Source: Lysobacter alkalisoli (GTDB lineage: Bacteria; Pseudomonadota; Gammaproteobacteria; Xanthomonadales; Xanthomonadaceae). Taken from it: 64,000 bases of DNA. Positions within the stretch are counted from its first letter, which is position 1. The number at the start of each line of letters is the position of its first letter. The stretch covers positions 3,110,001 to 3,174,000 of the forward strand of contig NZ_CP041242.1 of assembly GCF_006547045.1 (NCBI RefSeq). The letters are read 5' to 3'. The notes below the pieces were generated by a model. It was given only the letters and a program-made list of their open reading frames with translations. It was not told where the DNA came from and did no database searches. This document shows, one piece after another, positions 1 to 64,000 of the stretch. The position numbers and the translations under genes are program-made.

Positions 1-145
1 ATTTTCGCTAGCGCTGTACCCGAGGGAGCACAACACTGGGAGCCATAGCTGGCCGGAACCCAGAGCCAATACTGATCCGACTACGGAAGGGTGGGAGCAA
101 GCTCTTCTTAAACACCACCGCCTCACTTACTCGACTACGGCACAA

Positions 146-1123
146 TCAACTGCGCCATGTCGCATGTTCCGTCAGCTTCCCATTTCGCACTGTTGCGTCG
201 AACGCGGCGCCAAATCCGTCGCTCGGTTGAAGTACCCGCCCCTTCGACAATGGATATGACAAGAAGTGCGGACGACGATCATCACTCTCGCAGCTGGAAA
301 GATAGCGCTCGGCCATGCCGGTGAATATGGCGTCCGGCGCGATGGCCTGTACCAGCTCGTAGTGGAAGAAACGGGTCCTGCAGAAAACTACATGAGAAAA
401 GAAGAACGCCAGATAGGGAATTAACGCGCGGAAATAGCTGTCGGCGAACAGCAGGACACGCTTGTCGCTTATGGCGTCTGCATTGCTTGCGATCATCATA
501 AGCCCGTCGTTTCCGCTTTGCATGCCGTTGCTTTCCATGGAGAATCCAGGGAAACGGCGCAACGCCGTTGCACTCTCGATGATTGGTGGGTCGAACTTTC
601 TGCCGAGGTCACCGCAGAAATTGTTCTTACGCACTGTGTTCCTGGACACGATTGCGTCGAACTGATCGAGCCTTTCACCGAAAAGCGGGCTTGCGATCCT
701 TCTCGCACAGGCATGATTGCCTTCAACGCTGTAGTGCGTATCCGTCTTGGGAAACGGCGCCTCGCAAGATGCCAGCTCAGACCCCAGGTAGTGACATTTC
801 AGGTTTGGCGCCAGCGCATAGCCGTTTTCGAACAACGACACGGGGCTGAACGGCAGCAAGTTGCCCAGTGCCGGCATCTTGTCCGGGAACACGAACGCTT
901 CAAAATGGATGCCATGTCGTTCGCAGTATGTCTGCCTGTGCTCGATGTTCTCGGCCAGGTTGCATCGCGATGCCTCGCTTGGCTGCTTTTCGCCGGAGAA
1001 GAGCTTGATCACTTCGTGCCGACCACCGGCCAGAAACAACGTGCCATCACTGGCCATCAATACGTCATCCTGCGTGCCGTGTGCTACTCCTCGCACTATC
1101 TCCCCGTCGGAGTTACCGCCCAT
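146..1123 (-). CDS. AlgX/AlgJ-like SGNH-fold protein, probable glycan O-acyltransferase
   Basis: About 325 residues. The segment DTHYSVEGNH matches the Asp-x-x-His block of AlgX/AlgJ/DHHW-type O-acetyltransferases, and LLFADSYFR further on matches the GDS nucleophile block; both are visible. Family members acetylate exopolysaccharides in the periplasm, but I see no clear signal peptide, so the location is uncertain. I prefer the ATG at 1123 because GGTGA lies 5 nt upstream, just after the sulfotransferase stop. A GTG at 1174 would add 17 residues and overlap that gene by 46 bp. It is the last gene of the glycan cluster in this window. Substrate is inferred only from context. Confidence 0.62.
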   Translation of the reverse strand: MGGNSDGEIVRGVAHGTQDDVLMASDGTLFLAGGRHEVIKLFSGEKQPSEASRCNLAENIEHRQTYCERHGIHFEAFVFPDKMPALGNLLPFSPVSLFENGYALAPNLKCHYLGSELASCEAPFPKTDTHYSVEGNHACARRIASPLFGERLDQFDAIVSRNTVRKNNFCGDLGRKFDPPIIESATALRRFPGFSMESNGMQSGNDGLMMIASNADAISDKRVLLFADSYFRALIPYLAFFFSHVVFCRTRFFHYELVQAIAPDAIFTGMAERYLSSCESDDRRPHFLSYPLSKGRVLQPSDGFGAAFDATVRNGKLTEHATWRS

Positions 1124-1128
1124 TGCGC

Positions 1129-1926
1129 TCACCAGTTCTTTTGCTTGTCCAGGAAGGTAGGCAACTGTTTCCACGTTGCCAACGATCTTCCGATCAGACG
1201 CTCGGTCTGCTCGACGTCGTCACTGAAAGAGGCATGCAGGTCTTCGAGTTCCTGGCGAGAAAAACCCACGCCTTCCAACCTCTCTCCCTGTTCATTCATT
1301 GCAACGAGGGAGTCGCCATCCCAGCAAAGTTCGAAGCCGCGATTGACTGGCTTGTCGCGCAACTGACAGACGTTTGGAATCCCCAGGTAGTCGCAGGCTT
1401 CGCCAACGAATGCCGTAGGCGATTCAACCAGCGTATCGAAGAGCATGAAATGCATGTTGTCCCCGTATTCCTCCAACCACCGCTCGATATGCTTGGCGTA
1501 CAGGCTGGAAGTTACGGGTGATACACGCACGTCGCCGAGAGAGTGAGTCAGTACCTCGGCACCGGTCAGGCGCTTCTTGCGGTAATTATGCAGATAGAAG
1601 GAAACAGCGCGATCGGTCGGGTGACGCAGGCACACGATCATCTTCAAGTCGGTGCCCAGGTACTTCTTGATGTTCGGCAATGCATTGGGCCACTGGAAAT
1701 ACACAGTGGAGCCTTCGCCAACGAGCGGCTGGTCCCCGGCAGCAGTGAAATTGTTGGACAGATAGTCGTCGAATGTCTCTGCTGATACATCCTTGCGCTG
1801 GAAGAACAGCAGTTCTTTCGGATCGGAATGAAATACCTGAGGGTGCCTGGATAGCGCCGCACACAGATAAGTGGTGCCGCACTTCTGCGCCCCGATGATC
1901 ATGAAGTTGGGCTTTCTGATACTCAT
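1129..1926 (-). CDS. Sulfotransferase, PAPS-dependent, single domain
   Basis: 265 residues. The N-terminal 5'-phosphosulfate loop is visible as IIGAQKCGTTYLCAAL, and the 3'-phosphate motif as CLRHPTDRAVSFYLH (R-x-P-x-x-R-x-x-S). Both are diagnostic of PAPS-using sulfotransferases. The ATG at 1926 overlaps the stop of the upstream epimerase gene as ATGA, which indicates translational coupling; upstream in-frame codons lie inside that gene and are unlikely to be used. The probable role is sulfation of a cell-surface glycan. The acceptor is unknown and no PAPS-synthesis gene lies in the window. Confidence 0.85.
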   Translation of the reverse strand: MSIRKPNFMIIGAQKCGTTYLCAALSRHPQVFHSDPKELLFFQRKDVSAETFDDYLSNNFTAAGDQPLVGEGSTVYFQWPNALPNIKKYLGTDLKMIVCLRHPTDRAVSFYLHNYRKKRLTGAEVLTHSLGDVRVSPVTSSLYAKHIERWLEEYGDNMHFMLFDTLVESPTAFVGEACDYLGIPNVCQLRDKPVNRGFELCWDGDSLVAMNEQGERLEGVGFSRQELEDLHASFSDDVEQTERLIGRSLATWKQLPTFLDKQKNW

Positions 1927-2864
1927 TCGACAAGTGTTCCTGTTCCGGCATGCAGTGCCTGGGCCTTCTGCCACAATTTCCCGACCCCATCTCCGAAGGG
2001 TAGCCTGCAACTCCATCCGGTCGCATTCGCGAAACGGCTGCTGTCCAGAACAATGGCCGGCACATCGTATGTCCTGCCTGGCAGGTACTTGGCATCCAGC
2101 GCTCTACCCGACGCCTCTCGGATCGCGTCGATCACTTGATTGATGCTCGTCCCGACGCCGCTACCTATGTTGTATGCACCAGAACGGAGGACTTCCGAAG
2201 TCAGAGCCGCATGGAAAGCCGAAACCACGTCTTCGATCGCGATGTAGTCCCGCACCACGCTGCCATCGCCCCAGACTTCCGGGCTTCTTCCGGCCATCAC
2301 TTCTGAAACGTAGCGCGCGATAACGCCAATTGTCGCGCCTCCCAGTTGATAGGCGCCATATGGGTTGGCCACGCGCAAGCTGATGCCCTCAAGCCCGGAG
2401 TAAAGCGCTAGGTAGTTCTCGATGGCGAGCTTGGAAACGCCATAAGCACTCAGGGGAAGAGTCGGGTCGGTTTCGACTACGGGCAGGCGCTGCGGCGCGC
2501 CATAGACGGTCCCGCCGCTGGAGGCGAACACGACCCGGCGCACGCCTGCCTTAACCGACGCATCGAACAGCCTGATACTGGGTGCGATGTTGGATTCCGC
2601 ATCCCAAGCGATGCTCTCCATGGAATGAGCCGGGTTGGTGGTGCATGCGAGATGCACCAATGCGTCCGCGCCTTCAAACAGGGCCTCCGCATTCCGATCC
2701 ATGGTGAAGTCGAACGTGGCCGTCGCGATGTCTCGCAGCGTTTCATTGGCCTTGGCCAGGCGTGTCGCGGTATCTAGTACCAGCGGCCGCAGACCTTTCG
2801 CCAAAAGCGACTGCGCGAGCGCAGAGCCGATAAAACCTGCACCACCTACGATCACGACACGCAT
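1923..2864 (-). CDS. NAD-dependent sugar epimerase/dehydratase (extended SDR, GalE-like)
   Basis: 313 residues, the normal length for the family. The Rossmann motif GGAGFIGSAL is at residues 7-16, SSGGTVYG precedes the catalytic segment, and YGVSKLAIE supplies the Tyr-x-x-x-Lys pair. Such enzymes interconvert nucleotide sugars such as UDP-Glc/UDP-Gal or UDP-GlcNAc/UDP-GalNAc in the cytoplasm. It overlaps the preceding 1303-codon gene by 13 bp and the following sulfotransferase by 4 bp, so it is embedded in the coupled glycan operon. The exact nucleotide-sugar substrate cannot be read from the sequence. Confidence 0.85.
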   Translation of the reverse strand: MRVVIVGGAGFIGSALAQSLLAKGLRPLVLDTATRLAKANETLRDIATATFDFTMDRNAEALFEGADALVHLACTTNPAHSMESIAWDAESNIAPSIRLFDASVKAGVRRVVFASSGGTVYGAPQRLPVVETDPTLPLSAYGVSKLAIENYLALYSGLEGISLRVANPYGAYQLGGATIGVIARYVSEVMAGRSPEVWGDGSVVRDYIAIEDVVSAFHAALTSEVLRSGAYNIGSGVGTSINQVIDAIREASGRALDAKYLPGRTYDVPAIVLDSSRFANATGWSCRLPFGDGVGKLWQKAQALHAGTGTLVE

Positions 2865-5800
2865 TGGGCCACCTCGATCCTGCGCCCGACATAAAGCGGC
2901 GCACTGTCGTACCGGACCACGCGACTCGAAAATCGCACCTGCTCCAGGCTATGCAGGCCACAAGCGCCCTTCAACAACCCGGGAACGTCGATTGCATGCT
3001 TTTGGCGCACGAGCAGTATGCCATCGCTGGCGAGAATCCGGTCCAGCTCCTTGAGTACCGGGCCATCGGAATCGGTACCATCGAGCACATCATCAAGGTA
3101 CGCGACCTTGATCGAGCCGGCTCGGAATTCCAGTGCGCCCTTCTGCGCCAGTCGGCTGCGGAGCTCAGCGCCGCTCATCATCTGTCCCTGGAACTGCTTC
3201 TTCCAGATGTCAGTCATGGCATCTCCGACGTTCACACCCAACGCGGTCAGGCGCCTGTAAGTGAGCATGGACTCGGCCAAGTACCGGTACAGGGTCCGAT
3301 CGACGGGTGTGGAGCCACAGGCACTGCAGCACCTGAGATCATTGCGCAGTTCGAACGCATCTCCATGCCAGCCACAGACATTGCAATGCGCCGCCTGCCT
3401 CCCTGCTATGCGATCGAGCAGTGGCAAGTCCTCGAGCATCGGCGGGTGCGTCGCCGCGATCGATTCATCGATGCGCGAGAACAGATCCGGACGGGTCTTG
3501 TTGAACAGGGCAAGCAATCGCGGTGGCGTCCCCAGCTTCCAGCCTTCGCTCTCAGCGTAATAGCTGTATTCGACATCGGTATAGCTATGCGGGACGCTGT
3601 TGCTGAATCCACCAATGGCGTCGTACATGGCACGACGAATGACGAAGAAGCCACCCTGCACATGACTGAAGCGCCGTTCGGGATTGTCTTTCGCGAACTG
3701 CTTGTTTCGGAACTTGTCGAAGAGAGGAATGGCCTCCGGATACCTGGCTCCGGTGAGATAGCTTGGCGAATAACATTGCGTACCAGCCAAGCCAACATCT
3801 GGATTGGCATCCATGTAGTCAATCAGGCTCTTCTCCCACCCATAGTCGAGTACAAATCCTTCTTTGCCGCATACGTACACTGCATAATCGGAGTTGCCGT
3901 GCTGCAGGCAGATATTGGTACCCGGCCCAACATAGGCGTTTTCGCGATTGAATATGATGCTGGTGTTGTCATGCTTGGCGTGTACGTCGCACAAGAACGC
4001 CGCAACATCGGGCGCGCTTCCGTTATCGCAGACCAATAGATGAAAAGGCAGCCGCGTGAACTTCTGCAGGCGCCCGATCACTTCGCGAAGTTGCGGCAAG
4101 TTGTTCCAGCTGACGATCATCACGTCGATCGTCCGGCGCTGCCACAACCTCAGCAATGCAGAAGTCAGCCGCGTGGCGTTGAAGTCGCGCCTGATCAGGG
4201 CCTTGGCATCTTCGATGATGCCCCGTACCTGCGTATCAGACATTGCATAGAAGCGCCGCACGGACTCGGCGATCGAAGCCGACGTCGCCTCACAGACAAT
4301 GCCCGTGATTTCATCCTGTACCAGATCGGGGATGCCCGAAATGTCAGTGGTGATTACCGGCATGCCGCTGGCCATCGCCTCCATAAGAACCGTCGGGATG
4401 CCATCCATGTCGCCATCTGCGGCGCGTACCGATGGGCATGCGAACAAGTCATGTTCACGGAACACTGCGAGCATCTCGTCGCGAGACTTTATCGGGCCAT
4501 GGATGAACACATTGTCCAAGCCATCTTCGTCGATCAGCTTGCGATAGGTTTCTTCGAGATCACCATAACCGTACAGATGGATGGAAATACCTTCGACAGC
4601 CAACAACTTGCCAGCGCGAATCAGGTGCTCGAGCCCCTTCTTCTCGGTGAAGCGATGCACCGCGCATACGCTTCGCCTGGCTCGCGTCGCGCGCTCGACA
4701 TCCTCACTGCCAACGTAGAGTTCCGGGTCGATTCCGTTGGGGTTGATCAACAACTTCTCGGCCGGCACGCCGCGAGCTTCGACGTAGTCCCGGTGGAAGC
4801 GCGACGGGACCAGCACCCGCAGGCACCAGGGTGACCTTCCAATCTCTCCTATCCGGTTCTTCTCATCATTACGGTAGCGGAATATGTCCTGGGCATGGGC
4901 GATAAAGGTGAAGGGCACTTTGGCCGTTTCGCATGCTGGCCAGACCATCTCCGTCACGGTCGGATAGGTGAAATGCGAATGCACGATCTGGCGTCCACTT
5001 TCCATCAGCTTTCGAGCCAGATCATCCGCATCCTCGACGCGCGTCCATTCGATCGGGAAGTCTGGCTTGAACTCCTTGTACGGCGACTGGCGGCAGAACA
5101 CGAGTACGTCGTGCCCTTGTGCGACCAGGATGCGAAGCTCGTTGAGGACGAAAGTCTCCGAAGGTACCGGGAAGTGCCACATGAAATATGCGATGCGCAT
5201 CGGTTGCTGCGCGTCCGTGGCCGCGGCAAGGTCGCGTGCCGGCAGGACCAATCTTGGCACTGACCCTTCGTCTGCGTGCCTGAATACTTTCTCGTACGCA
5301 TCCTTCATGTGTGCAGCGTACTTCGATTTTCCGTACACAGCCGTTGCGCGCTTCCGACCGGCCTCGCCCATAGCCCGGAGAGCATCTCTATCCAGGCACA
5401 ACTCCTTCACTTTGTCCGCGACTGCTGAAACATCCCTGTACGGGACAACATGACCGGTGATGCCGGGCACCACCAATTCCCCAAGCGCGCCCCAGTCGTA
5501 CACAACCACTGCACGGCCCGCGGCCATCGCTTCTACCACCGACCTTCCAAAAGACTCCTGGAAGTGCGAGAGGTTGAGCAGGATGTCAATCTCCGACATC
5601 GCTTGGACCGGGTCCGCGCGGTAACCCGCCAGGACGATATTGCCCGGCATCTCACCCGTCTCCTGCTGCGCTTCCAGTGCGCGCGTATGTTCGTTTTGTG
5701 GCCCGATGAGAAGAAAGCGGGCATTTGGAACTTCATCTTCAAGCAATCGCGCAACCGCAACGAAGTCGAGGATTCCCTTCTTCGGCAAGTTGCTGCTCAC

Positions 5801-6763
5801 CATTCCGACATTGACGACTTCATCGTGCGTGGCCTGCACGGAAGCAAACGCAGCGGCATCGACGGTATTGGGAATTACGAAAGTCGCTTCCCGCTTGGGG
5901 AACGCCTGCGCAGTTGCTTCGGAATTGGCCACGACCCAGTCCGCTGACCCAAGTACTTCCGCAGTGATCTGCTCTGGCGTCTGCCCGAGCAGGTCATAGA
6001 GGGCAACGTCATGCGCGATAAGTTCCCGCACGTGCACGATTGCCGGAATGCCGACACGACGGGCGGCGATCAGCGGCTCGCGCAGCATGATGGTGTTGGC
6101 GTGGACAGCGTCGACGCCGTGATCGGCGATGACACGAGCAAAATCGGCAATGCTGCGCTCATCCAGTGGATTGTTGTCTCGCCACCACCGGTAACGGAAC
6201 GATACGACGCTGACGCAACGGTCACGCAGCGCATCGAGGTACTCCAGGTTGCCAATACCCGGGGTTGTAGCAACGGCGTTATAACCCGCGCTCTGCAATC
6301 CATCCAGGATGTCAAGAAGGCTGCGTTCGCCGCCGAACAGGTGCTTGCCCGCGACATGGGCACATACAAGAATCGTGCGCGCGCCCTCGATCTGCGGCAA
6401 GCGACCCGGAAACTCCCGGTACGTCCCTTGGACACGCTGGCGGCGATTGTCCTCCATGGGCGCCGCAGTGCGTTGATCCGAAGAAGTTGGCGGAATGCAT
6501 CGCCTGCCCTCGCTCCTCCCATAACGAAGGAAGTGAACCAGCGGATTCATTCCCGACCTGACGACGTCGTTGTTTGAAGATAAATAATAGGCCGTATGAA
6601 ATGCCGGTCCGGGATCGCGCAGCAACCGCGCACCGATCCTGAGGTAATGCTCTGCTCCATCCATGCCCAGGATGGCCACATCCGGATATCGAGCCAGGTA
6701 CCACTCACTGTTAAAAAGATCCGTGCCGTGGACCGCGGCCAAATCCGGCTTGCGAATACTCAT
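2852..6763 (-). CDS. Giant four-part glycosyltransferase: repeats + GT4 + GT4 + GT2 + zinc-ribbon/methyltransferase-like tail
   Basis: 1303 residues. Residues 15-88 hold two WYLxRYPDV/YYLxxNxDV repeats also found in neighbouring proteins. Residues about 128-495 are a GT-B (GT4) domain with the donor-site block FQESFGRSVVEAMAAGRAVV. Residues 520-875 are a second GT4 domain with GIPTVLMEAMASGMPVI. Residues 878-1100 are a GT-A (GT2) domain beginning VMIVSWNN with VCDNGS. The tail (1115-1303) has two CxxC knuckles (CNVC, CSAC) followed by a Rossmann-like segment resembling class I methyltransferases. It probably adds several sugars to a surface glycan. The start overlaps the upstream stop as ATGA. 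Domain boundaries are estimates; the tail assignment is the weakest. Confidence 0.85.
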   Translation of the reverse strand: MSIRKPDLAAVHGTDLFNSEWYLARYPDVAILGMDGAEHYLRIGARLLRDPGPAFHTAYYLSSNNDVVRSGMNPLVHFLRYGRSEGRRCIPPTSSDQRTAAPMEDNRRQRVQGTYREFPGRLPQIEGARTILVCAHVAGKHLFGGERSLLDILDGLQSAGYNAVATTPGIGNLEYLDALRDRCVSVVSFRYRWWRDNNPLDERSIADFARVIADHGVDAVHANTIMLREPLIAARRVGIPAIVHVRELIAHDVALYDLLGQTPEQITAEVLGSADWVVANSEATAQAFPKREATFVIPNTVDAAAFASVQATHDEVVNVGMVSSNLPKKGILDFVAVARLLEDEVPNARFLLIGPQNEHTRALEAQQETGEMPGNIVLAGYRADPVQAMSEIDILLNLSHFQESFGRSVVEAMAAGRAVVVYDWGALGELVVPGITGHVVPYRDVSAVADKVKELCLDRDALRAMGEAGRKRATAVYGKSKYAAHMKDAYEKVFRHADEGSVPRLVLPARDLAAATDAQQPMRIAYFMWHFPVPSETFVLNELRILVAQGHDVLVFCRQSPYKEFKPDFPIEWTRVEDADDLARKLMESGRQIVHSHFTYPTVTEMVWPACETAKVPFTFIAHAQDIFRYRNDEKNRIGEIGRSPWCLRVLVPSRFHRDYVEARGVPAEKLLINPNGIDPELYVGSEDVERATRARRSVCAVHRFTEKKGLEHLIRAGKLLAVEGISIHLYGYGDLEETYRKLIDEDGLDNVFIHGPIKSRDEMLAVFREHDLFACPSVRAADGDMDGIPTVLMEAMASGMPVITTDISGIPDLVQDEITGIVCEATSASIAESVRRFYAMSDTQVRGIIEDAKALIRRDFNATRLTSALLRLWQRRTIDVMIVSWNNLPQLREVIGRLQKFTRLPFHLLVCDNGSAPDVAAFLCDVHAKHDNTSIIFNRENAYVGPGTNICLQHGNSDYAVYVCGKEGFVLDYGWEKSLIDYMDANPDVGLAGTQCYSPSYLTGARYPEAIPLFDKFRNKQFAKDNPERRFSHVQGGFFVIRRAMYDAIGGFSNSVPHSYTDVEYSYYAESEGWKLGTPPRLLALFNKTRPDLFSRIDESIAATHPPMLEDLPLLDRIAGRQAAHCNVCGWHGDAFELRNDLRCCSACGSTPVDRTLYRYLAESMLTYRRLTALGVNVGDAMTDIWKKQFQGQMMSGAELRSRLAQKGALEFRAGSIKVAYLDDVLDGTDSDGPVLKELDRILASDGILLVRQKHAIDVPGLLKGACGLHSLEQVRFSSRVVRYDSAPLYVGRRIEVAQCVS

Positions 6764-8802
6764 CGTTCTGTCATCACCCTATCTCTCCCGGACGCGATTC
6801 GACCCTCTTGTCGCCCATGCTCGATGTAGTGGAGCAATGGATTGACACCGGCGTGGCGAACATCCGGGTAACGGGCAAGGTAGGACAACGTCTCGAAGCC
6901 GGGGCCGGGATCGAACCCGAGAAGGGCGCCGTGGACCAGGTAGTGTTCTATGGGTTCCAGGCCACTTTCACGAACCTCCGGATAGCGGGAGAGGTACCAT
7001 TCCTCGTCGAAAATTCCGGAGTCGCGCAACTTGCCTTCCTGCTCCACCTGACGTGCACGCGGCGCAAGTGACTGCTCGGCCTCGGAATGAACGCCGCCCC
7101 GCCCCAGACTCTTGCGTAGCTTCCAGAGCCGGCTACCGACGATCTTTTCCAGGTGTGCCCGGTACTCGGAAGACAACTGCCTTTCGGCTGCCGACTCGGC
7201 CGCCAGGCGGTACTCCGACAGAATGGCGCCTCTCCTTGATTCCTCCAAGGCATGAAGCGCCTTCTGTTCTCGCTCGACCGCCTTGTCGCGTTCACTGCTG
7301 ATCGCGCGGCGTTTGGTTTCGGCATCGGAAAGCAACTTGTCCTTGGTTGCAACCGCCTTCTCCAGGTCCAGGACCATCCGCGTCAGCTTGGCTGTTTCCT
7401 GGAAGCGTGCCTCGATTGTTTCTTCACATTCACGCAACTTGTCGCGAAGTTCGGCAAGATCCCGCGCCTGGGCCTCACCGGACGCTTCCGCAGTCGTCAG
7501 CGCATGCTGCGTGGCCACCAGTTCTTTCGTCTGCGCAAGAACCTCGTCGGCCAGCTTGGCATACTTGGACGACAGGCCTTCGCAGGCTGCCGTCTTCTCC
7601 GCCAACAGGGCGCTCGTCCGAGACAGCGCTTCCTTGTGTTCGCGGATCAGGTTGGCCTGCATCCGCTCATGCCCTGACTGGAGGCTTTCGATCGCAGTGG
7701 CCAGCGCAGAGATTTCATCTCGTTGCTTTGCGAGAGCGTCCTGGCCCTGTGCGTGCCCCTGCACCACTTCCTCGTGCTTGCCAGACAGGTCCTGCAGCTC
7801 CCTGGTTCTCTCCGCAAGACGTGTCTTCACGTCCGCGTATAGGCCCTCGACACGTGTTTCGTGCTCCCGCACTACTGCCGCGTAAACACCCGAGGTGCGA
7901 TCGAACTCGTTGCGAATCCGATCCAGGGTTTCCCTGTCCGCCTGCGATTCCTTTGCTCCATCGGCAAGACCGTCCAGGATGCGGTGGGCCGTCCCAATCC
8001 AGTCCGACAACTCCATACTTGCAGCGACCGGCGTGCCCGTAGAATGATGATGGCGCAGCTCGGCAGACAGGAAGTCCGCGATAAGAGCCTCCGTGTCGCT
8101 CGACATCTTCGGCCACTTGAGATCAAGGTCCGTGGCGATCTTTCCGGCCACATTCTTCCAGTTGTCAAGTAGTTGGTCGTAGCCGACAAAGGTGCGCGTC
8201 ACGGTACGCGAACTGGCCTCGGCATCCAGCATGTGCCGGAGCCATAGCAGGTACGAGCGATCACGGCCAAAATGGTCACGCAGCTCCAGAGACCTCGCGA
8301 CATCAAGCGGATGCCTGACCGGGATGATCGCTTGGGCGGTAATCTTGAGTTTCTTGAGCACCTCGAGCCAGAACGGAAAGAAGCGGCATATCCGCGGGTC
8401 CTTGATCAGGATCAGCGGATGGTCGCCGAACTCCCGCTCAACCAGTGGTTCGACCAGCTCTTGAAACTTGACAGCAATCTCCGTATCGGCCCAGTCCGGG
8501 TTGAATGGGCCCCAGTCGTTCCACCGACTTCCCGCAGCCCTCAACATCTGGTCGTGCGCCTGCATCAATGCCGACGACTCCCAATAGCCGCGGGGATTGG
8601 CTGCGGTGGGCTCCATGAGCGACTTGGGCGGCTGGGCGCCTAGCTTGGCAAGCACGCCGCCAAGTGCGGAAGTTCCAGAGCGGTGCATTCCGAGCACGAA
8701 CAGTGCCCGCCGCCCAGTCAGACGTCGCTTCGAAGTCGCCACTCTGATCCTCTGTTTGTCACAACGCCAACAACGAAGGTGTTCATTGGGCCTGCTCGGC
8801 AA
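6760..8802 (-). CDS. Sulfotransferase domain fused to long coiled coil and two C-terminal WYLxRYP repeats
   Basis: 680 residues. LGMHRSGTSALGGVLAKLG at about 37-55 is a PAPS-type P-loop, and IIPVRHPLDVARSLELRDHF fits the 3'-phosphate site, so residues 30-260 look like a sulfotransferase. Residues about 285-560 are charged, alanine-rich heptad-like sequence, a probable coiled coil. Residues 594-675 contain two copies of the cluster-wide repeat (IFDEEWYLSRYPEV and LSYLARYPDV). Long coiled coils in O-antigen proteins such as WbdD act as length rulers; a comparable role here is inference. The start is uncertain: about 28 residues precede the conserved core and include a CWRC pair. It is coupled by ATGA to the next gene. 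Confidence 0.78.
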   Translation of the reverse strand: MPSRPNEHLRCWRCDKQRIRVATSKRRLTGRRALFVLGMHRSGTSALGGVLAKLGAQPPKSLMEPTAANPRGYWESSALMQAHDQMLRAAGSRWNDWGPFNPDWADTEIAVKFQELVEPLVEREFGDHPLILIKDPRICRFFPFWLEVLKKLKITAQAIIPVRHPLDVARSLELRDHFGRDRSYLLWLRHMLDAEASSRTVTRTFVGYDQLLDNWKNVAGKIATDLDLKWPKMSSDTEALIADFLSAELRHHHSTGTPVAASMELSDWIGTAHRILDGLADGAKESQADRETLDRIRNEFDRTSGVYAAVVREHETRVEGLYADVKTRLAERTRELQDLSGKHEEVVQGHAQGQDALAKQRDEISALATAIESLQSGHERMQANLIREHKEALSRTSALLAEKTAACEGLSSKYAKLADEVLAQTKELVATQHALTTAEASGEAQARDLAELRDKLRECEETIEARFQETAKLTRMVLDLEKAVATKDKLLSDAETKRRAISSERDKAVEREQKALHALEESRRGAILSEYRLAAESAAERQLSSEYRAHLEKIVGSRLWKLRKSLGRGGVHSEAEQSLAPRARQVEQEGKLRDSGIFDEEWYLSRYPEVRESGLEPIEHYLVHGALLGFDPGPGFETLSYLARYPDVRHAGVNPLLHYIEHGRQEGRIASGRDRVMTER

Positions 8803-8876
8803 TGACCGGCCTGTCCAGCATGGAAGGGCGAATTCTAACCCATCCCAGGTCTAGGCAGCATCGTACGGCGGCCCAG

Positions 8877-10784
8877 TTATCGAGGCCCGTTCAACATCAG
8901 CCCACGGTAAATATCGACATACTGCCCAGCCATCGCGGCCGTGCTATCGCTTCGCCCATGGGTGATTTGCCAGCGGCGGACGTTACCGGCCTTGAGCACA
9001 CGTTCCGGCGTGGATTCACGGATGGCAACAAGTGCCTCAATCAGAGCCTGCGCGCTCGCCGGCGGCTGAAGCAGCCAGCCCCCCTCGTGTCGACCGATGC
9101 GCTCACCAACAGCCCCAAGCTCGATGCCCAGGACAGGGACCCCGCAAGACCAGCATTCCGTCAGGGTATGGCACCAGGTTTCTGGCCAGATGGACAGCAC
9201 GGCGGCGATATGCGGCCTGATCGCTGCCACCCGCTCGGCAAACTCTTCCCTCTCATACGGCCCATGATCGACCACGTGGCTGGCCAATCCAGGTCCAGCC
9301 TTGCCCAGCAGGTGAAACTCGAACTTCCCCGACGTATCCAGCTCCTTTGCTTGCTTGACCAGTTCCAATCCCTTCTGGAGGCCGATGTTTCCGGGCAGCA
9401 GGATGCGCAAGGGTTCACCTTGCCCGATGTCCGACAGGTCGGCCATCTGTGTGAATCGCTCGAAGTCCCGGCCGTGCGGAATGATGTGAAAATCCGATGA
9501 GCGTTGCACAAGCAGGGGGAGTGCGTTGGCGAGAATTTCCTTGGCGCTCGTGCTGGTGGTGATGTAGGCATCGCAACCTCCCAGCATTCCCTGCATGCGC
9601 TGTTTCCAATGCGCGAGCCAGGCCTCGTTCATTCCCGTATCGGTGGGATCGTTACGCCACAACGGATTGCGCGCACCTTCGGTCACGCCGGTCGAATGAT
9701 AGCTACCGTCTTCTCCAACCAAGGTGACGGAGGGGCAGATGGAATAAAAATCGTGAAAGGAATGGACGACAGGGATATCCAGACTCTTTGCCACGTCAAC
9801 CAGGTTCAGGCTGTGCCATGCGACATGACGGATGTGCAGCAGATCGATTCCCCAATCTACGAGGATACGGCGGACTATATCGTCGTACTCACTGCTGACA
9901 TGAGTGGCGAAGCGGACAGGCTCAGACAACGGATAGCGTTCGAGGGTCCTGTAATCGCTTCGGCCCACCTGCATGACCTCGACGCAATGGCGGTTGCACC
10001 ATAGTGCATAGCAGTCGTAGTCGCCGGCGACCGCACGCATCAGATCGGCGTTCGTTTGTGGCGTGCCTCCGACGCGGGTGGAAATCACGTACATGATGCG
10101 CGGCTTCGGCTTGCACCCACTCCGCGTCGCCCAATCCAGCTTGCGGGCGATCCGGTACCGGGCCAACTCGAAGTCGCGCGACAACGCGAGCGCGCGCTTG
10201 GCACCCGCAAGCTCCGGACACGCCCCCTCGACGCAGGCCTCGACCGAGACCTTCGGCTCATCGGACGGTTGCGAACCGGACTTGCCCACGTAGGTTGCAG
10301 GATCGACGCGATGACACCACCCGACCATCAACGCACGCATGCAGAACTCGTCTTCTCCCATGCCGCCTAAGGGTGATGCCCTGACATCGAACATGCCGAT
10401 ATCGTCGATCAAGGCGCGTTTCACATACAGGCAGAAGCCACCACCGATGGGCACCTCGAATGGCGTGCGGATCCGACAATCGGAAACGATCCTGGCCAAT
10501 GCTTCGACGTCGAGCCCTTCGGGCGCTTCATTGAGCCCTGGGCGCGGCACGGAGTACGCGCCTGCATTGTTGGAGACAGGCGTCACCGTTCCAGTGCGAT
10601 CCGTGCGATATGCCGCAATCTTGAGGTTGCGCAACCAATGTGGCCCAACCACCGTATCGCTTCCGAGAAGGACTACGTCATCGCTGCCGGCCAGCTCGCA
10701 AGCCATGTTGATGCTCCGGCTACGGCCCAGCCTCGACGAATTCCGAATCACATCGACACCGGGATTCTTGGCAAGGCGCAGCAA
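8877..10784 (-). CDS. Downstream part of a frameshifted glycosyltransferase: rest of GT2 domain plus GT4 domain
   Basis: This open frame begins at a TTG and encodes 635 residues. Residues 1-190 are the middle and end of a GT-A fold (VLLGSDTVVGPHWL gives the DxD-like site; GGMGEDEFCMRA follows). Residues about 228-620 are a GT-B domain (PRIMYVISTRVGG, VVHSFHDFYSICPS, LTECWSCGVPVLG). The GT2 beginning lies in the other frame, in the gene fragment at 10748-11689. The break coincides with a run of eight C, so the two pieces are almost certainly one gene of about 937 codons. Whether this fragment is translated alone is doubtful: the TTG lies mid-domain and I see no good ribosome site. Confidence 0.7.
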   Translation of the reverse strand: MLRLAKNPGVDVIRNSSRLGRSRSINMACELAGSDDVVLLGSDTVVGPHWLRNLKIAAYRTDRTGTVTPVSNNAGAYSVPRPGLNEAPEGLDVEALARIVSDCRIRTPFEVPIGGGFCLYVKRALIDDIGMFDVRASPLGGMGEDEFCMRALMVGWCHRVDPATYVGKSGSQPSDEPKVSVEACVEGACPELAGAKRALALSRDFELARYRIARKLDWATRSGCKPKPRIMYVISTRVGGTPQTNADLMRAVAGDYDCYALWCNRHCVEVMQVGRSDYRTLERYPLSEPVRFATHVSSEYDDIVRRILVDWGIDLLHIRHVAWHSLNLVDVAKSLDIPVVHSFHDFYSICPSVTLVGEDGSYHSTGVTEGARNPLWRNDPTDTGMNEAWLAHWKQRMQGMLGGCDAYITTSTSAKEILANALPLLVQRSSDFHIIPHGRDFERFTQMADLSDIGQGEPLRILLPGNIGLQKGLELVKQAKELDTSGKFEFHLLGKAGPGLASHVVDHGPYEREEFAERVAAIRPHIAAVLSIWPETWCHTLTECWSCGVPVLGIELGAVGERIGRHEGGWLLQPPASAQALIEALVAIRESTPERVLKAGNVRRWQITHGRSDSTAAMAGQYVDIYRGLMLNGPR

Positions 10785-11689
10785 CTCCTCATCAAGATCA
10801 TGCCCCCCCCAGAATCAACGACGACCAGCAACCGATTCGTCGCTCCGAGCGGCGTATGCCGGAGGACGCTATGGATGCTATCGAGCACTCCAGGGCCTGC
10901 GCTGGCCACCGGGACGATCACGGCTACCCGCACTGCACGGCAATCGATGATCCTGCCTGCAGACGCATGTGCGCCGGTGGCATGATGCGTCTCCCTTCCT
11001 TCCAGCACGCCCCTTGCCAGGTAGTGCTCCAATGGAGTCAGCCCCGATCGGGCCACATCGTCATACCTCGATGAATAGAATCCGCCGTCGAAAAATGCCG
11101 ATGTCCTGGTCATGCGGCTATCCGGACTCCGCAAATAGTGGACCAGCGGATTCGTGGCATCGTCGGGAGACTGGTAGGTGGCCCGATACATGCGGGTGGA
11201 GAACCAAGGGTTCGGCTGGCGCCCCTCCTTTGCACCGTACTTGACGTAATGCAACAGCGGATCGATGCCGTGCCTTGCGACATCCGGGTTGGCCTCAAGG
11301 TAGTAACTGCGATCGAACAGCAGACTCTCGCGCAGGACATCCATGTTGCCCTCGGCGCCTCCGCCTTCCTGTCCAGCCGTACTCGCATCGTCCCCCACCG
11401 GCTGTGAGTCCAGCACCGGAATGCACGTCCGACCTTCATGCCGCCCGAACGCAAGATAATGGACGAGCGGATTCATCCCTGCAGCAGCCACATCGGGATT
11501 GCTCTTCAGGTAGTCCCGGGCGCTGAATCCAGGGCCAGGATCGCGCAGCATGGCGCCTCCCATCCGGACATAGTGCTCCGCCGCGCTGACCCCAAGATGC
11601 CCAACATCGGGGTACCGCTGCATATACCACTGTGAGTCAAGGAGCCGCGATGATTCTACCAGCGCAATGTCGTCGGCGAGCAGGCGCAT
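10748..11689 (-). CDS. Upstream part of the same frameshifted glycosyltransferase: five repeats plus start of GT2 domain
   Basis: 313 codons. Residues about 15-235 carry five degenerate repeats (SQWYMQRYPDV, RDYLKSNPDV, RSYYLEANPDV, a shortened copy, GGFYSSRYDDV), each followed by a PLxHYL block. Residues from 254 (RVAVIVPVASAGPGVLDSI) start a GT2 domain, which then runs out of frame after VVVDSGGG. Restoring one G to the G8 run (minus strand) reads on as HDLDEELLRLAKNPG and joins the 8877-10784 frame without a gap. It is either a pseudogene, a phase-variable gene, or one with a sequencing indel at the homopolymer. Confidence 0.7.
   Translation of the reverse strand: MRLLADDIALVESSRLLDSQWYMQRYPDVGHLGVSAAEHYVRMGGAMLRDPGPGFSARDYLKSNPDVAAAGMNPLVHYLAFGRHEGRTCIPVLDSQPVGDDASTAGQEGGGAEGNMDVLRESLLFDRSYYLEANPDVARHGIDPLLHYVKYGAKEGRQPNPWFSTRMYRATYQSPDDATNPLVHYLRSPDSRMTRTSAFFDGGFYSSRYDDVARSGLTPLEHYLARGVLEGRETHHATGAHASAGRIIDCRAVRVAVIVPVASAGPGVLDSIHSVLRHTPLGATNRLLVVVDSGGGMILMRSCCALPRIPVSM
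10803..10810 (-). other. C8/G8 homopolymer at the frame switch of the glycosyltransferase
   Basis: Eight consecutive C on the plus strand (G8 in the coding sense). A tract of 9 G (or 6) would put the two open frames of the 8877-11689 gene in register; 8 does not. Such tracts are typical both of slipped-strand phase variation in glycan genes and of assembly indels. Confidence 0.75.
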
Positions 11690-11746
11690 TGGACAATCCC
11701 GTTCTACACTCCATCCAGAATACGGGGCACAGCTGACGGTTCCATT

Positions 11747-12145
11747 TCAGCGCGCCGCGGAAAGCAAGGTCTGCTTGATCGACGTGCTCGAAATATCCTC
11801 TGTGCGCGGCAGGTAGATCACCTCACAGTAATCGCCCAGGAAGTCGAACTCCCCTTTCCAGTCATCACCAATGACAAAGGCGTCTACTGCATACTTCTTC
11901 ACGTCGGAGACCTTCTGCTCCCATGTCTCCTCCGCAATCACGAGGTCAACATGCCGTATGGCCTCCAGCACCACCTTCCTGTTGCCGTAGTCAAGCAAGG
12001 AAGCCTTGTGTTTCTTGGCGTTGAAAGCATCTGTGGAAAGCCCGACGATCAAACGGTCTCCCAGTTCGCGCGCGCGTCGCAGCAAGTTGATGTGGCCAAC
12101 ATGCAGGATGTCGAAGGTTCCATAGGTAATGATGGTCCGCATCAT
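11747..12145 (-). CDS. tagD: Glycerol-3-phosphate cytidylyltransferase (TagD type)
   Basis: 132 residues, the normal size for TagD. The nucleotidyltransferase signature GTFDILHVGH is at residues 9-18, and RTEDISSTSIK near the C-terminus matches the family's RTxGISTTxI block. The reaction makes CDP-glycerol from CTP and glycerol 3-phosphate in the cytoplasm. The ATG at 12145 overlaps the stop of the upstream CDP-glycerol-transferase-like gene (ATGA), so donor synthesis and donor use are coupled. Related members use other alcohol phosphates (for example ribitol, or ethanolamine-like substrates), so glycerol is the likeliest but not the only reading. Confidence 0.85.
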   Translation of the reverse strand: MMRTIITYGTFDILHVGHINLLRRARELGDRLIVGLSTDAFNAKKHKASLLDYGNRKVVLEAIRHVDLVIAEETWEQKVSDVKKYAVDAFVIGDDWKGEFDFLGDYCEVIYLPRTEDISSTSIKQTLLSAAR

Positions 12146-14871
12146 AGTCTCCAGTCCGTCTCAACGTCGTCGCGGACGTAGAGCTGCCTGACCCTCTTGG
12201 CGACCCGCCAGGCATTCCCGTCGTCAATGTGATCGAAGAACAACTTTCGCTTCCAGCCGTAGCTCTCCATCTCCAGCTCATCGCGCGGCGTGAAGACCCT
12301 TTCCAGGGCGGTCATGAGCTGCGGGAAGTCCCGACATACGGGCCCCGGGAACACATGCTCCATGTCATAGAAAAGCCCGCGCTCCGCATTCGCATAACTG
12401 TCATGATCGTATGCAAAGCTGATCATGGGGCGCTCAGTCAGCATGAAATCAATGAAACAGCTTGAATAGTCGGTGATCAATGCACTGGCCAACCGGTACA
12501 GCATCTCGACATCGGGGAACCTGCGGTCCGACAGATCGATGGTGTCGACGCCACGCAACTGGCTGTAATAGTTCCGGGCCTGGTCGGCCATGTGCTCTCG
12601 CACCCCAAGCACCGCATTGTTGTCACCCAGCCATGCATGCAGATGGGCAAGCTCGCTTGGAGAGAAACGATAATAGGCATCCTGCTGGTCGGCCTTGAAG
12701 GTGGGCACGAAGAGGATCAAGCGGCGCCCCGCACACAAGTCCTTCAACCGCTCGTACTGCACTCGCAGGTCGCTTGGCAGCTGATCGAAGTCGCGCACGA
12801 TGAAATCGTTTCGCGGCAGGCCTGTGCACCACACCTTGTTGTAGCTCAGTGGATAGAACGCAGATGCCATGGCCATGCTGTCGATCTTCGACGAACTGAT
12901 CACCGCCCGGCATTTTGCGTGTTCCCCACCAATCGCCCTGAGCTTGTCCTGCATGTCAAGGGACGCATAGCCGATGCGCTTCAGCGGGACGCCATGCCAC
13001 AAGTTGATCAGGTTGTGCAGCGAAGACGAAACAGGAAACACGAGGTTGCGGCTGGGGCTGTGCTTGATGAAGATCTGTCGGGCACGCAGCAGGTGGTATT
13101 GACCCTCCGGGCTGCGCAGCGGAACCACGGTTACGTTCTCGCCATCAATTTCAATGTTCTTGCCGCGTGTCAGCACGACCTTCTTGATTGAAGGGTCGCT
13201 GCGCACTTCCTCGAACAAGGCACGTTCGTTGCCCGCGAACGTGTTGTTGAACGCACAGGCCGGAAATGCCCACCAATGATCGAACTTCGGCGTTTCCTGG
13301 TCCGCCTTCTTGAACTCCTCGTCATTCAGCATCTTTGGCACGACTACCTGCCCGCGGGCATCTTCCACGATCCGGAAGCTGCGAATCAGCTTGTCATGGT
13401 CCGAGACCCTCCACAGATTGCGCTCCATCATGTCGACGTCCGCATCGGGGACCAGATTGCGTATCGTCTTCTTCCAACCGGCCAGTCCCGGCGTGTCGTA
13501 GTGGTTCTCGGAAAGGAAGTAGCGCTTGAGGAACGGATAGCCATCCCTGATCAAGTCGAAGTGATAGCGCGTGTAGATTGGATGGAAGGGATAGAGCCGG
13601 TCGATGAATGTATCGAACGCAAATTGCTTGCCGATCAGATAATGAGTGAAGCCGATCTCGTATTTCTGGATTATGCGGAGTTTGGATTTCTGAGGACGTA
13701 CGGCATCGAGCAGGCGACGAAAACCGGCGTCCTGTACCACGGGTTGCCGGTAGACCACAAAATAAGAACCGACATGGAAGTCGTAGAGGTAATCGTCCTC
13801 GTAGCCATCGACAAGCCGCGTCTTCACCTCATTGAGTGGAATGGGCTGTGAGAACTGGTTGGACGGGTTGTCGCGGGTTCGTGCCAACCCCTTCGTGGCC
13901 TGCATCCCCCACCAGTCGCAGGCCTTGTCGTCCATCCTTGCGAAGACCGATCCAAGCTCACTCAACAGATAGCTGCTGTCATTGACCAACAGCAGCTCGT
14001 CATACCTTTCGATGAGATCCCAACCCACGTAATCCCTGGCCAGTGCCGACCATGAGCCAAAGTCATAGGCACCGTGGCGATGGGCCCAACAGCCCTTGGT
14101 GTACGGTCGCAGCTTGTCCAGCTCGCCATCCTGCATGGCGCAGTCGGCCAGGTAATACACATCGGCGTAGCGGCTCAGCTCGCGCAGGAAGGTCACTACA
14201 TAGTCGTCGACAATGCCATCCGGGTCGTAGCCAGCGAACAGACAGATGCGGCGCACCTGTGCTCCTGGTCGATGGGCGTGGCCAGCTCCCGGGACATAAG
14301 GCTTCGGGTGTTCTCGATAACCGGCGACCTGCCCAATCAGCGCGTAATGCACCAGTGGATTGATGACTTCGCGCGCGGGATCCAGATAGGTCACCCAATA
14401 CCACCAGACATCGAAACCAGGCCGAGGCCTGCGCAGATCCCGCCAGCCGTACCGGCAGAAGTGGTACAGCGGATCGACGCCCTTGGCGGCCACATCCGGG
14501 TTGTGGTCCAGGTAGTAGTTCGCATCGAACAGGCCACTGGCCGCGATCAGGTCGATTTCGGCCTGCAGTTGCGGGTCGTCGTCAGCTGGCAAGTCAGTTG
14601 CCTGGGAGGACGGGATAACCTTCCTCTGGTTGAGCCCGTCGAGGAACGGGTTAGGCGCGATGCCCTGGCGCACCCCGAAAGTCAGGTAGTGGCGCAGCGG
14701 GTCGGCATCGCCGGCAGCGGCTTCCGGACAGCGCTCCAGATACCAGTCCCGATCGAACCACCCGGACCGCTGCAGGAACGCTTTGCATGCCAGGATGACC
14801 CCGGCGCCTTCGGGCGAATGCGCCTTCATCGGAACGGCGCGTTCAGCGTCGATGATGTCCCCGGCACTCAT
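12142..14871 (-). CDS. Large transferase: repeats + rhamnan-synthesis F (RgpF) domain + CDP-glycerol glycerophosphotransferase (TagB/TagF) domain
   Basis: 909 residues. Residues about 30-185 contain three cluster repeats (RDWYLERCPEA, ANYYLDHNPDV, and a shortened copy with NPLVHYAL). Residues about 205-540 resemble RgpF-type glycosyltransferases (RRICLFAGYDPDGIVDDYV, DELLLVNDSSYLL). Residues about 550-905 have TagB/TagF hallmarks, LINLWHGVPLKRIGYAS and ITDYSSCFIDFMLTERP. It probably adds a sugar and then glycerol phosphate to a surface glycan. The ATG at 14871 overlaps the previous stop (ATGA); codons upstream lie inside that gene. The following tagD supplies the donor. Confidence 0.85.
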   Translation of the reverse strand: MSAGDIIDAERAVPMKAHSPEGAGVILACKAFLQRSGWFDRDWYLERCPEAAAGDADPLRHYLTFGVRQGIAPNPFLDGLNQRKVIPSSQATDLPADDDPQLQAEIDLIAASGLFDANYYLDHNPDVAAKGVDPLYHFCRYGWRDLRRPRPGFDVWWYWVTYLDPAREVINPLVHYALIGQVAGYREHPKPYVPGAGHAHRPGAQVRRICLFAGYDPDGIVDDYVVTFLRELSRYADVYYLADCAMQDGELDKLRPYTKGCWAHRHGAYDFGSWSALARDYVGWDLIERYDELLLVNDSSYLLSELGSVFARMDDKACDWWGMQATKGLARTRDNPSNQFSQPIPLNEVKTRLVDGYEDDYLYDFHVGSYFVVYRQPVVQDAGFRRLLDAVRPQKSKLRIIQKYEIGFTHYLIGKQFAFDTFIDRLYPFHPIYTRYHFDLIRDGYPFLKRYFLSENHYDTPGLAGWKKTIRNLVPDADVDMMERNLWRVSDHDKLIRSFRIVEDARGQVVVPKMLNDEEFKKADQETPKFDHWWAFPACAFNNTFAGNERALFEEVRSDPSIKKVVLTRGKNIEIDGENVTVVPLRSPEGQYHLLRARQIFIKHSPSRNLVFPVSSSLHNLINLWHGVPLKRIGYASLDMQDKLRAIGGEHAKCRAVISSSKIDSMAMASAFYPLSYNKVWCTGLPRNDFIVRDFDQLPSDLRVQYERLKDLCAGRRLILFVPTFKADQQDAYYRFSPSELAHLHAWLGDNNAVLGVREHMADQARNYYSQLRGVDTIDLSDRRFPDVEMLYRLASALITDYSSCFIDFMLTERPMISFAYDHDSYANAERGLFYDMEHVFPGPVCRDFPQLMTALERVFTPRDELEMESYGWKRKLFFDHIDDGNAWRVAKRVRQLYVRDDVETDWRL

Positions 14872-15440
14872 GCCGGCGACTTCAGCTGCGACTGCAGGTA
14901 GTGGACGAGCGGATTGACCCCGGACTGCTCGCACTCGGGGTGTTGTGCGAGGTAGTCGCGCGTGCTGAATTCTGGACCCGGATCCCGGCCCTCGCGCGCG
15001 CCGCACAGGAGGTAGTGGGTGGCGGGGCTGATACCCGCCGACACCACATCGGCGTTCTGCTTCAAGTACCACGCTGCCTGGAACAGCGACGACGACTCGA
15101 TCAGGCGCGTGTGCTCAGCTTCCGCCAGGGCGGCCGTCGACCGCCATCTCTGGAGCAGGCTGCGCAACCACGGCCATCGCGAAATCAGGAACCGACGCCA
15201 GGTAATTGGGCTGCGGGGTTCATGCATTTCCCAGTAGGCACGCGAGAGGTGCTCGGCCAAGCCTTCAGCTAGGTACGTCGAGACTACTTCCACGCTGGTG
15301 CTTTCGGCGCGCCACTGGCTACACTGCTCCATCAGCGGTTCCTGCATCTGACGTACCTGCGCGAGCTCGCGCTGACAAAGCAGCAGCGCCTCGGAAAGCT
15401 TGAGATTTTCGCGTTGCACTGTATCGATTGTCGGTAGCAC
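14868..15440 (-). CDS. Small coiled-coil protein with two WYL-type repeats, function unknown
   Basis: 190 residues from a GTG at 15440, which has AGGAG six to seven bases upstream; this is better supported than the start at 15500. Residues about 5-60 are a probable short coiled coil (RENLKLSEALLLCQREL). Residues 70-110 are basic and aromatic. Residues about 118-185 hold two cluster repeats (QAAWYLKQNADV and TRDYLAQHPEC, the second ending NPLVHYLQSQ). No enzymatic motif is visible. Because the only recognisable part is the repeat also found in its enzyme neighbours, it could be an adaptor holding them together, but that is inference. Confidence 0.65.
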   Translation of the reverse strand: MLPTIDTVQRENLKLSEALLLCQRELAQVRQMQEPLMEQCSQWRAESTSVEVVSTYLAEGLAEHLSRAYWEMHEPRSPITWRRFLISRWPWLRSLLQRWRSTAALAEAEHTRLIESSSLFQAAWYLKQNADVVSAGISPATHYLLCGAREGRDPGPEFSTRDYLAQHPECEQSGVNPLVHYLQSQLKSPA

Positions 15441-15539
15441 TGGTTTCTCCTGCCGTGGTCGCACCGGCCGCTCATGATCGCCGCCATGTCGCCCAACCAC
15501 ACGTTAGCCTTCAGGACTCATCGGGGAGCACTACGCCCT

Positions 15540-17732
15540 TCACGAACTGGGCAATCCAGAGTGACCGGGCTCGACGGTCCTCGTCACAGCGACAAGCGCC
15601 CCGTCCTCGCCTTCCACGACCGTGCGGTATTCTGTCTGCTGTATCCGTACATCGCGATTCGCGCGTTCGCGGGCCGGATTGGACCAGTTGCTGATCGCCG
15701 AGCCATCAGCACTGGCCCGATACGCCTCAGCATGCTCGTGGGGATACCAGTCCAGGTGCCGTGCGTCGAACGGGTAGTACATCCTGACACCCTGCCTGAG
15801 CCGTCGGAAGGGTTCACCTGCTCGGTACACTGCAAGGGTGGTGTCGATGGGAGCACGCTGGAACGCGAGCCGGCGCCCCCGACCAGTGCCCATTGCGGCT
15901 CCTTGGACCAGAACCGGCGGATGTGGCGGTTGAGCATCGCGTTGTAGAGCGGATAGGAACTTGGCACGTCGTCGATGCGGAGCATCGGGCCAACACATTC
16001 GACGTCAGGCATCGCTTGCAGAACATCCAGGTAGACCTGAAGCGTCGCAGGAGAACTCTCCGCGATAGACACGTCGCAGTCCGAGACAGCGTACGGTGAG
16101 GCAGGCCGAGTCTGAAAAATCCTCTGTACGGATTCGTCCACAAGGTTGAGCTCCTTGGGCGAGCTAATCTTGGAACGTCGAAAAACCACCACGCCTTCGT
16201 TTTCAAGCTGCGTGAGTATTCCACAGGTCTCGGGATCATCACTCCCGTTGTCGTGAATGAAGATGTCGACAGGAATGCTCTGACTCCGGTAGCCGTCGAC
16301 CACCCTGCGCAACATTGAGCCCCGGTTGAATGATATGAGAACCACGGGCAATCTGAAATCTGGCGATGCAGCGGACCGTGAGTCCTCTGAGCTCGCCGGG
16401 CTCGGAGCGCGGAGCACCACCCCCACGTCCGCCGCGCTTCGCGACTGCAATGGGCCAAGGACGGAATACGGGAACGCGTCGATCAGGGCGGCCGCGTCGA
16501 AGTTGCTTCGCGGAACTCTAGCCTTCTTCGCGATGGCCGCAAAATCAGCGCTCTTCAATTCTTCTACAGTCAACGTAGTGGCTGCAACGTTGTCTCGATC
16601 AAGCGTAGTGAAAAAGTCTTCAAACTTGAACGCATCGCCTGCAAGTTGCTTATCGGCGATCCGCAGCCACACCCATGGCACGCCATAAGCCTGGGCAACA
16701 ATGAGTCCATGAAGCGAGGTAGAGATGACCGCTCGAGAGTTGGCGAGCTCCGTCACGACGGTTTCTGCGTCACGCTGCACGTCGACGAGACGTGCGTGCC
16801 CCCGCAAATCGGCTCGGCCGGCAATGTCCTTCATATGCAGGTAGTGAGGGCACACCGTATAGGCCGCGTCCACAGCAGATTCCGTTGAAGGCGCGTACAG
16901 GCGCTCCAGGAGCAAGGCTGGATCTCCGTAAACCTCAGGAACTTCCCAACCGAGCTGGGTGATCAACTCATGACGGGTGCGCTTGCCGCGGACCGCGAGA
17001 ATGTGCTTCGGCACGCGGCCCTTCAACCGTTCTCGTGTACTCGCAGTAAGTGGAGCTATCAACCCCGACCCCAGATCGTTGTACCGGGACGTTGGAGCGA
17101 TGTGATCAAGGATCCGACGCCGACAAGCGCGTTGCCTGCGTTGGGGAGGCCAATGGTGTTATGGCTCGGCCTCCCGGAGAGCATCTCAACGATCCAGGGG
17201 CCAATCAGATCGCCGAAGTTTCGGCGATGATCCACCAATATGATGGGATACTGCGCGGCGGCGCCCACGGCGACGGCGTGGACATTGCAGTGTTAGCTCT
17301 CTGCAGATGGCCGACCGCATCGATTGCAATTGTGTCGATTGGCGTCGAATGGCGCCACCACTTCAGCTCGATGCGCCTGTTGCTATCGATCAGCTTGCCG
17401 AACGCGCCGCATCTCTTCCGAATGCTGTGGCGGGACGAGTCGTCACGTCCAACGATCGCCACGCTGACGCCCCGTTCCGTTACACGGAAGTCGAAAGCGT
17501 AGCGGATTCCCTCGGACGACCTGTAGTCGAGTGTCAGGATATCGTCCTGGAAGAACCATAGTTTCTGAAAGCCTGCCGCAATCCTGACCTTGGGATTGAT
17601 CAGTGCTACCAAACGAGACAAGGTCTCGCGGGGTCCAGCGGCGCGATCGGGTGGACGATCACCGACTTGACAGATCGGCTTGGAGTGGTCCTGTGCCAAT
17701 GTGGGTCTGCTCATTCTGGGCGGGGTTTCCAT
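15540..17732 (-). pseudogene. Broken polysaccharide pyruvyl transferase + glycosyltransferase gene
   Basis: The coding signal runs through four segments in three frames. At 17205-17732 there is an N-terminal region of unknown fold (FQKLWFFQDDILTLDYRSSEG). At 17059-17268 a pyruvyl-transferase start is seen (NFGDLIGPWIVEMLSG, ending TTIWGRG). At 15868-17062 the pyruvyl transferase continues (LIAPLTAST, AVISTSLHGLIVAQAYGVP) and is followed by a GT-A domain (VVLISFNRGSMLRRV, SDCDVSI). At 15540-15868 lies its C-terminus (APIDTTLAVYRAGEPF). The TTIWG/RGLIAPL junction is restored by one T near 17063. Three breaks make it non-functional as written. It may once have added pyruvate ketals. Sequencing indels are the alternative. 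Confidence 0.65.
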
Positions 17733-18172
17733 CGACGGTCGGCAGAACCGTCGTCGTCGTCGTCGTCGATGATCTCGAGGTTGAGGCAGCTCCGCTCAAC
17801 CATCGAACTCAGGTACTCAGGCAGTCAATATCCCCGGTCCGAACCGGGAGCTTATTCTCAATACTGACTTGCACAGTTCAAATTACGGACTCATTGCTGG
17901 GTATCTTATATTTTCATGCAGACACCGTCATATGATCGTGTGCTCAATCCAGCATGGCCGTCCTCAGCCGCTCGACAACCTCTTCTGAAAGGAGCAACGG
18001 CGCACCCACATGCCCGGGTTCTAATCCACCGAGCACCTGCAGGTCCGAAGGATTTTCCGTATCCAGACCTTCAGACAGTTTGAAAACCGACGACTTCGAT
18101 AATATAACCGCCATTGTCTTGGCCCGCCAATTTCGAGACACCATCGCAGGCTTTCGCTCTCCGCCCCGAGGG
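17733..18172. other. Gene-poor, lower-GC 440-bp gap in the glycan cluster
   Basis: No convincing gene. It holds a six-unit CGT repeat (17749-17766; six Asp if read on the minus strand after VERSCLNLEII), which may be the remnant start of the broken gene downstream. A minus-strand frame at 17944-18144 (about 66 codons, ending EEVVERLRTAMLD) looks protein-like but lacks a good ribosome site and any recognisable domain. It may be the leftover end of a deleted gene. Confidence 0.4.
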
Positions 18173-19558
18173 TCAGGGCGCCACCCCCCGGAAGATGCTG
18201 TCGATACTTCCGGCAAGGGTGAAGGTGATGCCACCAGGCACGCACACCTGAAGACCGCCCACATCAGACGCCGTGAGCACCTTGGGTGCCACCAGGCTCA
18301 TGCGGTAACCCACCAGCGCATGCGGCAATCCCAGGTGTTTCTGTACATCCGGCCGCATCTGTTTCTCAACCGCAGTCACCTGCAAACTCCGACGACCAAG
18401 CTTCGCTCCCATCCGCTCCGGCAATACGCCCCGCTTGTCGATGGCCCAGCCCCGGATAATCAGGCTGCCCGCTTCAACGGAAATTTCGTCGACGAAACCC
18501 GCGGGCTCGAATCGCCGCGTCTTCTCGTCTGCCACTACACCGGAGGCAGGCTGCAGCATCGACAGATAAAACGCCTCGGAGTATTGGGCCAGCGCTTCGT
18601 CTGGCATCGGAGCGGCGCCCACACGCTCCCACCCCAGGCGCACCGGTAGATAACCACGTGCCTGCAGCAGCCGCTCGACGCTGTCGTGATGCTCTGGAGG
18701 CACGTAGACATCAATCGCCACATCGCCTTCGCCCGCCCCCACCAACCAGATATCGACCAGCTCGGGGCCCATGCCCTGCTCGAACACCGCGCGAATGATC
18801 CGATCGAGTTCGAACGGCGAGTAATCCTCCGCAATCGTCTTGCGCAACGGTTCGGAGGCTTCGATGCGACCTTTGCCGACCAGTGCGACCTGGTGGTCAC
18901 CGGATATCACTGGAACTCCAGCGGGAGCGAACAGCCCGGCGGCGATGCTGCTCTTGCCGTATCCAGGCGGCTGCATCAGCAGATAGGCCACCGGTCGACG
19001 ACGGCTGATATGGACGACATGACGGGCAACAGGATCGCCCTGTTGCGAAACGCTCGGCCCCATCCATTTCCATGCATAGCCGGCCAGGACCTGGCGCAGC
19101 ATCGCCATGCTGGGGAACAGGCGCTCGTCGATGCCACGCTTGACGCGCTCCCAGGCGGCCTTCCGTACGGATACGATGCCCAGTTCGAGTACCAGCACGC
19201 CATCGCGCGAAAGCTTGTTCACCAAAGCCTGTATCAGCGCCGGCTGGTCCTCTGCATAATGCAGCGCGGACGCCAACAGGATGACGTCGAACTCGCCGTC
19301 CGGGAGCGTTTCCCAACCCTGGCAATGGAACTCGCAGTCGGGAAAGCGTTTGCGGGCACGCTTTATGAACTGTGCGGAGTGGTCGATGCCCACCACGCGC
19401 GCCGCGCCTTGGAAGCGGGCAAAACCGCAGAAGAAACCTTCGTTGCAGCCCACGTCCAGGAACGCCTTGCCGGACAAGCCAGGCAACCGGAGCGCCTTTA
19501 GCTTGTCAAGCGTGAGCGAGTCGCCGGCAGCATCGGGAAAGGACTGGTATTGGGCCAT
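18173..19558 (-). CDS. Methyltransferase / P-loop protein with Wzt-like C-terminal domain, possible O-antigen chain terminator
   Basis: 461 residues from the ATG at 19558 (AAGGA 13 nt upstream; a GTG at 19609 is less likely). Residues about 28-140 are a class I SAM methyltransferase (FLDVGCNEGFFCGFA, then GIDHSAQFIKRA and DVILLASALHYAED). Residues about 190-310 contain a Walker-A-like loop, PPGYGKSSIAAGL, suggesting a kinase. The last 100 residues match the C-terminus of the neighbouring Wzt ATPase (GW.ID..G.LPER, RPDVQKHLGL). In ABC-dependent O-antigen systems a methyltransferase/kinase (WbdD) caps the chain and Wzt reads the cap. Adjacency to wzt/wzm supports that role; the kinase activity is inferred. 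Confidence 0.75.
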   Translation of the reverse strand: MAQYQSFPDAAGDSLTLDKLKALRLPGLSGKAFLDVGCNEGFFCGFARFQGAARVVGIDHSAQFIKRARKRFPDCEFHCQGWETLPDGEFDVILLASALHYAEDQPALIQALVNKLSRDGVLVLELGIVSVRKAAWERVKRGIDERLFPSMAMLRQVLAGYAWKWMGPSVSQQGDPVARHVVHISRRRPVAYLLMQPPGYGKSSIAAGLFAPAGVPVISGDHQVALVGKGRIEASEPLRKTIAEDYSPFELDRIIRAVFEQGMGPELVDIWLVGAGEGDVAIDVYVPPEHHDSVERLLQARGYLPVRLGWERVGAAPMPDEALAQYSEAFYLSMLQPASGVVADEKTRRFEPAGFVDEISVEAGSLIIRGWAIDKRGVLPERMGAKLGRRSLQVTAVEKQMRPDVQKHLGLPHALVGYRMSLVAPKVLTASDVGGLQVCVPGGITFTLAGSIDSIFRGVAP

Positions 19559-19618
19559 TGTTGCAGGGATTTTCCTTGAGTGTGCTGGCATCCCCAAGGG
19601 AGTCCGCACGGTTGTCTT

Positions 19619-20767
19619 TTACGAACTTGAGCGCAGGGTTTCAATCACCGCTGGTGCCATGCGCAATTCCGCATCGACCAGTTCCGGGTTTGCACCGCCG
19701 AGTACCCGCACATTGCGGCCCAGCTCCGACGGCTGTGACACCCCGGGCACTGCCACGACCGCAAGGAAGCCGCACATGTCGTTGCTCAGACCAAAATGTT
19801 TCACCACGTCCGGCCGCCGACACCATCTGAGATCACTTGTGGTGTACAGGTGCCCATCCCGCTCCAAGGCTAACCCGGCGGGAACCGCGCCGTCGGTATC
19901 GACCATCCAGCCCTTGAGCACGAACTGCCCGGGTTTTTTCGCCGGACGGATCTCCTCGATGGCGCCATAGACATGCGCACCATCGGCCGGCGCCTCGATC
20001 ATGGCCTGCCGCTCCGCACGCAACCGGGCCAGCAGATCGTGGTAGCACTTGAGCGACGAGGTGATGTCACCCGCATGCACGAGCCGGCCACCTTCAAGCA
20101 CGATGCCCTTGTTGCAGATGTCGCGCAGCAGGCCGACGCTGTGGCTGGCCAGCACCACGATCTTGCTGCCGCTCACCCGCCCTCGCATGCGCTCCCTGGC
20201 CTTGGCCATGAAGTCGGCGTCACCGGTGCCAACCCACTCGTCCATCAGCATGATGTCATGCTGGACCGAGGTCGATATGGCGAAGCCCAATCGCAGCCTC
20301 TGCCCGGAAGACAGCGTGCGCAGGCGGTGGCCGACCTTGTGCTGCAAACCGGCGAATTCGAGGATGGACTCAACTTGATCGCGCAGGAACGAGGATTTCA
20401 GCCCCATGGCCACGCCGCGCAGGAAGATGTTCTCGCGCACGGTGGCCTCGCCATTGAAACCCAGCGACATGTTCAACAGGGCCTGGCAGCTGCCCTGTAT
20501 TTCCAGTTGCCCGCGGGTGGGCTGATAAACGCGGTTCAACACCCGCAGCAGTGTGCTCTTGCCGGCCCCATTGCGACCTAGGATCGCCAGGCGATCGCCT
20601 TCGCGGACGTCGAGATCGAGGTCTTCCAGCAGGCGGATCGTCCTGCGCCGGGGCGGGTCGAACGCCGCCCCCATGAGCATGCCGGCCCAGCCCGTGGCCT
20701 CACGATCGGGCTGCAGGAAGATCGGTACATCGAGGGTCAGGTTGCGAGCCCGGATATATGCGCTCAT
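19619..20767 (-). CDS. wzt: Polysaccharide ABC exporter ATPase Wzt with C-terminal carbohydrate-binding-type domain
   Basis: 382 residues from the ATG at 20767, four bases after the permease stop. Residues 1-245 form the nucleotide-binding domain: Walker A GRNGAGKSTLL, signature LSSGQRLRLGFAIS, Walker B IMLMDEWVGTGD. Residues about 255-380 form an extension that in Wzt proteins binds the finished polysaccharide end. It powers transfer of an undecaprenyl-linked O-antigen or capsule across the inner membrane together with Wzm. The C-terminal extension resembles that of the methyltransferase encoded immediately downstream. Confidence 0.92.
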   Translation of the reverse strand: MSAYIRARNLTLDVPIFLQPDREATGWAGMLMGAAFDPPRRRTIRLLEDLDLDVREGDRLAILGRNGAGKSTLLRVLNRVYQPTRGQLEIQGSCQALLNMSLGFNGEATVRENIFLRGVAMGLKSSFLRDQVESILEFAGLQHKVGHRLRTLSSGQRLRLGFAISTSVQHDIMLMDEWVGTGDADFMAKARERMRGRVSGSKIVVLASHSVGLLRDICNKGIVLEGGRLVHAGDITSSLKCYHDLLARLRAERQAMIEAPADGAHVYGAIEEIRPAKKPGQFVLKGWMVDTDGAVPAGLALERDGHLYTTSDLRWCRRPDVVKHFGLSNDMCGFLAVVAVPGVSQPSELGRNVRVLGGANPELVDAELRMAPAVIETLRSSS

Positions 20768-20771
20768 CGGG

Positions 20772-21638
20772 TCATATCCACAACGGCACATAGCGCGCGT
20801 AGCGCCGGTACAGGAATGTCGCCAAGGTCAGGCCGCCGACGGTCATGATCCCCACATACCAGTACGTGCCCGGCTCGACCGGCTCGCCGAGGATCGGGTT
20901 GCGGAACATTTCCACGAAATGGAAGAACGGGTTGAAGCGCATCAACTGCCCCCTGATGCTTTCGGGCGGCATCATTTCCGGATACCAGATGATTGGCGTC
21001 AACAGGAACATGAAAATCGACACATTGCCGAGCAACTGCCCGAAATCCGGCAGCCGCGCACCGATCACCGCGAACACGGCTGCCATCCACAATGCATTCA
21101 CATAGAGCAAAAATAGCGTGGGCACGGCCAGCAGCAGGCCCAGCGGGTTGATGTCCCCCGCCAGCCAAAGTGCAAATGCAACCACCGGCACGTACATGCA
21201 GAAGTCGAAGAATGCCTTTGCCAGCGCCTGCAGCAAGTAGTCGGTCAGACGCATGTGGCCGTCCATGATGAAAGCCCGGCTGCCAACGAACACATTGGCA
21301 CTGCCGATGATCGTCGACATCAGCGTGCGGAACATCATCGCCCCCAGCGCCACATGCGCGTAATACTCGCCGGACGAGGCGCCGGCCCTGAGCCCGCGCA
21401 TGCTCATGAAAAACGTACCGAGCCCAAACACGTACACGACCGCGGGCGCCATCAACCAGAAGATGCCGAGCCGCGACTTGCGCGCGCGCACGATGATGTC
21501 GAGCCAGCTCGACAGCGCCCAGAAATCGGGGTGGCGGAAACTTTCGGTCAGTTCGCGCCAGAAGTATCCCGGAGCGCCGGTGCCGCGGGCGTCTGCGCGG
21601 ATGGAAACCTCATTGCTGCTGTCGATGGATTCGTTCAC
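20772..21638 (-). CDS. wzm: Polysaccharide ABC exporter permease Wzm (ABC-2 type)
   Basis: 288 residues with about six hydrophobic segments (for example LGIFWLMAPAVVYVFGLGTF and the segment around VPVVAFALWLAGD). The cytoplasmic SWLDIIVRARKSRLGIFW near the N-terminus is typical of ABC-2 O-antigen permeases. It forms the transmembrane channel for Wzt-energised export. The GTG start at 21638 overlaps the metB stop as GTGA, so it is translationally coupled to metB. The wzm-wzt pair at the metB edge fits the known organisation of Xanthomonas LPS loci. Confidence 0.92.
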   Translation of the reverse strand: MNESIDSSNEVSIRADARGTGAPGYFWRELTESFRHPDFWALSSWLDIIVRARKSRLGIFWLMAPAVVYVFGLGTFFMSMRGLRAGASSGEYYAHVALGAMMFRTLMSTIIGSANVFVGSRAFIMDGHMRLTDYLLQALAKAFFDFCMYVPVVAFALWLAGDINPLGLLLAVPTLFLLYVNALWMAAVFAVIGARLPDFGQLLGNVSIFMFLLTPIIWYPEMMPPESIRGQLMRFNPFFHFVEMFRNPILGEPVEPGTYWYVGIMTVGGLTLATFLYRRYARYVPLWI

Positions 21639-22813
21639 GACAAGGCTTCGTCAAGGTCCAGCTGCAGATCCCGGTCACTCTCCACCCCCACACTCAACCG
21701 CACCAGCGCATCACTCAACCCCAGCCGCTCGCGCCGCTCCGCCGGCACCGAGGCATGGGTCATGATCGCCGGATGGTTGACCAGGCTTTCGACGCCGCCG
21801 AGGGACTCGGCCAGCGCGAACAGTTCGGTGCGTTCGCAGAAGCGCTTTGCAGCTTCGACACCGCCCTTGAGGACGATGCTGATCATGCCGCCGAAGCCGT
21901 CCATCTGACGCATGGCCAGTTCATGTTGCGGGTGCGACTTCAGTCCCGGATAGATCACTTTCTCGATGGCCGGGTGGGTTTCCAGCCATTCCGCCAGCGC
22001 CAGCGCGTTGTCGCAGTGAGCCTTCATCCGCAGGTGCAGGGTCTTGAGGCCGCGCAAGGCGAGGAAGCTGTCGAAGGGCCCCTGCACGGCGCCGATGGAG
22101 TTCTGCAGGAAGGCCATCTGCTCGGCCAGTCCGGCGTTGTCACCAATCACGACGATGCCACCCACCATGTCGGAGTGGCCGTTGAGGTACTTGGTCGCCG
22201 AGTGCATGACGATGTCGGCGCCCAGTTCCAGCGGACGCTGCAGGATCGGCGAGCAGAAGGTGTTGTCGACCACGACCAGCAGGCCATGCCGGTGTGCGAT
22301 GGCGGCGATCTGCTCGATGTCGACCAGCTTGAGCATCGGGTTGGTCGGGGTTTCGATCCAGACCATGCGGGTCTCGGGGTGGATCGCGGCCTCGAAGGTG
22401 GCCACGTCGCTGAGGTCGACCCAGCTCACTTCCAGCCCGGCACTGCGGCGGCGGACGCGTTCGAAAAGACGGTAGGTGCCGCCGTACACATCATCCATGG
22501 CGATGACGTGGCTGCCGGCATCAAGCAGTTCCAGCACGGTCGAGGTCGCCGCCATGCCCGAGGCGAAGGCAAAGCCGCGGCTGCCGCCCTCAAGCGCCGC
22601 CACGCAGCGCTCGTAGGCGAAGCGGGTGGGATTATGGGTACGCGAGTACTCAAAGCCCTGGTGCTCGCCCGGGCTGGCCTGGGCGTAGGTCGAGGTCGCG
22701 TAGATCGGCGTCATCACCGCGCCGGTGCTGGGGTCGGGCGCCTGCCCGGCGTGGATCGCGAGGGTGCCCAAGCCTAGTTTGGGCGTCCCGCCATCCGATT
22801 GTCGTTCTGTCAT
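21635..22813 (-). CDS. metB: Cystathionine gamma-synthase / transsulfuration PLP enzyme
   Basis: 392 residues from the ATG at 22813 (AAGGA ten bases upstream). Cys/Met-metabolism PLP family: the N-terminal TLAIHAGQAPDPSTGAV block, ETPTNPMLKLVDI, and the PLP-binding lysine in HSATKYLNGHSD are visible. It makes cystathionine from cysteine and an acylated homoserine; cystathionine beta-/gamma-lyase activity cannot be excluded from sequence. It lies downstream of a cystathionine beta-synthase gene on the same strand (213 bp apart). metB is the conserved flank of the LPS locus in Xanthomonas, which helps place this window. Confidence 0.88.
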   Translation of the reverse strand: MTERQSDGGTPKLGLGTLAIHAGQAPDPSTGAVMTPIYATSTYAQASPGEHQGFEYSRTHNPTRFAYERCVAALEGGSRGFAFASGMAATSTVLELLDAGSHVIAMDDVYGGTYRLFERVRRRSAGLEVSWVDLSDVATFEAAIHPETRMVWIETPTNPMLKLVDIEQIAAIAHRHGLLVVVDNTFCSPILQRPLELGADIVMHSATKYLNGHSDMVGGIVVIGDNAGLAEQMAFLQNSIGAVQGPFDSFLALRGLKTLHLRMKAHCDNALALAEWLETHPAIEKVIYPGLKSHPQHELAMRQMDGFGGMISIVLKGGVEAAKRFCERTELFALAESLGGVESLVNHPAIMTHASVPAERRERLGLSDALVRLSVGVESDRDLQLDLDEALS

Positions 22814-23026
22814 TGGCTGGTATTCCTTCAGAACCATGCCCGGGGGCATGGCGACCGCCAAGTCTACCATCGGGCACCGCGATCCCGGACCCGGTTTTTG
22901 CCCGGGATTCAGGGACTTTCCCGTCACCTGAACGATGGTTGAGGCGACGGCAAATCCATCGCGACAGGGGTCACGGATTCGATGCTTCGGTGAGATTTCG
23001 CATCCCGCCTGCCGGGCAGGACCACG

Positions 23027-24403
23027 TCATTGCACCCGTCGCCGCAGGTAATTCAGCAGGTCGATACGCGTGATCAGGCCGATGAAGCGCTCGCCGTCCA
23101 TCACGATGGCGACGTGGCCGCGGTCGAACACCGGCAGCAGGGCCTCGATCGGGGCGCCGACCTGGACCTTGTCGAGCTTGCTGACCATCGCGGTGGAAAC
23201 CGGGTCGCGGAACCGGGCTTCGTCGCCGTAGACGTGCAGCAGCACGTCGCTCTCGTCGACGATGCCGACGATGCTGTCGCCATCCATCACCGGCAGCTGG
23301 GAGACGTCGTACAGCTTCATCCGCTGGTAGGCGGTGACCAGCAGGTCGCCGGGGCCGACCACCACGGTGTCGCGCTGGCTGTACGGGCGCAGGATCAGGT
23401 CGCGCAGGTCGCCGCTCGCTTCGCGCGCGAGGAAGCCGTTGTCCAGCATCCAGTAGTCGTTGTACATCTTCGACAGGTACTTGTTGCCGGTGTCCGGCAC
23501 CAGCACGACGACCTTCTTCGGCTCGGTCTGCTCGTGGCAGTACTTGAGCGCGGCGGCGAGCAGGGTGCCGGTCGAGGAGCCGCCGAGGATGCCCTCCTTC
23601 GCCAGCAGCTCGCGCGCGGTCAGGAAGCTTTCCTGGTCGCTGATCGAGTAGGCCTTCTTCACCCGGCTGAAATCGGAGATGGTCGGCAGGAAATCCTCGC
23701 CGATGCCCTCGACCATCCAGCTGCCGGACTTCTCGCTCAACGTGCCCTCGTTGATGTACTCGGTGAGGATCGAGCCGACCGGGTCGGCGAGCACCAGTTC
23801 GGTGTGCGGCGAATGCTCGGCAAAGCAGCGCGACAGGCCGGTCATGGTGCCGGAACTGCCGCAGCCGAACACGATCGCGTCGACGCCGCCGGCCTCCTTC
23901 ATCTGCTCCAGGATCTCCGGGCCGGTGCCGAACTCGTGCGCGGCCGGATTGTCGGGGTTGCCGAACTGGTTGATGAAGTAGGCGCCGGACGTCTCGCGGG
24001 CGATGCGCTCGGCCATGTCCTGGTAGTAGTCGGGATGACCCTTGGCGACGTCGGAACGAGTCAGCACGACCTGCGCGCCCATCGCCTTGAGGTTGAAGAT
24101 CTTCTCCCGGCTCATCTTGTCCGGGACCACCAGGATCAGCTTGTAGCCCTTCTGCTGCGCGACCAGGGCAAGACCGATGCCGGTGTTGCCCGCGGTACCC
24201 TCGACCAGGGTGTCGCCGGGCCTGATGTCGCCGCGCTTCTCGGCCGCCTCGATCATCGACAGGCCAATGCGGTCCTTGATCGAGCCGCCCGGATTCTGCG
24301 ATTCAAGCTTGAAGTACAGCTCGCAGACGCCGGCATCCAGGCGCTGGGCCTTGATGATGGGAGTAGCGCCGATCAGTTCGAGTACGGAGGCGTGGATTGG
24401 CAT
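23027..24403 (-). CDS. cbs: Cystathionine beta-synthase with C-terminal CBS domain pair
   Basis: 458 residues. Fold-type II PLP core at 1-330, with the lysine in NPGGSIKDRIGLSMI and the glycine-rich phosphate loop in EGTAGNTGIGLAL. Residues about 335-458 form two CBS modules (VTAYQRMKLYDVSQLPV and the region around APIEALLPVFDRGHVAIV), which often bind adenosyl ligands. The reaction condenses serine (or acetylserine) with homocysteine. With metB next to it, the pair gives both limbs of transsulfuration. A TAGAAT box sits 49 bp upstream at 24452-24457, but no convincing -35 is seen. Confidence 0.9.
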   Translation of the reverse strand: MPIHASVLELIGATPIIKAQRLDAGVCELYFKLESQNPGGSIKDRIGLSMIEAAEKRGDIRPGDTLVEGTAGNTGIGLALVAQQKGYKLILVVPDKMSREKIFNLKAMGAQVVLTRSDVAKGHPDYYQDMAERIARETSGAYFINQFGNPDNPAAHEFGTGPEILEQMKEAGGVDAIVFGCGSSGTMTGLSRCFAEHSPHTELVLADPVGSILTEYINEGTLSEKSGSWMVEGIGEDFLPTISDFSRVKKAYSISDQESFLTARELLAKEGILGGSSTGTLLAAALKYCHEQTEPKKVVVLVPDTGNKYLSKMYNDYWMLDNGFLAREASGDLRDLILRPYSQRDTVVVGPGDLLVTAYQRMKLYDVSQLPVMDGDSIVGIVDESDVLLHVYGDEARFRDPVSTAMVSKLDKVQVGAPIEALLPVFDRGHVAIVMDGERFIGLITRIDLLNYLRRRVQ

Positions 24404-24568
24404 GCGGTCGGCCCGGTTTCCTTGAGCCGCAGAAGCGCGGCGAGCCGGACAATTCTAACCGGCCGGGACTCAAGGATCCCGGACGGCAGGCCGACGAGGA
24501 GGCCCGCCGCCCGGGAGTCACGCTCAACAACACCATGGGCACACGATTACCCCGCATTGCCCAACCAG

Positions 24569-24945
24569 CCCCCTGAGTCAGGGGGCGATTCGCGTCGAAG
24601 GCGCGAATGGGGGTATGGCAGTGCACGGCGGGGCCCAAGGTTTGCAAAGCAAACTTTGGGGGATTCCCGGGCACGGCCCGGGGATCCTGCCCCCCTGAGT
24701 CAGGGGGCGATTCGCGCCGCAGGCGCGAATGGGGGTGTGGCAGTGCACGGCGGGGCCCAAGGTTTGCAAAGCAAACTTTGGGGGATTCCCGGGCGCGGCC
24801 CGGGGATCCTGCCCCCCTGAGTCAGGGGGCGATTCGCGCCGCAGGCGCGAATGGGGGTGTGGAAGCGCATTGACGGGGCCCGAAACCTGCGCAGCAGGTT
24901 TCGGGGTTTACCAAGCGGGCTTGGTAAACGTCCGCGGATGGGGGT
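24569..24945. repeat. Tandem 122-bp palindromic repeat array, two full copies, a third and a degenerate fourth
   Basis: Units begin at 24569, 24691 and 24813, each with the perfect 17-bp palindrome CCCCCTGAGTCAGGGGG, exactly 122 bp apart. Each unit also contains GCGCGAATGGGGGT(A/G)TGG, a CAAGGTTTGCAAAGCAAACTTTG hairpin region and a CCCGGGC-CGGCCCGGGG hairpin. The third unit switches after about 24860 to TGACGGGGCCCGAAA with another hairpin and a TTTACCAAG(N)CTTGGTAAA arm. No coding signal is seen between the cbs start (24403) and the DUF465 gene. Function unknown. Confidence 0.9.
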
Positions 24946-25014
24946 ATGGCCGTGCTCGGCGGGGCCCATGGTTCGCAGAGAACTTTGGGATTGATTGCCG
25001 AGCACAGCCCGCAA

Positions 25015-25230
25015 TCAATGCACTTCGTCGTAGATCCGCAGCAGGCGATCCTTGGCTGCCAGTTTCTCGCGTTTCATCTGTCCGAGGGTAACGTCATCGA
25101 TCGGCAGCACGCCGAGCTCAGCTGCGGTGACCTTCTTGTCCAACAGCTTGTGGCGCTGGTAGAGCTGCTTGAATTCAGGGTTTGCCTTGATCAGCGCCTC
25201 GATCTCGGGCTGCGGCTGTTCTTCGAACAT
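25015..25230 (-). CDS. DUF465 (YdcH-like) small protein
   Basis: 71 residues with the DUF465 pattern: ANPEFKQLYQRHKLLDKKV followed by LKREKLAAKDRL-like helical sequence (here MKREKLAAKDRLLRIYDEV). Members are short cytoplasmic helical proteins of unknown function. An AGGAGG lies six bases upstream of the ATG, one of the best ribosome sites in the window. It stands alone between the repeat array and a terminator, so it is probably monocistronic. Confidence 0.85.
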   Translation of the reverse strand: MFEEQPQPEIEALIKANPEFKQLYQRHKLLDKKVTAAELGVLPIDDVTLGQMKREKLAAKDRLLRIYDEVH

Positions 25231-25600
25231 GGAAACCTCCTTTCAGCAAATCGTGGGGAACGTCTGAAGAGCACGGATGGCCCTGTGGAGGGCCTGCAAA
25301 CGAAAACGCCCCGGCCGGAGGCCGAGGCGCAGCATGCAGGTCAGCGATGCGAGCAGGCAGGGGATGGATCAGCACGACTCCTTTATCGCGTCCCCACATC
25401 TCGGCCACGACCCGGTCACGGGCGATGGGGCGGGACGGAGAGGGCGCGTGCTTCATCGTACCTGGCTCGACTCCAAGCGGGTGGGAGCCGCTTGAATATA
25501 TGACCCTACTCCTCGAAAACGGGAGCGGCAAGCACCCAGAAATGAACAGGGCAGACCGCCCCAATAAGCCTAACGCGCCCCTCCCCGAAACCGGGCCCAG
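25231..25600. other. Intergenic stretch upstream of the DUF465 gene
   Basis: No protein gene is supported. On the minus strand a CATATATTC (-10-like, near 25497-25502) is followed about 170 bp later by a strong intrinsic terminator (25301-25330), so a short untranslated RNA or a leader RNA is possible. A 130-codon frame here has no domain or codon-pattern support. Confidence 0.4.
25301..25330 (-). terminator. Rho-independent terminator
   Basis: On the minus strand the sequence forms CGCCTCGGCC-TCC-GGCCGGGGCG (stem 25307-25328, one non-Watson-Crick pair) followed by TTTTCG. It lies upstream of the DUF465 gene and downstream of the OmpA-like gene. Confidence 0.65.
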
Positions 25601-25680
25601 CCCCCTGACTCAGGGGGGACGTTCACCAGGCTCCGCTTGGTAAACCCCGAAATCCGCCATGCGGATTTCGGGCCCCGTCA
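25601..25680 (-). repeat. Inverted single copy of the cbs-side repeat mosaic
   Basis: Read on the minus strand it has the same order as 24871-24932: TGACGGGGCCCGAAA, a short hairpin (ATCCGCATGGCGGAT), TTTCGGGGTTTACCAAGCGG, then a CCCCCTGAGTCAGGGGG-type palindrome. Its first three bases are also the TGA stop of the OmpA-like gene. Confidence 0.8.
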
Positions 25681-26535
25681 GGGCACGACCACCTCGAGCC
25701 GCGTGCCGCCGCCGGCGGTCTGGATCCGCGAGGCCGGCACACCGGCCGCGGTCAGGGCATCGCGGACCACGTCGGCGCCCTGCCCGGCGACCCGGACCGT
25801 GCCACTGCCGCCCATGGCCTGGATATAGGCGGCCAGCGCGCGGACATTGCCCTCGGCAGACGAGGTCAGGGCCGCCCGTCCGGAGGTGAAGGCATCGGTG
25901 GAAAGGGTGAACACGTCGCCGCGGCGCTCGCGCTTGAACGGTGGCAGCTTGGCCCCGGCGACCAGCTCGGCCTCCTCGCGGGCGAGCCTGGATTGACGCT
26001 CGCGGGCAGCAGCCAGACGAGCTTCCTGTGCCCCGGCCACGCCTTTCAGGGCGACCTCGACATCCTGCATCGCCGCCTCGCCGGCATCGGCCTGCTCACG
26101 CAGGCGGGCAGCCTCCTCGGCCTGCATCTGCGCTTGCAGGCGCAGACGCTCGGCCTCGGCGCGTGCGCTGGCGGCATCGCGGCGGCTGGCCTCTATCAGC
26201 AGGTCGCTGCGCTGGCGTTCGAGCTGCAGCAGCTCGCCCTGCATGGCCTGATTGCGAGCAGCCAGCTCGGCAATGGTGACCCGGCGCTCGGCGACATAGC
26301 GGGCCGCTTCCCGGTCGGCGCTGCGGGCCTTGTCCAGCGCTTCCAGCGCCTCCCGGGCCTGGAAGCGTTCATAGGCCCCTTGGCTGGCCAGCTTCGGATC
26401 GGCATCAAGCACAGCCAGACGCTGGCTCAGCGCCTCGTACGTCTGTCCCTGCTGCTGGGCCCGGGCCGCCGGCATGCCGGCCGTAAACATGACCGCCGAC
26501 AGCAGTGCGACGGCAAACATCGATTGCCTCTTCAT
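25678..26535 (-). CDS. OmpA-C-like periplasmic/outer-membrane protein with coiled coil
   Basis: 285 residues. An N-terminal signal peptide (MKRQSMFAVALLSAVMFTAG, cleavage after ARA) is followed by a long Glu/Ala/Arg-rich helical region (about 40-195), a probable coiled coil. The last 90 residues resemble an OmpA/MotB fold (FTLSTDAFTSGRAALTSSAEGNVRALAAYI...VRVAGQGADVVRDALTAAGV), with the usual peptidoglycan-binding residues only partly recognisable. It overlaps the upstream lipoprotein gene by 4 bp (ATGA), and the two probably work together at the envelope. No specific function is known. Confidence 0.75.
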   Translation of the reverse strand: MKRQSMFAVALLSAVMFTAGMPAARAQQQGQTYEALSQRLAVLDADPKLASQGAYERFQAREALEALDKARSADREAARYVAERRVTIAELAARNQAMQGELLQLERQRSDLLIEASRRDAASARAEAERLRLQAQMQAEEAARLREQADAGEAAMQDVEVALKGVAGAQEARLAAARERQSRLAREEAELVAGAKLPPFKRERRGDVFTLSTDAFTSGRAALTSSAEGNVRALAAYIQAMGGSGTVRVAGQGADVVRDALTAAGVPASRIQTAGGGTRLEVVVP

Positions 26536-26924
26536 CGACCATCCTCCTGCCCGAGGCGCTGCTGCAGCCGGGCGATTTCGGCGCGGCGCTGGGCGAGCTG
26601 TGCATCCAGTTGGGTCGACTCGCTACGCATCCGTGCCAGGTCGGCATCGGCGTTGGCAGCCAGGGCGAACTTGCGGGCATCGGCCGCGCGGCCATCGGCC
26701 ATCGCCGCCTGCGCCCGACTCAGCGCCTCTCGCGCCTGGGCCAGATCCTCCGCCGCGTACATGTCGGCATCGGCGTCCGACGCCTTGGCGATCGCCTGCT
26801 GGGCGGCGGCCAGTTCGGAGGTCGGCGGTGGCATGCTGGCACACGCGAAAAGCCCGGAAGCGAGAACTGCGGCAATCAGCAGGCTGCGGAAGTATGCGAA
26901 GCTTGGAGTCATTGGGGAGGCCAT
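26532..26924 (-). CDS. DUF4398-type lipoprotein
   Basis: About 130 residues. A hydrophobic N-terminus (SLLIAAVLASGLFACASM) has a cysteine at the end of a lipobox-like LFAC, so it is probably lipid-anchored. The rest has the DUF4398 style: SELAAAQQAIAKASDADADMY, AQAREALSRAQAAMADG and an alanine-rich helical tail. The start is either ATG 26924 or ATG 26912; neither has a strong ribosome site. It is cotranscribed with the OmpA-like gene, a pairing often seen for DUF4398 proteins. Confidence 0.75.
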   Translation of the reverse strand: MASPMTPSFAYFRSLLIAAVLASGLFACASMPPPTSELAAAQQAIAKASDADADMYAAEDLAQAREALSRAQAAMADGRAADARKFALAANADADLARMRSESTQLDAQLAQRRAEIARLQQRLGQEDGR

Positions 26925-27024
26925 GCGGTAGCGATATCGCCCGGCCATTGTCTGAAGCCGGTGGCCGGCTTGCAATGCCAGCCATCGCTCATGTTGTGGT
27001 ACCAGTCTGTTTGGGGGCAGCAGT

Positions 27025-28137
27025 ATGGACATCGGCTATTTCCTGAAGCTGATGACGGAAAAGAACGCGTCGGACATGTTCCTGACCACCGGCGCGCCGG
27101 TCTACATCAAGGTCGAGGGCAAACTCTACCCGCTTGGCAACACAGGTCTACCGCCGGGCATGGTCAAGAAGATCGCCTACTCGCTGATGAACGAAGGTCA
27201 GGTGCCGCAGTTCGAGCGTGATCTTGAGCTGAACATGGCGCTCGCCCTGCCCGACGCCGGCCGCTTCCGCATCAACGTGTTCAAGCAGCGCGGCGAGGTC
27301 GGCATGGTGATCCGTGCGATCCGCAGCGTGATCCCGTCGATCGAGGAGCTGCAACTGCCGCAGGTGCTCAAGGACATCATCATGGCCCCGCGCGGGCTGG
27401 TGCTGATCGTCGGCTCCACCGGCTCGGGCAAGTCGACCACGCTGGCGTCGATGATCGACCATCGCAACAGCAACACGTCCGGGCACATCCTCACCATCGA
27501 GGATCCGATCGAGTACCTGCACAAGCACAAGAAGTCGATCGTCAACCAGCGCGAGGTCGGCCTCGACACGCATGCCTTCCACAACGCGCTGAAGAACGCG
27601 ATGCGCGAGGCGCCGGACGTGATCCTGATCGGCGAGATCCTCGACGCGGCGACCATGGAGGCGGCGATCGCCTTCGCCGAGACCGGCCACCTGTGCCTGG
27701 CCACCCTGCACTCCAACAACGCCGACCAGACCCTGGAGCGCATCCTCAACTTCTTCAACGAGTCCGCGCACAAGAACGTGCTGATGAACCTTGCCCTGAA
27801 CCTCAAGGCGGTGGTGTCGCAGCGGCTGGTGGTCGGTACCGACGGCCGCCGCCTGCCGGCGGCCGAGGTGCTGATCAACACCCCGCACATCCGCGACCTG
27901 ATGCGCCGCGGCCAGGTGCACGAGATCAAGCAGGCGATGGAGGAAACGCTGGAGGAAGGCATGGAGAGCTTCGACCAGTGCCTGTTCCGGCTGGTCAAGG
28001 AAGGCAGGGTCGAGATGGAAGAAGCGCTCAAGGCCGCCGATTCGCGCGATGGTCTGGCGCTCAAGTTCCGCCTGTCCGAAGGTTCGGGCGCGGAGCACGA
28101 TCCGTACGCGGACGTGTTCCAGACCAGCGAACACTGA
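27025..28137 (+). CDS. pilU: Type IV pilus retraction ATPase, PilU subfamily
   Basis: 370 residues, longer than PilT (about 345) and typical of PilU. The N-terminus (YFLKLMTEKNASDMFLTTG) matches PilT/PilU. Walker A is GSTGSGKSTTLASMI, the Asp/Glu boxes include LTIEDPIEYLH, and the His box is GHLCLATLHSNNADQTLERI. It is a cytoplasmic hexameric ATPase that assists PilT in pilus retraction and twitching. Where PilT/PilU normally have GE(I/M)RD, this protein has GEILD, so the arginine is leucine. No pilT lies next to it, unlike the usual pilT-pilU arrangement. Confidence 0.87.
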   Translation: MDIGYFLKLMTEKNASDMFLTTGAPVYIKVEGKLYPLGNTGLPPGMVKKIAYSLMNEGQVPQFERDLELNMALALPDAGRFRINVFKQRGEVGMVIRAIRSVIPSIEELQLPQVLKDIIMAPRGLVLIVGSTGSGKSTTLASMIDHRNSNTSGHILTIEDPIEYLHKHKKSIVNQREVGLDTHAFHNALKNAMREAPDVILIGEILDAATMEAAIAFAETGHLCLATLHSNNADQTLERILNFFNESAHKNVLMNLALNLKAVVSQRLVVGTDGRRLPAAEVLINTPHIRDLMRRGQVHEIKQAMEETLEEGMESFDQCLFRLVKEGRVEMEEALKAADSRDGLALKFRLSEGSGAEHDPYADVFQTSEH

Positions 28138-28270
28138 AACGAAGCAAGGCCGGATTTCCTCAGCCGCACAGCCCGGGCAAGGCCGAAGGCCGCGCCCGGG
28201 AGCGGCCGGTCTGGATTGGGCCCGGGTGCGCTACGCCTATCCGGGCTGCAAATAGTCCCCTATGGCGCTC

Positions 28271-28294
28271 GTCATTCCCGCGAAGGCAGGAATG
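28271..28294. repeat. REP-like palindrome (GTCATTCCCGCGAAGGCAGG family)
   Basis: GTCATTCCCGCGAAGGCAGGAATG, a short imperfect hairpin of the family also seen at 28991, 36057 and 49104. It lies between the convergent pilU and maiA genes. Confidence 0.7.
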
Positions 28295-28314
28295 GCGGCC
28301 TTTGTTCAAGCCCC

Positions 28315-28971
28315 CTACTCCACCGCGTCAGGCTGGTTCTCCGGCCGTGCACCATCGAACGCGGGCAATTCGAGACAGGCGGCTTCGACCCGTTCGATGT
28401 TCGGGTATGGTGCCATGTCGAGCTTGAAGCGGCGCGCGTTGTAGACCTGCGGTACCAGACAGCAATCGGCCAGGGTCGGGGCGTCGCCGTGGCAGAAACG
28501 GCCGCCAGCAGGGGTGTCGAGCATCGCCTCGATTGCGGCAAAACCAATGCCGATCCAGTGCCGCACCCAGGCCATGCGCGCGTCCGCATCCTGGCCAAGC
28601 GTGTTCTCCAGGTACTGCAGCACACGCAGGTTGTTGAGCGGATGGATGTCGCAGGCTACCGCCTGCGCCAGCGCCCGCACCCGTGCACGACCGACAGCAT
28701 CGGCCGGCAACAACGACGGCTGCGGCCAGGTCTCGTCGAGGTATTCGAGGATCGCCAGCGACTGTCCGAGAACGCGCTCGCCGTGCTGCAGCACCGGCAC
28801 CAGTTCCTGCGGATTGGTGCGGCGAAACGCCTCCGCATGCTGCTCGCCCCCATCCCTGACCAGATGCACGGGCACGGTCTCGTACGGCAGCCCCTTGAGG
28901 TCGAGGCCAATCCGCACGCGATAGGCGGCACTGGAGCGCCAGTAGGAATACAGCTTCAGCGGTTCAGTCAT
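28315..28971 (-). CDS. maiA: Maleylacetoacetate isomerase (zeta-class GST)
   Basis: 218 residues from the ATG at 28971, the normal length for the enzyme. The N-terminal thioredoxin-like GST domain contains LYSYWRSSAAYRVRIGL, with the SSxxxRVRI signature of zeta GSTs. NPQELVPVLQHG and LGQSLAILEYLDE form the glutathione site. The C-terminal helical domain has CDIHPLNNLRVLQYL. It isomerises maleylacetoacetate to fumarylacetoacetate in tyrosine/homogentisate breakdown. The upstream gene on the same strand encodes the next enzyme of the pathway. Confidence 0.92.
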   Translation of the reverse strand: MTEPLKLYSYWRSSAAYRVRIGLDLKGLPYETVPVHLVRDGGEQHAEAFRRTNPQELVPVLQHGERVLGQSLAILEYLDETWPQPSLLPADAVGRARVRALAQAVACDIHPLNNLRVLQYLENTLGQDADARMAWVRHWIGIGFAAIEAMLDTPAGGRFCHGDAPTLADCCLVPQVYNARRFKLDMAPYPNIERVEAACLELPAFDGARPENQPDAVE

Positions 28972-28990
28972 CTGCGTGCTTCCCGGAGAT

Positions 28991-29012
28991 GTCATCCCGG
29001 CGCAAGCCGGGC
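28991..29012. repeat. REP-like palindrome
   Basis: GTCATCCCGGCGCAAGCCGG, same family as at 28271. It sits between the fumarylacetoacetase-like gene and maiA. Confidence 0.65.
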
Positions 29013-29172
29013 TGAGGACGGGCCGTATGCGAACCACTGGTTCGCGGCCCGTACGAACGCCCTGGCACGATGCGCCAAGGCCGGAGATCGTAGATCCGTT
29101 TGAACTTGCCGCCAACCGGCAATCTCGAACAAGCGAGAATGGCTCGACTTCCGCCGGGGCGACGGCGAAGAG

Positions 29173-30153
29173 TCAAGCCTTTTCGATCTTCTGCTCGATC
29201 GCACCGAACACGCTGTTGCCGGCCTTGTCGAGCATTTCGATCCGCACGCTGTCGCCGAACTTCATGAACGGCGTCAATGGCTTGCCGTGCTCGAGCGTCT
29301 CGACGGTCCGGCGCTCGGCAAAGCACGACGCGCCCAGCGAGGTGTCCTCGTTGGCGACGGTACCGGAGCCGACGATGGTGCCGGCCGACAGCGGCCGGGT
29401 CTTCGCCGCGTGCGCAACCAGTTGGGCAAAATCGAACTGCATATCGATGCCGGCTTCCGGCGCGCCGAACCATTCGCCATTGATGTGCGTCAGCAGCGGC
29501 AGATGGAGTTTGCTCCCCTGCCAGGCATCGCCGAGCTCGTCCGGGGTCACGAACACCGGGCTCAGTGCCGAGCGCGGCTTGGATTGCAGGAAACCGAAAC
29601 CCTTGGCCAGCTCGCCCGGGATCAGGTTGCGCAGCGACACGTCATTGACCAGACCGACCAGTTGGATATGTCCGGCGGCCTGCTCCGGGGAGGCCGACAT
29701 CGGTACGTCGTCGGTGACGACGACGATCTCGGCCTCCAGGTCGATGCCGAACTCCTCGCTCGGCACCCGCACCGGATCGCGCGGGCCGTAGAAGCCGGCG
29801 CTGACCGCCTGGTACATCAGCGGATCGGTGTAGAAGCTTTCCGGCACCTCGGCGCCTCGGGCACGGCGCACGCGCTCGACATGCGGCAGGTAGGCGCTGC
29901 CGTCGACGAACTCGTAGGCGCGCGGCAGCGGCGCCGCCAACGTGGCGTGGTCGAGTTCGAACGCGTCGTCGGCGTTGCCGTTGTTGAGCGCGTCGGACAG
30001 GGCGTTCAGGCGTGGCGCCAGGTTCGACCAGTCCTCCAGTGCACGCTGCAGGGTGTCGGCAATGCCGGTGGCGCGCACCGCGCGGCTCAGGTCTCGCGAG
30101 ACCACGATCAGGGTGCCATCACGGCCGCCTTCTTTCAGGGAACCAAGCTTCAT
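29173..30153 (-). CDS. Fumarylacetoacetate hydrolase family protein, probable fumarylacetoacetase
   Basis: 326 residues. FAH-family features: SFYTDPLMYQAVSAGF, then EEFGIDLEAEIVVVTDDVPM (metal-binding Glu/Asp cluster), LVGLVNDVSLRNLIPGE and the GSGTVANED substrate-loop block. It probably cleaves fumarylacetoacetate to fumarate and acetoacetate, since maiA follows 201 bp downstream on the same strand. The FAH fold is shared by several C-C hydrolases, so specificity rests on that neighbour. The gap between the genes contains one REP-like hairpin. A TACAAT -10-like box lies at 30202-30207. Confidence 0.87.
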   Translation of the reverse strand: MKLGSLKEGGRDGTLIVVSRDLSRAVRATGIADTLQRALEDWSNLAPRLNALSDALNNGNADDAFELDHATLAAPLPRAYEFVDGSAYLPHVERVRRARGAEVPESFYTDPLMYQAVSAGFYGPRDPVRVPSEEFGIDLEAEIVVVTDDVPMSASPEQAAGHIQLVGLVNDVSLRNLIPGELAKGFGFLQSKPRSALSPVFVTPDELGDAWQGSKLHLPLLTHINGEWFGAPEAGIDMQFDFAQLVAHAAKTRPLSAGTIVGSGTVANEDTSLGASCFAERRTVETLEHGKPLTPFMKFGDSVRIEMLDKAGNSVFGAIEQKIEKA

Positions 30154-30342
30154 CGGAACTCCATCTGCATGTCTGGGTGGCGCCGGAGCGCAATGGTTTC
30201 AATTGTAACCTGTTCGCCGACGCGTTCCGGCAACGCCGGATAGGTCCGCAAATGTGATCGGCTGCCGGATACTGACACCGTCCGACCCGGCTGGTGCGGC
30301 CCCGCTGGTAGTGTTCCATCGTGCGGCCGGGAAAGACCTGCG

Positions 30343-31080
30343 ATGCTACCCCCTCTCCAGACATTTGCCGAACTGCAGGACTGCCAGACGGCGATCGAAT
30401 TGACCCGGGCGGTGGACCGGCTGACGGCGGCGCTCGGCATCAGCCACTGGCTGTACGCGCTGGACCTGCCCCTGGTCGACGACCGCCGGCATCAGTTCAC
30501 CCTGGGCGGCTATCCGCCGGCATGGGTGGAACGCTACCTGGAGCAGGACTACCTGCGCATCGACCCGATCGTGGCGCACTGCCACGACCATTCGATCCCG
30601 CTGCAATGGCAGGACGCCATGCGCAGCGATCGCCGCGTGGTCGACCCGCACCTGCAGACAGTGCGGCAGATGTTCGGCGAAGCCAGCGAGTTCGGCATGG
30701 GGGCCGGCGTGAGCGTGCCGATCCATGGTCCGGGCACCAGCTGGGGACTGCTGTCGTTTGCCGGGGAAGCCCGGATGGCTCCGGTGTTCGCGTCCCACCT
30801 GCCCTATCTCCATCTGCTTGCGCATTTCATCCATGAAGCCGGGCGCCGTTTCGCCCGGACCCGCCCCGGGGCCGATATTCCCGAGCTGACCGGACGCGAG
30901 CGCGAATGCCTGTTCTGGGCCTCGGCCGGCAAGACCAGTTGGGAAATCGGACACCTGCTTGGAATCAGCGAGCGCACGGTCGTCTTCCACCTGCAGAACG
31001 CGAGCCGAAAGCTCGGCGTGTCCGGCCGCCAGGCGGCTGTGGCCCGAGCCGTATCGATGGGCCTGATCGCCTCCTACTGA
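30343..31080 (+). CDS. LuxR-family quorum-sensing regulator with acyl-HSL-binding domain
   Basis: 245 residues. The N-terminal autoinducer-binding domain has the expected WVERYLEQDYLRIDPIV (Trp, Tyr, Asp-Pro), PLQWQDA (Trp) and the glycine in FGMGAGVSVP. The C-terminal GerE-type HTH (about 178-240) is LTGRERECLFWASAGKTSWE followed by IGHLLGISERTVVFHLQNA. It should bind an acyl-homoserine lactone and regulate genes with lux boxes. luxI follows 115 bp downstream on the same strand with a candidate box between them, consistent with autoinduction. Confidence 0.92.
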   Translation: MLPPLQTFAELQDCQTAIELTRAVDRLTAALGISHWLYALDLPLVDDRRHQFTLGGYPPAWVERYLEQDYLRIDPIVAHCHDHSIPLQWQDAMRSDRRVVDPHLQTVRQMFGEASEFGMGAGVSVPIHGPGTSWGLLSFAGEARMAPVFASHLPYLHLLAHFIHEAGRRFARTRPGADIPELTGRERECLFWASAGKTSWEIGHLLGISERTVVFHLQNASRKLGVSGRQAAVARAVSMGLIASY

Positions 31081-31119
31081 GAGATTGATCACAATCCTCG
31101 CGCTTTGCGCACGACCACC

Positions 31120-31135
31120 CTGTCAGTCCTTGCAG
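31120..31135 (+). promoter_or_regulatory. Candidate lux box upstream of the AHL synthase gene
   Basis: CTGTCAGTCCTTGCAG has the CT-N12-AG spacing of las/rhl/lux-type LuxR sites and partial dyad symmetry (CTGTCAG against CTGCAAG). It ends 60 bp before the luxI-type start codon. Confidence 0.55.
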
Positions 31136-31195
31136 CTGTAACGTCTACGGGCTTGCGCTCCTCTGTCGTCTCCAACCACGACAGGGAGTTCGAGC

Positions 31196-31855
31196 ATGAT
31201 GACGACGATCACGATCGGCCGCGCCGGCGACCGCCATATCCCCGCTTCGCTCATGGACGGCATGCACCGGCTGCGGGCCGACGTATTCCACCATCGCCTC
31301 GGCTGGGACGTCGAGGTCGTCCATGGCCGCGAACGCGACGGCTTCGACCTCCTCCGCCCGCATTACCTGCTTGCGCACAACGCCGGCCACGATCGGCCAC
31401 GTGGGTCGCGGGTACTCGGCTGCTGTCGGGTATTGCCGACATTGGGGCCAAACATGCTGCGTGACGTGTTTCCCGAGTTGGCCGACGATCACGGCATCCC
31501 AGCTCGCCTGGACACATGGGAAGTGAGCCGGTTCGCAGTAGCCGAAGAGGTCTGTGCAGGCGGTTACGGTTTCAGCGCCCTTCCGGCCCGGATGGTCGGC
31601 CACCTGCTGCTGTTCTGCGCCAGCCGCCGGATCGGCAGCCTGGTCGGCGTCACCAGCGCGCCGTTTGAACGGATGCTGCTGCGATTGGGGCTGCAGGTTG
31701 AGAGGCTGGGCCGGCCCCGGCGTATCGGGCGGGTGATGAGCCTGGCATTCGCTCTGCCGCTGGATGCCGGCAACCTTGCCGTTGCCGGCGCAATCGCCGC
31801 TGGCAACGGCATTGGACCTGACCGGATGCCGGCCACGCTGCCACGAGCTGCGTGA
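31196..31855 (+). CDS. Acyl-homoserine-lactone synthase (LuxI family)
   Basis: 219 residues. LuxI landmarks are in order: RLRADVFHHRLGWDV (Arg, Phe, Trp), ERDGFDLL (acidic pair), VLGCCRVLPT (Arg) and TWEVSRFAV (Glu...Arg). These residues bind SAM and form the N-acyl transfer site. AGGGAG lies seven bases before the ATG. It makes the signal detected by the adjacent LuxR protein. The C-terminal 50 residues are alanine-rich and somewhat longer than in LuxI. The acyl chain cannot be predicted. Confidence 0.92.
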   Translation: MMTTITIGRAGDRHIPASLMDGMHRLRADVFHHRLGWDVEVVHGRERDGFDLLRPHYLLAHNAGHDRPRGSRVLGCCRVLPTLGPNMLRDVFPELADDHGIPARLDTWEVSRFAVAEEVCAGGYGFSALPARMVGHLLLFCASRRIGSLVGVTSAPFERMLLRLGLQVERLGRPRRIGRVMSLAFALPLDAGNLAVAGAIAAGNGIGPDRMPATLPRAA

Positions 31856-31894
31856 GATCGCTTCCAGGTCCCAGGGACGGCAGGTCCGTCCATG

Positions 31895-31922
31895 GCGGTT
31901 GCAGCCATGTGGCTGCAACCGC
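31895..31922. terminator. Hairpin between convergent luxI-type and DUF3050 genes
   Basis: GCGGTTGCAGCCAT/GTGGCTGCAACCGC, a 13-bp stem with almost no loop. There is no T-tract on either side, so it is a possible bidirectional or Rho-assisted terminator rather than a classical one. Confidence 0.5.
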
Positions 31923-31979
31923 GACCGTGGCCCGATTGCCCGGCAGATCGCGTTGCTGCGGGGCAGTGGGTGACACGCC

Positions 31980-32795
31980 CTAGGCGATCACCGTTGCCTC
32001 GGAAGCTTCTTCCCTGAAAACACGTGTGCGGGTATGCCGCAGCAATTTCTGCGTACCGTCCCAGAGCGCATGCCGCGCCAGCAGGGCGTCGCGCGCGGCA
32101 CGCCGCGCCGTGGCCAGACGCTCGGGCTCGCGCAGGAGCATGCTGCCGATCATCTGCAGCGCTGCCGGTCCGTGGGCATCGCCATCGAGCTCGATATGGC
32201 GCTCCAGGTAATAGACGAAACCCGGTGCCTGCTTGCTGTCGATGTTCCAGCGCTCGAGCAGGCCCTTGAACATGCCCGGGATGATGTTCTCGCGACCGTA
32301 TAGAAAGCTGGCCGTCACCTCCAGCGTGCTGCTCCCGGTCGCGGTTTCGATCGTGCCCAGCACGAACTCGCGCACGAACGCGGGCACATTCGCGGCGTCC
32401 AATGCCTGCGCGCAGTCCGCACCGTCCTGCAACTCGGACAGGAAGCGGGTGATCGCTCCGGTCGATGCGCCGACGTCACGCATCGCGGCAAGGTACAGAT
32501 CGAGATGACTCGCGGGCCGACCCTGTGCATCGACATCGCTTTCCTCGGCCAGGACGATGTCGTTGATCAGCCGGGCACTGGCCGGGTCGGCCGGCGGCAT
32601 CCATGGCAAACGCACACAGGTCAGATCCTGTTGAAGGCGTTTGACCAGCGACATGAAGTCCCACACCGCGAAGACATGCACCTGCATGAATGCTCGCAAC
32701 GACTCGATATCGCGAAGCTCGTCGAAGACCCCGTGGCATTCAAGGCCACGGCGCAGTCGGTTGATCTGGGGCGTCAGTACGACATCTCTTTCCAT
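31980..32795 (-). CDS. DUF3050 heme-oxygenase-like-fold protein
   Basis: 271 residues from ATG 32795, with GGAGGAG six bases upstream. The DUF3050 pattern is visible: SLRAFMQVHVFAVWDFMSLV, then ASHLDLYLAAMRDVGAS and FLYGRENIIPGMFKGLL, with ERHIELDGDAHGPAA near the C-terminus. The helical heme-oxygenase-like fold with paired H/E ligands (HVFAVWDF, YYLERHIELDGDAHG) suggests a metal-dependent oxidase. No substrate is known. It converges on the quorum-sensing pair and is followed by nothing on its strand. Confidence 0.75.
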   Translation of the reverse strand: MERDVVLTPQINRLRRGLECHGVFDELRDIESLRAFMQVHVFAVWDFMSLVKRLQQDLTCVRLPWMPPADPASARLINDIVLAEESDVDAQGRPASHLDLYLAAMRDVGASTGAITRFLSELQDGADCAQALDAANVPAFVREFVLGTIETATGSSTLEVTASFLYGRENIIPGMFKGLLERWNIDSKQAPGFVYYLERHIELDGDAHGPAALQMIGSMLLREPERLATARRAARDALLARHALWDGTQKLLRHTRTRVFREEASEATVIA

Positions 32796-32863
32796 GCGCA
32801 ACTCCTCCCGTGCCGGTGTCGATTTGGTCGTGTGACTGATGGCCTCGAACGGCTCTGCGGCCC

Positions 32864-33403
32864 TCAGATCGGCTGGTACAACGGGTACAGGCTGGCTTCC
32901 TCGCGCTGGATGCGCTGGGCCAGCAGATCGCCGACGGCCTCGTAATCGGCCATGAAGGCACGGCGGGTATCCACGTCGAAGCGGGCCAGCTGATATTTCT
33001 TGACGAAGTCCACCACTCCGCGCGCGATCGCGTTCATCTCGCGCCGGAAGCTGCGGATCAACAGGGTGTTCTCGCTGTCGCCTTCCAGGGTGCGCTCGAC
33101 GTAGTTGTAGAAACGCACGTTCTCGGCGATCAGATGGGCCTCAAGATTGGTCTTGAACGAGACCAGCAGCTTGGGAATGTCATCGAAGCGGTCCAGCTTG
33201 GCGCAATGGCCGATCTCGCTGAACAGCGCGACCAGATCGTGGTGATCCTGTTTGAGCGCGGGCACCAGCGCCGGGTCGTAGGCAATTGGACGCGCTTGAC
33301 CGGTAGTGCCGAAGGCCGGCGCGGTCACGGCGGGCATGGTCCGTTCAGGAGCCTGCCCCATCAGCTTTCGCATAAACCCCAGCACCGAACCCCCTTCGTA
33401 CAT
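32864..33403 (-). CDS. Hemerythrin-like (HHE) protein
   Basis: About 179 residues. The four-helix hemerythrin features are LKQDHHDLVALFSEIGH (His-His), then FKTNLEAHLIAENVRFY (His and Glu) and a distal LLAQRIQREEASLYPLY. Such proteins bind a di-iron centre and act in O2/NO sensing, storage or iron-sulfur repair. The start is uncertain: 33403 is taken because MYEGGSVLGF reads naturally, with alternatives at 33373 and 33430. It is 68 bp upstream of the DUF3050 gene on the same strand and may be cotranscribed with it. Confidence 0.72.
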   Translation of the reverse strand: MYEGGSVLGFMRKLMGQAPERTMPAVTAPAFGTTGQARPIAYDPALVPALKQDHHDLVALFSEIGHCAKLDRFDDIPKLLVSFKTNLEAHLIAENVRFYNYVERTLEGDSENTLLIRSFRREMNAIARGVVDFVKKYQLARFDVDTRRAFMADYEAVGDLLAQRIQREEASLYPLYQPI

Positions 33404-33661
33404 CCCCAGATCATTCCACGGGAAGATCATCAACCTTGGGAAATCTGGGCAAGCCAGTCCATGGCCTGCCCAGACGCCACCCTTCCAGCCTGCGCCGGAA
33501 GAGTTACCGCAGTCCATATACATGGCCGAACCACGGGCAGACCTTCCTGGTCCACTCCCATCCCGGACGATCGTCCGGGCGTCCCTGCGTTCAACCTTAC
33601 CGCCGGCACCCTGGATCAGATACCTGTCAGCCCTGACAGGGTGGCGAACAGGGATCGGGAA

Positions 33662-33690
33662 ACGAAAAAACCCGCCTTGCGGCGGGTTCT
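33662..33690 (-). terminator. Rho-independent terminator after tRNA-Gln
   Basis: Minus strand: AACCCGCC-GCAA-GGCGGGTT followed by TTTTCG, 40 bases after the tRNA 3' end. Confidence 0.85.
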
Positions 33691-33729
33691 TCGTCCGGAG
33701 CATCGCTGCCCGGAAGCACTACTTGAATC

Positions 33730-33804
33730 TGGCAGCCCCGGATGGATTCGAACCACCGAATGTCTGAGTCAGAGTCAGATGCCTTACCACTTGGCGACGG
33801 GGCT
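33730..33804 (-). tRNA. tRNA-Gln (anticodon CTG), CCA encoded
   Basis: 75 nt on the minus strand. Acceptor AGCCCCG pairs with CGGGGCT, discriminator G, then encoded CCA. The anticodon arm TCTGA-CTCTGAC-TCAGA gives anticodon CTG, and the T arm is GGTGG-TTCGAAT-CCATC. Lies 36 bp downstream of rpsI on the same strand and is followed by a terminator. Confidence 0.95.
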
Positions 33805-33840
33805 ATGGAACTGATTATAGCGTAACGACAACCGCGTTGA

Positions 33841-34233
33841 TTAGCGCTTGGAGAACTGGGTCGCGCGACGGGCCTTGTGCAGACCGACCTTCTTGCGCTC
33901 GACCTCGCGGGCGTCGCGGGTCATGAAGCCGGCCTTGCGCAGTTCGGACTTCAGGTTCTCGTCGTACTCGACCAGCGCGCGGGCGATGCCCAGGCGGATC
34001 GCACCGGCCTGGCCGGTGGTGCCACCGCCGATCACGGTGACCTTGATGTCGAACTTGTCGGTCGACTGGGTCAGCTCGAGCGGCTGGCGCACGATCATGC
34101 GCGCGGTCTCACGACCGAAGAACTCATCGAGCGGACGGTCGTTGACGGTGATGTTGCCGCCACCCTTGCGCAGGAACACGCGCGCGGTGGAGGACTTGCG
34201 GCGGCCGGTGCCGTAATTCTGCTGGATTGCCAT
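33841..34233 (-). CDS. rpsI: 30S ribosomal protein S9
   Basis: 130 residues, full length. The start reads [19 protein letters not shown] and the C-terminus ends in the invariant ...[11 protein letters not shown] tail that reaches the P-site tRNA. It lies 11 bp after rplM, the usual rplM-rpsI operon, and is followed by tRNA-Gln on the same strand. Confidence 0.98.
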
Positions 34234-34244
34234 GTCTGGTTACC

Positions 34245-34673
34245 TTAGATGTCCAGGGGCTGCGGCTGCTGGGCAGCGTGCGGATGCTCGGAGCCCTTGT
34301 AGACCTTGAGCTTGCGGTACATCGCGCGGCCGAGCGGGTTCTTGGGCAGCATGCCCTTGACGGCGATCTCGATGACGCGCTCCGGGTGGCGCTCCAGCGC
34401 CTGACCCAGGGTCTCGGACTTCAGGTTGCCGATGTAGCCGGTGAAACGGTGGTACATCTTGTCCTGCAGCTTCTTGCCGGTCACGGCGATCTTCTCGGCA
34501 TTGATCACCACCAGGTAATCGCCGGTATCGACGTGCGGGGTGTAGACGGGCTTGTGCTTGCCGCGCAGACGACGCGCGAGCTCGGAGCACAAACGGCCGA
34601 GGGTCTTGCCTTCGGCATCGACGACGTACCAGTCGCGCTGGACGGTCTCGTTCTTGGCGGTAAATGTCTTCAT
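34245..34673 (-). CDS. rplM: 50S ribosomal protein L13
   Basis: 142 residues, normal length. Conserved blocks [23 protein letters not shown]-type ...[18 protein letters not shown] and [20 protein letters not shown] are present. First gene of the rplM-rpsI operon, with a good sigma-70 promoter about 120 bp upstream. Confidence 0.98.
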
Positions 34674-34795
34674 GACTGCTCTATTCAGGTGAATCTGGTC
34701 GGGCGGATTCCGGGTCGGCGGGCGGCCGGAACTTTGCCTCGCGTTGTTGACCAGCGGGCACGTCAGAGACGGGCTTCGCGGACGAAAGAGGCGGG

Positions 34796-34824
34796 ATCAT
34801 AGCGACTATCCACAGTCCGTGCAA
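34796..34824 (-). promoter_or_regulatory. Sigma-70 promoter for rplM-rpsI
   Basis: Minus strand: TTGCAC, 17-bp spacer, TATGAT (5/6 match to the -10 consensus). The leader to rplM would be about 115 nt. It lies in the divergent gap with the GlcF-like gene. Confidence 0.6.
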
Positions 34825-34906
34825 GTCAGGCCCCGTGCCGAAGCCATCCTGTTCATGCGCCCGCGGCCTGCGCGAAGCGCGCCGACAGGACCTAACATCG
34901 CAGACC

Positions 34907-36046
34907 ATGCCCACCCCACTCCCTCCCGGTTCATTGCCCGCACCTGACCCGCTGTTGGCGCTGGCCGATCGCTGCGTACAGTGCGGACTGTGCCTGCCGG
35001 CCTGTCCAACCTATGCCCGCGACCGGCTGGAAGCCGAATCGCCGCGGGGCCGGATTGCACTGGCCCGGGCCTTGTCGCAGGGCACGATCGCCCCGACCGT
35101 GGCCACCGAGGCCCACCTCGACCACTGCCTTGGCTGCCGCAGCTGCGAGGCGGTGTGCCCGGCCGGGGTCGAATACGGTCGGCTGCTGGTCCTGGCTCGC
35201 AACCGCCAGCGCCAGCGTCGCCACGTCGGCCGCAAGCAGCAGCTGATCGAAGCCCTTGCCGCCCGCCCGGCACGACTGACCCGGCTGATCGGCCTGTACC
35301 GGACGCTTTTCCCGCTGCTGCCGGCCATGCTGCGGCCGGTGCCGAGGCCCCCGGCACCGGCCGCACTCCCGTCCCGATCCGGGTCGCGCCCCTCTGTGAC
35401 CGTGTTCATCGGCTGCATTGCCCGCAGCTACGAGGCACCGTTGCGTGCAGCGCTGGCCCGGCTGCTGGACGTGCTCGACCTCGACCTGTCGTCACCATCC
35501 AGGCAAACCTGCTGCGGCAGCCTGCATGTCCACGGCGGCGACCAGGACCGTGCCCGGGCACTGGCCGAAGCCAACCGCACGGCATTCACCGGCTCCGGCA
35601 CCGTGCTCACCCTGGCCAGCGGCTGCCATGAACAGGTGGCCGCGGCGATGCCGGACGGCAGCGAAACAGTCGATGCCCTTGTCTTTTTGCATCGACACGG
35701 CGAGCGGCTGCGTTTCCGCCGCCTCGATGCCCGCATCGCCCTGCACGTGCCCTGCACCCAGCGCAACGTGGTCGGCTCGACGCCGGCCCTGCGCGACCTG
35801 TTGGCGCGGGTGCCGGGGCTGGACGTGGTCGAGCTGGCCGCCGACTGCTGTGGGGCGGCCGGCACGCAGATGGTCACCGATCCCGATCGCGCCGCCGGCT
35901 TCCGCCAGCCACTGCTGGACCGGCTGCATGCCTCGGGTGCGACCCTGCTGCTCAGTGCCAACATCGGCTGCCGGCTGCACTTGGCCGGCGGTACGGCGCT
36001 GCCGGTGCAGCACCCGATCGAATTGCTGGCCGCGCAGGTGGACTAG
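34907..36046 (+). CDS. GlcF-like iron-sulfur subunit (glycolate/lactate-type oxidase family)
   Basis: 379 residues from the ATG at 34907. Two 4Fe-4S motifs near the N-terminus, CVQCGLCLPACP and CLGCRSCEAVCP, are followed by two CCG-type cysteine domains (TCCGSLHVHGG and DCCGAAGTQM, with CxxH-like partners). This layout is that of GlcF and related heterodisulfide-reductase-type subunits that pass electrons from a flavin dehydrogenase to quinone. No GlcD/GlcE partner lies next to it, so the true donor is unknown. It is about 24 residues shorter than E. coli GlcF. Confidence 0.8.
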   Translation: MPTPLPPGSLPAPDPLLALADRCVQCGLCLPACPTYARDRLEAESPRGRIALARALSQGTIAPTVATEAHLDHCLGCRSCEAVCPAGVEYGRLLVLARNRQRQRRHVGRKQQLIEALAARPARLTRLIGLYRTLFPLLPAMLRPVPRPPAPAALPSRSGSRPSVTVFIGCIARSYEAPLRAALARLLDVLDLDLSSPSRQTCCGSLHVHGGDQDRARALAEANRTAFTGSGTVLTLASGCHEQVAAAMPDGSETVDALVFLHRHGERLRFRRLDARIALHVPCTQRNVVGSTPALRDLLARVPGLDVVELAADCCGAAGTQMVTDPDRAAGFRQPLLDRLHASGATLLLSANIGCRLHLAGGTALPVQHPIELLAAQVD

Positions 36047-36056
36047 GACCCAATAC

Positions 36057-36146
36057 CGTCACTCCGGCGAAAGCCGGGGCCACCTTGACTTTGCCTTCAA
36101 CGACCTGCACCAAGAGCAATGGATCCCGGCTTTCTCCGGAGTGACG
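36057..36146. repeat. REP pair (inverted) between the GlcF-like gene and coq7
   Basis: CGTCACTCCGGCGAAAGCCGG at the left end and its near complement CCGGCTTTCTCCGGAGTGACG at the right end, 48 bp apart. Same family as at 28271 and 49104. Confidence 0.8.
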
Positions 36147-36171
36147 CCCAATGAGGCGTAAACTTCCGCCC

Positions 36172-36813
36172 ATGCAGACCCGCCGCCTGACCCCGCTCGA
36201 CCGTTTCCTCGACGACACCCAGCGCGCCCTTGAAACCGTGCTCGGGGCGCCCGCCGCCGAACGTCCCAACCCGGCCGGCGACACCCCCGAGGTGGCGCTG
36301 GAGGAGGCCGAGCGCCGCCACGCGGCCGGGCTGATGCGGATCAACCACGTCGGCGAGGTCTGCGCGCAGGCGCTGTACTCCGGCCAGGCCGCGGTCGCAC
36401 GCGACCCGGCGACCCGTACCCACCTGCTCGAAGCCGCGCAGGAGGAGACCGATCACCTGGCCTGGTGCGCCGACCGCCTGCGCGAGCTCGACGACCGTCC
36501 CAGCCTGCTCAACCCGCTCTGGTACGCCGGCAGCTTCACGATCGGCGCCGTGGCCGGATTGCGCGGGGACGGCTGGAACCTCGGTTTTGTGGTCGAGACC
36601 GAGCGTCAGGTCGAGGCCCATATCGACGAGCATCTCGATGAGCTGCCGGCCGCCGATGCCCGCAGCCGCGCAATCCTGGAAGTGATGAAGGCCGACGAGG
36701 CCCGCCACGCCGACAACGCCGAGGCCGCCGGTGCCCGCGTGCTGCCGCCGCCGATCCCGAGCCTGATGGCGCTGGCGTCGAAGCTGATGAAGACCGTCGC
36801 CTACCGGATCTGA
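36172..36813 (+). CDS. coq7: Coq7-type 2-octaprenyl-3-methyl-6-methoxy-1,4-benzoquinone hydroxylase
   Basis: 213 residues from ATG 36172. Di-iron carboxylate motifs are present: [32 protein letters not shown]-type E-x-x-[18 protein letters not shown] and [14 protein letters not shown]. It catalyses the C6 hydroxylation in ubiquinone biosynthesis at the inner membrane. The upstream in-frame ATG at 36151 would add seven residues that overlap the REP element and is less likely. A bidirectional terminator follows. Confidence 0.95.
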
Positions 36814-36981
36814 GGGCGATGACCGGCATCGCCTGCGGTCCAGAAGATCTGGGGCTGCTGGAGGACTGGGGCGCCGGGGGCCATGCCGGAGGGCCGGACC
36901 CGCGAAGCGGGGATTCGTGCATGTCCCGCAAAGGCAGGGCCTCCGGCTTCTCCGCAATGGCTCCCGCTTCATGAGAGAAAC

Positions 36982-37016
36982 AAAAAGCCCGCCATTTCCG
37001 GCGGGCTTTCTGTTAT
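36982..37016. terminator. Bidirectional Rho-independent terminator
   Basis: AAAGCCCGCC-ATTTCC-GGCGGGCTTT with A-rich and T-rich flanks on the two sides. It serves coq7 (plus) and speD (minus), which converge here. Confidence 0.85.
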
Positions 37017-37033
37017 CCAGGGAAGAGCCTCCC

Positions 37034-37825
37034 TCAATCCACGAGGTTGCGCCCGTGGTAGAGCTCCTCGATCTCGCGCTTGAGCCGCGCCTCGATCTTC
37101 AGCCGCTCCTTGAACGACAGGTTGCGCGCCTTCTCTTCGAACAGGTAGGTGTCGAGGTCGAAGTCCTTCAGGTGCATCTTGGTGTGGAAGATGTTCTCCT
37201 GGTAGACGTTGACGTCGAGCATCTCGTAGCGCGACTTGATCGGCCGGGCCAGGTAGTCCTGGATCGAGTTGATCTTGTGGTCGATGTAGTGCTTCCGGCC
37301 CTTCACGTCGCGGGTGAAGCCGCGCACGCGGTAGTCCATGATCACGATGTCGGACTCGAAACTCTCGATCAGGTAGTTCAGGGCCTTCAGCGGCGAGATC
37401 ACGCCACAGGTGGCCACGTCGATATCGGCACGGAAGGTCGCGATGCCGTTGTCCGGATGGGTCTCCGGATAGGTGTGGACGGTGATGTGCGACTTGTCCA
37501 TGTGCGCGACCACCGCGTCGGAGATCACGCCCTTGGCGTCCTTCTTGTCGATCACCGGCTCTTCGGAAATCAGGATCGTCACCGACGCGCCCTGCGGATC
37601 GTAGTCCTGGCGCGCGATGTTGAGGATGTTGGCGCCGATGATCTCCGCCACGTCGGTGAGGATCTGGGTCAGGCGATCGGCGTTGTAGGCCTCGTCGATG
37701 TATTCGATGTAGCGCCTGCGCTCGTCCTCGGAGGCGGCGAAGCACACATCGTAGATATTGAACGAAAGGGCCTTGGTGAGATTGTTGAAACCCTGCAACC
37801 TCAGGCGAGGCAACGGCTTGACCAC
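37034..37825 (-). CDS. speD: S-adenosylmethionine decarboxylase proenzyme
   Basis: 263 residues from a GTG at 37825, which gives the family N-terminus ([20 protein letters not shown]). The pyruvoyl-forming site is in [14 protein letters not shown], with the serine after the lysine, and [18 protein letters not shown] supplies the catalytic cysteine. The product decarboxylated SAM feeds spermidine synthesis. It is divergent from clp with 232 bp between the starts, an arrangement familiar from Xanthomonas. Confidence 0.95.
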
Positions 37826-38057
37826 GTCGGTATTTCCCGGGGGACGGCTGAGGGGGCGAATTATGCGGCAATCGCCATGGCCACGAAAGCGAGGCCCCGC
37901 CAGACCGCCCCGGTCGCCAACATCCCGGTCTCGGCCATCTTCCCGACCTGCATGGCCCCCTTTCGCGACCGTCATGTCACGTCAGGATTTGCCCCCGGGC
38001 GTCGCTTGGGCCTAAGCTCCGTCGATTGAAGGATTACCACTAGACCAAATTCAAACT

Positions 38058-38750
38058 ATGCCAGCCGATCCGGTCGCCCATCTCACCGCCCTCCGCCGCA
38101 CCCACAGCCCGCTGACGCCGGACGCCGCCACCATCGAGCGGTTCCTGGTTCATTGCCACCGCCGACGCTACCCGTCGCGGACCGATGTATTCCGCCCCGG
38201 GGATCCGGCCAGCACCCTCTACTACATCGTCTCAGGCTCGGTCAGCATCATCACCGAGGAAGACGATGGCCGCGAGCTGGTGCTGGGCTACTTCGGTCCC
38301 GGCGAATTCGTCGGCGAACTGGGCCTGTTCATCGAAAGCGAGCAGCGCGAAGTGATCCTGCGCACCCGCACCGCCTGCGAGCTGGCCGAGATCGGCCACG
38401 ACCGCTTCTACGACCTGTTGCTGACCCGCTTGGCCGGGGATGCGCCGAAGCTGCTGTACGCGATCGGTGCGCAGATCTCGCGTCGCCTGCTCGACACCAG
38501 CCGCAAGGCCGGACGCCTGGCCTTCCTCGACGTGACCGACCGCATCGTCCGCGCCCTGCACGACCTGGCCCGCGAACCGGAAGCGATGAGCCACCCCGAC
38601 GGCACCCAGTTGCGGGTCTCGCGCCAGGAGCTCTCGCGCCTGGTCGGCTGCTCGCGCGAGATGGCCGGCCGCGTGCTCAAGAAGCTGCAGGCCGATGGCA
38701 AGCTGCACGCCCGCGGCAAGACCGTGGTGCTGTACGGCACCCGCGGCTGA
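38058..38750 (+). CDS. clp: Crp/Fnr-family global regulator, Clp type
   Basis: 230 residues, matching Xanthomonas Clp. The cNMP-binding fold has FRPGDPASTLYYIVSGSVSI and FGPGEFVGELGLF; the C-terminal HTH (about 185-220) has VSRQELSRLVGCSREMAGRV. Clp proteins respond to cyclic di-GMP (which releases DNA) and control exoenzymes, exopolysaccharide and motility. It is monocistronic: speD diverges upstream and a strong terminator follows. Confidence 0.92.
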   Translation: MPADPVAHLTALRRTHSPLTPDAATIERFLVHCHRRRYPSRTDVFRPGDPASTLYYIVSGSVSIITEEDDGRELVLGYFGPGEFVGELGLFIESEQREVILRTRTACELAEIGHDRFYDLLLTRLAGDAPKLLYAIGAQISRRLLDTSRKAGRLAFLDVTDRIVRALHDLAREPEAMSHPDGTQLRVSRQELSRLVGCSREMAGRVLKKLQADGKLHARGKTVVLYGTRG

Positions 38751-38774
38751 AGGCCCGGACATCGCCGATGCATG

Positions 38775-38807
38775 AACGGGCGCCCTTCGAGGCGCCCGTT
38801 TTTTTTG
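38775..38807 (+). terminator. Rho-independent terminator of clp
   Basis: CGGGCGCC-CTTCGA-GGCGCCCG followed by eight T, 25 bp after the clp stop. Confidence 0.93.
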
Positions 38808-38808
38808 G

Positions 38809-39235
38809 TTCTTCGCCCAATCGAGGGGAAAGCGCCGGGTCTGTTGGATGATCGGGGCGCCGGGGGCGAAGGCCCTTGGATGCGAATATCCCCCGGCACC
38901 GGCCAGGGCCGGCGCCTCCGCCTTGATTTCGCACCCAAGGGCCTTCGCCCCCGGCGTTCCAACATGGCTGATGGTCCTGGAAGCGGACTCCCGGGGGAGG
39001 CCGGCTTCACGTTCCAGCGTGGCCGCGCGATCCGACGTGGCCTGCCGGCCTTGACGGCGAAATAAAGGAGAAGGCCGCCGCAGCGGCGGCCGGGGGACAT
39101 TCGCCGTCAAGGCCGGCAGGTCGCGTCGAGACAGCCAGGCAGCGGCGAGAACCGGCGATCGAACGCAAGCGGCAGCGCCCACGCCTTCGCTGAAGGCAAG
39201 CTCCCCCTCACATGGAAGAAGAACTTTTTTTGCTT
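38809..39235. repeat. Mosaic of nested palindromes between clp and the HAD gene
   Basis: No gene in this stretch. Perfect inverted repeats: 38858-38879 with 38935-38956 (22 bp, 55-bp loop) and 39041-39061 with 39100-39120 (21 bp) enclosing a GCCGCCGC-AGCGGCGGC hairpin. The segment at 38809-38863 (TTCTTCGCCCAATCGAGGGGAAAG...) and the one at about 39122-39235 (AGCCAGGCAGCGGCGA...AGCTCCCCCTCA) recur next to each other at 46096-46255. Confidence 0.85.
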
Positions 39236-39358
39236 CTTCCATCCCGGGGACAACGGCTTCGGCAGGAGTCGCCGCCCGTCGGGGTGGGGCTTCGATGACT
39301 TTCCCCGAGCGCCGGCAAGGCCTCCGGAAGCCGGTGGCCCTGCCTTTGCGGGCGTGGG

Positions 39359-40090
39359 CTATTGCACCGGATCGCCACCGCGGCCGGGACAGCCCCAGTT
39401 GAGGATCGGCGTGCCGGCTGGCAGCACTTCGCGGAACATCCGCACCCGCCCATGCTTCGGATTGACCACCACCGGCTCGGCCGCGGCTTGCAGCAGCGGA
39501 AGGTCGGCGGAGCTGTCGGAATAGGCTTTCCACATCGGACTGTCGAAGCCAGCCTCGCGCAGCATCGTCATCTTCATCTGATGGTGGCAATGCCGGCCCG
39601 GGCCGATTCCGCCCAGGCGTGGGCCGACCTCGGTGCCCACGACCGGCACGTCCTCGTGGGCGACGAAGGCGAGGATCGCGCGCGCCAGCTCGGGCGGCGC
39701 GCCGGTGGCGACCACCACCCGATCGCCGTTCTCGCGATGCTCGCGGAACACCTCCAGCGCGATCGGCAGCAGGCGCTTGCGGATCTGCTCGCGGTGAGCA
39801 TCGACATATTGGTCGATCAGCGCATCGAGATCGTGACGGCCGTGCAAGCCAACCGTACCGGCCCAGACGAAGCCGGAAATGCCGAGTCGGCGGGTCGGCA
39901 GGAACGCCACCAGCGGCCCGAACAGCGGTGCGATCAACAGCGCCAGCAGGCTGCGCCAGACGCTGCGCCGGATCAGCCACAGGAACAGGTGGCTGCCGGA
40001 ATCGCCGTCGTAGAGTGTGTGGTCGAAGTCGAACACGACCAGCGGCGCGTCCGCCCGCACGACGGGGTAGCGGGTGTCGGCGACGCTCAT
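39359..40090 (-). CDS. HAD-IB family phosphatase
   Basis: 243 residues. HAD motif I is [13 protein letters not shown], motif II lies in [15 protein letters not shown] (Thr), and motif IV-like [10 protein letters not shown] (D-x-x-x-D) is present. A hydrophobic stretch at about 38-70 suggests membrane contact. The subfamily includes phosphoserine and acyl-phosphate phosphatases; the substrate here cannot be read. Its ATG overlaps the trpC stop as ATGA, so it is the last gene of the trpG-trpD-trpC transcript. Confidence 0.85.
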
Positions 40091-40878
40091 GCCGCGAACA
40101 GCCGCTGCAGCGCCGCGCCCGGATCAGGGTCGCGCATGAAGCTCTCGCCGACCAGGAAGGCATTGATGTCCGCATCGCGCATGCGGGCGACATCGGCCGT
40201 GGTCGCGATGCCGCTCTCGGTGACCAGGATACGATCCGGCGGCACCGCCTGCCTGAGATCCAGGGTCGTCTCCAGCGAGACCTCGAAGGTGCGCAGGTTG
40301 CGGTTGTTGACCCCGATCAACTCGCAGTCGGTCTGCAGCGCACGCTCCAGCTCGTCGATGTCGTGCACCTCGACCAGCACGTCCATGCCGAGTGAATGGG
40401 CGAGGTTGGCCATCTCGATCATCGGCCCGTCCTCGAGCGCAGCGACGATCAGCAGGATGCAGTCGGCACCGATCATCCGCGCCTCATGGACCTGATACGG
40501 GTCGATGGTGAAGTCCTTGCGCAACACCGGCAGCGAGCACGCGTTGCGCGCCTCGCCGAGATAGAGGTTGCTGCCCTGGAAGAAATCGATGTCGGTCAGT
40601 ACCGACAGGCAGGCCGCACCGCCGGCCTCGTAGCTGCGCGCGATCTCGGCAGGCTTGAAGTCCGGGCGGATCAGGCCTTTCGACGGGCTGGCCTTCTTGA
40701 CCTCGGCGATCACCGCCGCCTGGCCAGCATCGACCTTGTCGCGGATCGCGCGGACGAAGCCGCGCGTGGCAGGCATCGCCTCGGCGCGTGCGCGGACCAT
40801 TTCCAGCGGCCGCATCCGGCTGCGCTGTTCGATCTCCTCGGCCTTGCGGGCGAGGATGGTGTTGAGGATGTCACTCAT
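40087..40878 (-). CDS. trpC: Indole-3-glycerol phosphate synthase
   Basis: 263 residues from ATG 40878. The TIM-barrel signature is clear: [15 protein letters not shown] near the N-terminus, [43 protein letters not shown] and LVTESGIAT. It closes the indole ring in tryptophan synthesis. Monofunctional, not fused to TrpF. It follows trpD by 64 bp and overlaps the HAD gene downstream. Confidence 0.96.
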
Positions 40879-40942
40879 GGCCAATGAAGAGTTGAGAGGA
40901 ATGAGAAAAGAGGGGGAAAAGCGGGTCGGTTCTACTCATTTC

Positions 40943-41989
40943 TCACTTCTCTCCACTCTCCACTCGCAGTTCACGGGTCAATGCGATGAATTCGTCCAGC
41001 TTGGCCTTGGCCGCGCCGGAAGCCATGACCTCGCGCGCGCGCGCGATACCGTCGGCGATGGAGTCGGCCACGCCGGCCACGTACAGGGCCGCACCGGCGT
41101 TCATCGCCACGATGTCCTGCGGCAGGCCGGGCTTGCCGGCCAGCACGTCGAGCACGATCGCTTTCGATTCCAGCGCGTCGCCGACCTGCAGGTTGCGGGT
41201 CGCGGCCATCGCGATGCCGAAGTCTTCCGGGTGCACGTCGTACTCGCGCACCTGGCCGTCGCGCAGTTCGCCGACCAGGGTCGCGGCGCCGAGCGAGAGT
41301 TCGTCGAGACCGTCACGACCCCACACTACCAGCGCGCGCCGAGCGCCGAGTTTCTGCAGCACGCGCACCTGGATGCCGACCAGGTCGGGATGGAACACGC
41401 CCATCAGGATGCTCGGCGCACCGGCCGGGTTGGTCAGCGGGCCGAGGATGTTGAACAGCGTTCGCACGGCCATCTCTCGACGCACCGGCGCAACCATCTT
41501 CATCGCCGGGTGGTGCACCGGCGCGAACATGAAGCCGATCCCGCAGCGGTCGATGCATTGCGCGACCTGCTCGGGCTGCAGCTCGATGTTCGCGCCCAGC
41601 GCTTCCAGCACGTCGGCGCTGCCCGACTTGGACGACACGCTGCGGTTGCCGTGCTTGGCGACCTTGGCACCGGCAGCGGCGACCACGAACATGCTGGCGG
41701 TGGAGATGTTGAAGGTGTGTGCGCCATCGCCGCCGGTGCCGACGATGTCCACCAGTCCACTGCGATCGGCAATCTCGACCGGGCGCGCGAATTCGCGCAG
41801 CACGGTCGCCGCGCCGGCGATCTCGCCGACGGTTTCCTTCTTGACCCGCAGGCCGGTCAGGATCGCCGCGGTCATGGTCGGACTGACCTCGCCGCGCATG
41901 ATCTGGCGCATCAGTTCGACCATCTCGTCGTGGAAGATCTCACGATGCTCGATGGTGCGTTGCAGGGCTTCTTGCGGGGTGATGGGCAT
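40943..41989 (-). CDS. trpD: Anthranilate phosphoribosyltransferase
   Basis: 348 residues. The PRPP-binding glycine loop is [17 protein letters not shown], with [21 protein letters not shown] and [18 protein letters not shown] downstream. It joins anthranilate to PRPP in tryptophan synthesis. The start codon is at the edge of a MITE-like insertion: the A of ATG is the last base of the element's flanking TA. The insertion separates trpD from trpG. Confidence 0.96.
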
Positions 41990-42256
41990 AGGGCGTGTTG
42001 ACCATTGTCCAGTAGGTCGCGCCAGGGCTGTGTGCCCGCAGCGCTAGGAAGAGTGAGGAAGTGTATGTCGATACACGACTGAGCGATGACACGGCGATGC
42101 GGGCACACAGCCCTGGCCCTCCGGGTGGCCCCTGTGCGGCCGCCATGCCGCGTTGCGCACCTTGACCGTAGAATGACTACGGCACGGCGGTGCGCGCCTT
42201 GCCTGGCAACCGCACAGGGGCCACGCGACCTGCTGGACAATGGTCAACACGCCCTA
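41989..42256. mobile_element. MITE-like element with 33-bp inverted arms between trpG and trpD, TA flanks
   Basis: Outer arms 41989-42021 and 42224-42256 are inverted repeats of 33 bp with one mismatch (TAGGGCGTGTTGACCATTGT...). Inside are two perfect inverted repeats: 42022-42040 with 42098-42116 (19 bp, CCAGGGCTGTGTGCCCGCA) and 42125-42139 with 42210-42224 (15 bp). The whole folds into a three-way junction. Both ends are TA, fitting a TA target duplication. There is no open frame, so it would be non-autonomous. One TA forms the start of trpG's TAG stop and the other donates the A of trpD's ATG. Confidence 0.75.
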
Positions 42257-42835
42257 GTGCCTCTCCAGGAAGTTCTTCAACAGCGCATGCCCGTGCTCGG
42301 TCAGGATCGACTCGGGATGGAACTGCACGCCCTCGACCGGATGCTCGCGGTGGCGCAGGCCCATGATTTCGTCGAAGCCGCCATCGCCATCCTCGGTCCA
42401 GGCGGTGATTTCCAGACAGTCGGGCAGGCCGTCGCGCTCGACCACCAGCGAATGGTAGCGGGTGGCCTCGTAATGATCCGGCAAACCGGCGAACACGCCC
42501 TCGCCACGATGGCGGATGCGCGAGGTCTTGCCGTGCATGATCTGTTTTGCGCGCACCACCCGCCCGCCATAGGCCTGGCCCAGGCTCTGGTGGCCGAGGC
42601 AGACGCCGAACAGCGGTACCCGCGAACCCAGTTCACGGATCACCTCGACCGAGACGCCGGCCTCGTTGGGCGTGCACGGCCCGGGCGAGACCACGATCCG
42701 TTCGGGTGCCAGTGCCTCGATCTGCGCGACCGACAGCTCGTCGTTGCGGACCACTTTCACCTCGGCCCCGAGCATCTGCAGGTACTGCACGAGGTTCCAG
42801 GTGAAGCTGTCGTAGTTGTCGATCATCAGCAGCAT
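42254..42835 (-). CDS. trpG: Anthranilate synthase glutamine amidotransferase subunit
   Basis: 193 residues from ATG 42835. Class I amidotransferase triad: cysteine in [18 protein letters not shown], His-Glu in [13 protein letters not shown]. It starts [20 protein letters not shown], typical of TrpG/PabA, and could supply ammonia to either TrpE or PabB. The TAG stop is created by the edge of the MITE-like element. trpE is about 1.4 kb upstream, separated by a DUF4145 gene. Confidence 0.94.
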
Positions 42836-43164
42836 CGGACGCGGCTCGTTGCAGACATGGAGGAACACCCGACCATCCCGGACCGGCGCGGCATGGACGC
42901 CAGACGGGTCGGGAAGGAAACAGGAAGCGGGAAGTGGCGGGGACCCGGAATCGGGTCAGGTCGGTACGCGAGGATCACGCGGCAGGCTCTCGATGGGCGG
43001 CAGGACGGGGCGGATGGGGCTCAACGCCACCATCGCCAGTCGTTGCCGGCCATCGGGCCGAGGGGCATCTGCGTGATCATGGGCGGTACTTTAGCCGCTC
43101 CACGCGGCCAGCGCGACCGTTGCGGCCGATACGGTTGCCCGCAGGCGCGGAGTGCGGTCGGGGC
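42836..43164. other. Gap between the DUF4145 gene and trpG
   Basis: 329 bp with no supported gene, hairpin terminator or recognised repeat. Confidence 0.5.
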
Positions 43165-43869
43165 TCAGGCGGCGCCGGAGCGGTCGCGCCGCAACGGCAC
43201 CGGAGCGGTCGCGATGCGGCGCTTGAGGTCGTCCATCGCGCCCGGCATGACCACCAGGTAGTCCACCAGCTGCTCGACCAGCTCCAGCATCAGGTCGACG
43301 CCGACCCGGTCGATGGAGGCTTCGTCCTCGAACTGGTGGCCCAGGGTGCCGTCCGGCTCCATCAGCGCGGCGATGTCCTGCAGCGGCCGGGACAGATCGA
43401 GGTCGCGGCTGAGCGCTTCAAGCCGGTCAGGCAGCGGCTGCTGCCGCTGATCCCCGCCCAGCAGTTGCACGGTGAGGCCGGCGATCAGGTGGCGCACCAT
43501 CAGCGCCGCCGCACCCCATTCGCCATGGTTGTAGAGCTTGAGCGCGGAGTCGTAACTGCGTGCCAGCGATGCCGACAGCGACTCGAGGTAAGCCACACCT
43601 TCCATCGCCGCACGCCCGCCTGGGGCCGGGTGGCAGTACAGCCCATCGTCCTTGCAGATACCGTCACCCTTGAGCAACTGCACGAACAGCACCGTCTGCT
43701 CACAGCGCGAACAGGTCAGCTCGCTGGCCACCAGTTGCTGGCCGTGTTCCTGCCAGTTGCGTGCCTCGAGGATCGAAAGCTTGAAGCACCGCGGGCACAA
43801 CAGTTCCACCGTTCGGGGATAGGTGTTGGAGAAACGGGTTTGCACGAAACGATCTTCGACCAGATGCAT
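43165..43869 (-). CDS. DUF4145-domain protein with zinc-ribbon-like cysteines
   Basis: 234 residues from ATG 43869, with AGGAGG nine bases upstream. Two cysteine pairs near the N-terminus (LLCPRCF and LTCSRCE, residues about 25-60) suggest a zinc ribbon. The rest is helical with YDSALKLYNHGEWGAAALMV and the DUF4145-like ...VRHLIAGLTVQLLG. DUF4145 occurs in restriction and other nucleic-acid-linked proteins, but no role can be named here. It sits between trpE and trpG on the same strand, an unusual insertion into the trp group. Confidence 0.65.
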   Translation of the reverse strand: MHLVEDRFVQTRFSNTYPRTVELLCPRCFKLSILEARNWQEHGQQLVASELTCSRCEQTVLFVQLLKGDGICKDDGLYCHPAPGGRAAMEGVAYLESLSASLARSYDSALKLYNHGEWGAAALMVRHLIAGLTVQLLGGDQRQQPLPDRLEALSRDLDLSRPLQDIAALMEPDGTLGHQFEDEASIDRVGVDLMLELVEQLVDYLVVMPGAMDDLKRRIATAPVPLRRDRSGAA

Positions 43870-44250
43870 CGCCTTCACCTCCTGATGGACAGCTCTGCGA
43901 ACCTCCCGGGAACATTGATGCGGACAGCCAATGAATGCGCCTTCAATAAACACGGCCTGCCGTGAAGAACGCGTCTGACGTTCATCTGTGAATACAGGTG
44001 CCTGTCCCCATCGCGCCCTGGCAATGTGCTGTTCTGCGGGCCTTTCCACAGTTCGCAGGTAATCATGAGAACGGGCATTCCTGGACATCCCGGTCACAAC
44101 GGCCGCCCGGGCAGGCGGTCGAAAAACAGCCTGCCCGGGCGGCCATGGATAGCCTGCCGACGAAGCAGGCGTGCCAGCGATGGGGTCCGCAGGGAGCAAG
44201 TCCGGGCATGTGCCAGACTCGCGGCCTGGAGAACGCAAAGGGAAGGCGTT
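43870..44250. other. Gap between trpE and the DUF4145 gene
   Basis: 381 bp without a supported gene. Its only clear structure is the strong hairpin at 44101-44144. Confidence 0.5.
44101..44144. terminator. Strong 16-bp perfect hairpin downstream of trpE
   Basis: GGCCGCCCGGGCAGGC (44101-44116) is exactly complementary to GCCTGCCCGGGCGGCC (44129-44144), with a 12-nt loop containing AAAAA. There is no T-tract, so termination would need Rho or pausing; it may instead protect the trpE mRNA end. Confidence 0.5.
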
Positions 44251-45753
44251 CTAGAGACCGCGGGCAGCCTCGGCGACGGCACGGAACAGCGCGCGACCTT
44301 TGCTCATCGTCTCCTCCCACTCCTTCTGCGGGTCGGAGTCGTGGACGATGCCTGCGCCGGCCTGCACGTACAGGCGGCCGTCCTGGATGACGGCGGTGCG
44401 GATCGCGATCGCGGTGTCGGCATCGCCATGCCAGCCGATGTAACCCACGGCGCCGGAGTAGATGTTGCGCTTGATCGGTTCCAGCTCGCGGATGATTTCC
44501 AGCGCGCGGATCTTCGGCGCGCCGCTGACGGTACCGGCCGGGAACGTCGCGCGCAGCACATCGGCGTAGCTCATGCCCTGCTTCAGCGTGCCGGTGACCT
44601 CGCTGACGATATGCATGACGTGGCTGTAGCGTTCGATGGTGAACTGCTCGCCCATCTTCACCGTGCCCGGCTCGGACACACGACCGGTGTCGTTGCGGCC
44701 GAGGTCGATCAGCATCAGGTGCTCGGCGCGCTCCTTGGGGTCGGCGAGCAGCTCGGCCTCGAGCGCGTCGTCCTCCTCCGGCGTGGCGCCACGCGGGCGG
44801 GTGCCGGCGATCGGACGCACGGTGACGGTATTGTCGTCCAGCCGCACGAGGATCTCGGGCGAGGAGCCGACCACCTGCATGTCGCCGACGTCGAGAAAGT
44901 ACATGTACGGCGACGGGTTCAGCGCCCGCAGCGCGCGGTACACGTCGACCGGGCGCGCCTTGAACGGCACCGACAGGCGCTGGCTGAGCACGACCTGGAA
45001 GATGTCGCCGGCGCGGATGTACTCCTTTGACTTCTCGACCGCGGCGATGAAACCCTCGCGGGTGAAGCCGGAGACGAAGTCGGCCTCGTCCAGGCCGTTC
45101 GGATCCAGCGTTTCGGGATAACCGGCGCCGGCGTGGCGCAGGCGGTGGACCAGCTGGTCGAGGCGGCGCGAGGCCTTCGCGTACGCCTGCGGTTCGCGCG
45201 GATCGGCGTGCACGATCAGGTACAGGCGACCGCGCAGGTTGTCGAACACCGCCAGTTCCTCGCTGAGCATCAGCAGGATGTCGGGCGTGCCGAGTTCATC
45301 CGGCTTGTCGCCACCGGCCAGGCGCGGCTCGATGTAGCCGATGCATTCGAAGCCGAACCAGCCGACCAGTCCACCGGTGAAGCCGGGCAGACCGTCGATC
45401 TTCGGCACCGAATGCTCGCTGCGCAGACGCTCGACCTCGGCGAACGGATCCTCGACCTGGCGATGCTCGACCAGTTCGCCGTGCTCGGTCACGAACAGGC
45501 TGTGGCCGGCGAAAGCATACACCCGTCGCGCGGGCAGGCCGATGATCGAATAGCGGCCGAAGCGCTCGCCGCCTTCGACCGATTCGAACAGGTAGGTATG
45601 CGGGCCGTCGGCCAGTTTCAGGTAGACCGACAGCGGGGTGTCGAGGTCGGAGAAGACCTCGCGCACGACCGGGATGCGGGTGTGGCCTTCGGCGGCGAGG
45701 CGCTGGAATTGTTCGAGGGAGTTGGCGGCATCAGATCGGGCGGGCGTGGTCAC
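44251..45753 (-). CDS. trpE: Anthranilate synthase component I
   Basis: 500 residues from a GTG at 45753 (AGGA eight bases upstream; longer reading frames lack support). Chorismate-binding motifs are present: [22 protein letters not shown]-like [59 protein letters not shown] and [16 protein letters not shown]. It makes anthranilate with TrpG. LKL-like feedback residues at the N-terminus ([12 protein letters not shown]) suggest inhibition by tryptophan. No leader peptide was found upstream. Confidence 0.95.
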
Positions 45754-46095
45754 GTGGCGATTCCTGGGTGGTCGACGGGGCGATGGCAAACGCGGCTTTC
45801 GGCCGCCATCGCCAACCCCTGCTGCCACGGCCCGTGCTGCCACGGCAGGAAATCATGTTCGCCCGATTCATCATGGCGGCTACTGTAGCCGAACGACGCG
45901 GCGCGACAAATGGCGTTCCCGACTGGAGGAATAACCGCATCGCCATCCCGGCGTAATCATCCTGTCATCAAGCGTCCGGAACATGGGAGTCCATTACCAA
46001 GGACGATGGGCGGAGGCAGGATCGCCTCCAAATCTTCCGAAGGGCGATGCCGGGCGGCGTCGCCCTTCCAGTTTTTGCAAGGTTCTTCTGCAAGG
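45754..46095. other. Gap upstream of trpE
   Basis: 342 bp with no supported gene. A TACTGTAG-type palindromic bit lies near 45880, too short to call. Confidence 0.4.
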
Positions 46096-46255
46096 TTCTT
46101 CGCCCGATCAAGGGGAAAGCTCCGGGCCTGTGGGATGACGGGGCGCCGGGACACCCAGGCAGCGGCGAAACCCTGCGATCGAGCACAAGCGGCAGCGTCC
46201 ACACCTTCGCTGCAGGCGAGCTCCCCCTCACTTGGGACAAGAACCTTTTACAAGC
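46096..46255. repeat. Second copy of the clp-side repeat modules
   Basis: 46096-46150 matches 38809-38863 (TTCTTCGCCC(A/G)ATC(G/A)AGGGGAAAG...GGGGCGCCGGG). 46148-46255 matches about 39122-39235 at roughly 80% by eye (CCAGGCAGCGGCGA...GCAAGCGGCAGCG...TTCGCTG(A/C)AGGC...AGCTCCCCCTCAC). At the clp side the two modules are 260 bp apart; here they abut. Confidence 0.75.
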
Positions 46256-46258
46256 GGC

Positions 46259-46933
46259 TCAGCCGCGCACGCCGGCCACGGCGGTCTTCATCCGGCCGAT
46301 CACGTCGGCATAGTCGTCGGCGTTGAAGATCGCCGAGCCGGCGACGAAGGTGTCGGCGCCCGCCGCCGCGATTTCGGCGATGTTGTCGGCCTTGACCCCA
46401 CCGTCGATCTCCAGCCGCACGTGCGGCGCGCGCGCATCGATCATCGCGCGTACCTTGCGCAGCTTGTCGAGCGTCGAGGGAATGAAGGCCTGGCCGCCAA
46501 AGCCCGGGTTGACCGACATCAGCAGTACCAGGTCGAGTTCCTCCAGCACGTAGTCGAGCACTTCGACTGGAGTGGCCGGGTTCAACACCACGCCGGCCTG
46601 GCAGCCGCTGGACTTGATCAACTGCACCGTGCGATGGACGTGGCGGCTGGCCTCTGGATGGAAGCTGATCAGCGAGGCTCCGGCCTTGGCGAAGTCGGGG
46701 ACGATGCGGTCGACCGGTTCGACCATCAGGTGGACGTCGATCGGCGCGGTCACGCCGTGCTTGCGCAGCGCCTCGCAGACCATCGGGCCGATGGTCAGGT
46801 TGGGCACGTAGTGGTTGTCCATCACGTCGAAGTGGACCCAGTCGGCGCCCGCGGCGAGCACGTTGTCGACTTCCTCGCCGAGCCTGGCGAAGTCGGCGGA
46901 CAGGATGGACGGGGCGATCACGGTCGGTTGCAT
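46259..46933 (-). CDS. rpe: Ribulose-phosphate 3-epimerase
   Basis: 224 residues from ATG 46933, the usual length. TIM-barrel metal ligands and motifs are visible: [62 protein letters not shown] and [20 protein letters not shown]. It interconverts ribulose-5-P and xylulose-5-P in the pentose phosphate pathway. Located just upstream of trpE on the same strand; it is separated from the J-domain gene by a REP pair. Confidence 0.97.
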
Positions 46934-46949
46934 GGTGTTCTCGATAGCC

Positions 46950-47007
46950 GTAGGAGCGCCCTTGGGCGCGATAAAGCACGCGGTGTCGCGCCCAAGGGCG
47001 CTTCTAC
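46950..47007. repeat. REP doublet (GTAGGAGCGCCCTTGGGCGCGA) between the J-domain gene and rpe
   Basis: Arms 46950-46971 and 46986-47007 are inverted 22-mers with one mismatch. The unit resembles the GTAGGAGCG..GCGA REPs of Xanthomonas/Stenotrophomonas/Pseudomonas. The right arm contains the TAG stop of the J-domain gene. Confidence 0.9.
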
Positions 47008-47342
47008 CGTTTGCGCAGGAATTTGATGCGGTCGTAGGCGGCATTGAGCTCGCGGGCCCTGGCTTCGGCCTGCTGGCGAAGCTCGGGAGCGGCGCCTTCG
47101 AGGCGGTCGGGATGGTACTGGGCGATCAGCCGGCGGTAGGCGCGATCCACCTCGTCGTCGCTGGCACGCTCGTCCAGGCCGAGTGCGGCATAGGGGTTGG
47201 GACCGGCGCGGCGCAGCCTGAACCAGTCGGCGTCGAAAGCGTGGCCGATCAGCAGGCCGATCAGCGCCCCGAGCAGGGGGTTGAAGCGCAGCAGCAGCGC
47301 TCCTGCGATCAGGCCCAGCAGTTTTCCGTACCAGCGTGTCAT
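47004..47342 (-). CDS. Membrane-anchored J-domain co-chaperone
   Basis: 112 residues from ATG 47342. An N-terminal hydrophobic segment ([20 protein letters not shown], then [12 protein letters not shown]) spans the membrane. A J domain follows at about 48-112 ([20 protein letters not shown], the HPD in AQYHPDRL, then helix IV ending [10 protein letters not shown]). It resembles the ends of DjlA joined without the central TerB-like part. It would recruit DnaK to the inner face of the membrane. Its stop codon lies inside a REP arm. It diverges from purC. Confidence 0.82.
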
Positions 47343-47552
47343 GGCATCTCTGTCGGTAATCCGGGGAGGGCACGGGGCGCCATCGCCGGCCGCGCCCAGG
47401 GGCCATCCAAAGCCAGACGGCAGTGTACCTGCACACCGGCGCGGACAGGCGTACACTGGCCGGCCCTGTCGCGTGGGCGCGGCTTATCCGGTCACCCGCG
47501 CAAGGGGATGCATGCAAGCCAGATGCGTACAACCGGGGGTACACCGTTGTCC

Positions 47553-48509
47553 ATGTTGTCCACGCCACTGACCCGAAACACTCCATCCAGGACCGTGCTG
47601 TCCGAATCAGATCTGCCGGGGCTGCCCTTGCGCCACCGCGGCAAGGTCCGCGACGTGTTCGACCTGCCGCGCGAAACCCTGCCCGACGATGCGCCAGGCG
47701 ACTGCCTGCTGATGGTGGCCACCGACCGCCTCAGCGCCTTCGACGTGGTGCTGCCCGACCCGATCCCGGGCAAGGGCGCGATGCTGTGCCAGATCAGCAA
47801 CTTCTGGTTCCACAAGACCGAGCACATCGTCCGCAACCACCTGACCGGAATCGATGTCGCCTCGGTGCTGCCGGAAGGCGTCGACCCGGCGCCATATCTG
47901 CAGCGCGCGGTGGTGACCCGCCGGCTCAAGCCGGTGCCGATCGAGTGCATCGCCCGCGGCTACGTGATCGGCAGCGGCTGGAAGGACTACCAGCGCACCG
48001 GCCGGATCAGCGGCATCGCCCTGCCCGACGGCCTGCGCCAGGCCGAGAAACTGGCCGAGCCGATCTTCACCCCCTCGACCAAGGCCGCGGTCGGCGACCA
48101 CGACGAGAACATCGACTTCGACACCGCGGTCAGGCTGTGCGGCGCCGAGCTGGCCGAGGCGGTGCGCGACGCGACCCTGCGCCTGTACCGCTACGCCGCC
48201 GATTTCGCAGCCGAGCGCGGCATCCTGCTGGCCGACACCAAGTTCGAGTTCGGCACCGACGCCGACGGCCGCCTGTACGTGATGGACGAGATGCTGACGC
48301 CGGACTCCTCGCGCTACTGGCCGGCCGACGAGTACGAGGTCGGCACCAGCCCGCCGAGCTACGACAAGCAGATCATCCGCGACTACCTGGAGACGCTGGC
48401 CTGGGACAAGGCGCCACCCGGCCCGCGGCTGCCGCCGGAGGTGATCGAGCGCACCCGGTCCCGCTACGCGGAAGCGCTGCAGAAGCTGGCCGGGATCGGA
48501 ATCGATTGA
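47553..48509 (+). CDS. purC: Phosphoribosylaminoimidazole-succinocarboxamide synthase
   Basis: 318 residues from ATG 47553 (a GTG at 47598 with AGGA is a shorter alternative). SAICAR synthetase blocks: [69 protein letters not shown] and [10 protein letters not shown]. It joins aspartate to CAIR in purine synthesis. The longer eukaryote-like form of about 300 residues is normal for this lineage. Confidence 0.95.
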
Positions 48510-48555
48510 GCGGCCCGGGTTCAGCGTAGACTGGACCCGAGCCAGGGAGTCCGCC

Positions 48556-49068
48556 ATGAACACCGCCACCGACACGCCCCGTGAGCCGGCCACGTCGCGC
48601 CGCCAGATCGATGTCTGGTTCGACAGCTACTCCGCCGACCACCGCAACCCGGCCAACCAGCTCATCCACGTGATCTGCGTGCCGGCGATCCTGTGGAGCG
48701 TGATCGCGCTGCTGTGGTGCATCCCCTCGCCGGGCACCTGGTTCCGCGCCGGGTTCTGGGCCGGGGTGGCGATGTTCGTCGCCTGGGCCTATTACTACCG
48801 CGCCTCGCGCCGGCTCGCCTTCGGCATGCTCGCGGTATTCGTGGCGATGGCCTGGGCGACCCGCTGGCTGCACGGCACCTTCGGCACCATGAACCTGCTG
48901 TACCTGGCCGTCGGCGTCTTCGTGGTGGCGTGGATCGGCCAGTTCGTCGGCCACAGCAAACTGTTCGAGGGCCGGAAGCCGAGCTTCCTGACCGACCTGC
49001 GCTACCTGCTGGTCGGGCCGGCCTGGGTGCTGGCCAAGCTGTACCGCAAGCTGGGCTGGGGTTACTGA
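48556..49068 (+). CDS. Mpo1-like (DUF962) membrane protein
   Basis: 170 residues with four hydrophobic segments. DUF962/Mpo1 hallmarks are HRNPANQLIHVICVP near the N-terminus and GHSKLFEGRKPSFLTDL near the C-terminus, which carry the histidines that ligate iron in yeast Mpo1, a dioxygenase acting on 2-hydroxy fatty acids. A similar role in the bacterial membrane is likely but unproven. It follows purC by 46 bp on the same strand. Confidence 0.82.
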   Translation: MNTATDTPREPATSRRQIDVWFDSYSADHRNPANQLIHVICVPAILWSVIALLWCIPSPGTWFRAGFWAGVAMFVAWAYYYRASRRLAFGMLAVFVAMAWATRWLHGTFGTMNLLYLAVGVFVVAWIGQFVGHSKLFEGRKPSFLTDLRYLLVGPAWVLAKLYRKLGWGY

Positions 49069-49103
49069 GCGCGCGGCGCTCATCCCGTGATTCGCCTTTG
49101 ATC

Positions 49104-49186
49104 GTCATCCCTGCGAAAGCGGGGATCCATGGACTTCGCTTTTCGACAGGCCCACGTCCACAGGTTCCCGCCTCGGCGGGAACGAC
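49104..49186. repeat. REP pair
   Basis: GTCATCCCTGCGAAAGCGGGGAT at the left and GGTTCCCGCCTCGGCGGGAACGAC at the right, about 35 bp apart in opposite orientation. Same family as at 28271 and 36057. Confidence 0.8.
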
Positions 49187-49216
49187 GGTGCCCCTGACTC
49201 CGTACCGGCTGCGCCC

Positions 49217-50104
49217 ATGTCTCCACGCGACCTCCTGCTGATCCTGATCGTCGTGCTGGCCTGGGCCGGCAACTTCCTGACCTCTGCGCTGGCGATGCGC
49301 GAGATCCCGCCGGTGCTGTTCACCGCGCTGCGCTTCGCCCTGCTCGCGGTGCCGCTGGTGTTCATGCTCAAGCGGCCGGCACCGGGGCAATGGCCGCGGC
49401 TGGTAGCCGTCTGCCTGTGCGTGGGCGTGCTGCATTTCGGGCTGAGCTTCACCGCGCTGAAACTGGCCGGCAACCTGTCCTCGCCGGCGATCGTGATGCA
49501 GAGCTACGTGCCGATGACCGCGCTGCTGGCCTGGGCGGTGCTGGGCGAACGCTTCGGCTGGCGGACCGGGCTGGCGATCGCGATCAGTTTCGCCGGCGTG
49601 CTGGTACTGGGCTTCGACCCGATGGTGCTGGAGCGACCGCAAGCACTGGTGGTGATGCTGGTCTCGGCGTTGTTCCTGGCCATCGGCACGGTGCTGATGA
49701 AGCCGCTGCGCGGCCTGGACATGTTCAGCCAGCAGGGCTGGACCGCGGTGTTCAGCGTATTGCCGCTGGTCGCGCTGAGCACGTGGCTGGAGCCGGGCGC
49801 GATCGCGACTCTGCCCTCGGTCAGCTGGGTCGGCTGGACCGGCGCGCTGTATGCGGCCTTCATCTCCTCGCTGCTCGGCCACGGCTTGTACTACGTGCTG
49901 ATCCAGCGCCATCCGGTCGCCCAGGTCACGCCGTGGCTGCTGCTGGTGCCGCCGCTGGCGATCGCGCTCGGCATCGCGTTCTGGGGCGACCGCCCCGGGC
50001 CGAAGCTTTGGCTGGGCGGCGCGATGGTGCTGGGCGGCGTGCTCGGGGTCGCACTGCGGTCGCTGCGCAAGAGTCGCCCGGCACCGGTCGCCGAAGAGAT
50101 CTAG
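49217..50104 (+). CDS. DMT-superfamily transporter (EamA domains)
   Basis: 295 residues with ten hydrophobic segments in two EamA repeats. The first starts LLILIVVLAWAGNFLTSALA, and the characteristic AWAVLGERFGWRTGLAIAIS follows at about 100-120; the second repeat ends LGGVLGVALRSLRKSR. Such proteins export or import amino acids, nucleotides or other metabolites. The substrate is not predictable. Free-standing between Mpo1-like and the K+/H+ antiporter genes. Confidence 0.87.
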   Translation: MSPRDLLLILIVVLAWAGNFLTSALAMREIPPVLFTALRFALLAVPLVFMLKRPAPGQWPRLVAVCLCVGVLHFGLSFTALKLAGNLSSPAIVMQSYVPMTALLAWAVLGERFGWRTGLAIAISFAGVLVLGFDPMVLERPQALVVMLVSALFLAIGTVLMKPLRGLDMFSQQGWTAVFSVLPLVALSTWLEPGAIATLPSVSWVGWTGALYAAFISSLLGHGLYYVLIQRHPVAQVTPWLLLVPPLAIALGIAFWGDRPGPKLWLGGAMVLGGVLGVALRSLRKSRPAPVAEEI

Positions 50105-50248
50105 CCATGTGAGGCGCCTCCGCCGTAGGCATGGGATCGGGTAGGTGCACCATCCGGGCACACGCGTCGGCCTATGATGACGACTGGTTGAACAGGGCCG
50201 CAGCGGCAGACGCCGATGCTTCGCCCTCCGGTCGGCGACTCCACGTCC

Positions 50249-51898
50249 ATGTACAACGAGATCACCCTGCTGCTGTTCGCCACCGCCGTGCTCGGCGTGG
50301 TCGCGCTGCGCCTGAAGCAGCCGGTGATCGTGGCCTACATCCTGATCGGCATCATTGCCGGCCCGTCGGTGCTGGACTGGGTCAGCGCGAACGAACCGAT
50401 GGAACTGCTGGCCGAGATCGGCGTGACCATCCTGTTGTTCGTCGTCGGGCTGAAGCTCGACATCCACCTGATCCGGAAACTCGGCGTAGTGGCGCTGGCG
50501 ACCGGCCTGGGCCAGCTCGCCTTCACCATCGTGCTCGGCTTCCTGATCGGCCTGGCCCTGGACATGGACTGGCTTCGCGCGTTGTACGTGGCGGTGGCGC
50601 TGACCTTCTCCAGCACGATCATCATCGTCAAGCTGCTCTCGGACAAGCGAGAGATCGACTCGCTGCATGGCCGCATCGCGATGGGCTTCCTGATCGTGCA
50701 GGACCTGGCGGTGGTATTGGCGATGATGGTGATCGGCACCCAGGGCGGCGCCAGCGAGGGCACCACCGTGCTGGCCCAGGTCGGCGAGATCCTGCTCAAG
50801 GTCGCCGGCCTCGGCGTGGTGGTGGCGATACTGATGCGCTGGGTCCTGCCGCGCGTGCTGCACTGGATGGCCGCCTCGCAGGAGCTGCTGCTGGTGTTCG
50901 CAGTGGCCTGGGGTACGACGCTTGCGGCAGGCGGCGAATGGCTCGGCTTCAGCAAGGAGGTCGGCGCGTTCCTGGCCGGCTTCTCGCTGGCCTCGCTGCC
51001 GTTCCGCGAGGCGATCAACGCGCGCCTGGCCAGCCTTCGCGATTTCCTGCTGCTGTTCTTCTTCGTCCACCTCGGCACCCAGCTCGACATGAACACTCTC
51101 GGCGCCGAGGTGCCGGCCGCGATCCTGCTCTCGCTGTTCGTGCTGGTCGGCAACCCGCTGATCGTGATGGCGATCATGGGGGCGATGGGCTACCGCAAGC
51201 GCACCGGGTTCCTGGCCGGGCTGACCGTGGCCCAGATCAGCGAGTTCTCGATCATCTTCATCGGCATGGGCGTGGCCGTCGGCCACGTCGACCCCGCTGC
51301 ACTCGGCCTGGTCACGCTGGTGGGTTTGATCACCATCACCCTGAGCACCTACATGATCCTCTACTCGCACCGCCTCTACGCGCTGTGCGAGCCCTGGCTG
51401 GGCGCGTTCGAGCGTGCCAACCCGTGGCGCGAGAAGAACTACGACGAGCAGCATGGCCGGGCCGACGTGATCGTGTTCGGCATGGGCCGCTACGGCCTGC
51501 GCCTGTCCGAGCGGCTCTGCGCCGCGGGCCTGGACGTGGTCGGCGTGGATTTCGACCCCGAGGTGCTGGCGCGTGCACGCCCGGGGCCGATCCAGGTCCT
51601 GTTCGGCGACGCCGGCGACGATGACTTCGTCGCCGGCCTGCCGCTCGATCGCGCCCGCCAGGTGGTCAGCAGCCTGCGCGATCCCGACCTCGACCGGCAA
51701 CTGGTCCACAGCCTGCGTCGTTGCGGCTACGAGGGGCCGATCGCGGTCACCGCGCATTCCAGCGTCGAAGGCAAGCGACTGCTGGAAGCCGGCGCCGACG
51801 AAGTGTTGCTCCCGTTCCACGACGCCGCCGACCACGCCGCGCGCCGGATCGGCGACGCGCTGCAATCCCGCCCTGCCCCACGGAGCCTGGAAACATGA
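50249..51898 (+). CDS. CPA2-type K+(Na+)/H+ antiporter with RCK (TrkA-N) domain, YbaL/KefB-like
   Basis: 549 residues from ATG 50249 (ATG 50216 would add 11 polar residues). Residues 1-385 have about twelve membrane segments (LLLFATAVLGVVALRLKQP, then VGLKLDIHLIRKLGVVALA). Residues about 400-535 form a Rossmann RCK domain (VIVFGMGRYGLRLSERL). It exchanges K+ or Na+ for protons and is regulated through the nucleotide-binding domain. Its stop overlaps the UspA-like gene start as ATGA, so the antiporter and stress protein are made together. Confidence 0.88.
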   Translation: MYNEITLLLFATAVLGVVALRLKQPVIVAYILIGIIAGPSVLDWVSANEPMELLAEIGVTILLFVVGLKLDIHLIRKLGVVALATGLGQLAFTIVLGFLIGLALDMDWLRALYVAVALTFSSTIIIVKLLSDKREIDSLHGRIAMGFLIVQDLAVVLAMMVIGTQGGASEGTTVLAQVGEILLKVAGLGVVVAILMRWVLPRVLHWMAASQELLLVFAVAWGTTLAAGGEWLGFSKEVGAFLAGFSLASLPFREAINARLASLRDFLLLFFFVHLGTQLDMNTLGAEVPAAILLSLFVLVGNPLIVMAIMGAMGYRKRTGFLAGLTVAQISEFSIIFIGMGVAVGHVDPAALGLVTLVGLITITLSTYMILYSHRLYALCEPWLGAFERANPWREKNYDEQHGRADVIVFGMGRYGLRLSERLCAAGLDVVGVDFDPEVLARARPGPIQVLFGDAGDDDFVAGLPLDRARQVVSSLRDPDLDRQLVHSLRRCGYEGPIAVTAHSSVEGKRLLEAGADEVLLPFHDAADHAARRIGDALQSRPAPRSLET

Positions 51899-52818
51899 GC
51901 CCGACCGGCCCCCTCGCGTCACCGTCCTCGATCCTGCTGGCGACCGACCTTGGCGCCCGCTGCGACCGCGCGCTGGCACGCGCGGTCATGCTCGCCCGCC
52001 ACTGGAATGCGCGCCTGGTGGCAGTCACGGTCGCCCCATCGGAGCGCTCAACGGAACTGCGCCGGGAACTGTTGCCGTCGCCGGCCTGGGCACGCCCCGG
52101 AACACCGGCGCAGGACGCCGAACGCGAACTGCGGCGTGATCTGGACGATTGCGGCGCGGGTGTCGAGGACGTTGAGGTCGAAGTGCATGTCGAGTCCGGA
52201 GAAGTGGGACCAGCCCTGCTGCATGCCGCCGAACGGCATCGCTGCGACCTGATCGTCACCGGCATCGCCAAGGGCGGCCCGCTGCTGTCCTCGCTGCCCG
52301 GCGCCACCATCCGCTGGCTGTCCCGGCACGCACCGCAACCTCTGCTGGTGGTGCGCGGACGCCCCCGCCACGCCTACCGCCACATCGCCTTCGCCAGCGA
52401 CTTTTCCACCCCGGCCGGACACGCGCTGGCAGTGGCCGCGCGCTGGTTTGGCGACACCGCCACCGCGGGCGCATTGGTCCACGGCGCGGACGTACCGATG
52501 CTGGGCCTGGTCGAAGCCGGGACACGACGCGAGGAACTGATAGCTGACACGCTCGACGAGGCCCTGGAACAGGCGCGCACGACATTGGATGCATCCGGCC
52601 TGCCCGCCCTGCTGCGCGGCAACGTCGTGCCAGTGGTCGAACACATGGAGCCGGCGCGGCTGATCCGGGAGTACGTGCGCAGCCGCGATGCCGACCTGGT
52701 CAGCGTCGGCAGCCACGGCCGCAGCATGCTCTCCGACGTCCTGCTGGGAAGTGTCGCGCAGCGAATCCTCGAAAGCGCGCACTGCGATGTGCTGCTTGTG
52801 CGCCGGCCGGCGGGCTGA
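51895..52818 (+). CDS. Tandem universal stress protein (UspA x2)
   Basis: 307 residues with two Usp domains. The first starts SILLATDLGARCDRALARAV; the second starts HIAFASDFSTPAGHALAVAA and ends in the ATP-site motif VGSHGRSMLSDVLLGSVAQR, a G-x-x-G-x(9)-G(S/T)V pattern. The first domain's motif (TGIAKGGPLLSSLPGATIRW) is degenerate, so probably only the second binds ATP. It is translationally coupled (ATGA) to the antiporter upstream and may regulate it. Confidence 0.88.
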   Translation: MSPTGPLASPSSILLATDLGARCDRALARAVMLARHWNARLVAVTVAPSERSTELRRELLPSPAWARPGTPAQDAERELRRDLDDCGAGVEDVEVEVHVESGEVGPALLHAAERHRCDLIVTGIAKGGPLLSSLPGATIRWLSRHAPQPLLVVRGRPRHAYRHIAFASDFSTPAGHALAVAARWFGDTATAGALVHGADVPMLGLVEAGTRREELIADTLDEALEQARTTLDASGLPALLRGNVVPVVEHMEPARLIREYVRSRDADLVSVGSHGRSMLSDVLLGSVAQRILESAHCDVLLVRRPAG

Positions 52819-52843
52819 CCGCAGCAACCCGCTTCCGCGATGG

Positions 52844-53701
52844 CTACGTTCGGCGCCCGAACATCTGCGGCGTCGGTTTGAACGGCCGCGGTGCGTAACC
52901 GAGATCACGTTGTGCCGGCGCGGCGTCGAACACCAGGTCCTCGCGCATCCGGGCGACCACCGCTTCGCCGGGCGCTCGACCTAGCAGGCGTGCAGCATGC
53001 AACGCGAGCGAGAACACTGGCGACGGCAGTTCCACCAGCCGCGCCGGCGGCTGCAGGCTTGCCAGCACGCGGGCGACCATTTCGCGATACGGCAGGGTTT
53101 CGCCGCCCGGCAGCGCATAGACGCGGCCGAAACTGGCCGGGGCGTCGATGCAGGCCACTGCGACGGCGGCCAGGTCGTCCACGTGCACCGGCTGGCGCAG
53201 GCCGTTGGCGCCACGCGGCAACGGGAAACGCCCCCATCGCGAGGCCAGTGCCGCGATCCGGGTCAAGGTGGCGTCGCGACCGGCACCGTAGACCAGGGTC
53301 GGTCGCAGCAGCGTCGCCGGGGTGCCGCGCGCCGATGCGGTCGCCAGTACCGTTGCCTCGCCTTCGCGCAGACGGCGGGCGACGTCACGCTCGGCGGCAT
53401 CGACGGAGTCCTGCTTGACCTCGACACTGGTCGAACCGAAGGCGACCACGCGATCCGTCCTGACGCCCGTCCGCGCGTACCAGCGCGCGAACGCATCCAG
53501 CGGTCCGGCACTGATCACCGCATCGACCCGGGCCGGCAACGCCGGCAGCGCATCGAAACCGCCGCGCAGCCAGGTCACACCTTCGGCGCCCGCCCGGGGC
53601 TCGCGCGACAGCGCAAGCAACCGCCAGCCGCCGTGCACCAGGCGCCGCAACAACGGTCGCCCGATCTGTCCGCTACCGCCGAAGATCAATGCCGTGCGCA
53701 T
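52844..53701 (-). CDS. NAD(P)-binding epimerase/reductase (atypical SDR)
   Basis: 285 residues. Rossmann start ALIFGGSGQIGRPLLRRLV with the GxxGxxG pattern; AFGSTSVEV precedes the active-site region and LRPTLVYGAGRDATLTRI and LRQPVHVDDLA follow. The usual YxxxK pair is not clear, so it belongs with atypical SDRs (NmrA/complex I 39-kDa-like). Substrate unknown. It stands between the convergent UspA gene and the divergent mrp operon. Confidence 0.8.
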   Translation of the reverse strand: MRTALIFGGSGQIGRPLLRRLVHGGWRLLALSREPRAGAEGVTWLRGGFDALPALPARVDAVISAGPLDAFARWYARTGVRTDRVVAFGSTSVEVKQDSVDAAERDVARRLREGEATVLATASARGTPATLLRPTLVYGAGRDATLTRIAALASRWGRFPLPRGANGLRQPVHVDDLAAVAVACIDAPASFGRVYALPGGETLPYREMVARVLASLQPPARLVELPSPVFSLALHAARLLGRAPGEAVVARMREDLVFDAAPAQRDLGYAPRPFKPTPQMFGRRT

Positions 53702-53939
53702 ATGCCGCTCCGATCGGGAGAACCATTATTTCCATTCCGTCCGGGCGCGGCCCATATAAATATGCTCGCGCGCGATTCGCGGAAAAGCGGGATCGATTCC
53801 AGTGCCATGCGCACAGCATAGCGGCCGGCCGCAACGCACGGCCGGCCGGTTCGCATCGGGTAGAATGGCCGGCCATTGCGGCACGCGCGAACACGCTGCA
53901 GTGCCCCTCCCCTCCACCCCACGCGCCTGTTGGAGCGAG

Positions 53940-56732
53940 ATGCTTGAACTCCTGCTAGCCCTGCCGTTCGTATTCGCCCTGTGGGTGATGCTGCACCGTT
54001 CGGCTTCGCGCCGGACCACGGCCTGGCTGGCCGGTGCCGCTCCATTGCTGGGCCTGGGCCTGCTGGCCCTGTTCACGCCACAGGTGCTGCGCGGCGAAAT
54101 CCCGGCATCGGTCCACCCTTGGATGCCACAGCTCGGGCTGATGTTCTCCCTGCGCCTGGACGGCCTGGCATGGATGTTCGCGCTGATGGTGCTGGCGATC
54201 GGCGTGCTGGTGGTGATGTATGCGCGCTACTACCTGAGCGAACGCGAGGATGCACCGAAGTTCTTCGGCTATCTGCTGCTGTTCATGGGCTCGATGCTGG
54301 GCATGGTGCTGGCGGGCAACCTGCTGCTGCTGGCGATCTTCTGGGAGCTGACCTCGATCAGCTCGTTCCTGCTGATCGGCTATTGGTCGCAGAAGAAGGA
54401 GGCGCGCGAAGGCGCGCGGATGGCGTTGACGATCACCGGTGCCGGCGGCCTGGCGCTGCTCGGCGGCGTGATCCTGATCGGCCAGGTGGTTGGCAGCTAC
54501 GAGCTCGACGCGGTACTGGCCGCCGGCGACGCGATCCGCGCCCATGCCTGGTATCCGGCAATCCTCGCTCTGGTGCTGGCCGGCATCTTCACCAAGAGCG
54601 CGCAGTTCCCGTTCCACTTCTGGCTGCCGCACGCGATGGCGGCGCCGACCCCGGTCTCGGCCTACCTGCACTCGGCGACGATGGTGAAGGCCGGCGTGTT
54701 CCTGCTCGCACGCCTGCACCCGGTGCTTGCCGGTACCGACCTGTTCTTCTACGTGGTCACCGCGGTCGGCGCCGCGACCCTGCTGGTCGGAGCGTGGAAC
54801 GCGATCTTCCAGCACGACCTCAAGGGACTGCTCGCCTATTCGACGATCTCGCACCTGGGCCTGATCACGATGCTGTTCGGGCTGTCGACGCCGCTGGCGG
54901 TGGTCGCCGGCCTGTTCCACATCCTCAACCACGCGACCTTCAAGGCCTCGCTGTTCATGGCCGCCGGCATCATCGACCATGAGACCGGCACCCGCGACAT
55001 GCGTCGGCTCGGCAACCTGCGCCGCTACCTGCCGTTCACCAGTGCATTGGCGATCATCGCCACCCTGGCGATGGCCGGCATCCCGCTGCTCAACGGCTTC
55101 CTGTCCAAGGAGATGTTCTTCGCCCTGGCGCTGGAGATCGAGGGCCATGCCGGAGTGCGCACCGCCGCTTCGGTCGTGGCCTTCCTGGCCGGCGTGTTCG
55201 GCGTGGCCTACAGCGTGCGTTTCGTCCACGACACTTTCTTCGGCAGCGGCCCGCGTGCGGTCGATCGCGAGATCCACGAGCCGCCGCGGTTCATGAAGAT
55301 CCCGGTCGAGGTACTGGTGGTGCTGTGCCTGGCGGTCGGCATCGTGCCGGCATGGACGGTCGCGCCGGTGTTGCACGCAGCCGCTACCGGCGTGCTCGGC
55401 GATGCGGTTCCCGACTACAGTCTGGCGATCTGGCATGGGCTGAACCTGCCGTTGATGATGAGCTTGGGTGGCGTGATCGGCGGCATCCTGCTCTACCTCG
55501 GCCTGCGCCGGCTGTTCAACATCCATGCGATCGCCCGGCGGGCGATAGGCCGCCACTTGTTCCGGGTCAACACCCGTGCCTTGCTGGTCAACGCCCGCCG
55601 CTTCACCTTCCACGTCACCGACGGCAGCCTGCAGCGCTCGCTGTGGTGGGTGCTGGTGGCGGTGCTGGCGCTTGCCGGTGCGCCGACGCTGGCGGCGCTT
55701 GCCACCGCTTCGGGTACCAGCCAGCCGATGCCACCGCTCGGATGGGCGATGTGGCTGGTGACGATGGCCGCCACGGTGGCGACCGTGGTGCTGCATCGCA
55801 AGCGTCTGGTGGCCCTGGTGGTGATCGGCGCGGTCGGGCTGGCGGTGAGCATGATGTTCGTGCTGATGTCGGCACCGGACCTGGCCCTGACCCAGTTGCT
55901 GGTGGAGATCGTCACCATCGCGCTGATGCTGCTGGCGCTGAACTACCTGCCGCAGGAATCGGCACCGACCGACAGGCGCATGCGGCGTTGGCGCGACGGC
56001 GTCATCGCGGGCGTGGTCGGGCTCGGCATCGCTGGCCTTGCCTACGCGATGATGACCCGTCCGCTCGACACCATCGCCACCGAATTGCTGGCGCGTTCGC
56101 TGCCCGAGGCCTACGGCAGCAATGTGGTCAACGTGATCCTGGTCGACTTCCGCGGCTTCGACACCTTCGGTGAAATCACCGTGTTCGGTATCGCCGGACT
56201 GGTCGTGCATGCGTTGCTGCGGCGCGCGAGGATTGCCGCCGATGAAGTGATCCCCGGTCCCGCGCATACGTTGCCGATGCCGGCCAACCTCAGCCACCTG
56301 CTGTTCCCACTGGCGCTGGCGGTGTCGATCTACCTGTTCCTGCGCGGCCACAACGCGCCGGGTGGCGGCTTCATCGCCGGCCTGGTGCTGGCGGTGCCAC
56401 TGCTGCTGCAGTACGTACTGCTCGGCTCGAACTACGTCGAGGCACGGCTGGGCTTCGACTACGCGCGCTGCATCGGCCTGGGATTGCTGATCGCGGCGGC
56501 GACCGGCCTGGTGCCGATGCTGATGGGCTACCCGTTCCTGACCAGCGGCCATGTCGGCCTGCAGTTGCCGCTGATCGGTGAAGTGCCCTTGTCCAGCGCG
56601 ATCGGCTTCGACATCGGCGTGTACCTGGTCGTATTCGGTGGCGCGATGCTGATCCTTTCGATGATGGGCACGGTCAAGCCGCCGCGCTCCCCCGCTCCAG
56701 CCCAGCAAGTTCCAGCCCAGGAGGCCGGCTGA
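53940..56732 (+). CDS. mrpA: Mrp-type Na+/H+ antiporter subunit A fused to subunit B
   Basis: 930 residues from ATG 53940 (GGAG five bases upstream). An NuoL-like membrane core (about 1-500: SISSFLLIGYWSQKKEAREG, KSAQFPFHFWLPHAMAAPTP, AYSTISHLGLI) is followed by an MbhE/MnhA-type C-part (DLALTQLLVEIVTIALMLLA). From about 760, an MrpB domain follows (LRGHNAPGGGFIAGLVLAVP). The A-B fusion defines the group 2 Mrp operons (A', C, D, E, F, G). It is the main channel-forming subunit of this multi-protein Na+ or K+/H+ exchanger. Confidence 0.93.
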   Translation: MLELLLALPFVFALWVMLHRSASRRTTAWLAGAAPLLGLGLLALFTPQVLRGEIPASVHPWMPQLGLMFSLRLDGLAWMFALMVLAIGVLVVMYARYYLSEREDAPKFFGYLLLFMGSMLGMVLAGNLLLLAIFWELTSISSFLLIGYWSQKKEAREGARMALTITGAGGLALLGGVILIGQVVGSYELDAVLAAGDAIRAHAWYPAILALVLAGIFTKSAQFPFHFWLPHAMAAPTPVSAYLHSATMVKAGVFLLARLHPVLAGTDLFFYVVTAVGAATLLVGAWNAIFQHDLKGLLAYSTISHLGLITMLFGLSTPLAVVAGLFHILNHATFKASLFMAAGIIDHETGTRDMRRLGNLRRYLPFTSALAIIATLAMAGIPLLNGFLSKEMFFALALEIEGHAGVRTAASVVAFLAGVFGVAYSVRFVHDTFFGSGPRAVDREIHEPPRFMKIPVEVLVVLCLAVGIVPAWTVAPVLHAAATGVLGDAVPDYSLAIWHGLNLPLMMSLGGVIGGILLYLGLRRLFNIHAIARRAIGRHLFRVNTRALLVNARRFTFHVTDGSLQRSLWWVLVAVLALAGAPTLAALATASGTSQPMPPLGWAMWLVTMAATVATVVLHRKRLVALVVIGAVGLAVSMMFVLMSAPDLALTQLLVEIVTIALMLLALNYLPQESAPTDRRMRRWRDGVIAGVVGLGIAGLAYAMMTRPLDTIATELLARSLPEAYGSNVVNVILVDFRGFDTFGEITVFGIAGLVVHALLRRARIAADEVIPGPAHTLPMPANLSHLLFPLALAVSIYLFLRGHNAPGGGFIAGLVLAVPLLLQYVLLGSNYVEARLGFDYARCIGLGLLIAAATGLVPMLMGYPFLTSGHVGLQLPLIGEVPLSSAIGFDIGVYLVVFGGAMLILSMMGTVKPPRSPAPAQQVPAQEAG

Positions 56733-57079
56733 TGGAATTCGCCCTCGCCAGCATCATCGGGGTGCTCACCGCCGCCGGTATCTATCTGCTGCTGCGCTCG
56801 CGCAGCTTCGACGTGATCCTTGGCCTGACCCTGCTTTCCTACGCCACCAACCTGCTGATCTTCTCGGCCGGACGGCTCGCCATCGGCAAGCCGCCGGTGC
56901 TGGTCGATGGCATGGCGCCCACGCTGGCCAACCATACCGACCCATTGCCGCAGGCGCTGGTGCTGACCGCGATCGTGATCGCCTTCGCGATGACCGCGGT
57001 CACCATCGTCATCGCGGTACGCAGCCGTTCCGACAACGGCAGCGACCATGTCGACGCCGGCGGTGAGGGCATGCCGTGA
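56732..57079 (+). CDS. mrpC: Mrp antiporter subunit C (NuoK-like)
   Basis: 115 residues, three membrane segments. LTLLSYATNLLIFSAGRLAI and ADPLPQALVLTAIVIAFAMT-type sequence (here TDPLPQALVLTAIVIAFAMT) are NuoK/MrpC features. The start overlaps the mrpA stop by one base. Second gene of the operon. Confidence 0.94.
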   Translation: MEFALASIIGVLTAAGIYLLLRSRSFDVILGLTLLSYATNLLIFSAGRLAIGKPPVLVDGMAPTLANHTDPLPQALVLTAIVIAFAMTAVTIVIAVRSRSDNGSDHVDAGGEGMP

Positions 57080-58620
57080 TCGAGACGATCGGTACCCATC
57101 TGCCGGTCCTGCCGGTCCTGCTGCCGCTGCTGGCCGGCGCACTGCTGCTGTTGCTGGAACGCCATGGCATCGGCGTCCAGCGCGCGCTCTCCACGGTCGC
57201 GATGGTGGCGCTGCTGGCGACGTCGGCGGCGCTGCTGCGGGCCGCCGATGACGGCACGGTCACGATGTACCTGCTCGGCGATTGGCCGGCACGGCTCGGC
57301 ATCGCCCTGGTCGCCGACCGCACCAGCGCGCTGCTGGTGCTGACCACGACCCTGCTCGCGATCGCCAGCCTGCTGTACGCCTGTGCAGGCTGGGACCGCC
57401 GCGCACTGCACTTCCATGCGCTGTTCCAGCTGCAGCTGGCCGGCCTCAACGGCGCCTTCCTGACCGGCGACCTGTTCAATCTGTTCGTGTTCTTCGAGGT
57501 GATGCTGATCGCCTCCTACGGCCTGCTGCTCAGCGGCGGGCGCGGGCCACGGATGCGCGCCGGCCTGCATTACGTGGTGTTCAACATCACCGCCTCGACC
57601 CTGTTCCTGATCGCGCTGGGCCTGCTGTACGGGATGCTCGGCAGCCTCAACATGGCCGAGCTGGCGTTCCGGATCGGCCAGGCCGACCCTGCCAACCTGC
57701 CGCTGATCCGCGCCGCCTCGGGCATCCTGTTGGTGGTGTTCTGCGCCAAGGCCGCGCTGGTGCCGTTGTACCTGTGGCTGCCCAACGCCTACTCACGTGC
57801 CCCGGCGGCGGTGGCGGCGCTGTTCGCGGTGATGACCAAGGTCGGCGTCTACACGGTGTTGCGCGTATACACCCTGGTATTCGGCAGCGAAGCCGGCGAG
57901 CTGGCCGGCTGGGCCTGGACCTGGCTGCTGCCGGCCGGCCTGCTGACCCTGGTGCTGGCCAGCCTTGGCGCACTGGCGAGCAAATCGCTGCGGATGCTGG
58001 TCGCGTTCCTGGTGATCGCCTCGGCAGCGACGCTGTTCATCGCCGTTTCGCTGGATACCGTGGAAACGGTCTCGGCCGGACTCTACTACCTGGTCCACAG
58101 CACCTTCGTCGCCGGCGCACTGTTTCTGGTCGCCGACCTGGTCCGCCGCCAGCGCGGCGTGGCCGGCGACAACCTCGATGTCGCCGGCCCGCTGCGCCAC
58201 AGCGCCCTGCTCGGGGCGCTGTTCGCGGTGGCCGCGGTGTCGACCTCGGGCATGCCGCCGCTGTCGGGCTTCCTTGGCAAGGTGCTCCTGCTCGAAGCGG
58301 TACCTGCCACCAACGTGGCCTGGGTGTGGTCGATCGTGCTGGTCACCAGCCTGCTGACCGTGGTCGCGCTGGCGCGCACCGCCAGCCAGGTGTTCTGGCG
58401 TGCGCGGCCGTGGCCGGAAACCGCCTCGTCCCCGGCACCGCCACAACCGGCACAGGTCGCCGCAGCGATATTGTTGCTGGGGTACGGTATCGCCATGACC
58501 CTGTTCGGTGGCCCGATCATGCGCTACACCGGCGACGCAGCCGCGCAGCTGCTGGCTCCGGCCGACTACATCAACGCCGCCCACGGGACTGCGCCGCAGC
58601 TGCGGGAGCCGTCGCCATGA
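57076..58620 (+). CDS. mrpD: Mrp antiporter subunit D (NuoN/M-like)
   Basis: 514 residues with about fourteen membrane segments. NuoM/N family motifs: FNLFVFFEVMLIASYGLL with its conserved glutamate, FCAKAALVPLYLWLPNAYSR with its lysine, and VSTSGMPPLSGFLGKVLLLE. GTG start overlapping the mrpC stop as GTGA. It is a second proton-translocating-type subunit of the antiporter. Confidence 0.94.
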   Translation: MIETIGTHLPVLPVLLPLLAGALLLLLERHGIGVQRALSTVAMVALLATSAALLRAADDGTVTMYLLGDWPARLGIALVADRTSALLVLTTTLLAIASLLYACAGWDRRALHFHALFQLQLAGLNGAFLTGDLFNLFVFFEVMLIASYGLLLSGGRGPRMRAGLHYVVFNITASTLFLIALGLLYGMLGSLNMAELAFRIGQADPANLPLIRAASGILLVVFCAKAALVPLYLWLPNAYSRAPAAVAALFAVMTKVGVYTVLRVYTLVFGSEAGELAGWAWTWLLPAGLLTLVLASLGALASKSLRMLVAFLVIASAATLFIAVSLDTVETVSAGLYYLVHSTFVAGALFLVADLVRRQRGVAGDNLDVAGPLRHSALLGALFAVAAVSTSGMPPLSGFLGKVLLLEAVPATNVAWVWSIVLVTSLLTVVALARTASQVFWRARPWPETASSPAPPQPAQVAAAILLLGYGIAMTLFGGPIMRYTGDAAAQLLAPADYINAAHGTAPQLREPSP

Positions 58621-59102
58621 TGCGCCGGCTGTCCTCGCTGCCTCTGAGCCTGGCGGTGTTGCTGCTGTGGCTGCTGCTGGTCGCCGAACTCTCGCCGGGG
58701 CAGGTCGCCCTGGGGGTGGTGCTGGCCCTGCTGCTGCCATGGCTGGCCGGGCTGCTGGAACCCGAGCGCGCCCGCTTCGGCAGCATCCCTGCCTTGATGA
58801 GGCTGCTCCGGCGGGTGCTTTGGGACATGATCCTGTCCAACATCGAGGTCGCCCGTCGCATTCTCGGCCCCGAGCGCGTGCTGACCCCGGGCTTCATCTG
58901 GGTACCGCTGGACCTGACCAGCATCCATGGCATCACCGCCCTGGCCAGCATCATCACCCTGACCCCGGGCACCGTTTCCGCGGAACTGAGCGCCGACCGC
59001 CGTTACCTGCTCGTGCACTGCTTCAACCTCAAGGATGCCGATGCCCAGGTGGCGGAGATCAAGGCCCGCTACGAGTCGCTGCTGAAGGAGATATTCACGT
59101 GA
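58617..59102 (+). CDS. mrpE: Mrp antiporter subunit E
   Basis: 161 residues with two N-terminal membrane segments (SLPLSLAVLLLWLLLVAELS). Typical MrpE sequence follows: WDMILSNIEVARRIL and ASIITLTPGTVSAELS, then LLVHCFNLKDADAQVAEIKA. The ATG overlaps the mrpD stop (ATGA); a second ATG directly follows it. Confidence 0.94.
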   Translation: MMRRLSSLPLSLAVLLLWLLLVAELSPGQVALGVVLALLLPWLAGLLEPERARFGSIPALMRLLRRVLWDMILSNIEVARRILGPERVLTPGFIWVPLDLTSIHGITALASIITLTPGTVSAELSADRRYLLVHCFNLKDADAQVAEIKARYESLLKEIFT

Positions 59103-59389
59103 CCGTCCTCTCCACCTCCGTTCTGAGCCTCGCGGTCAACATCTCCCTCTACATCGTCGCGGTGGCGATGCTGTTCAGCCTGTACCGGCTGCTGGCCGGT
59201 CCCGCCGTGCCGGACCGGATCCTCGCGCTGGACACGCTGTACATCAATGCCATCGCCGCTCTGATTCTGTTCGGCATGTACCTGGGTTCGTCGATCTATT
59301 TCGAGGCGGCGCTGATCATCGCCATGCTCGGCTTCGTCGGCACGGTCATGCTCAGCAAGTACGTGCTGCGCCGTGACATCGTCGAATAG
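59099..59389 (+). CDS. mrpF: Mrp antiporter subunit F
   Basis: 96 residues from a GTG at 59099 that overlaps the mrpE stop. MrpF motif: YRLLAGPAVPDRILALDTLY, then INAIAALILFGMYLGSSIYF. Three membrane segments. Confidence 0.92.
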   Translation: MTVLSTSVLSLAVNISLYIVAVAMLFSLYRLLAGPAVPDRILALDTLYINAIAALILFGMYLGSSIYFEAALIIAMLGFVGTVMLSKYVLRRDIVE

Positions 59390-59400
59390 GAAACCCGCGA

Positions 59401-59742
59401 ATGAACGTCGTGCTCGAGTACCTGCTTGCCGCGCTGCTGCTGATCGGCAGCGGCTTCGTCCTGGTCGGTTCGCTCGGCCTGGTCAAGCTGTCGGATTTCT
59501 TCAAGCGCCTGCATGGCCCGACCAAGGCCAGCACACTCGGCGTGGGCTGCATCCTGGTCGCCTCGATCGGCTGGCACGCCTGGCACGGCGACGGCCTCGG
59601 CCTGCGCGAGATCCTGGTCACCCTGTTCCTGTTCATCACCGCCCCGATCAGCGCCCACCTGATGTCGCTGGCGGCGCTCAAGCTGGGCATGGAACAGCGC
59701 CCCTCCAGGCTGGCGGAAGACGGCGACAACCGCCCCGATTGA
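59401..59742 (+). CDS. mrpG: Mrp antiporter subunit G
   Basis: 113 residues. MrpG/PhaG features: GLVKLSDFFKRLHGPTKAST and EILVTLFLFITAPISAHLM. Three membrane segments. Last gene of the operon, 11 bp after mrpF. Confidence 0.94.
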   Translation: MNVVLEYLLAALLLIGSGFVLVGSLGLVKLSDFFKRLHGPTKASTLGVGCILVASIGWHAWHGDGLGLREILVTLFLFITAPISAHLMSLAALKLGMEQRPSRLAEDGDNRPD

Positions 59743-59944
59743 ACGACTGCCCCGGACGCAAGTCGCTGTTCCAGAACGGAAATCAGCCTCCCGGCGGTTG
59801 GCGCCGCTGCATCGGCGACCGGATGCACAGTTCCTGAAAGACAACCGGTCCGCCGCGGCCATCCGGATCACAATGAGGGTACGATTGATCGTTTAAGTGG
59901 TTTTACCTGAAACCACGCGTGTCCTGCGTACCGCCGTGATACCG

Positions 59945-60508
59945 ATGACGAAAACACCAATCACCTGCCTATGCCTGGTCGCCAGTGGACTGCTGGCCGC
60001 CCTTCCATCCCCTTCCGATGCGGCGTCCGCCAGCGCGGGCCGCAGCAAGGACATCCTCGGCTGGGTCGAATGGGTGGAGGTCGGGCAGGCCCCGCTGCAA
60101 CTCAAGGCCAAGCTCGACACCGGCGCCACCACTTCGTCGCTGACCGCCGATGAAGTCGAAGTGTTCGAGCGGGATGGCAAGCGCCATGTGCGCTTCGTGG
60201 TCCGCGACCCGGCCCGCGACGTCGACCGGACGCTTGAGGCCACCCTGGTCCGCCATGTTCGCATCCGCCGTCATGGTGGCGAGGTCCAGCGACGCCCGGT
60301 GGTCTCGCTGGAAATGTGCCTGGGCACGGTCCGACGCAAGGAAGAGTTCACCCTGATCGACCGCAGCTCGTTCGTGTACCCGGTGCTGGTCGGGCGCAAC
60401 TTCATGAAGGACCACGTGATTGTCGATTCCGGCGCGACCTTCATCCAGCGGCCCGCGTGCGAGAGCGACAAGGCCGAAATCGCCGACACGGGGATGCGCC
60501 CGGCATGA
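59945..60508 (+). CDS. Exported retropepsin-like aspartic protease (COG4067 type)
   Basis: 187 residues from ATG 59945. A signal-peptide-like N-terminus (TCLCLVASGLLAALPSPSDA) precedes DILGWVEWVEVGQAPLQLKA and the retropepsin active-site motif KLDTGATTSSL. The rest matches the RimB/ATP-dependent zinc-protease-like family (VRFVVRD...RPVVSLEMCLGTVRRKEEFT, YPVLVGRNFMKDHVIVDSGATFI). Although sometimes called a zinc protease, the DTGA motif points to an aspartic peptidase. It overlaps the next gene by ATGA and starts a three-gene coupled unit. Substrate unknown. Confidence 0.82.
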   Translation: MTKTPITCLCLVASGLLAALPSPSDAASASAGRSKDILGWVEWVEVGQAPLQLKAKLDTGATTSSLTADEVEVFERDGKRHVRFVVRDPARDVDRTLEATLVRHVRIRRHGGEVQRRPVVSLEMCLGTVRRKEEFTLIDRSSFVYPVLVGRNFMKDHVIVDSGATFIQRPACESDKAEIADTGMRPA

Positions 60509-62034
60509 GGCGCTGGCACCTGCTGGCCCTGGTGGTGCTGCTGGTGGCCACTGCGGTGTCTCTGATCGGCTACAAGACGCGCGTGCTCGGCTATCCGTTG
60601 TCGCCCGCGACCGAGGTGGAAAGCTGGGTCGTCGAGGCGCGGCTGGCGTTCGAGCCGGGCAGCGGACCGGTCAAGGCCGAGATGGCGATCCCGCTCGCAC
60701 CGGTCGGTCATGTGCTGGTCGACGAGAACTTCGTCTCGCGCGGCTATGGCATCCAGACCGAGAGCCGTGACGACAACCGGCTGGCGCTGTGGAGCATCCG
60801 TCGCGCTTCCGGTCCGCAAACCCTCTATTACCGCGCCACGGTGGCCCGCCAGGAAGGTGTGCGCAAGCCACAGGGCGTGCCCGCGCTGGAGCGCGCGCCC
60901 GAATACGGCGACCTGGAAGGCGCTGCAGTCGAGGCGATCCTCGACGAGGTGCGCGGCAAGTCGGCCGACATCGCCACCTTCTCCTCGCTGTTGGTGAGGC
61001 TGCTCGCCAGCCCGGCAGCGGACGGCAATGTGGAACTGCTGCTGCCGAAGCCAGCCTCGCCCGAGGCACGTACCCGTACCGCGATTCAGGTCCTGGCCGG
61101 CGCACGCATCCCGGCAAGGATGGTGCAAGGCATCCGCCTGGGCAGCGGCGCCAGCAACCTGCAGCCGGAGCCGTGGCTGGAGGTCAACAACGGCGACCGC
61201 TGGATTCCGATCAATCCGGCCGACGGCTCGCATGGCTATCCGAAGGACTTCCTGATCTGGTGGCACGGCGACGAGCCGCTGTTCTCGGTCGAACACGCCC
61301 GTCAGCCGCGGCTGCAGTTCTCGGTGACACGATCCCTGGAACCGGCACTGGACATGGTCACCCGCCAGGCCGAACTGGCGCATTCGCCGGTGATGGCGTA
61401 CTCGCTGACCACCTTGCCGGTGCACGTGCAGAACGTCTACCGCGCGCTGCTGCTGATACCGATCGGCATCCTGCTGATCGTGTTCCTGCGCAACGTGGTC
61501 GGGGTGCGGACCTTCGGCACCTTCATGCCGGTGCTGATCTCGCTGGCCTTCCGCGAGACCGACCTCGCCTCCGGCGTGATGCTGTTCTCGATGATCGTGG
61601 TGCTCGGCCTGGCCGTGCGCTTCTACCTGGAGCACCTCAAGCTGCTGCTGGTGCCGCGGCTGGCGGTGGTGGTGATCGTGGTGATCATGCTGATGCTGCT
61701 GGTCAGCCTGCTGGGCTACCGGCTGAACTTCGACGTCGGTCTTTCGGTGGCGCTTTTCCCGATGGTGATCATGGCGATGACCATCGAGCGCATTTCGATC
61801 GTCTGGGAAGAACATGGTCCTGCCGATGCCATCAAGCAGGCGATCGGCAGCCTCGTGGTCGCGATTGCGTGCTATCTGGCGATGTACCACCCGCAGGTGG
61901 AGCACTTCGTGTTCGTGTTCCCGGAAGTATTGCTGATCGTGCTCGCGATCACCCTGCTCCTGGGCCGCTACACCGGCTACCGTCTGAGCGAGTTGCTTCG
62001 CTTCCGCGCATTCGGGGAAGTCGCACGTCGATGA
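60505..62034 (+). CDS. Inactive-transglutaminase / seven-TM membrane protein
   Basis: 509 residues. One N-terminal membrane anchor, then a periplasmic region (about 30-310) with transglutaminase-like features (LAGARIPARMVQGIRLGSG, WLEVNNGDRWIPINPADG), in which the usual cysteine is not seen (TAIQVLAGARIP at the place of the Cys helix). Residues about 315-500 carry seven hydrophobic segments (LLIPIGILLIVFLRN, FFVFPEVLLIVLAITLLLG-like). This is the architecture of the Pfam pair Transglut_i_TM/7TM_transglut. Coupled by ATGA on both sides to the retropepsin and ATP-grasp genes. Confidence 0.8.
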   Translation: MRRWHLLALVVLLVATAVSLIGYKTRVLGYPLSPATEVESWVVEARLAFEPGSGPVKAEMAIPLAPVGHVLVDENFVSRGYGIQTESRDDNRLALWSIRRASGPQTLYYRATVARQEGVRKPQGVPALERAPEYGDLEGAAVEAILDEVRGKSADIATFSSLLVRLLASPAADGNVELLLPKPASPEARTRTAIQVLAGARIPARMVQGIRLGSGASNLQPEPWLEVNNGDRWIPINPADGSHGYPKDFLIWWHGDEPLFSVEHARQPRLQFSVTRSLEPALDMVTRQAELAHSPVMAYSLTTLPVHVQNVYRALLLIPIGILLIVFLRNVVGVRTFGTFMPVLISLAFRETDLASGVMLFSMIVVLGLAVRFYLEHLKLLLVPRLAVVVIVVIMLMLLVSLLGYRLNFDVGLSVALFPMVIMAMTIERISIVWEEHGPADAIKQAIGSLVVAIACYLAMYHPQVEHFVFVFPEVLLIVLAITLLLGRYTGYRLSELLRFRAFGEVARR

Positions 62035-62978
62035 GCTGGTTCGTGCCGCCGTGGAAGTTGCGCGAGGCCGGTGTGCTCAGCCTCAACGCGCGCAACGCGC
62101 TGTACATCGCCGAAGGCAATCCACGCCGGCTGTATCCGCGCGTCGACGACAAACTGCTGACCAAGCAGCTGGCGCTGGACGCCGGCATGGCGGTGCCGGA
62201 CCTGTACGGGGTGGTGTCGAACTACCACGATGCACGGCGCTTCGAACGCATCCTCGATGGCCACGACGACTTCGTCATCAAGCCCGCCCGCGGCGCCGGC
62301 GGCGACGGTATCGTGGTGGTCACCGCCCGGCTCGGCGAGGGCTTCCTGAAAATCAACGGCGCACGCCTGTCCCGCGACGACATCGTCCACCACCTCGGCA
62401 ACATCCTGTCCGGGATGTACAGCTTCGGCGGCCGCCCGGACCAGGCGATGGTCGAGTACCGGGTACAGCCGGACGACGTGTTCGCCGCGATCTCCCACCT
62501 CGGCGTGCCCGACGTGCGGGTGATCGTGCACCGGGGCTTTCCGGTGCTGGCGATGCTGCGTCTGCCGACGCGGGTATCCGGCGGCAAGGCCAACCTGCAC
62601 CAGGGCGCGGTCGGTACCGGCATCGACATCGCCACCGGGCTGACCGCGCATGGCGTCTGGCACGAGGACAGCATCGACCGCCATCCGGACACGATGCAGC
62701 CTCTCAGTGGCATCACGATCCCGGGCTGGCAACGGATTCTGGAACTGTCGGCGCGCGGCTACGAACTGACCGGCCTGGGTTACCTGGGCGTCGACATCGT
62801 GATCGATCGCACCCATGGTCCGCTGATTCTCGAACTCAATGCCCGCCCCGGGCTGTCGATCCAGATCGCCAACCGCCGCGGCCTGCGCAGCCGGCTGGAG
62901 CTGATCGACCGCGAAGGCGGCAAGGATCTCGACTTCGCTGCGCGTGCCGCTTTCGTTCGTGAACGCTTCGCGGCCTAA
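62031..62978 (+). CDS. ATP-grasp alpha-L-glutamate-ligase-like protein
   Basis: 315 residues from ATG 62031. ATP-grasp features: FVIKPARGAGGDGIVVVTAR (glycine-rich ATP loop), VEYRVQPDDVFA, LGVPDVRVIVHRGFPVLAML and the metal site ELNARPGLSIQIANRRGL. Related to RimK ligases that add glutamate to amines. With the retropepsin and transglutaminase-like partners it forms a conserved gene set predicted to modify a peptide or peptidoglycan-type substrate. It ends against the convergent cation antiporter (4-bp overlap). Confidence 0.82.
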   Translation: MSWFVPPWKLREAGVLSLNARNALYIAEGNPRRLYPRVDDKLLTKQLALDAGMAVPDLYGVVSNYHDARRFERILDGHDDFVIKPARGAGGDGIVVVTARLGEGFLKINGARLSRDDIVHHLGNILSGMYSFGGRPDQAMVEYRVQPDDVFAAISHLGVPDVRVIVHRGFPVLAMLRLPTRVSGGKANLHQGAVGTGIDIATGLTAHGVWHEDSIDRHPDTMQPLSGITIPGWQRILELSARGYELTGLGYLGVDIVIDRTHGPLILELNARPGLSIQIANRRGLRSRLELIDREGGKDLDFAARAAFVRERFAA

Positions 62979-63928
62979 CTGTTCAGGAACAGCAGTTCCA
63001 GCGCCACCCAGCCGGCGAATGCCGCCACCAGTACCCCGCCCTCGCCGCGGCTGAGGCGCAGGTCGCCACGCAGCATCGGCACCAGCATCAGCGCGATCAG
63101 CAGCGCCGCCGGCAACTCGAAGCGGATGAACGAGACCGGTATCGGCACCGGCCGCCACAGCGCCATGCCACCAACGATGACGAACAGGTTGAACAGGCTG
63201 GAGCCGATCACATGACCGGCCACCATCTCGCCCTGCCCGCGCCGCGCTGCGACTACCGCCGCGGCCATTTCCGGCAGGGCGGTGGCGATCGCGACCGGCA
63301 GCAGGCCGGTCAGCAACGGCGTCAGGCCCATGGCCGAGCCCAGCACCAGCCCGTGCCGGATCACCAGCACGGCGCCGAAATACATCAGCACCGCCGCAAT
63401 CGCCAGCCGTATCAGATTCAGGTCGAGCCCGGTCCGGGTTTGCGCATAGGCGGCGATCGCATCCTGCAGTTCCGGAGCTTCGCGACGGGTACGGGCGATG
63501 GCGAACGCGAGCACGGCGACAAAGGCGACCAGCAGGAGCAGCCCATCGATCCGTCCCAACGACCCGTCGAGGCCAAGCCCGATTACCGCCAGCGTGCCAA
63601 GCAGCAGCAGGAGCAGCAGCGGCGACAACGCACGCCAACGCACCAGCAACGGTGCCGCCAGTGCAGCCGCGCCGAGGGTCAGGCCGAAATTGACGATATT
63701 GCTGCCGACTGCGTTGCCCAGCGCCAGTCCCGGTTGCCCCTCCAGCATGGCCCGGAGATTGACCGCCAGCTCCGGCAGCGAAGTGCCGAACGCGACCAGG
63801 ACCAGTCCGGCCACGAACGGCGAGGCGCCAAACCGCCGGGCCAGCCCGGAGGCGCCCTTGACCACGGAATCGCCGCCCAGCGCGAGCAGAACCAGGCCGA
63901 GGACGAACCACAAAATGGCAGCAGGCAT
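62975..63928 (-). CDS. Calcium/sodium (cation) antiporter, YrbG/CaxA type
   Basis: 317 residues with ten membrane segments in two inverted halves. Alpha-1 signature GTSLPELAVNLRAMLEG, then GNAVGSNIVNFGLT; alpha-2 signature ATALPEMAAAVVAARRG, then GHVIGSSLFNLF. These are the ion-binding repeats of the Ca2+:cation antiporter superfamily. It probably exports Ca2+ in exchange for Na+ or H+. It converges with the ATP-grasp gene with a 4-bp overlap of the coding ends. Confidence 0.9.
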   Translation of the reverse strand: MPAAILWFVLGLVLLALGGDSVVKGASGLARRFGASPFVAGLVLVAFGTSLPELAVNLRAMLEGQPGLALGNAVGSNIVNFGLTLGAAALAAPLLVRWRALSPLLLLLLLGTLAVIGLGLDGSLGRIDGLLLLVAFVAVLAFAIARTRREAPELQDAIAAYAQTRTGLDLNLIRLAIAAVLMYFGAVLVIRHGLVLGSAMGLTPLLTGLLPVAIATALPEMAAAVVAARRGQGEMVAGHVIGSSLFNLFVIVGGMALWRPVPIPVSFIRFELPAALLIALMLVPMLRGDLRLSRGEGGVLVAAFAGWVALELLFLNS

Positions 63929-64000
63929 ATCGTGCTCCCCTCACCAAGTGACGCGGGCCAGCAACATCTGCCGGCGCAGACTGATAGTCCCGGATCGAGC

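Follow-up and report, generated by a model that had tools for sequence, protein, structure and literature searches.

The window analysed here is a stretch of 64,000 nucleotides from Lysobacter alkalisoli (assembly GCF_006547045.1, contig NZ_CP041242.1, positions 3,110,001-3,174,000 of the forward strand), in which genes sharing a repeat module sit in an ABC-transporter glycan locus (Table 1). By profile search, 14 units of approximately 38 aa each were identified in five gene products, corresponding to six ORFs because one glycosyltransferase (GT) is frameshifted. Both the count of about 14 units in five proteins given by the initial annotation and their N- or C-terminal placement were borne out, with a profile trained on four of the proteins scoring the omitted fifth at 77.6 to 197.8 bits, far above the best of 200 shuffles per protein (2.0 to 6.0 bits).

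Table 1. Module copies and genes, with positions counted within the window
Feature	Positions	Strand	Remarks
A-B module, N-terminal, 1303-aa glycosyltransferase (GT1303)	6491..6718	-	residues 16-91, 2 units; no Pfam family there
A-B module, C-terminal, sulfotransferase/coiled-coil protein (ST680)	6787..7014	-	residues 597-672 of 680, 2 units; confident helical model
First A-B module, frameshifted GT	11417..11644	-	residues 16-91 of ORF 10748-11689
Second module, frameshifted GT	11114..11320	-	residues 124-192; B unit degenerate
Single unit, frameshifted GT	10982..11095	-	residues 199-236
Single unit near TagF/RgpF N-end	14647..14760	-	residues 105-142 of over-extended 976-aa ORF
A-B module of TagF/RgpF	14305..14532	-	residues 181-256 of over-extended 976-aa ORF
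A-B module, C-end of 190/210-aa protein	14871..15086	-	residues 139-210, 2 units
ST680 gene	6760..8802	-	proposed terminator/ruler
GT1303 gene	2852..6763	-	proposed polymerase partner; module, two GT4-type and one GT2-type domain
Frameshifted GT gene	8877..11689	-	five units; two ORFs, 10748-11689 and 8877-10784
TagF/RgpF gene	12142..14871	-	Glyphos_transf, RgpF; start inferred from ORF reading
Small coil-plus-module protein (190/210 aa)	14868..15500	-	directly upstream of TagF/RgpF
Glycerol-3-phosphate cytidylyltransferase, TagD type	11747..12145	-	TIGR01518 182.8 bits, cut-off 165.4
ABC exporter ATPase, Wzt type	19619..20791	-	ABC_tran
ABC exporter permease, Wzm type	20772..21638	-	ABC2_membrane

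The repeat module and its hosts

The usual block is a 76-aa pair of an A unit (consensus ..WYLxRYPDVxxxG..EHYL..RDPGP) and a B unit (..F..YL..NPDVxxxGxNPLVHYL..EGR). Two-unit arrays account for 201 of the 317 contiguous arrays in the studied loci, where units are spaced by 38 aa in 299 of 392 cases. Two sequence sets were compiled: A3, with 49 of 50 pairs, and A7, with five window rows and 104 of 123 named pairs (19 omitted by hand). AlphaFold2 predicts the module to be a confident helical domain. Among the window proteins scanned, no Pfam or NCBIfam family matched over it, no PDB relative was found by sequence, and a Foldseek search of its model against the PDB gave a best match of only E 8.3. 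TPR, Sel1 and other named helical repeats were rejected on the grounds of no Pfam/NCBIfam match and no shared fold. The motif strings were absent from the literature searched, and among the papers searched on terminators, coils and docking none was found that names the module.

Within the locus, units number five in the frameshifted GT (residues 16-236) and three in all in TagF/RgpF. ST680 comprises a Sulfotransfer_3 domain (residues 34-231; 29.3 bits, cut-off 27), a long proline-free, SMC-like coil (259-580), a basic helix and the module. The best solved matches of the exporter ATPase (390 aa) include O-antigen transport ATPases; its top PDB alignments stop around residue 250-260, with no Pfam hit beyond. 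Only one APS kinase was found in the genome, at a distance of 3.2 kb from the edge of the window, and was counted in support of docking.

A search of the window's genome found the module at this locus only. Sampling of 397 genomes from the same phylum gave 68 with the module, this one included, and it also occurs in named genomes from other phyla. Using a Wzm profile built from the window's gene, which may miss distant ones, a Wzm-like gene was detected within the sequence retrieved for 22 of 31 loci of one family, a point for docking, and in 15/60 and 14/72 loci outside it, a point against. The module is not confined to glycan-assembly proteins, as a check suggested by the initial annotation revealed: among the results for 25 of 51 families listed in a scan of 78 non-family module ORFs, RTX repeats occur in at least two, an M10 peptidase in at least one (possibly one of the two RTX proteins), and an S8 peptidase, an AMP-binding domain and bacterial Ig domains in at least one each. 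The copies in RTX, peptidase and Ig-like proteins weigh against docking.

Gene order, partners and variation

Modules on neighbouring genes face each other in two couples: the C-end module of ST680 faces the N-end module of GT1303, and that of the 190-aa protein faces the N-end module of TagF/RgpF. Comparison of relatives gave 37 adjacent pairs of module genes, 24 of them in C-then-N order and 6 in N-then-C order, with 6.0 C-then-N expected; 24 was reached in 0 of 20,000 random draws, which ignore relatedness, 14 of the 24 coming from the one family. Gene adjacency replaced unit-edge distance for this main count, since the latter favours C-then-N by geometry, and ATGA gene overlaps were given no weight, since one is also seen between TagF and TagD. 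Within the family, an N-type ORF directly follows a C-type ORF in 14 of 18 cases. Outside it, an N-type module lies within 600 bp downstream of only 10 of 58 C-type ORFs, which counts against docking.

When paired C-type proteins were scanned singly, 10 of 15 matched Sulfotransfer_3 or Methyltransf_24, two of them (L052 and L113) below Pfam's cut-off, and five matched neither (the 190-aa protein, L057, L107, L196 and L205). Seven partnerless C-type ORFs scanned likewise included three with GT2 domains and one with a methyltransferase, a further point against docking. The longest run without proline ahead of the module, a proxy for the coil, spans 131-790 aa in 11 transferase-matching C-type ORFs (the 10 paired ones and L058), with 322 aa in ST680, compared with a median of 71 and a 95th percentile of 160 in 783 other ORFs, picked by length (at least 350 aa) and not representing all genes. 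Natural fusions joining a transferase, a unit or module and a GT were found in L051/L055 (one unit; L051 transferase under cut-off), L166 (E. coli, two modules), L202 and L244. Transferase-GT fusions make up 2 of the 6 internal-module proteins scanned, which was counted against docking.

Column 32 is L/I/V/M in 16 of 22 N-type modules located behind a C-type partner, in 10 of 62 unpaired N-type modules and in 5 of 55 C-type modules; the difference persists outside the family (7/10 vs 7/48, p=0.0009), although the window's own modules fit this pattern unevenly (Leu in ST680, Asp in TagF) and a tree-aware test rested on two supported independent pairs only. In E. coli, where the block was matched in 17 of 5426 genomes, alleles L257 and L251 differ at 1/750 methyltransferase, 3/1590 coil and 3/150 linker positions, rising to 34/249 for the C-module and 27/150 for the N-unit. 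Their break lies 5-6 codons before the C-module and represents a recombination junction in one capsule allele. It is a single event, the junctions of L250 and L254 being located elsewhere; a break of L254 right after the N-unit was rejected, as closer comparison places that junction at GT codon 233. Coil lengths in seven E. coli alleles vary through gaps of 32 and 96 aa that leave the two ends intact.

Docking and competing explanations

The same module is frequently found at the C-end of a protein and at the N-end of its downstream neighbour, and may thereby fasten an enzyme that stops the chain to one that builds it. We give about an even chance to the view that the A-B pair serves glycan assembly as a small helical docking module, coupling a terminator/ruler to a polymerase. 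This view is built on sequence, gene order, adjacency, fusions and the predicted fold; binding, capping by sulfate and ruler function are its putative parts. Docking had already been proposed in the initial annotation as a means of assembling all five proteins into one complex. It stands as the best-supported reading in its C-end-to-N-end form, given the 24 adjacent pairs and the fusions, but the data point to two couples instead of one five-protein complex. In the first, a terminator/ruler (ST680) would be joined to a polymerase (GT1303), the C-end module of the former holding the N-end module of the latter. At the membrane, GT1303 would extend the chain, the ST680 coil would fix a distance, and the sulfotransferase, placed at the distal end of the coil, would cap those chains that had reached sufficient length, with ABC export to follow. 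The 190-aa coil protein may likewise hold TagF/RgpF through their modules.

If the module instead bound the glycan, its lipid carrier or another surface ligand, with each enzyme gripping its substrate alone and secreted proteins sticking to the polysaccharide of their own cell, its occurrence both in GTs and in RTX, M10 and S8 proteins would be accounted for. Conserved positions, including aromatic and His residues, fit this idea, which is nonetheless rather unlikely: it predicts neither the facing ends, nor the difference between paired and unpaired N-modules, nor the small proteins of little beyond coil and module that directly precede an N-type gene. Homotypic self-association or membrane-near packing, yielding enzyme dimers or clusters with no partner choice, appears less probable still. 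C- and N-modules are indeed alike (about 50-51% identity between types, 54-55% within), a basic helix-like stretch precedes the module in many C-type proteins as judged by eye, and the two showed no co-variation in a set of 12 couples from the family (r=-0.11, p=0.70), a result that counts against docking too. Against this stand the directional adjacency and the E. coli L257 allele, which differs in its C-module along with the downstream GT.

It is also conceivable, with a low probability, that the facing order is a remnant of fused-gene splitting and recombination in repeats, the module being a linker that is tolerated and plays no part in binding. Genes of both the fused and the split kind occur, and recombination junctions are present in the E. 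coli stretch; however, the sequence is constrained, with seven columns invariant across 49 modules and a confident predicted fold, and the small coil-plus-module proteins likewise argue against a mere linker.

If the docking reading is true, such a portable module would make it possible to deduce partners from sequence and would offer a direct binding test. A broader version, which we put forward tentatively and hold to be somewhat less than an even bet, is that the A-B pair constitutes an undescribed, widely shared docking code, in which matched copies at C- and N-ends link cap enzymes and rulers with polymerases, and a module exchanged together with the polymerase lets new glycans keep an old terminator, as in polyketide lines.

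Comparison with known systems

In polyketide synthases, docking domains at the C-end of one protein face, and bind, those at the N-end of the next gene's product. The same facing arrangement is known here from gene order, whereas a solved relative of the module was found neither by sequence nor by fold.

According to the available part of PMC11231755, terminator-polymerase tethering helps decide the chain length of ABC-exported surface glycans. As described there, K. pneumoniae O7 ORF6 and O12 WbbB combine terminator, coil and GT domains in a single chain, a layout shared by the fusions L166, L202 and L244; in the same portion of the paper such a repeat module is undescribed. E. coli group 3 capsule clusters contain a methyltransferase gene with coil-length variation (PMC10433991, PMC13171606), and a break of the kind seen in L257, within the last 263 bp of this gene, is reported for TBA_3 and TBA_7 (PMC10433991); the available portions of these papers name neither the module nor a counterpart in the next gene.

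A parallel in layout comes from E. coli O9a and K. pneumoniae O3, in which the C-terminal region of WbdD recruits the polymerase WbdA, likewise in an ABC-transporter pathway (PMC3482155, PMC11231755, as far as their available sections describe it). WbdD and ST680 both combine a group-transferring enzyme (cap-adding in WbdD, putatively so in ST680), a long coil and a C-terminal region. In systems of the WbdD kind, growth is stopped by a cap at the non-reducing end, and the ATPase has a carbohydrate-binding C-terminal domain. WbdD and ST680 differ in that the window has a sulfotransferase in place of the methyltransferase-kinase of WbdD, and in that the C-terminal region of ST680 is a repeat module, which the GT also carries. 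Searched against PDB sequences, among which solved WbdD was assumed to be present, ST680 gave no matches at E 0.01. With no kinship detected in that search, the best reading by analogy is that the ST680/GT1303 couple would work like WbdD-WbdA.

The repeat module and its setting in the cluster

The initial annotation had estimated by eye that about 14 units occur in five proteins, and this count was borne out: 14 units of ~38 aa each were found in five gene products (six ORFs). Leave-one-protein-out profiles scored 77.6-197.8 bits, compared with at most 6.0 for shuffled sequences (200 per protein). A-B pairs of 76 aa account for most units, and across the loci studied 201 of 317 contiguous arrays consist of two units. 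The genome from which the window comes is a single contig of 3.86 Mb, and its eight matches at E 0.1 all lie inside the glycan cluster. No family covering the module was found in Pfam or NCBIfam scans, nor any credible match among PDB sequences (a single match, E 0.46). An AlphaFold2 model of the C-terminal end of the sulfotransferase/coiled-coil protein, based on a 109-row alignment, is helical almost throughout (pLDDT 95-98 across blocks 31-110, mean 86.2; pTM 0.72), and Foldseek detected no matching fold in the PDB (a single match, E 8.3).

On the minus strand, the cluster runs from PLP enzymes (PALP with CBS; Cys_Met_Meta_PP) through a Wzm-type permease, a Wzt-type ATPase, a methyltransferase, a 175-aa ORF, a pyruvyltransferase/GT2 ORF, the 190-aa protein, TagF/RgpF, TagD, a frameshifted glycosyltransferase (GT), the sulfotransferase/coil protein, the 1303-aa GT and an epimerase to a sulfotransferase. 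We take the Cys_Met_Meta_PP gene to be metB. An EtfB-like gene, recognised by eye, lies past the left window edge. In Xanthomonas, a metB-etfA locus for LPS has been described (PMC524487, PMC2238763). The one APS kinase detected in the genome is located 3.2 kb left of the window, a position that fits a local supply of sulfate donor. An SLC13-like gene and a further sulfotransferase-like gene were also seen by eye near this kinase.

Features of the cluster and of related loci (window positions unless a locus is named)
Feature	Position	Strand	Remarks
Module-unit stretch	6491-15086	minus	14 units
Run of eight G	10803-10810	minus	GT frameshift; slippage, phase variation or sequencing error possible
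ORF	15584-17062		short GT2 piece; pyruvyltransferase domain represented by its end only; looks truncated or shifted
Methyltransferase	18173-19609		GW.D-motif C-terminal domain (residues 371-451), distinct from the module
Wzt-type ATPase	19619-20791		same GW.D domain (residues 276-358; BLAST E 6e-8)
APS kinase	L037 (window's own genome), around 14370-14813 = C1:3106370-3106813		beside cluster
AMP-binding, carrier and thioesterase protein	L136, 605-5089		C-end formed by module
Capsule methyltransferase coil, E. coli	L253, 1657-1839		one tandem repeat of 96 bp

Taxonomic spread and host proteins

Module matches were detected in at least 28 of 198 genomes of the window's family, 16 of 370 of its class and 68 of 397 of its phylum, each a lower bound that includes the window's genome and reflects the part of the candidates scored; 120 plasmid records also match. 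Among 48 module ORFs of the family, the Pfam matches (25 of 42 families listed) include Glycos_transf_1 (21), Glycos_transf_2 (17), Sulfotransfer_3 (10), Glyphos_transf (8), RgpF (8) and Methyltransf_24 (2). Outside the family, the scan took in 78 of 80 module ORFs, in which GT families were the most frequent matches, although Ig-like and AMP-binding proteins as well as RTX, M10 and S8 proteins also occurred. A motif count marked 5 of 230 module ORFs as RTX-like. Glycan proteins are therefore the main, but not the exclusive, carriers of the module. Six ORFs end in 3 or 6 units after a repeat-rich stretch, four flagged by RTX motif count (L116, L223, L230, L232) and two judged by look (L115, L236).

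Facing modules in adjacent genes and fusion proteins

Module ORFs were classified as C-type when the module lies no more than 35 aa from the end, as N-type when the first unit lies no more than 150 aa from the start, and otherwise as M, giving 76, 115 and 41 of 232, respectively. Among 37 cases in which module genes directly adjoin on the same strand, C-then-N order was observed in 24 (6.0 expected), two of these couples lying in the window; the other 13 comprise six N-then-C, three N-then-N, one C-then-C and three with M. Since 14 of the 24 come from the window's family, the cases are not independent. An N-type follows 14 of 18 C-types in the family versus 10 of 58 outside. Eight loci common to the family and named sets had been removed from the latter ahead of all these counts. 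Column 32 of the module is hydrophobic in 16 of 22 N-modules behind a C-type partner, versus 10 of 62 unpaired N-modules and 5 of 55 C-types. This column was chosen after the family couples had been seen, and the set outside the family provides the fairer test (7 of 10 versus 7 of 48 unpaired). A tree-aware test of the column yielded only two supported independent pairs, and the window's own modules give a mixed picture.

Individual scans of 15 paired C-type proteins gave a sulfo- or methyltransferase match for ten, in two cases below the cut-off, and neither match for five; the paired C-types L059, L060, L063, L064, L065, L135, L188, L213 and L249 (173 aa) lay outside these scans. The C-type protein of six of the 24 couples is a short coil-plus-module protein of 166-210 aa (the window's, L064, L135, L188, L213, L249). 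Many C-types carry a long proline-free stretch, whose length served as a proxy for coil, followed by a basic W-containing stretch ahead of the module. A coil motif like LLLQLHQVQEELE occurs in seven ORFs (L163, L048, L172, L228, L249, L127, L157), six with the module, and three unpaired C-types contain GT2 domains.

Transferase, module and GT domains are joined in single chains in E. coli (L166), Sneathiella (L202) and Variovorax (L244), and in L051/L055 a single unit lies between sulfotransferase and GT/RgpF domains. L166, present in one of 5426 E. coli genomes, keeps two modules and neighbours an ABC exporter and cysD/N/C genes. Transferase-GT fusions make up two of six internal-module proteins scanned; Novosphingobium L169 combines transferase and module, with no GT by Pfam.

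Allelic variation and the proposed docking role

The methyltransferase-GT block is matched by 17 of 5426 E. coli genomes, 16 over 80% of its length. Nine alleles were read, compared in sets of seven or eight, with methyltransferase lengths of 816, 840, 880 and 912 aa. Across seven alleles (L167, L250-L255), the coil of the capsule methyltransferase varies in length, with gaps of 32 and 96 aa; the more distant L258 (840 aa) falls outside this set. L257 matches L251 up to ~nt 2481 and differs onward from just before the C-module. L253 and L254 have identical C-module and N-unit, with the GT differing from codon 233, while in L250 the change begins at GT codons 42-43, inside the N-unit end, where the protein is unchanged. 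C-module and N-unit stay essentially together in all three events (L257, L254, L250). With three events and junctions anywhere, this would often happen by chance, and only the exact junction place in L257 is notable.

Judged from sequence, a docking module, in which the C-end module of the upstream protein would hold the N-end module of the downstream one, is the best reading, with about an even chance of being correct. Sequence comparison with the PDB, where WbdD is assumed to be represented, found no kinship with WbdD; by analogy, the arrangement around the module may work like WbdD-WbdA.
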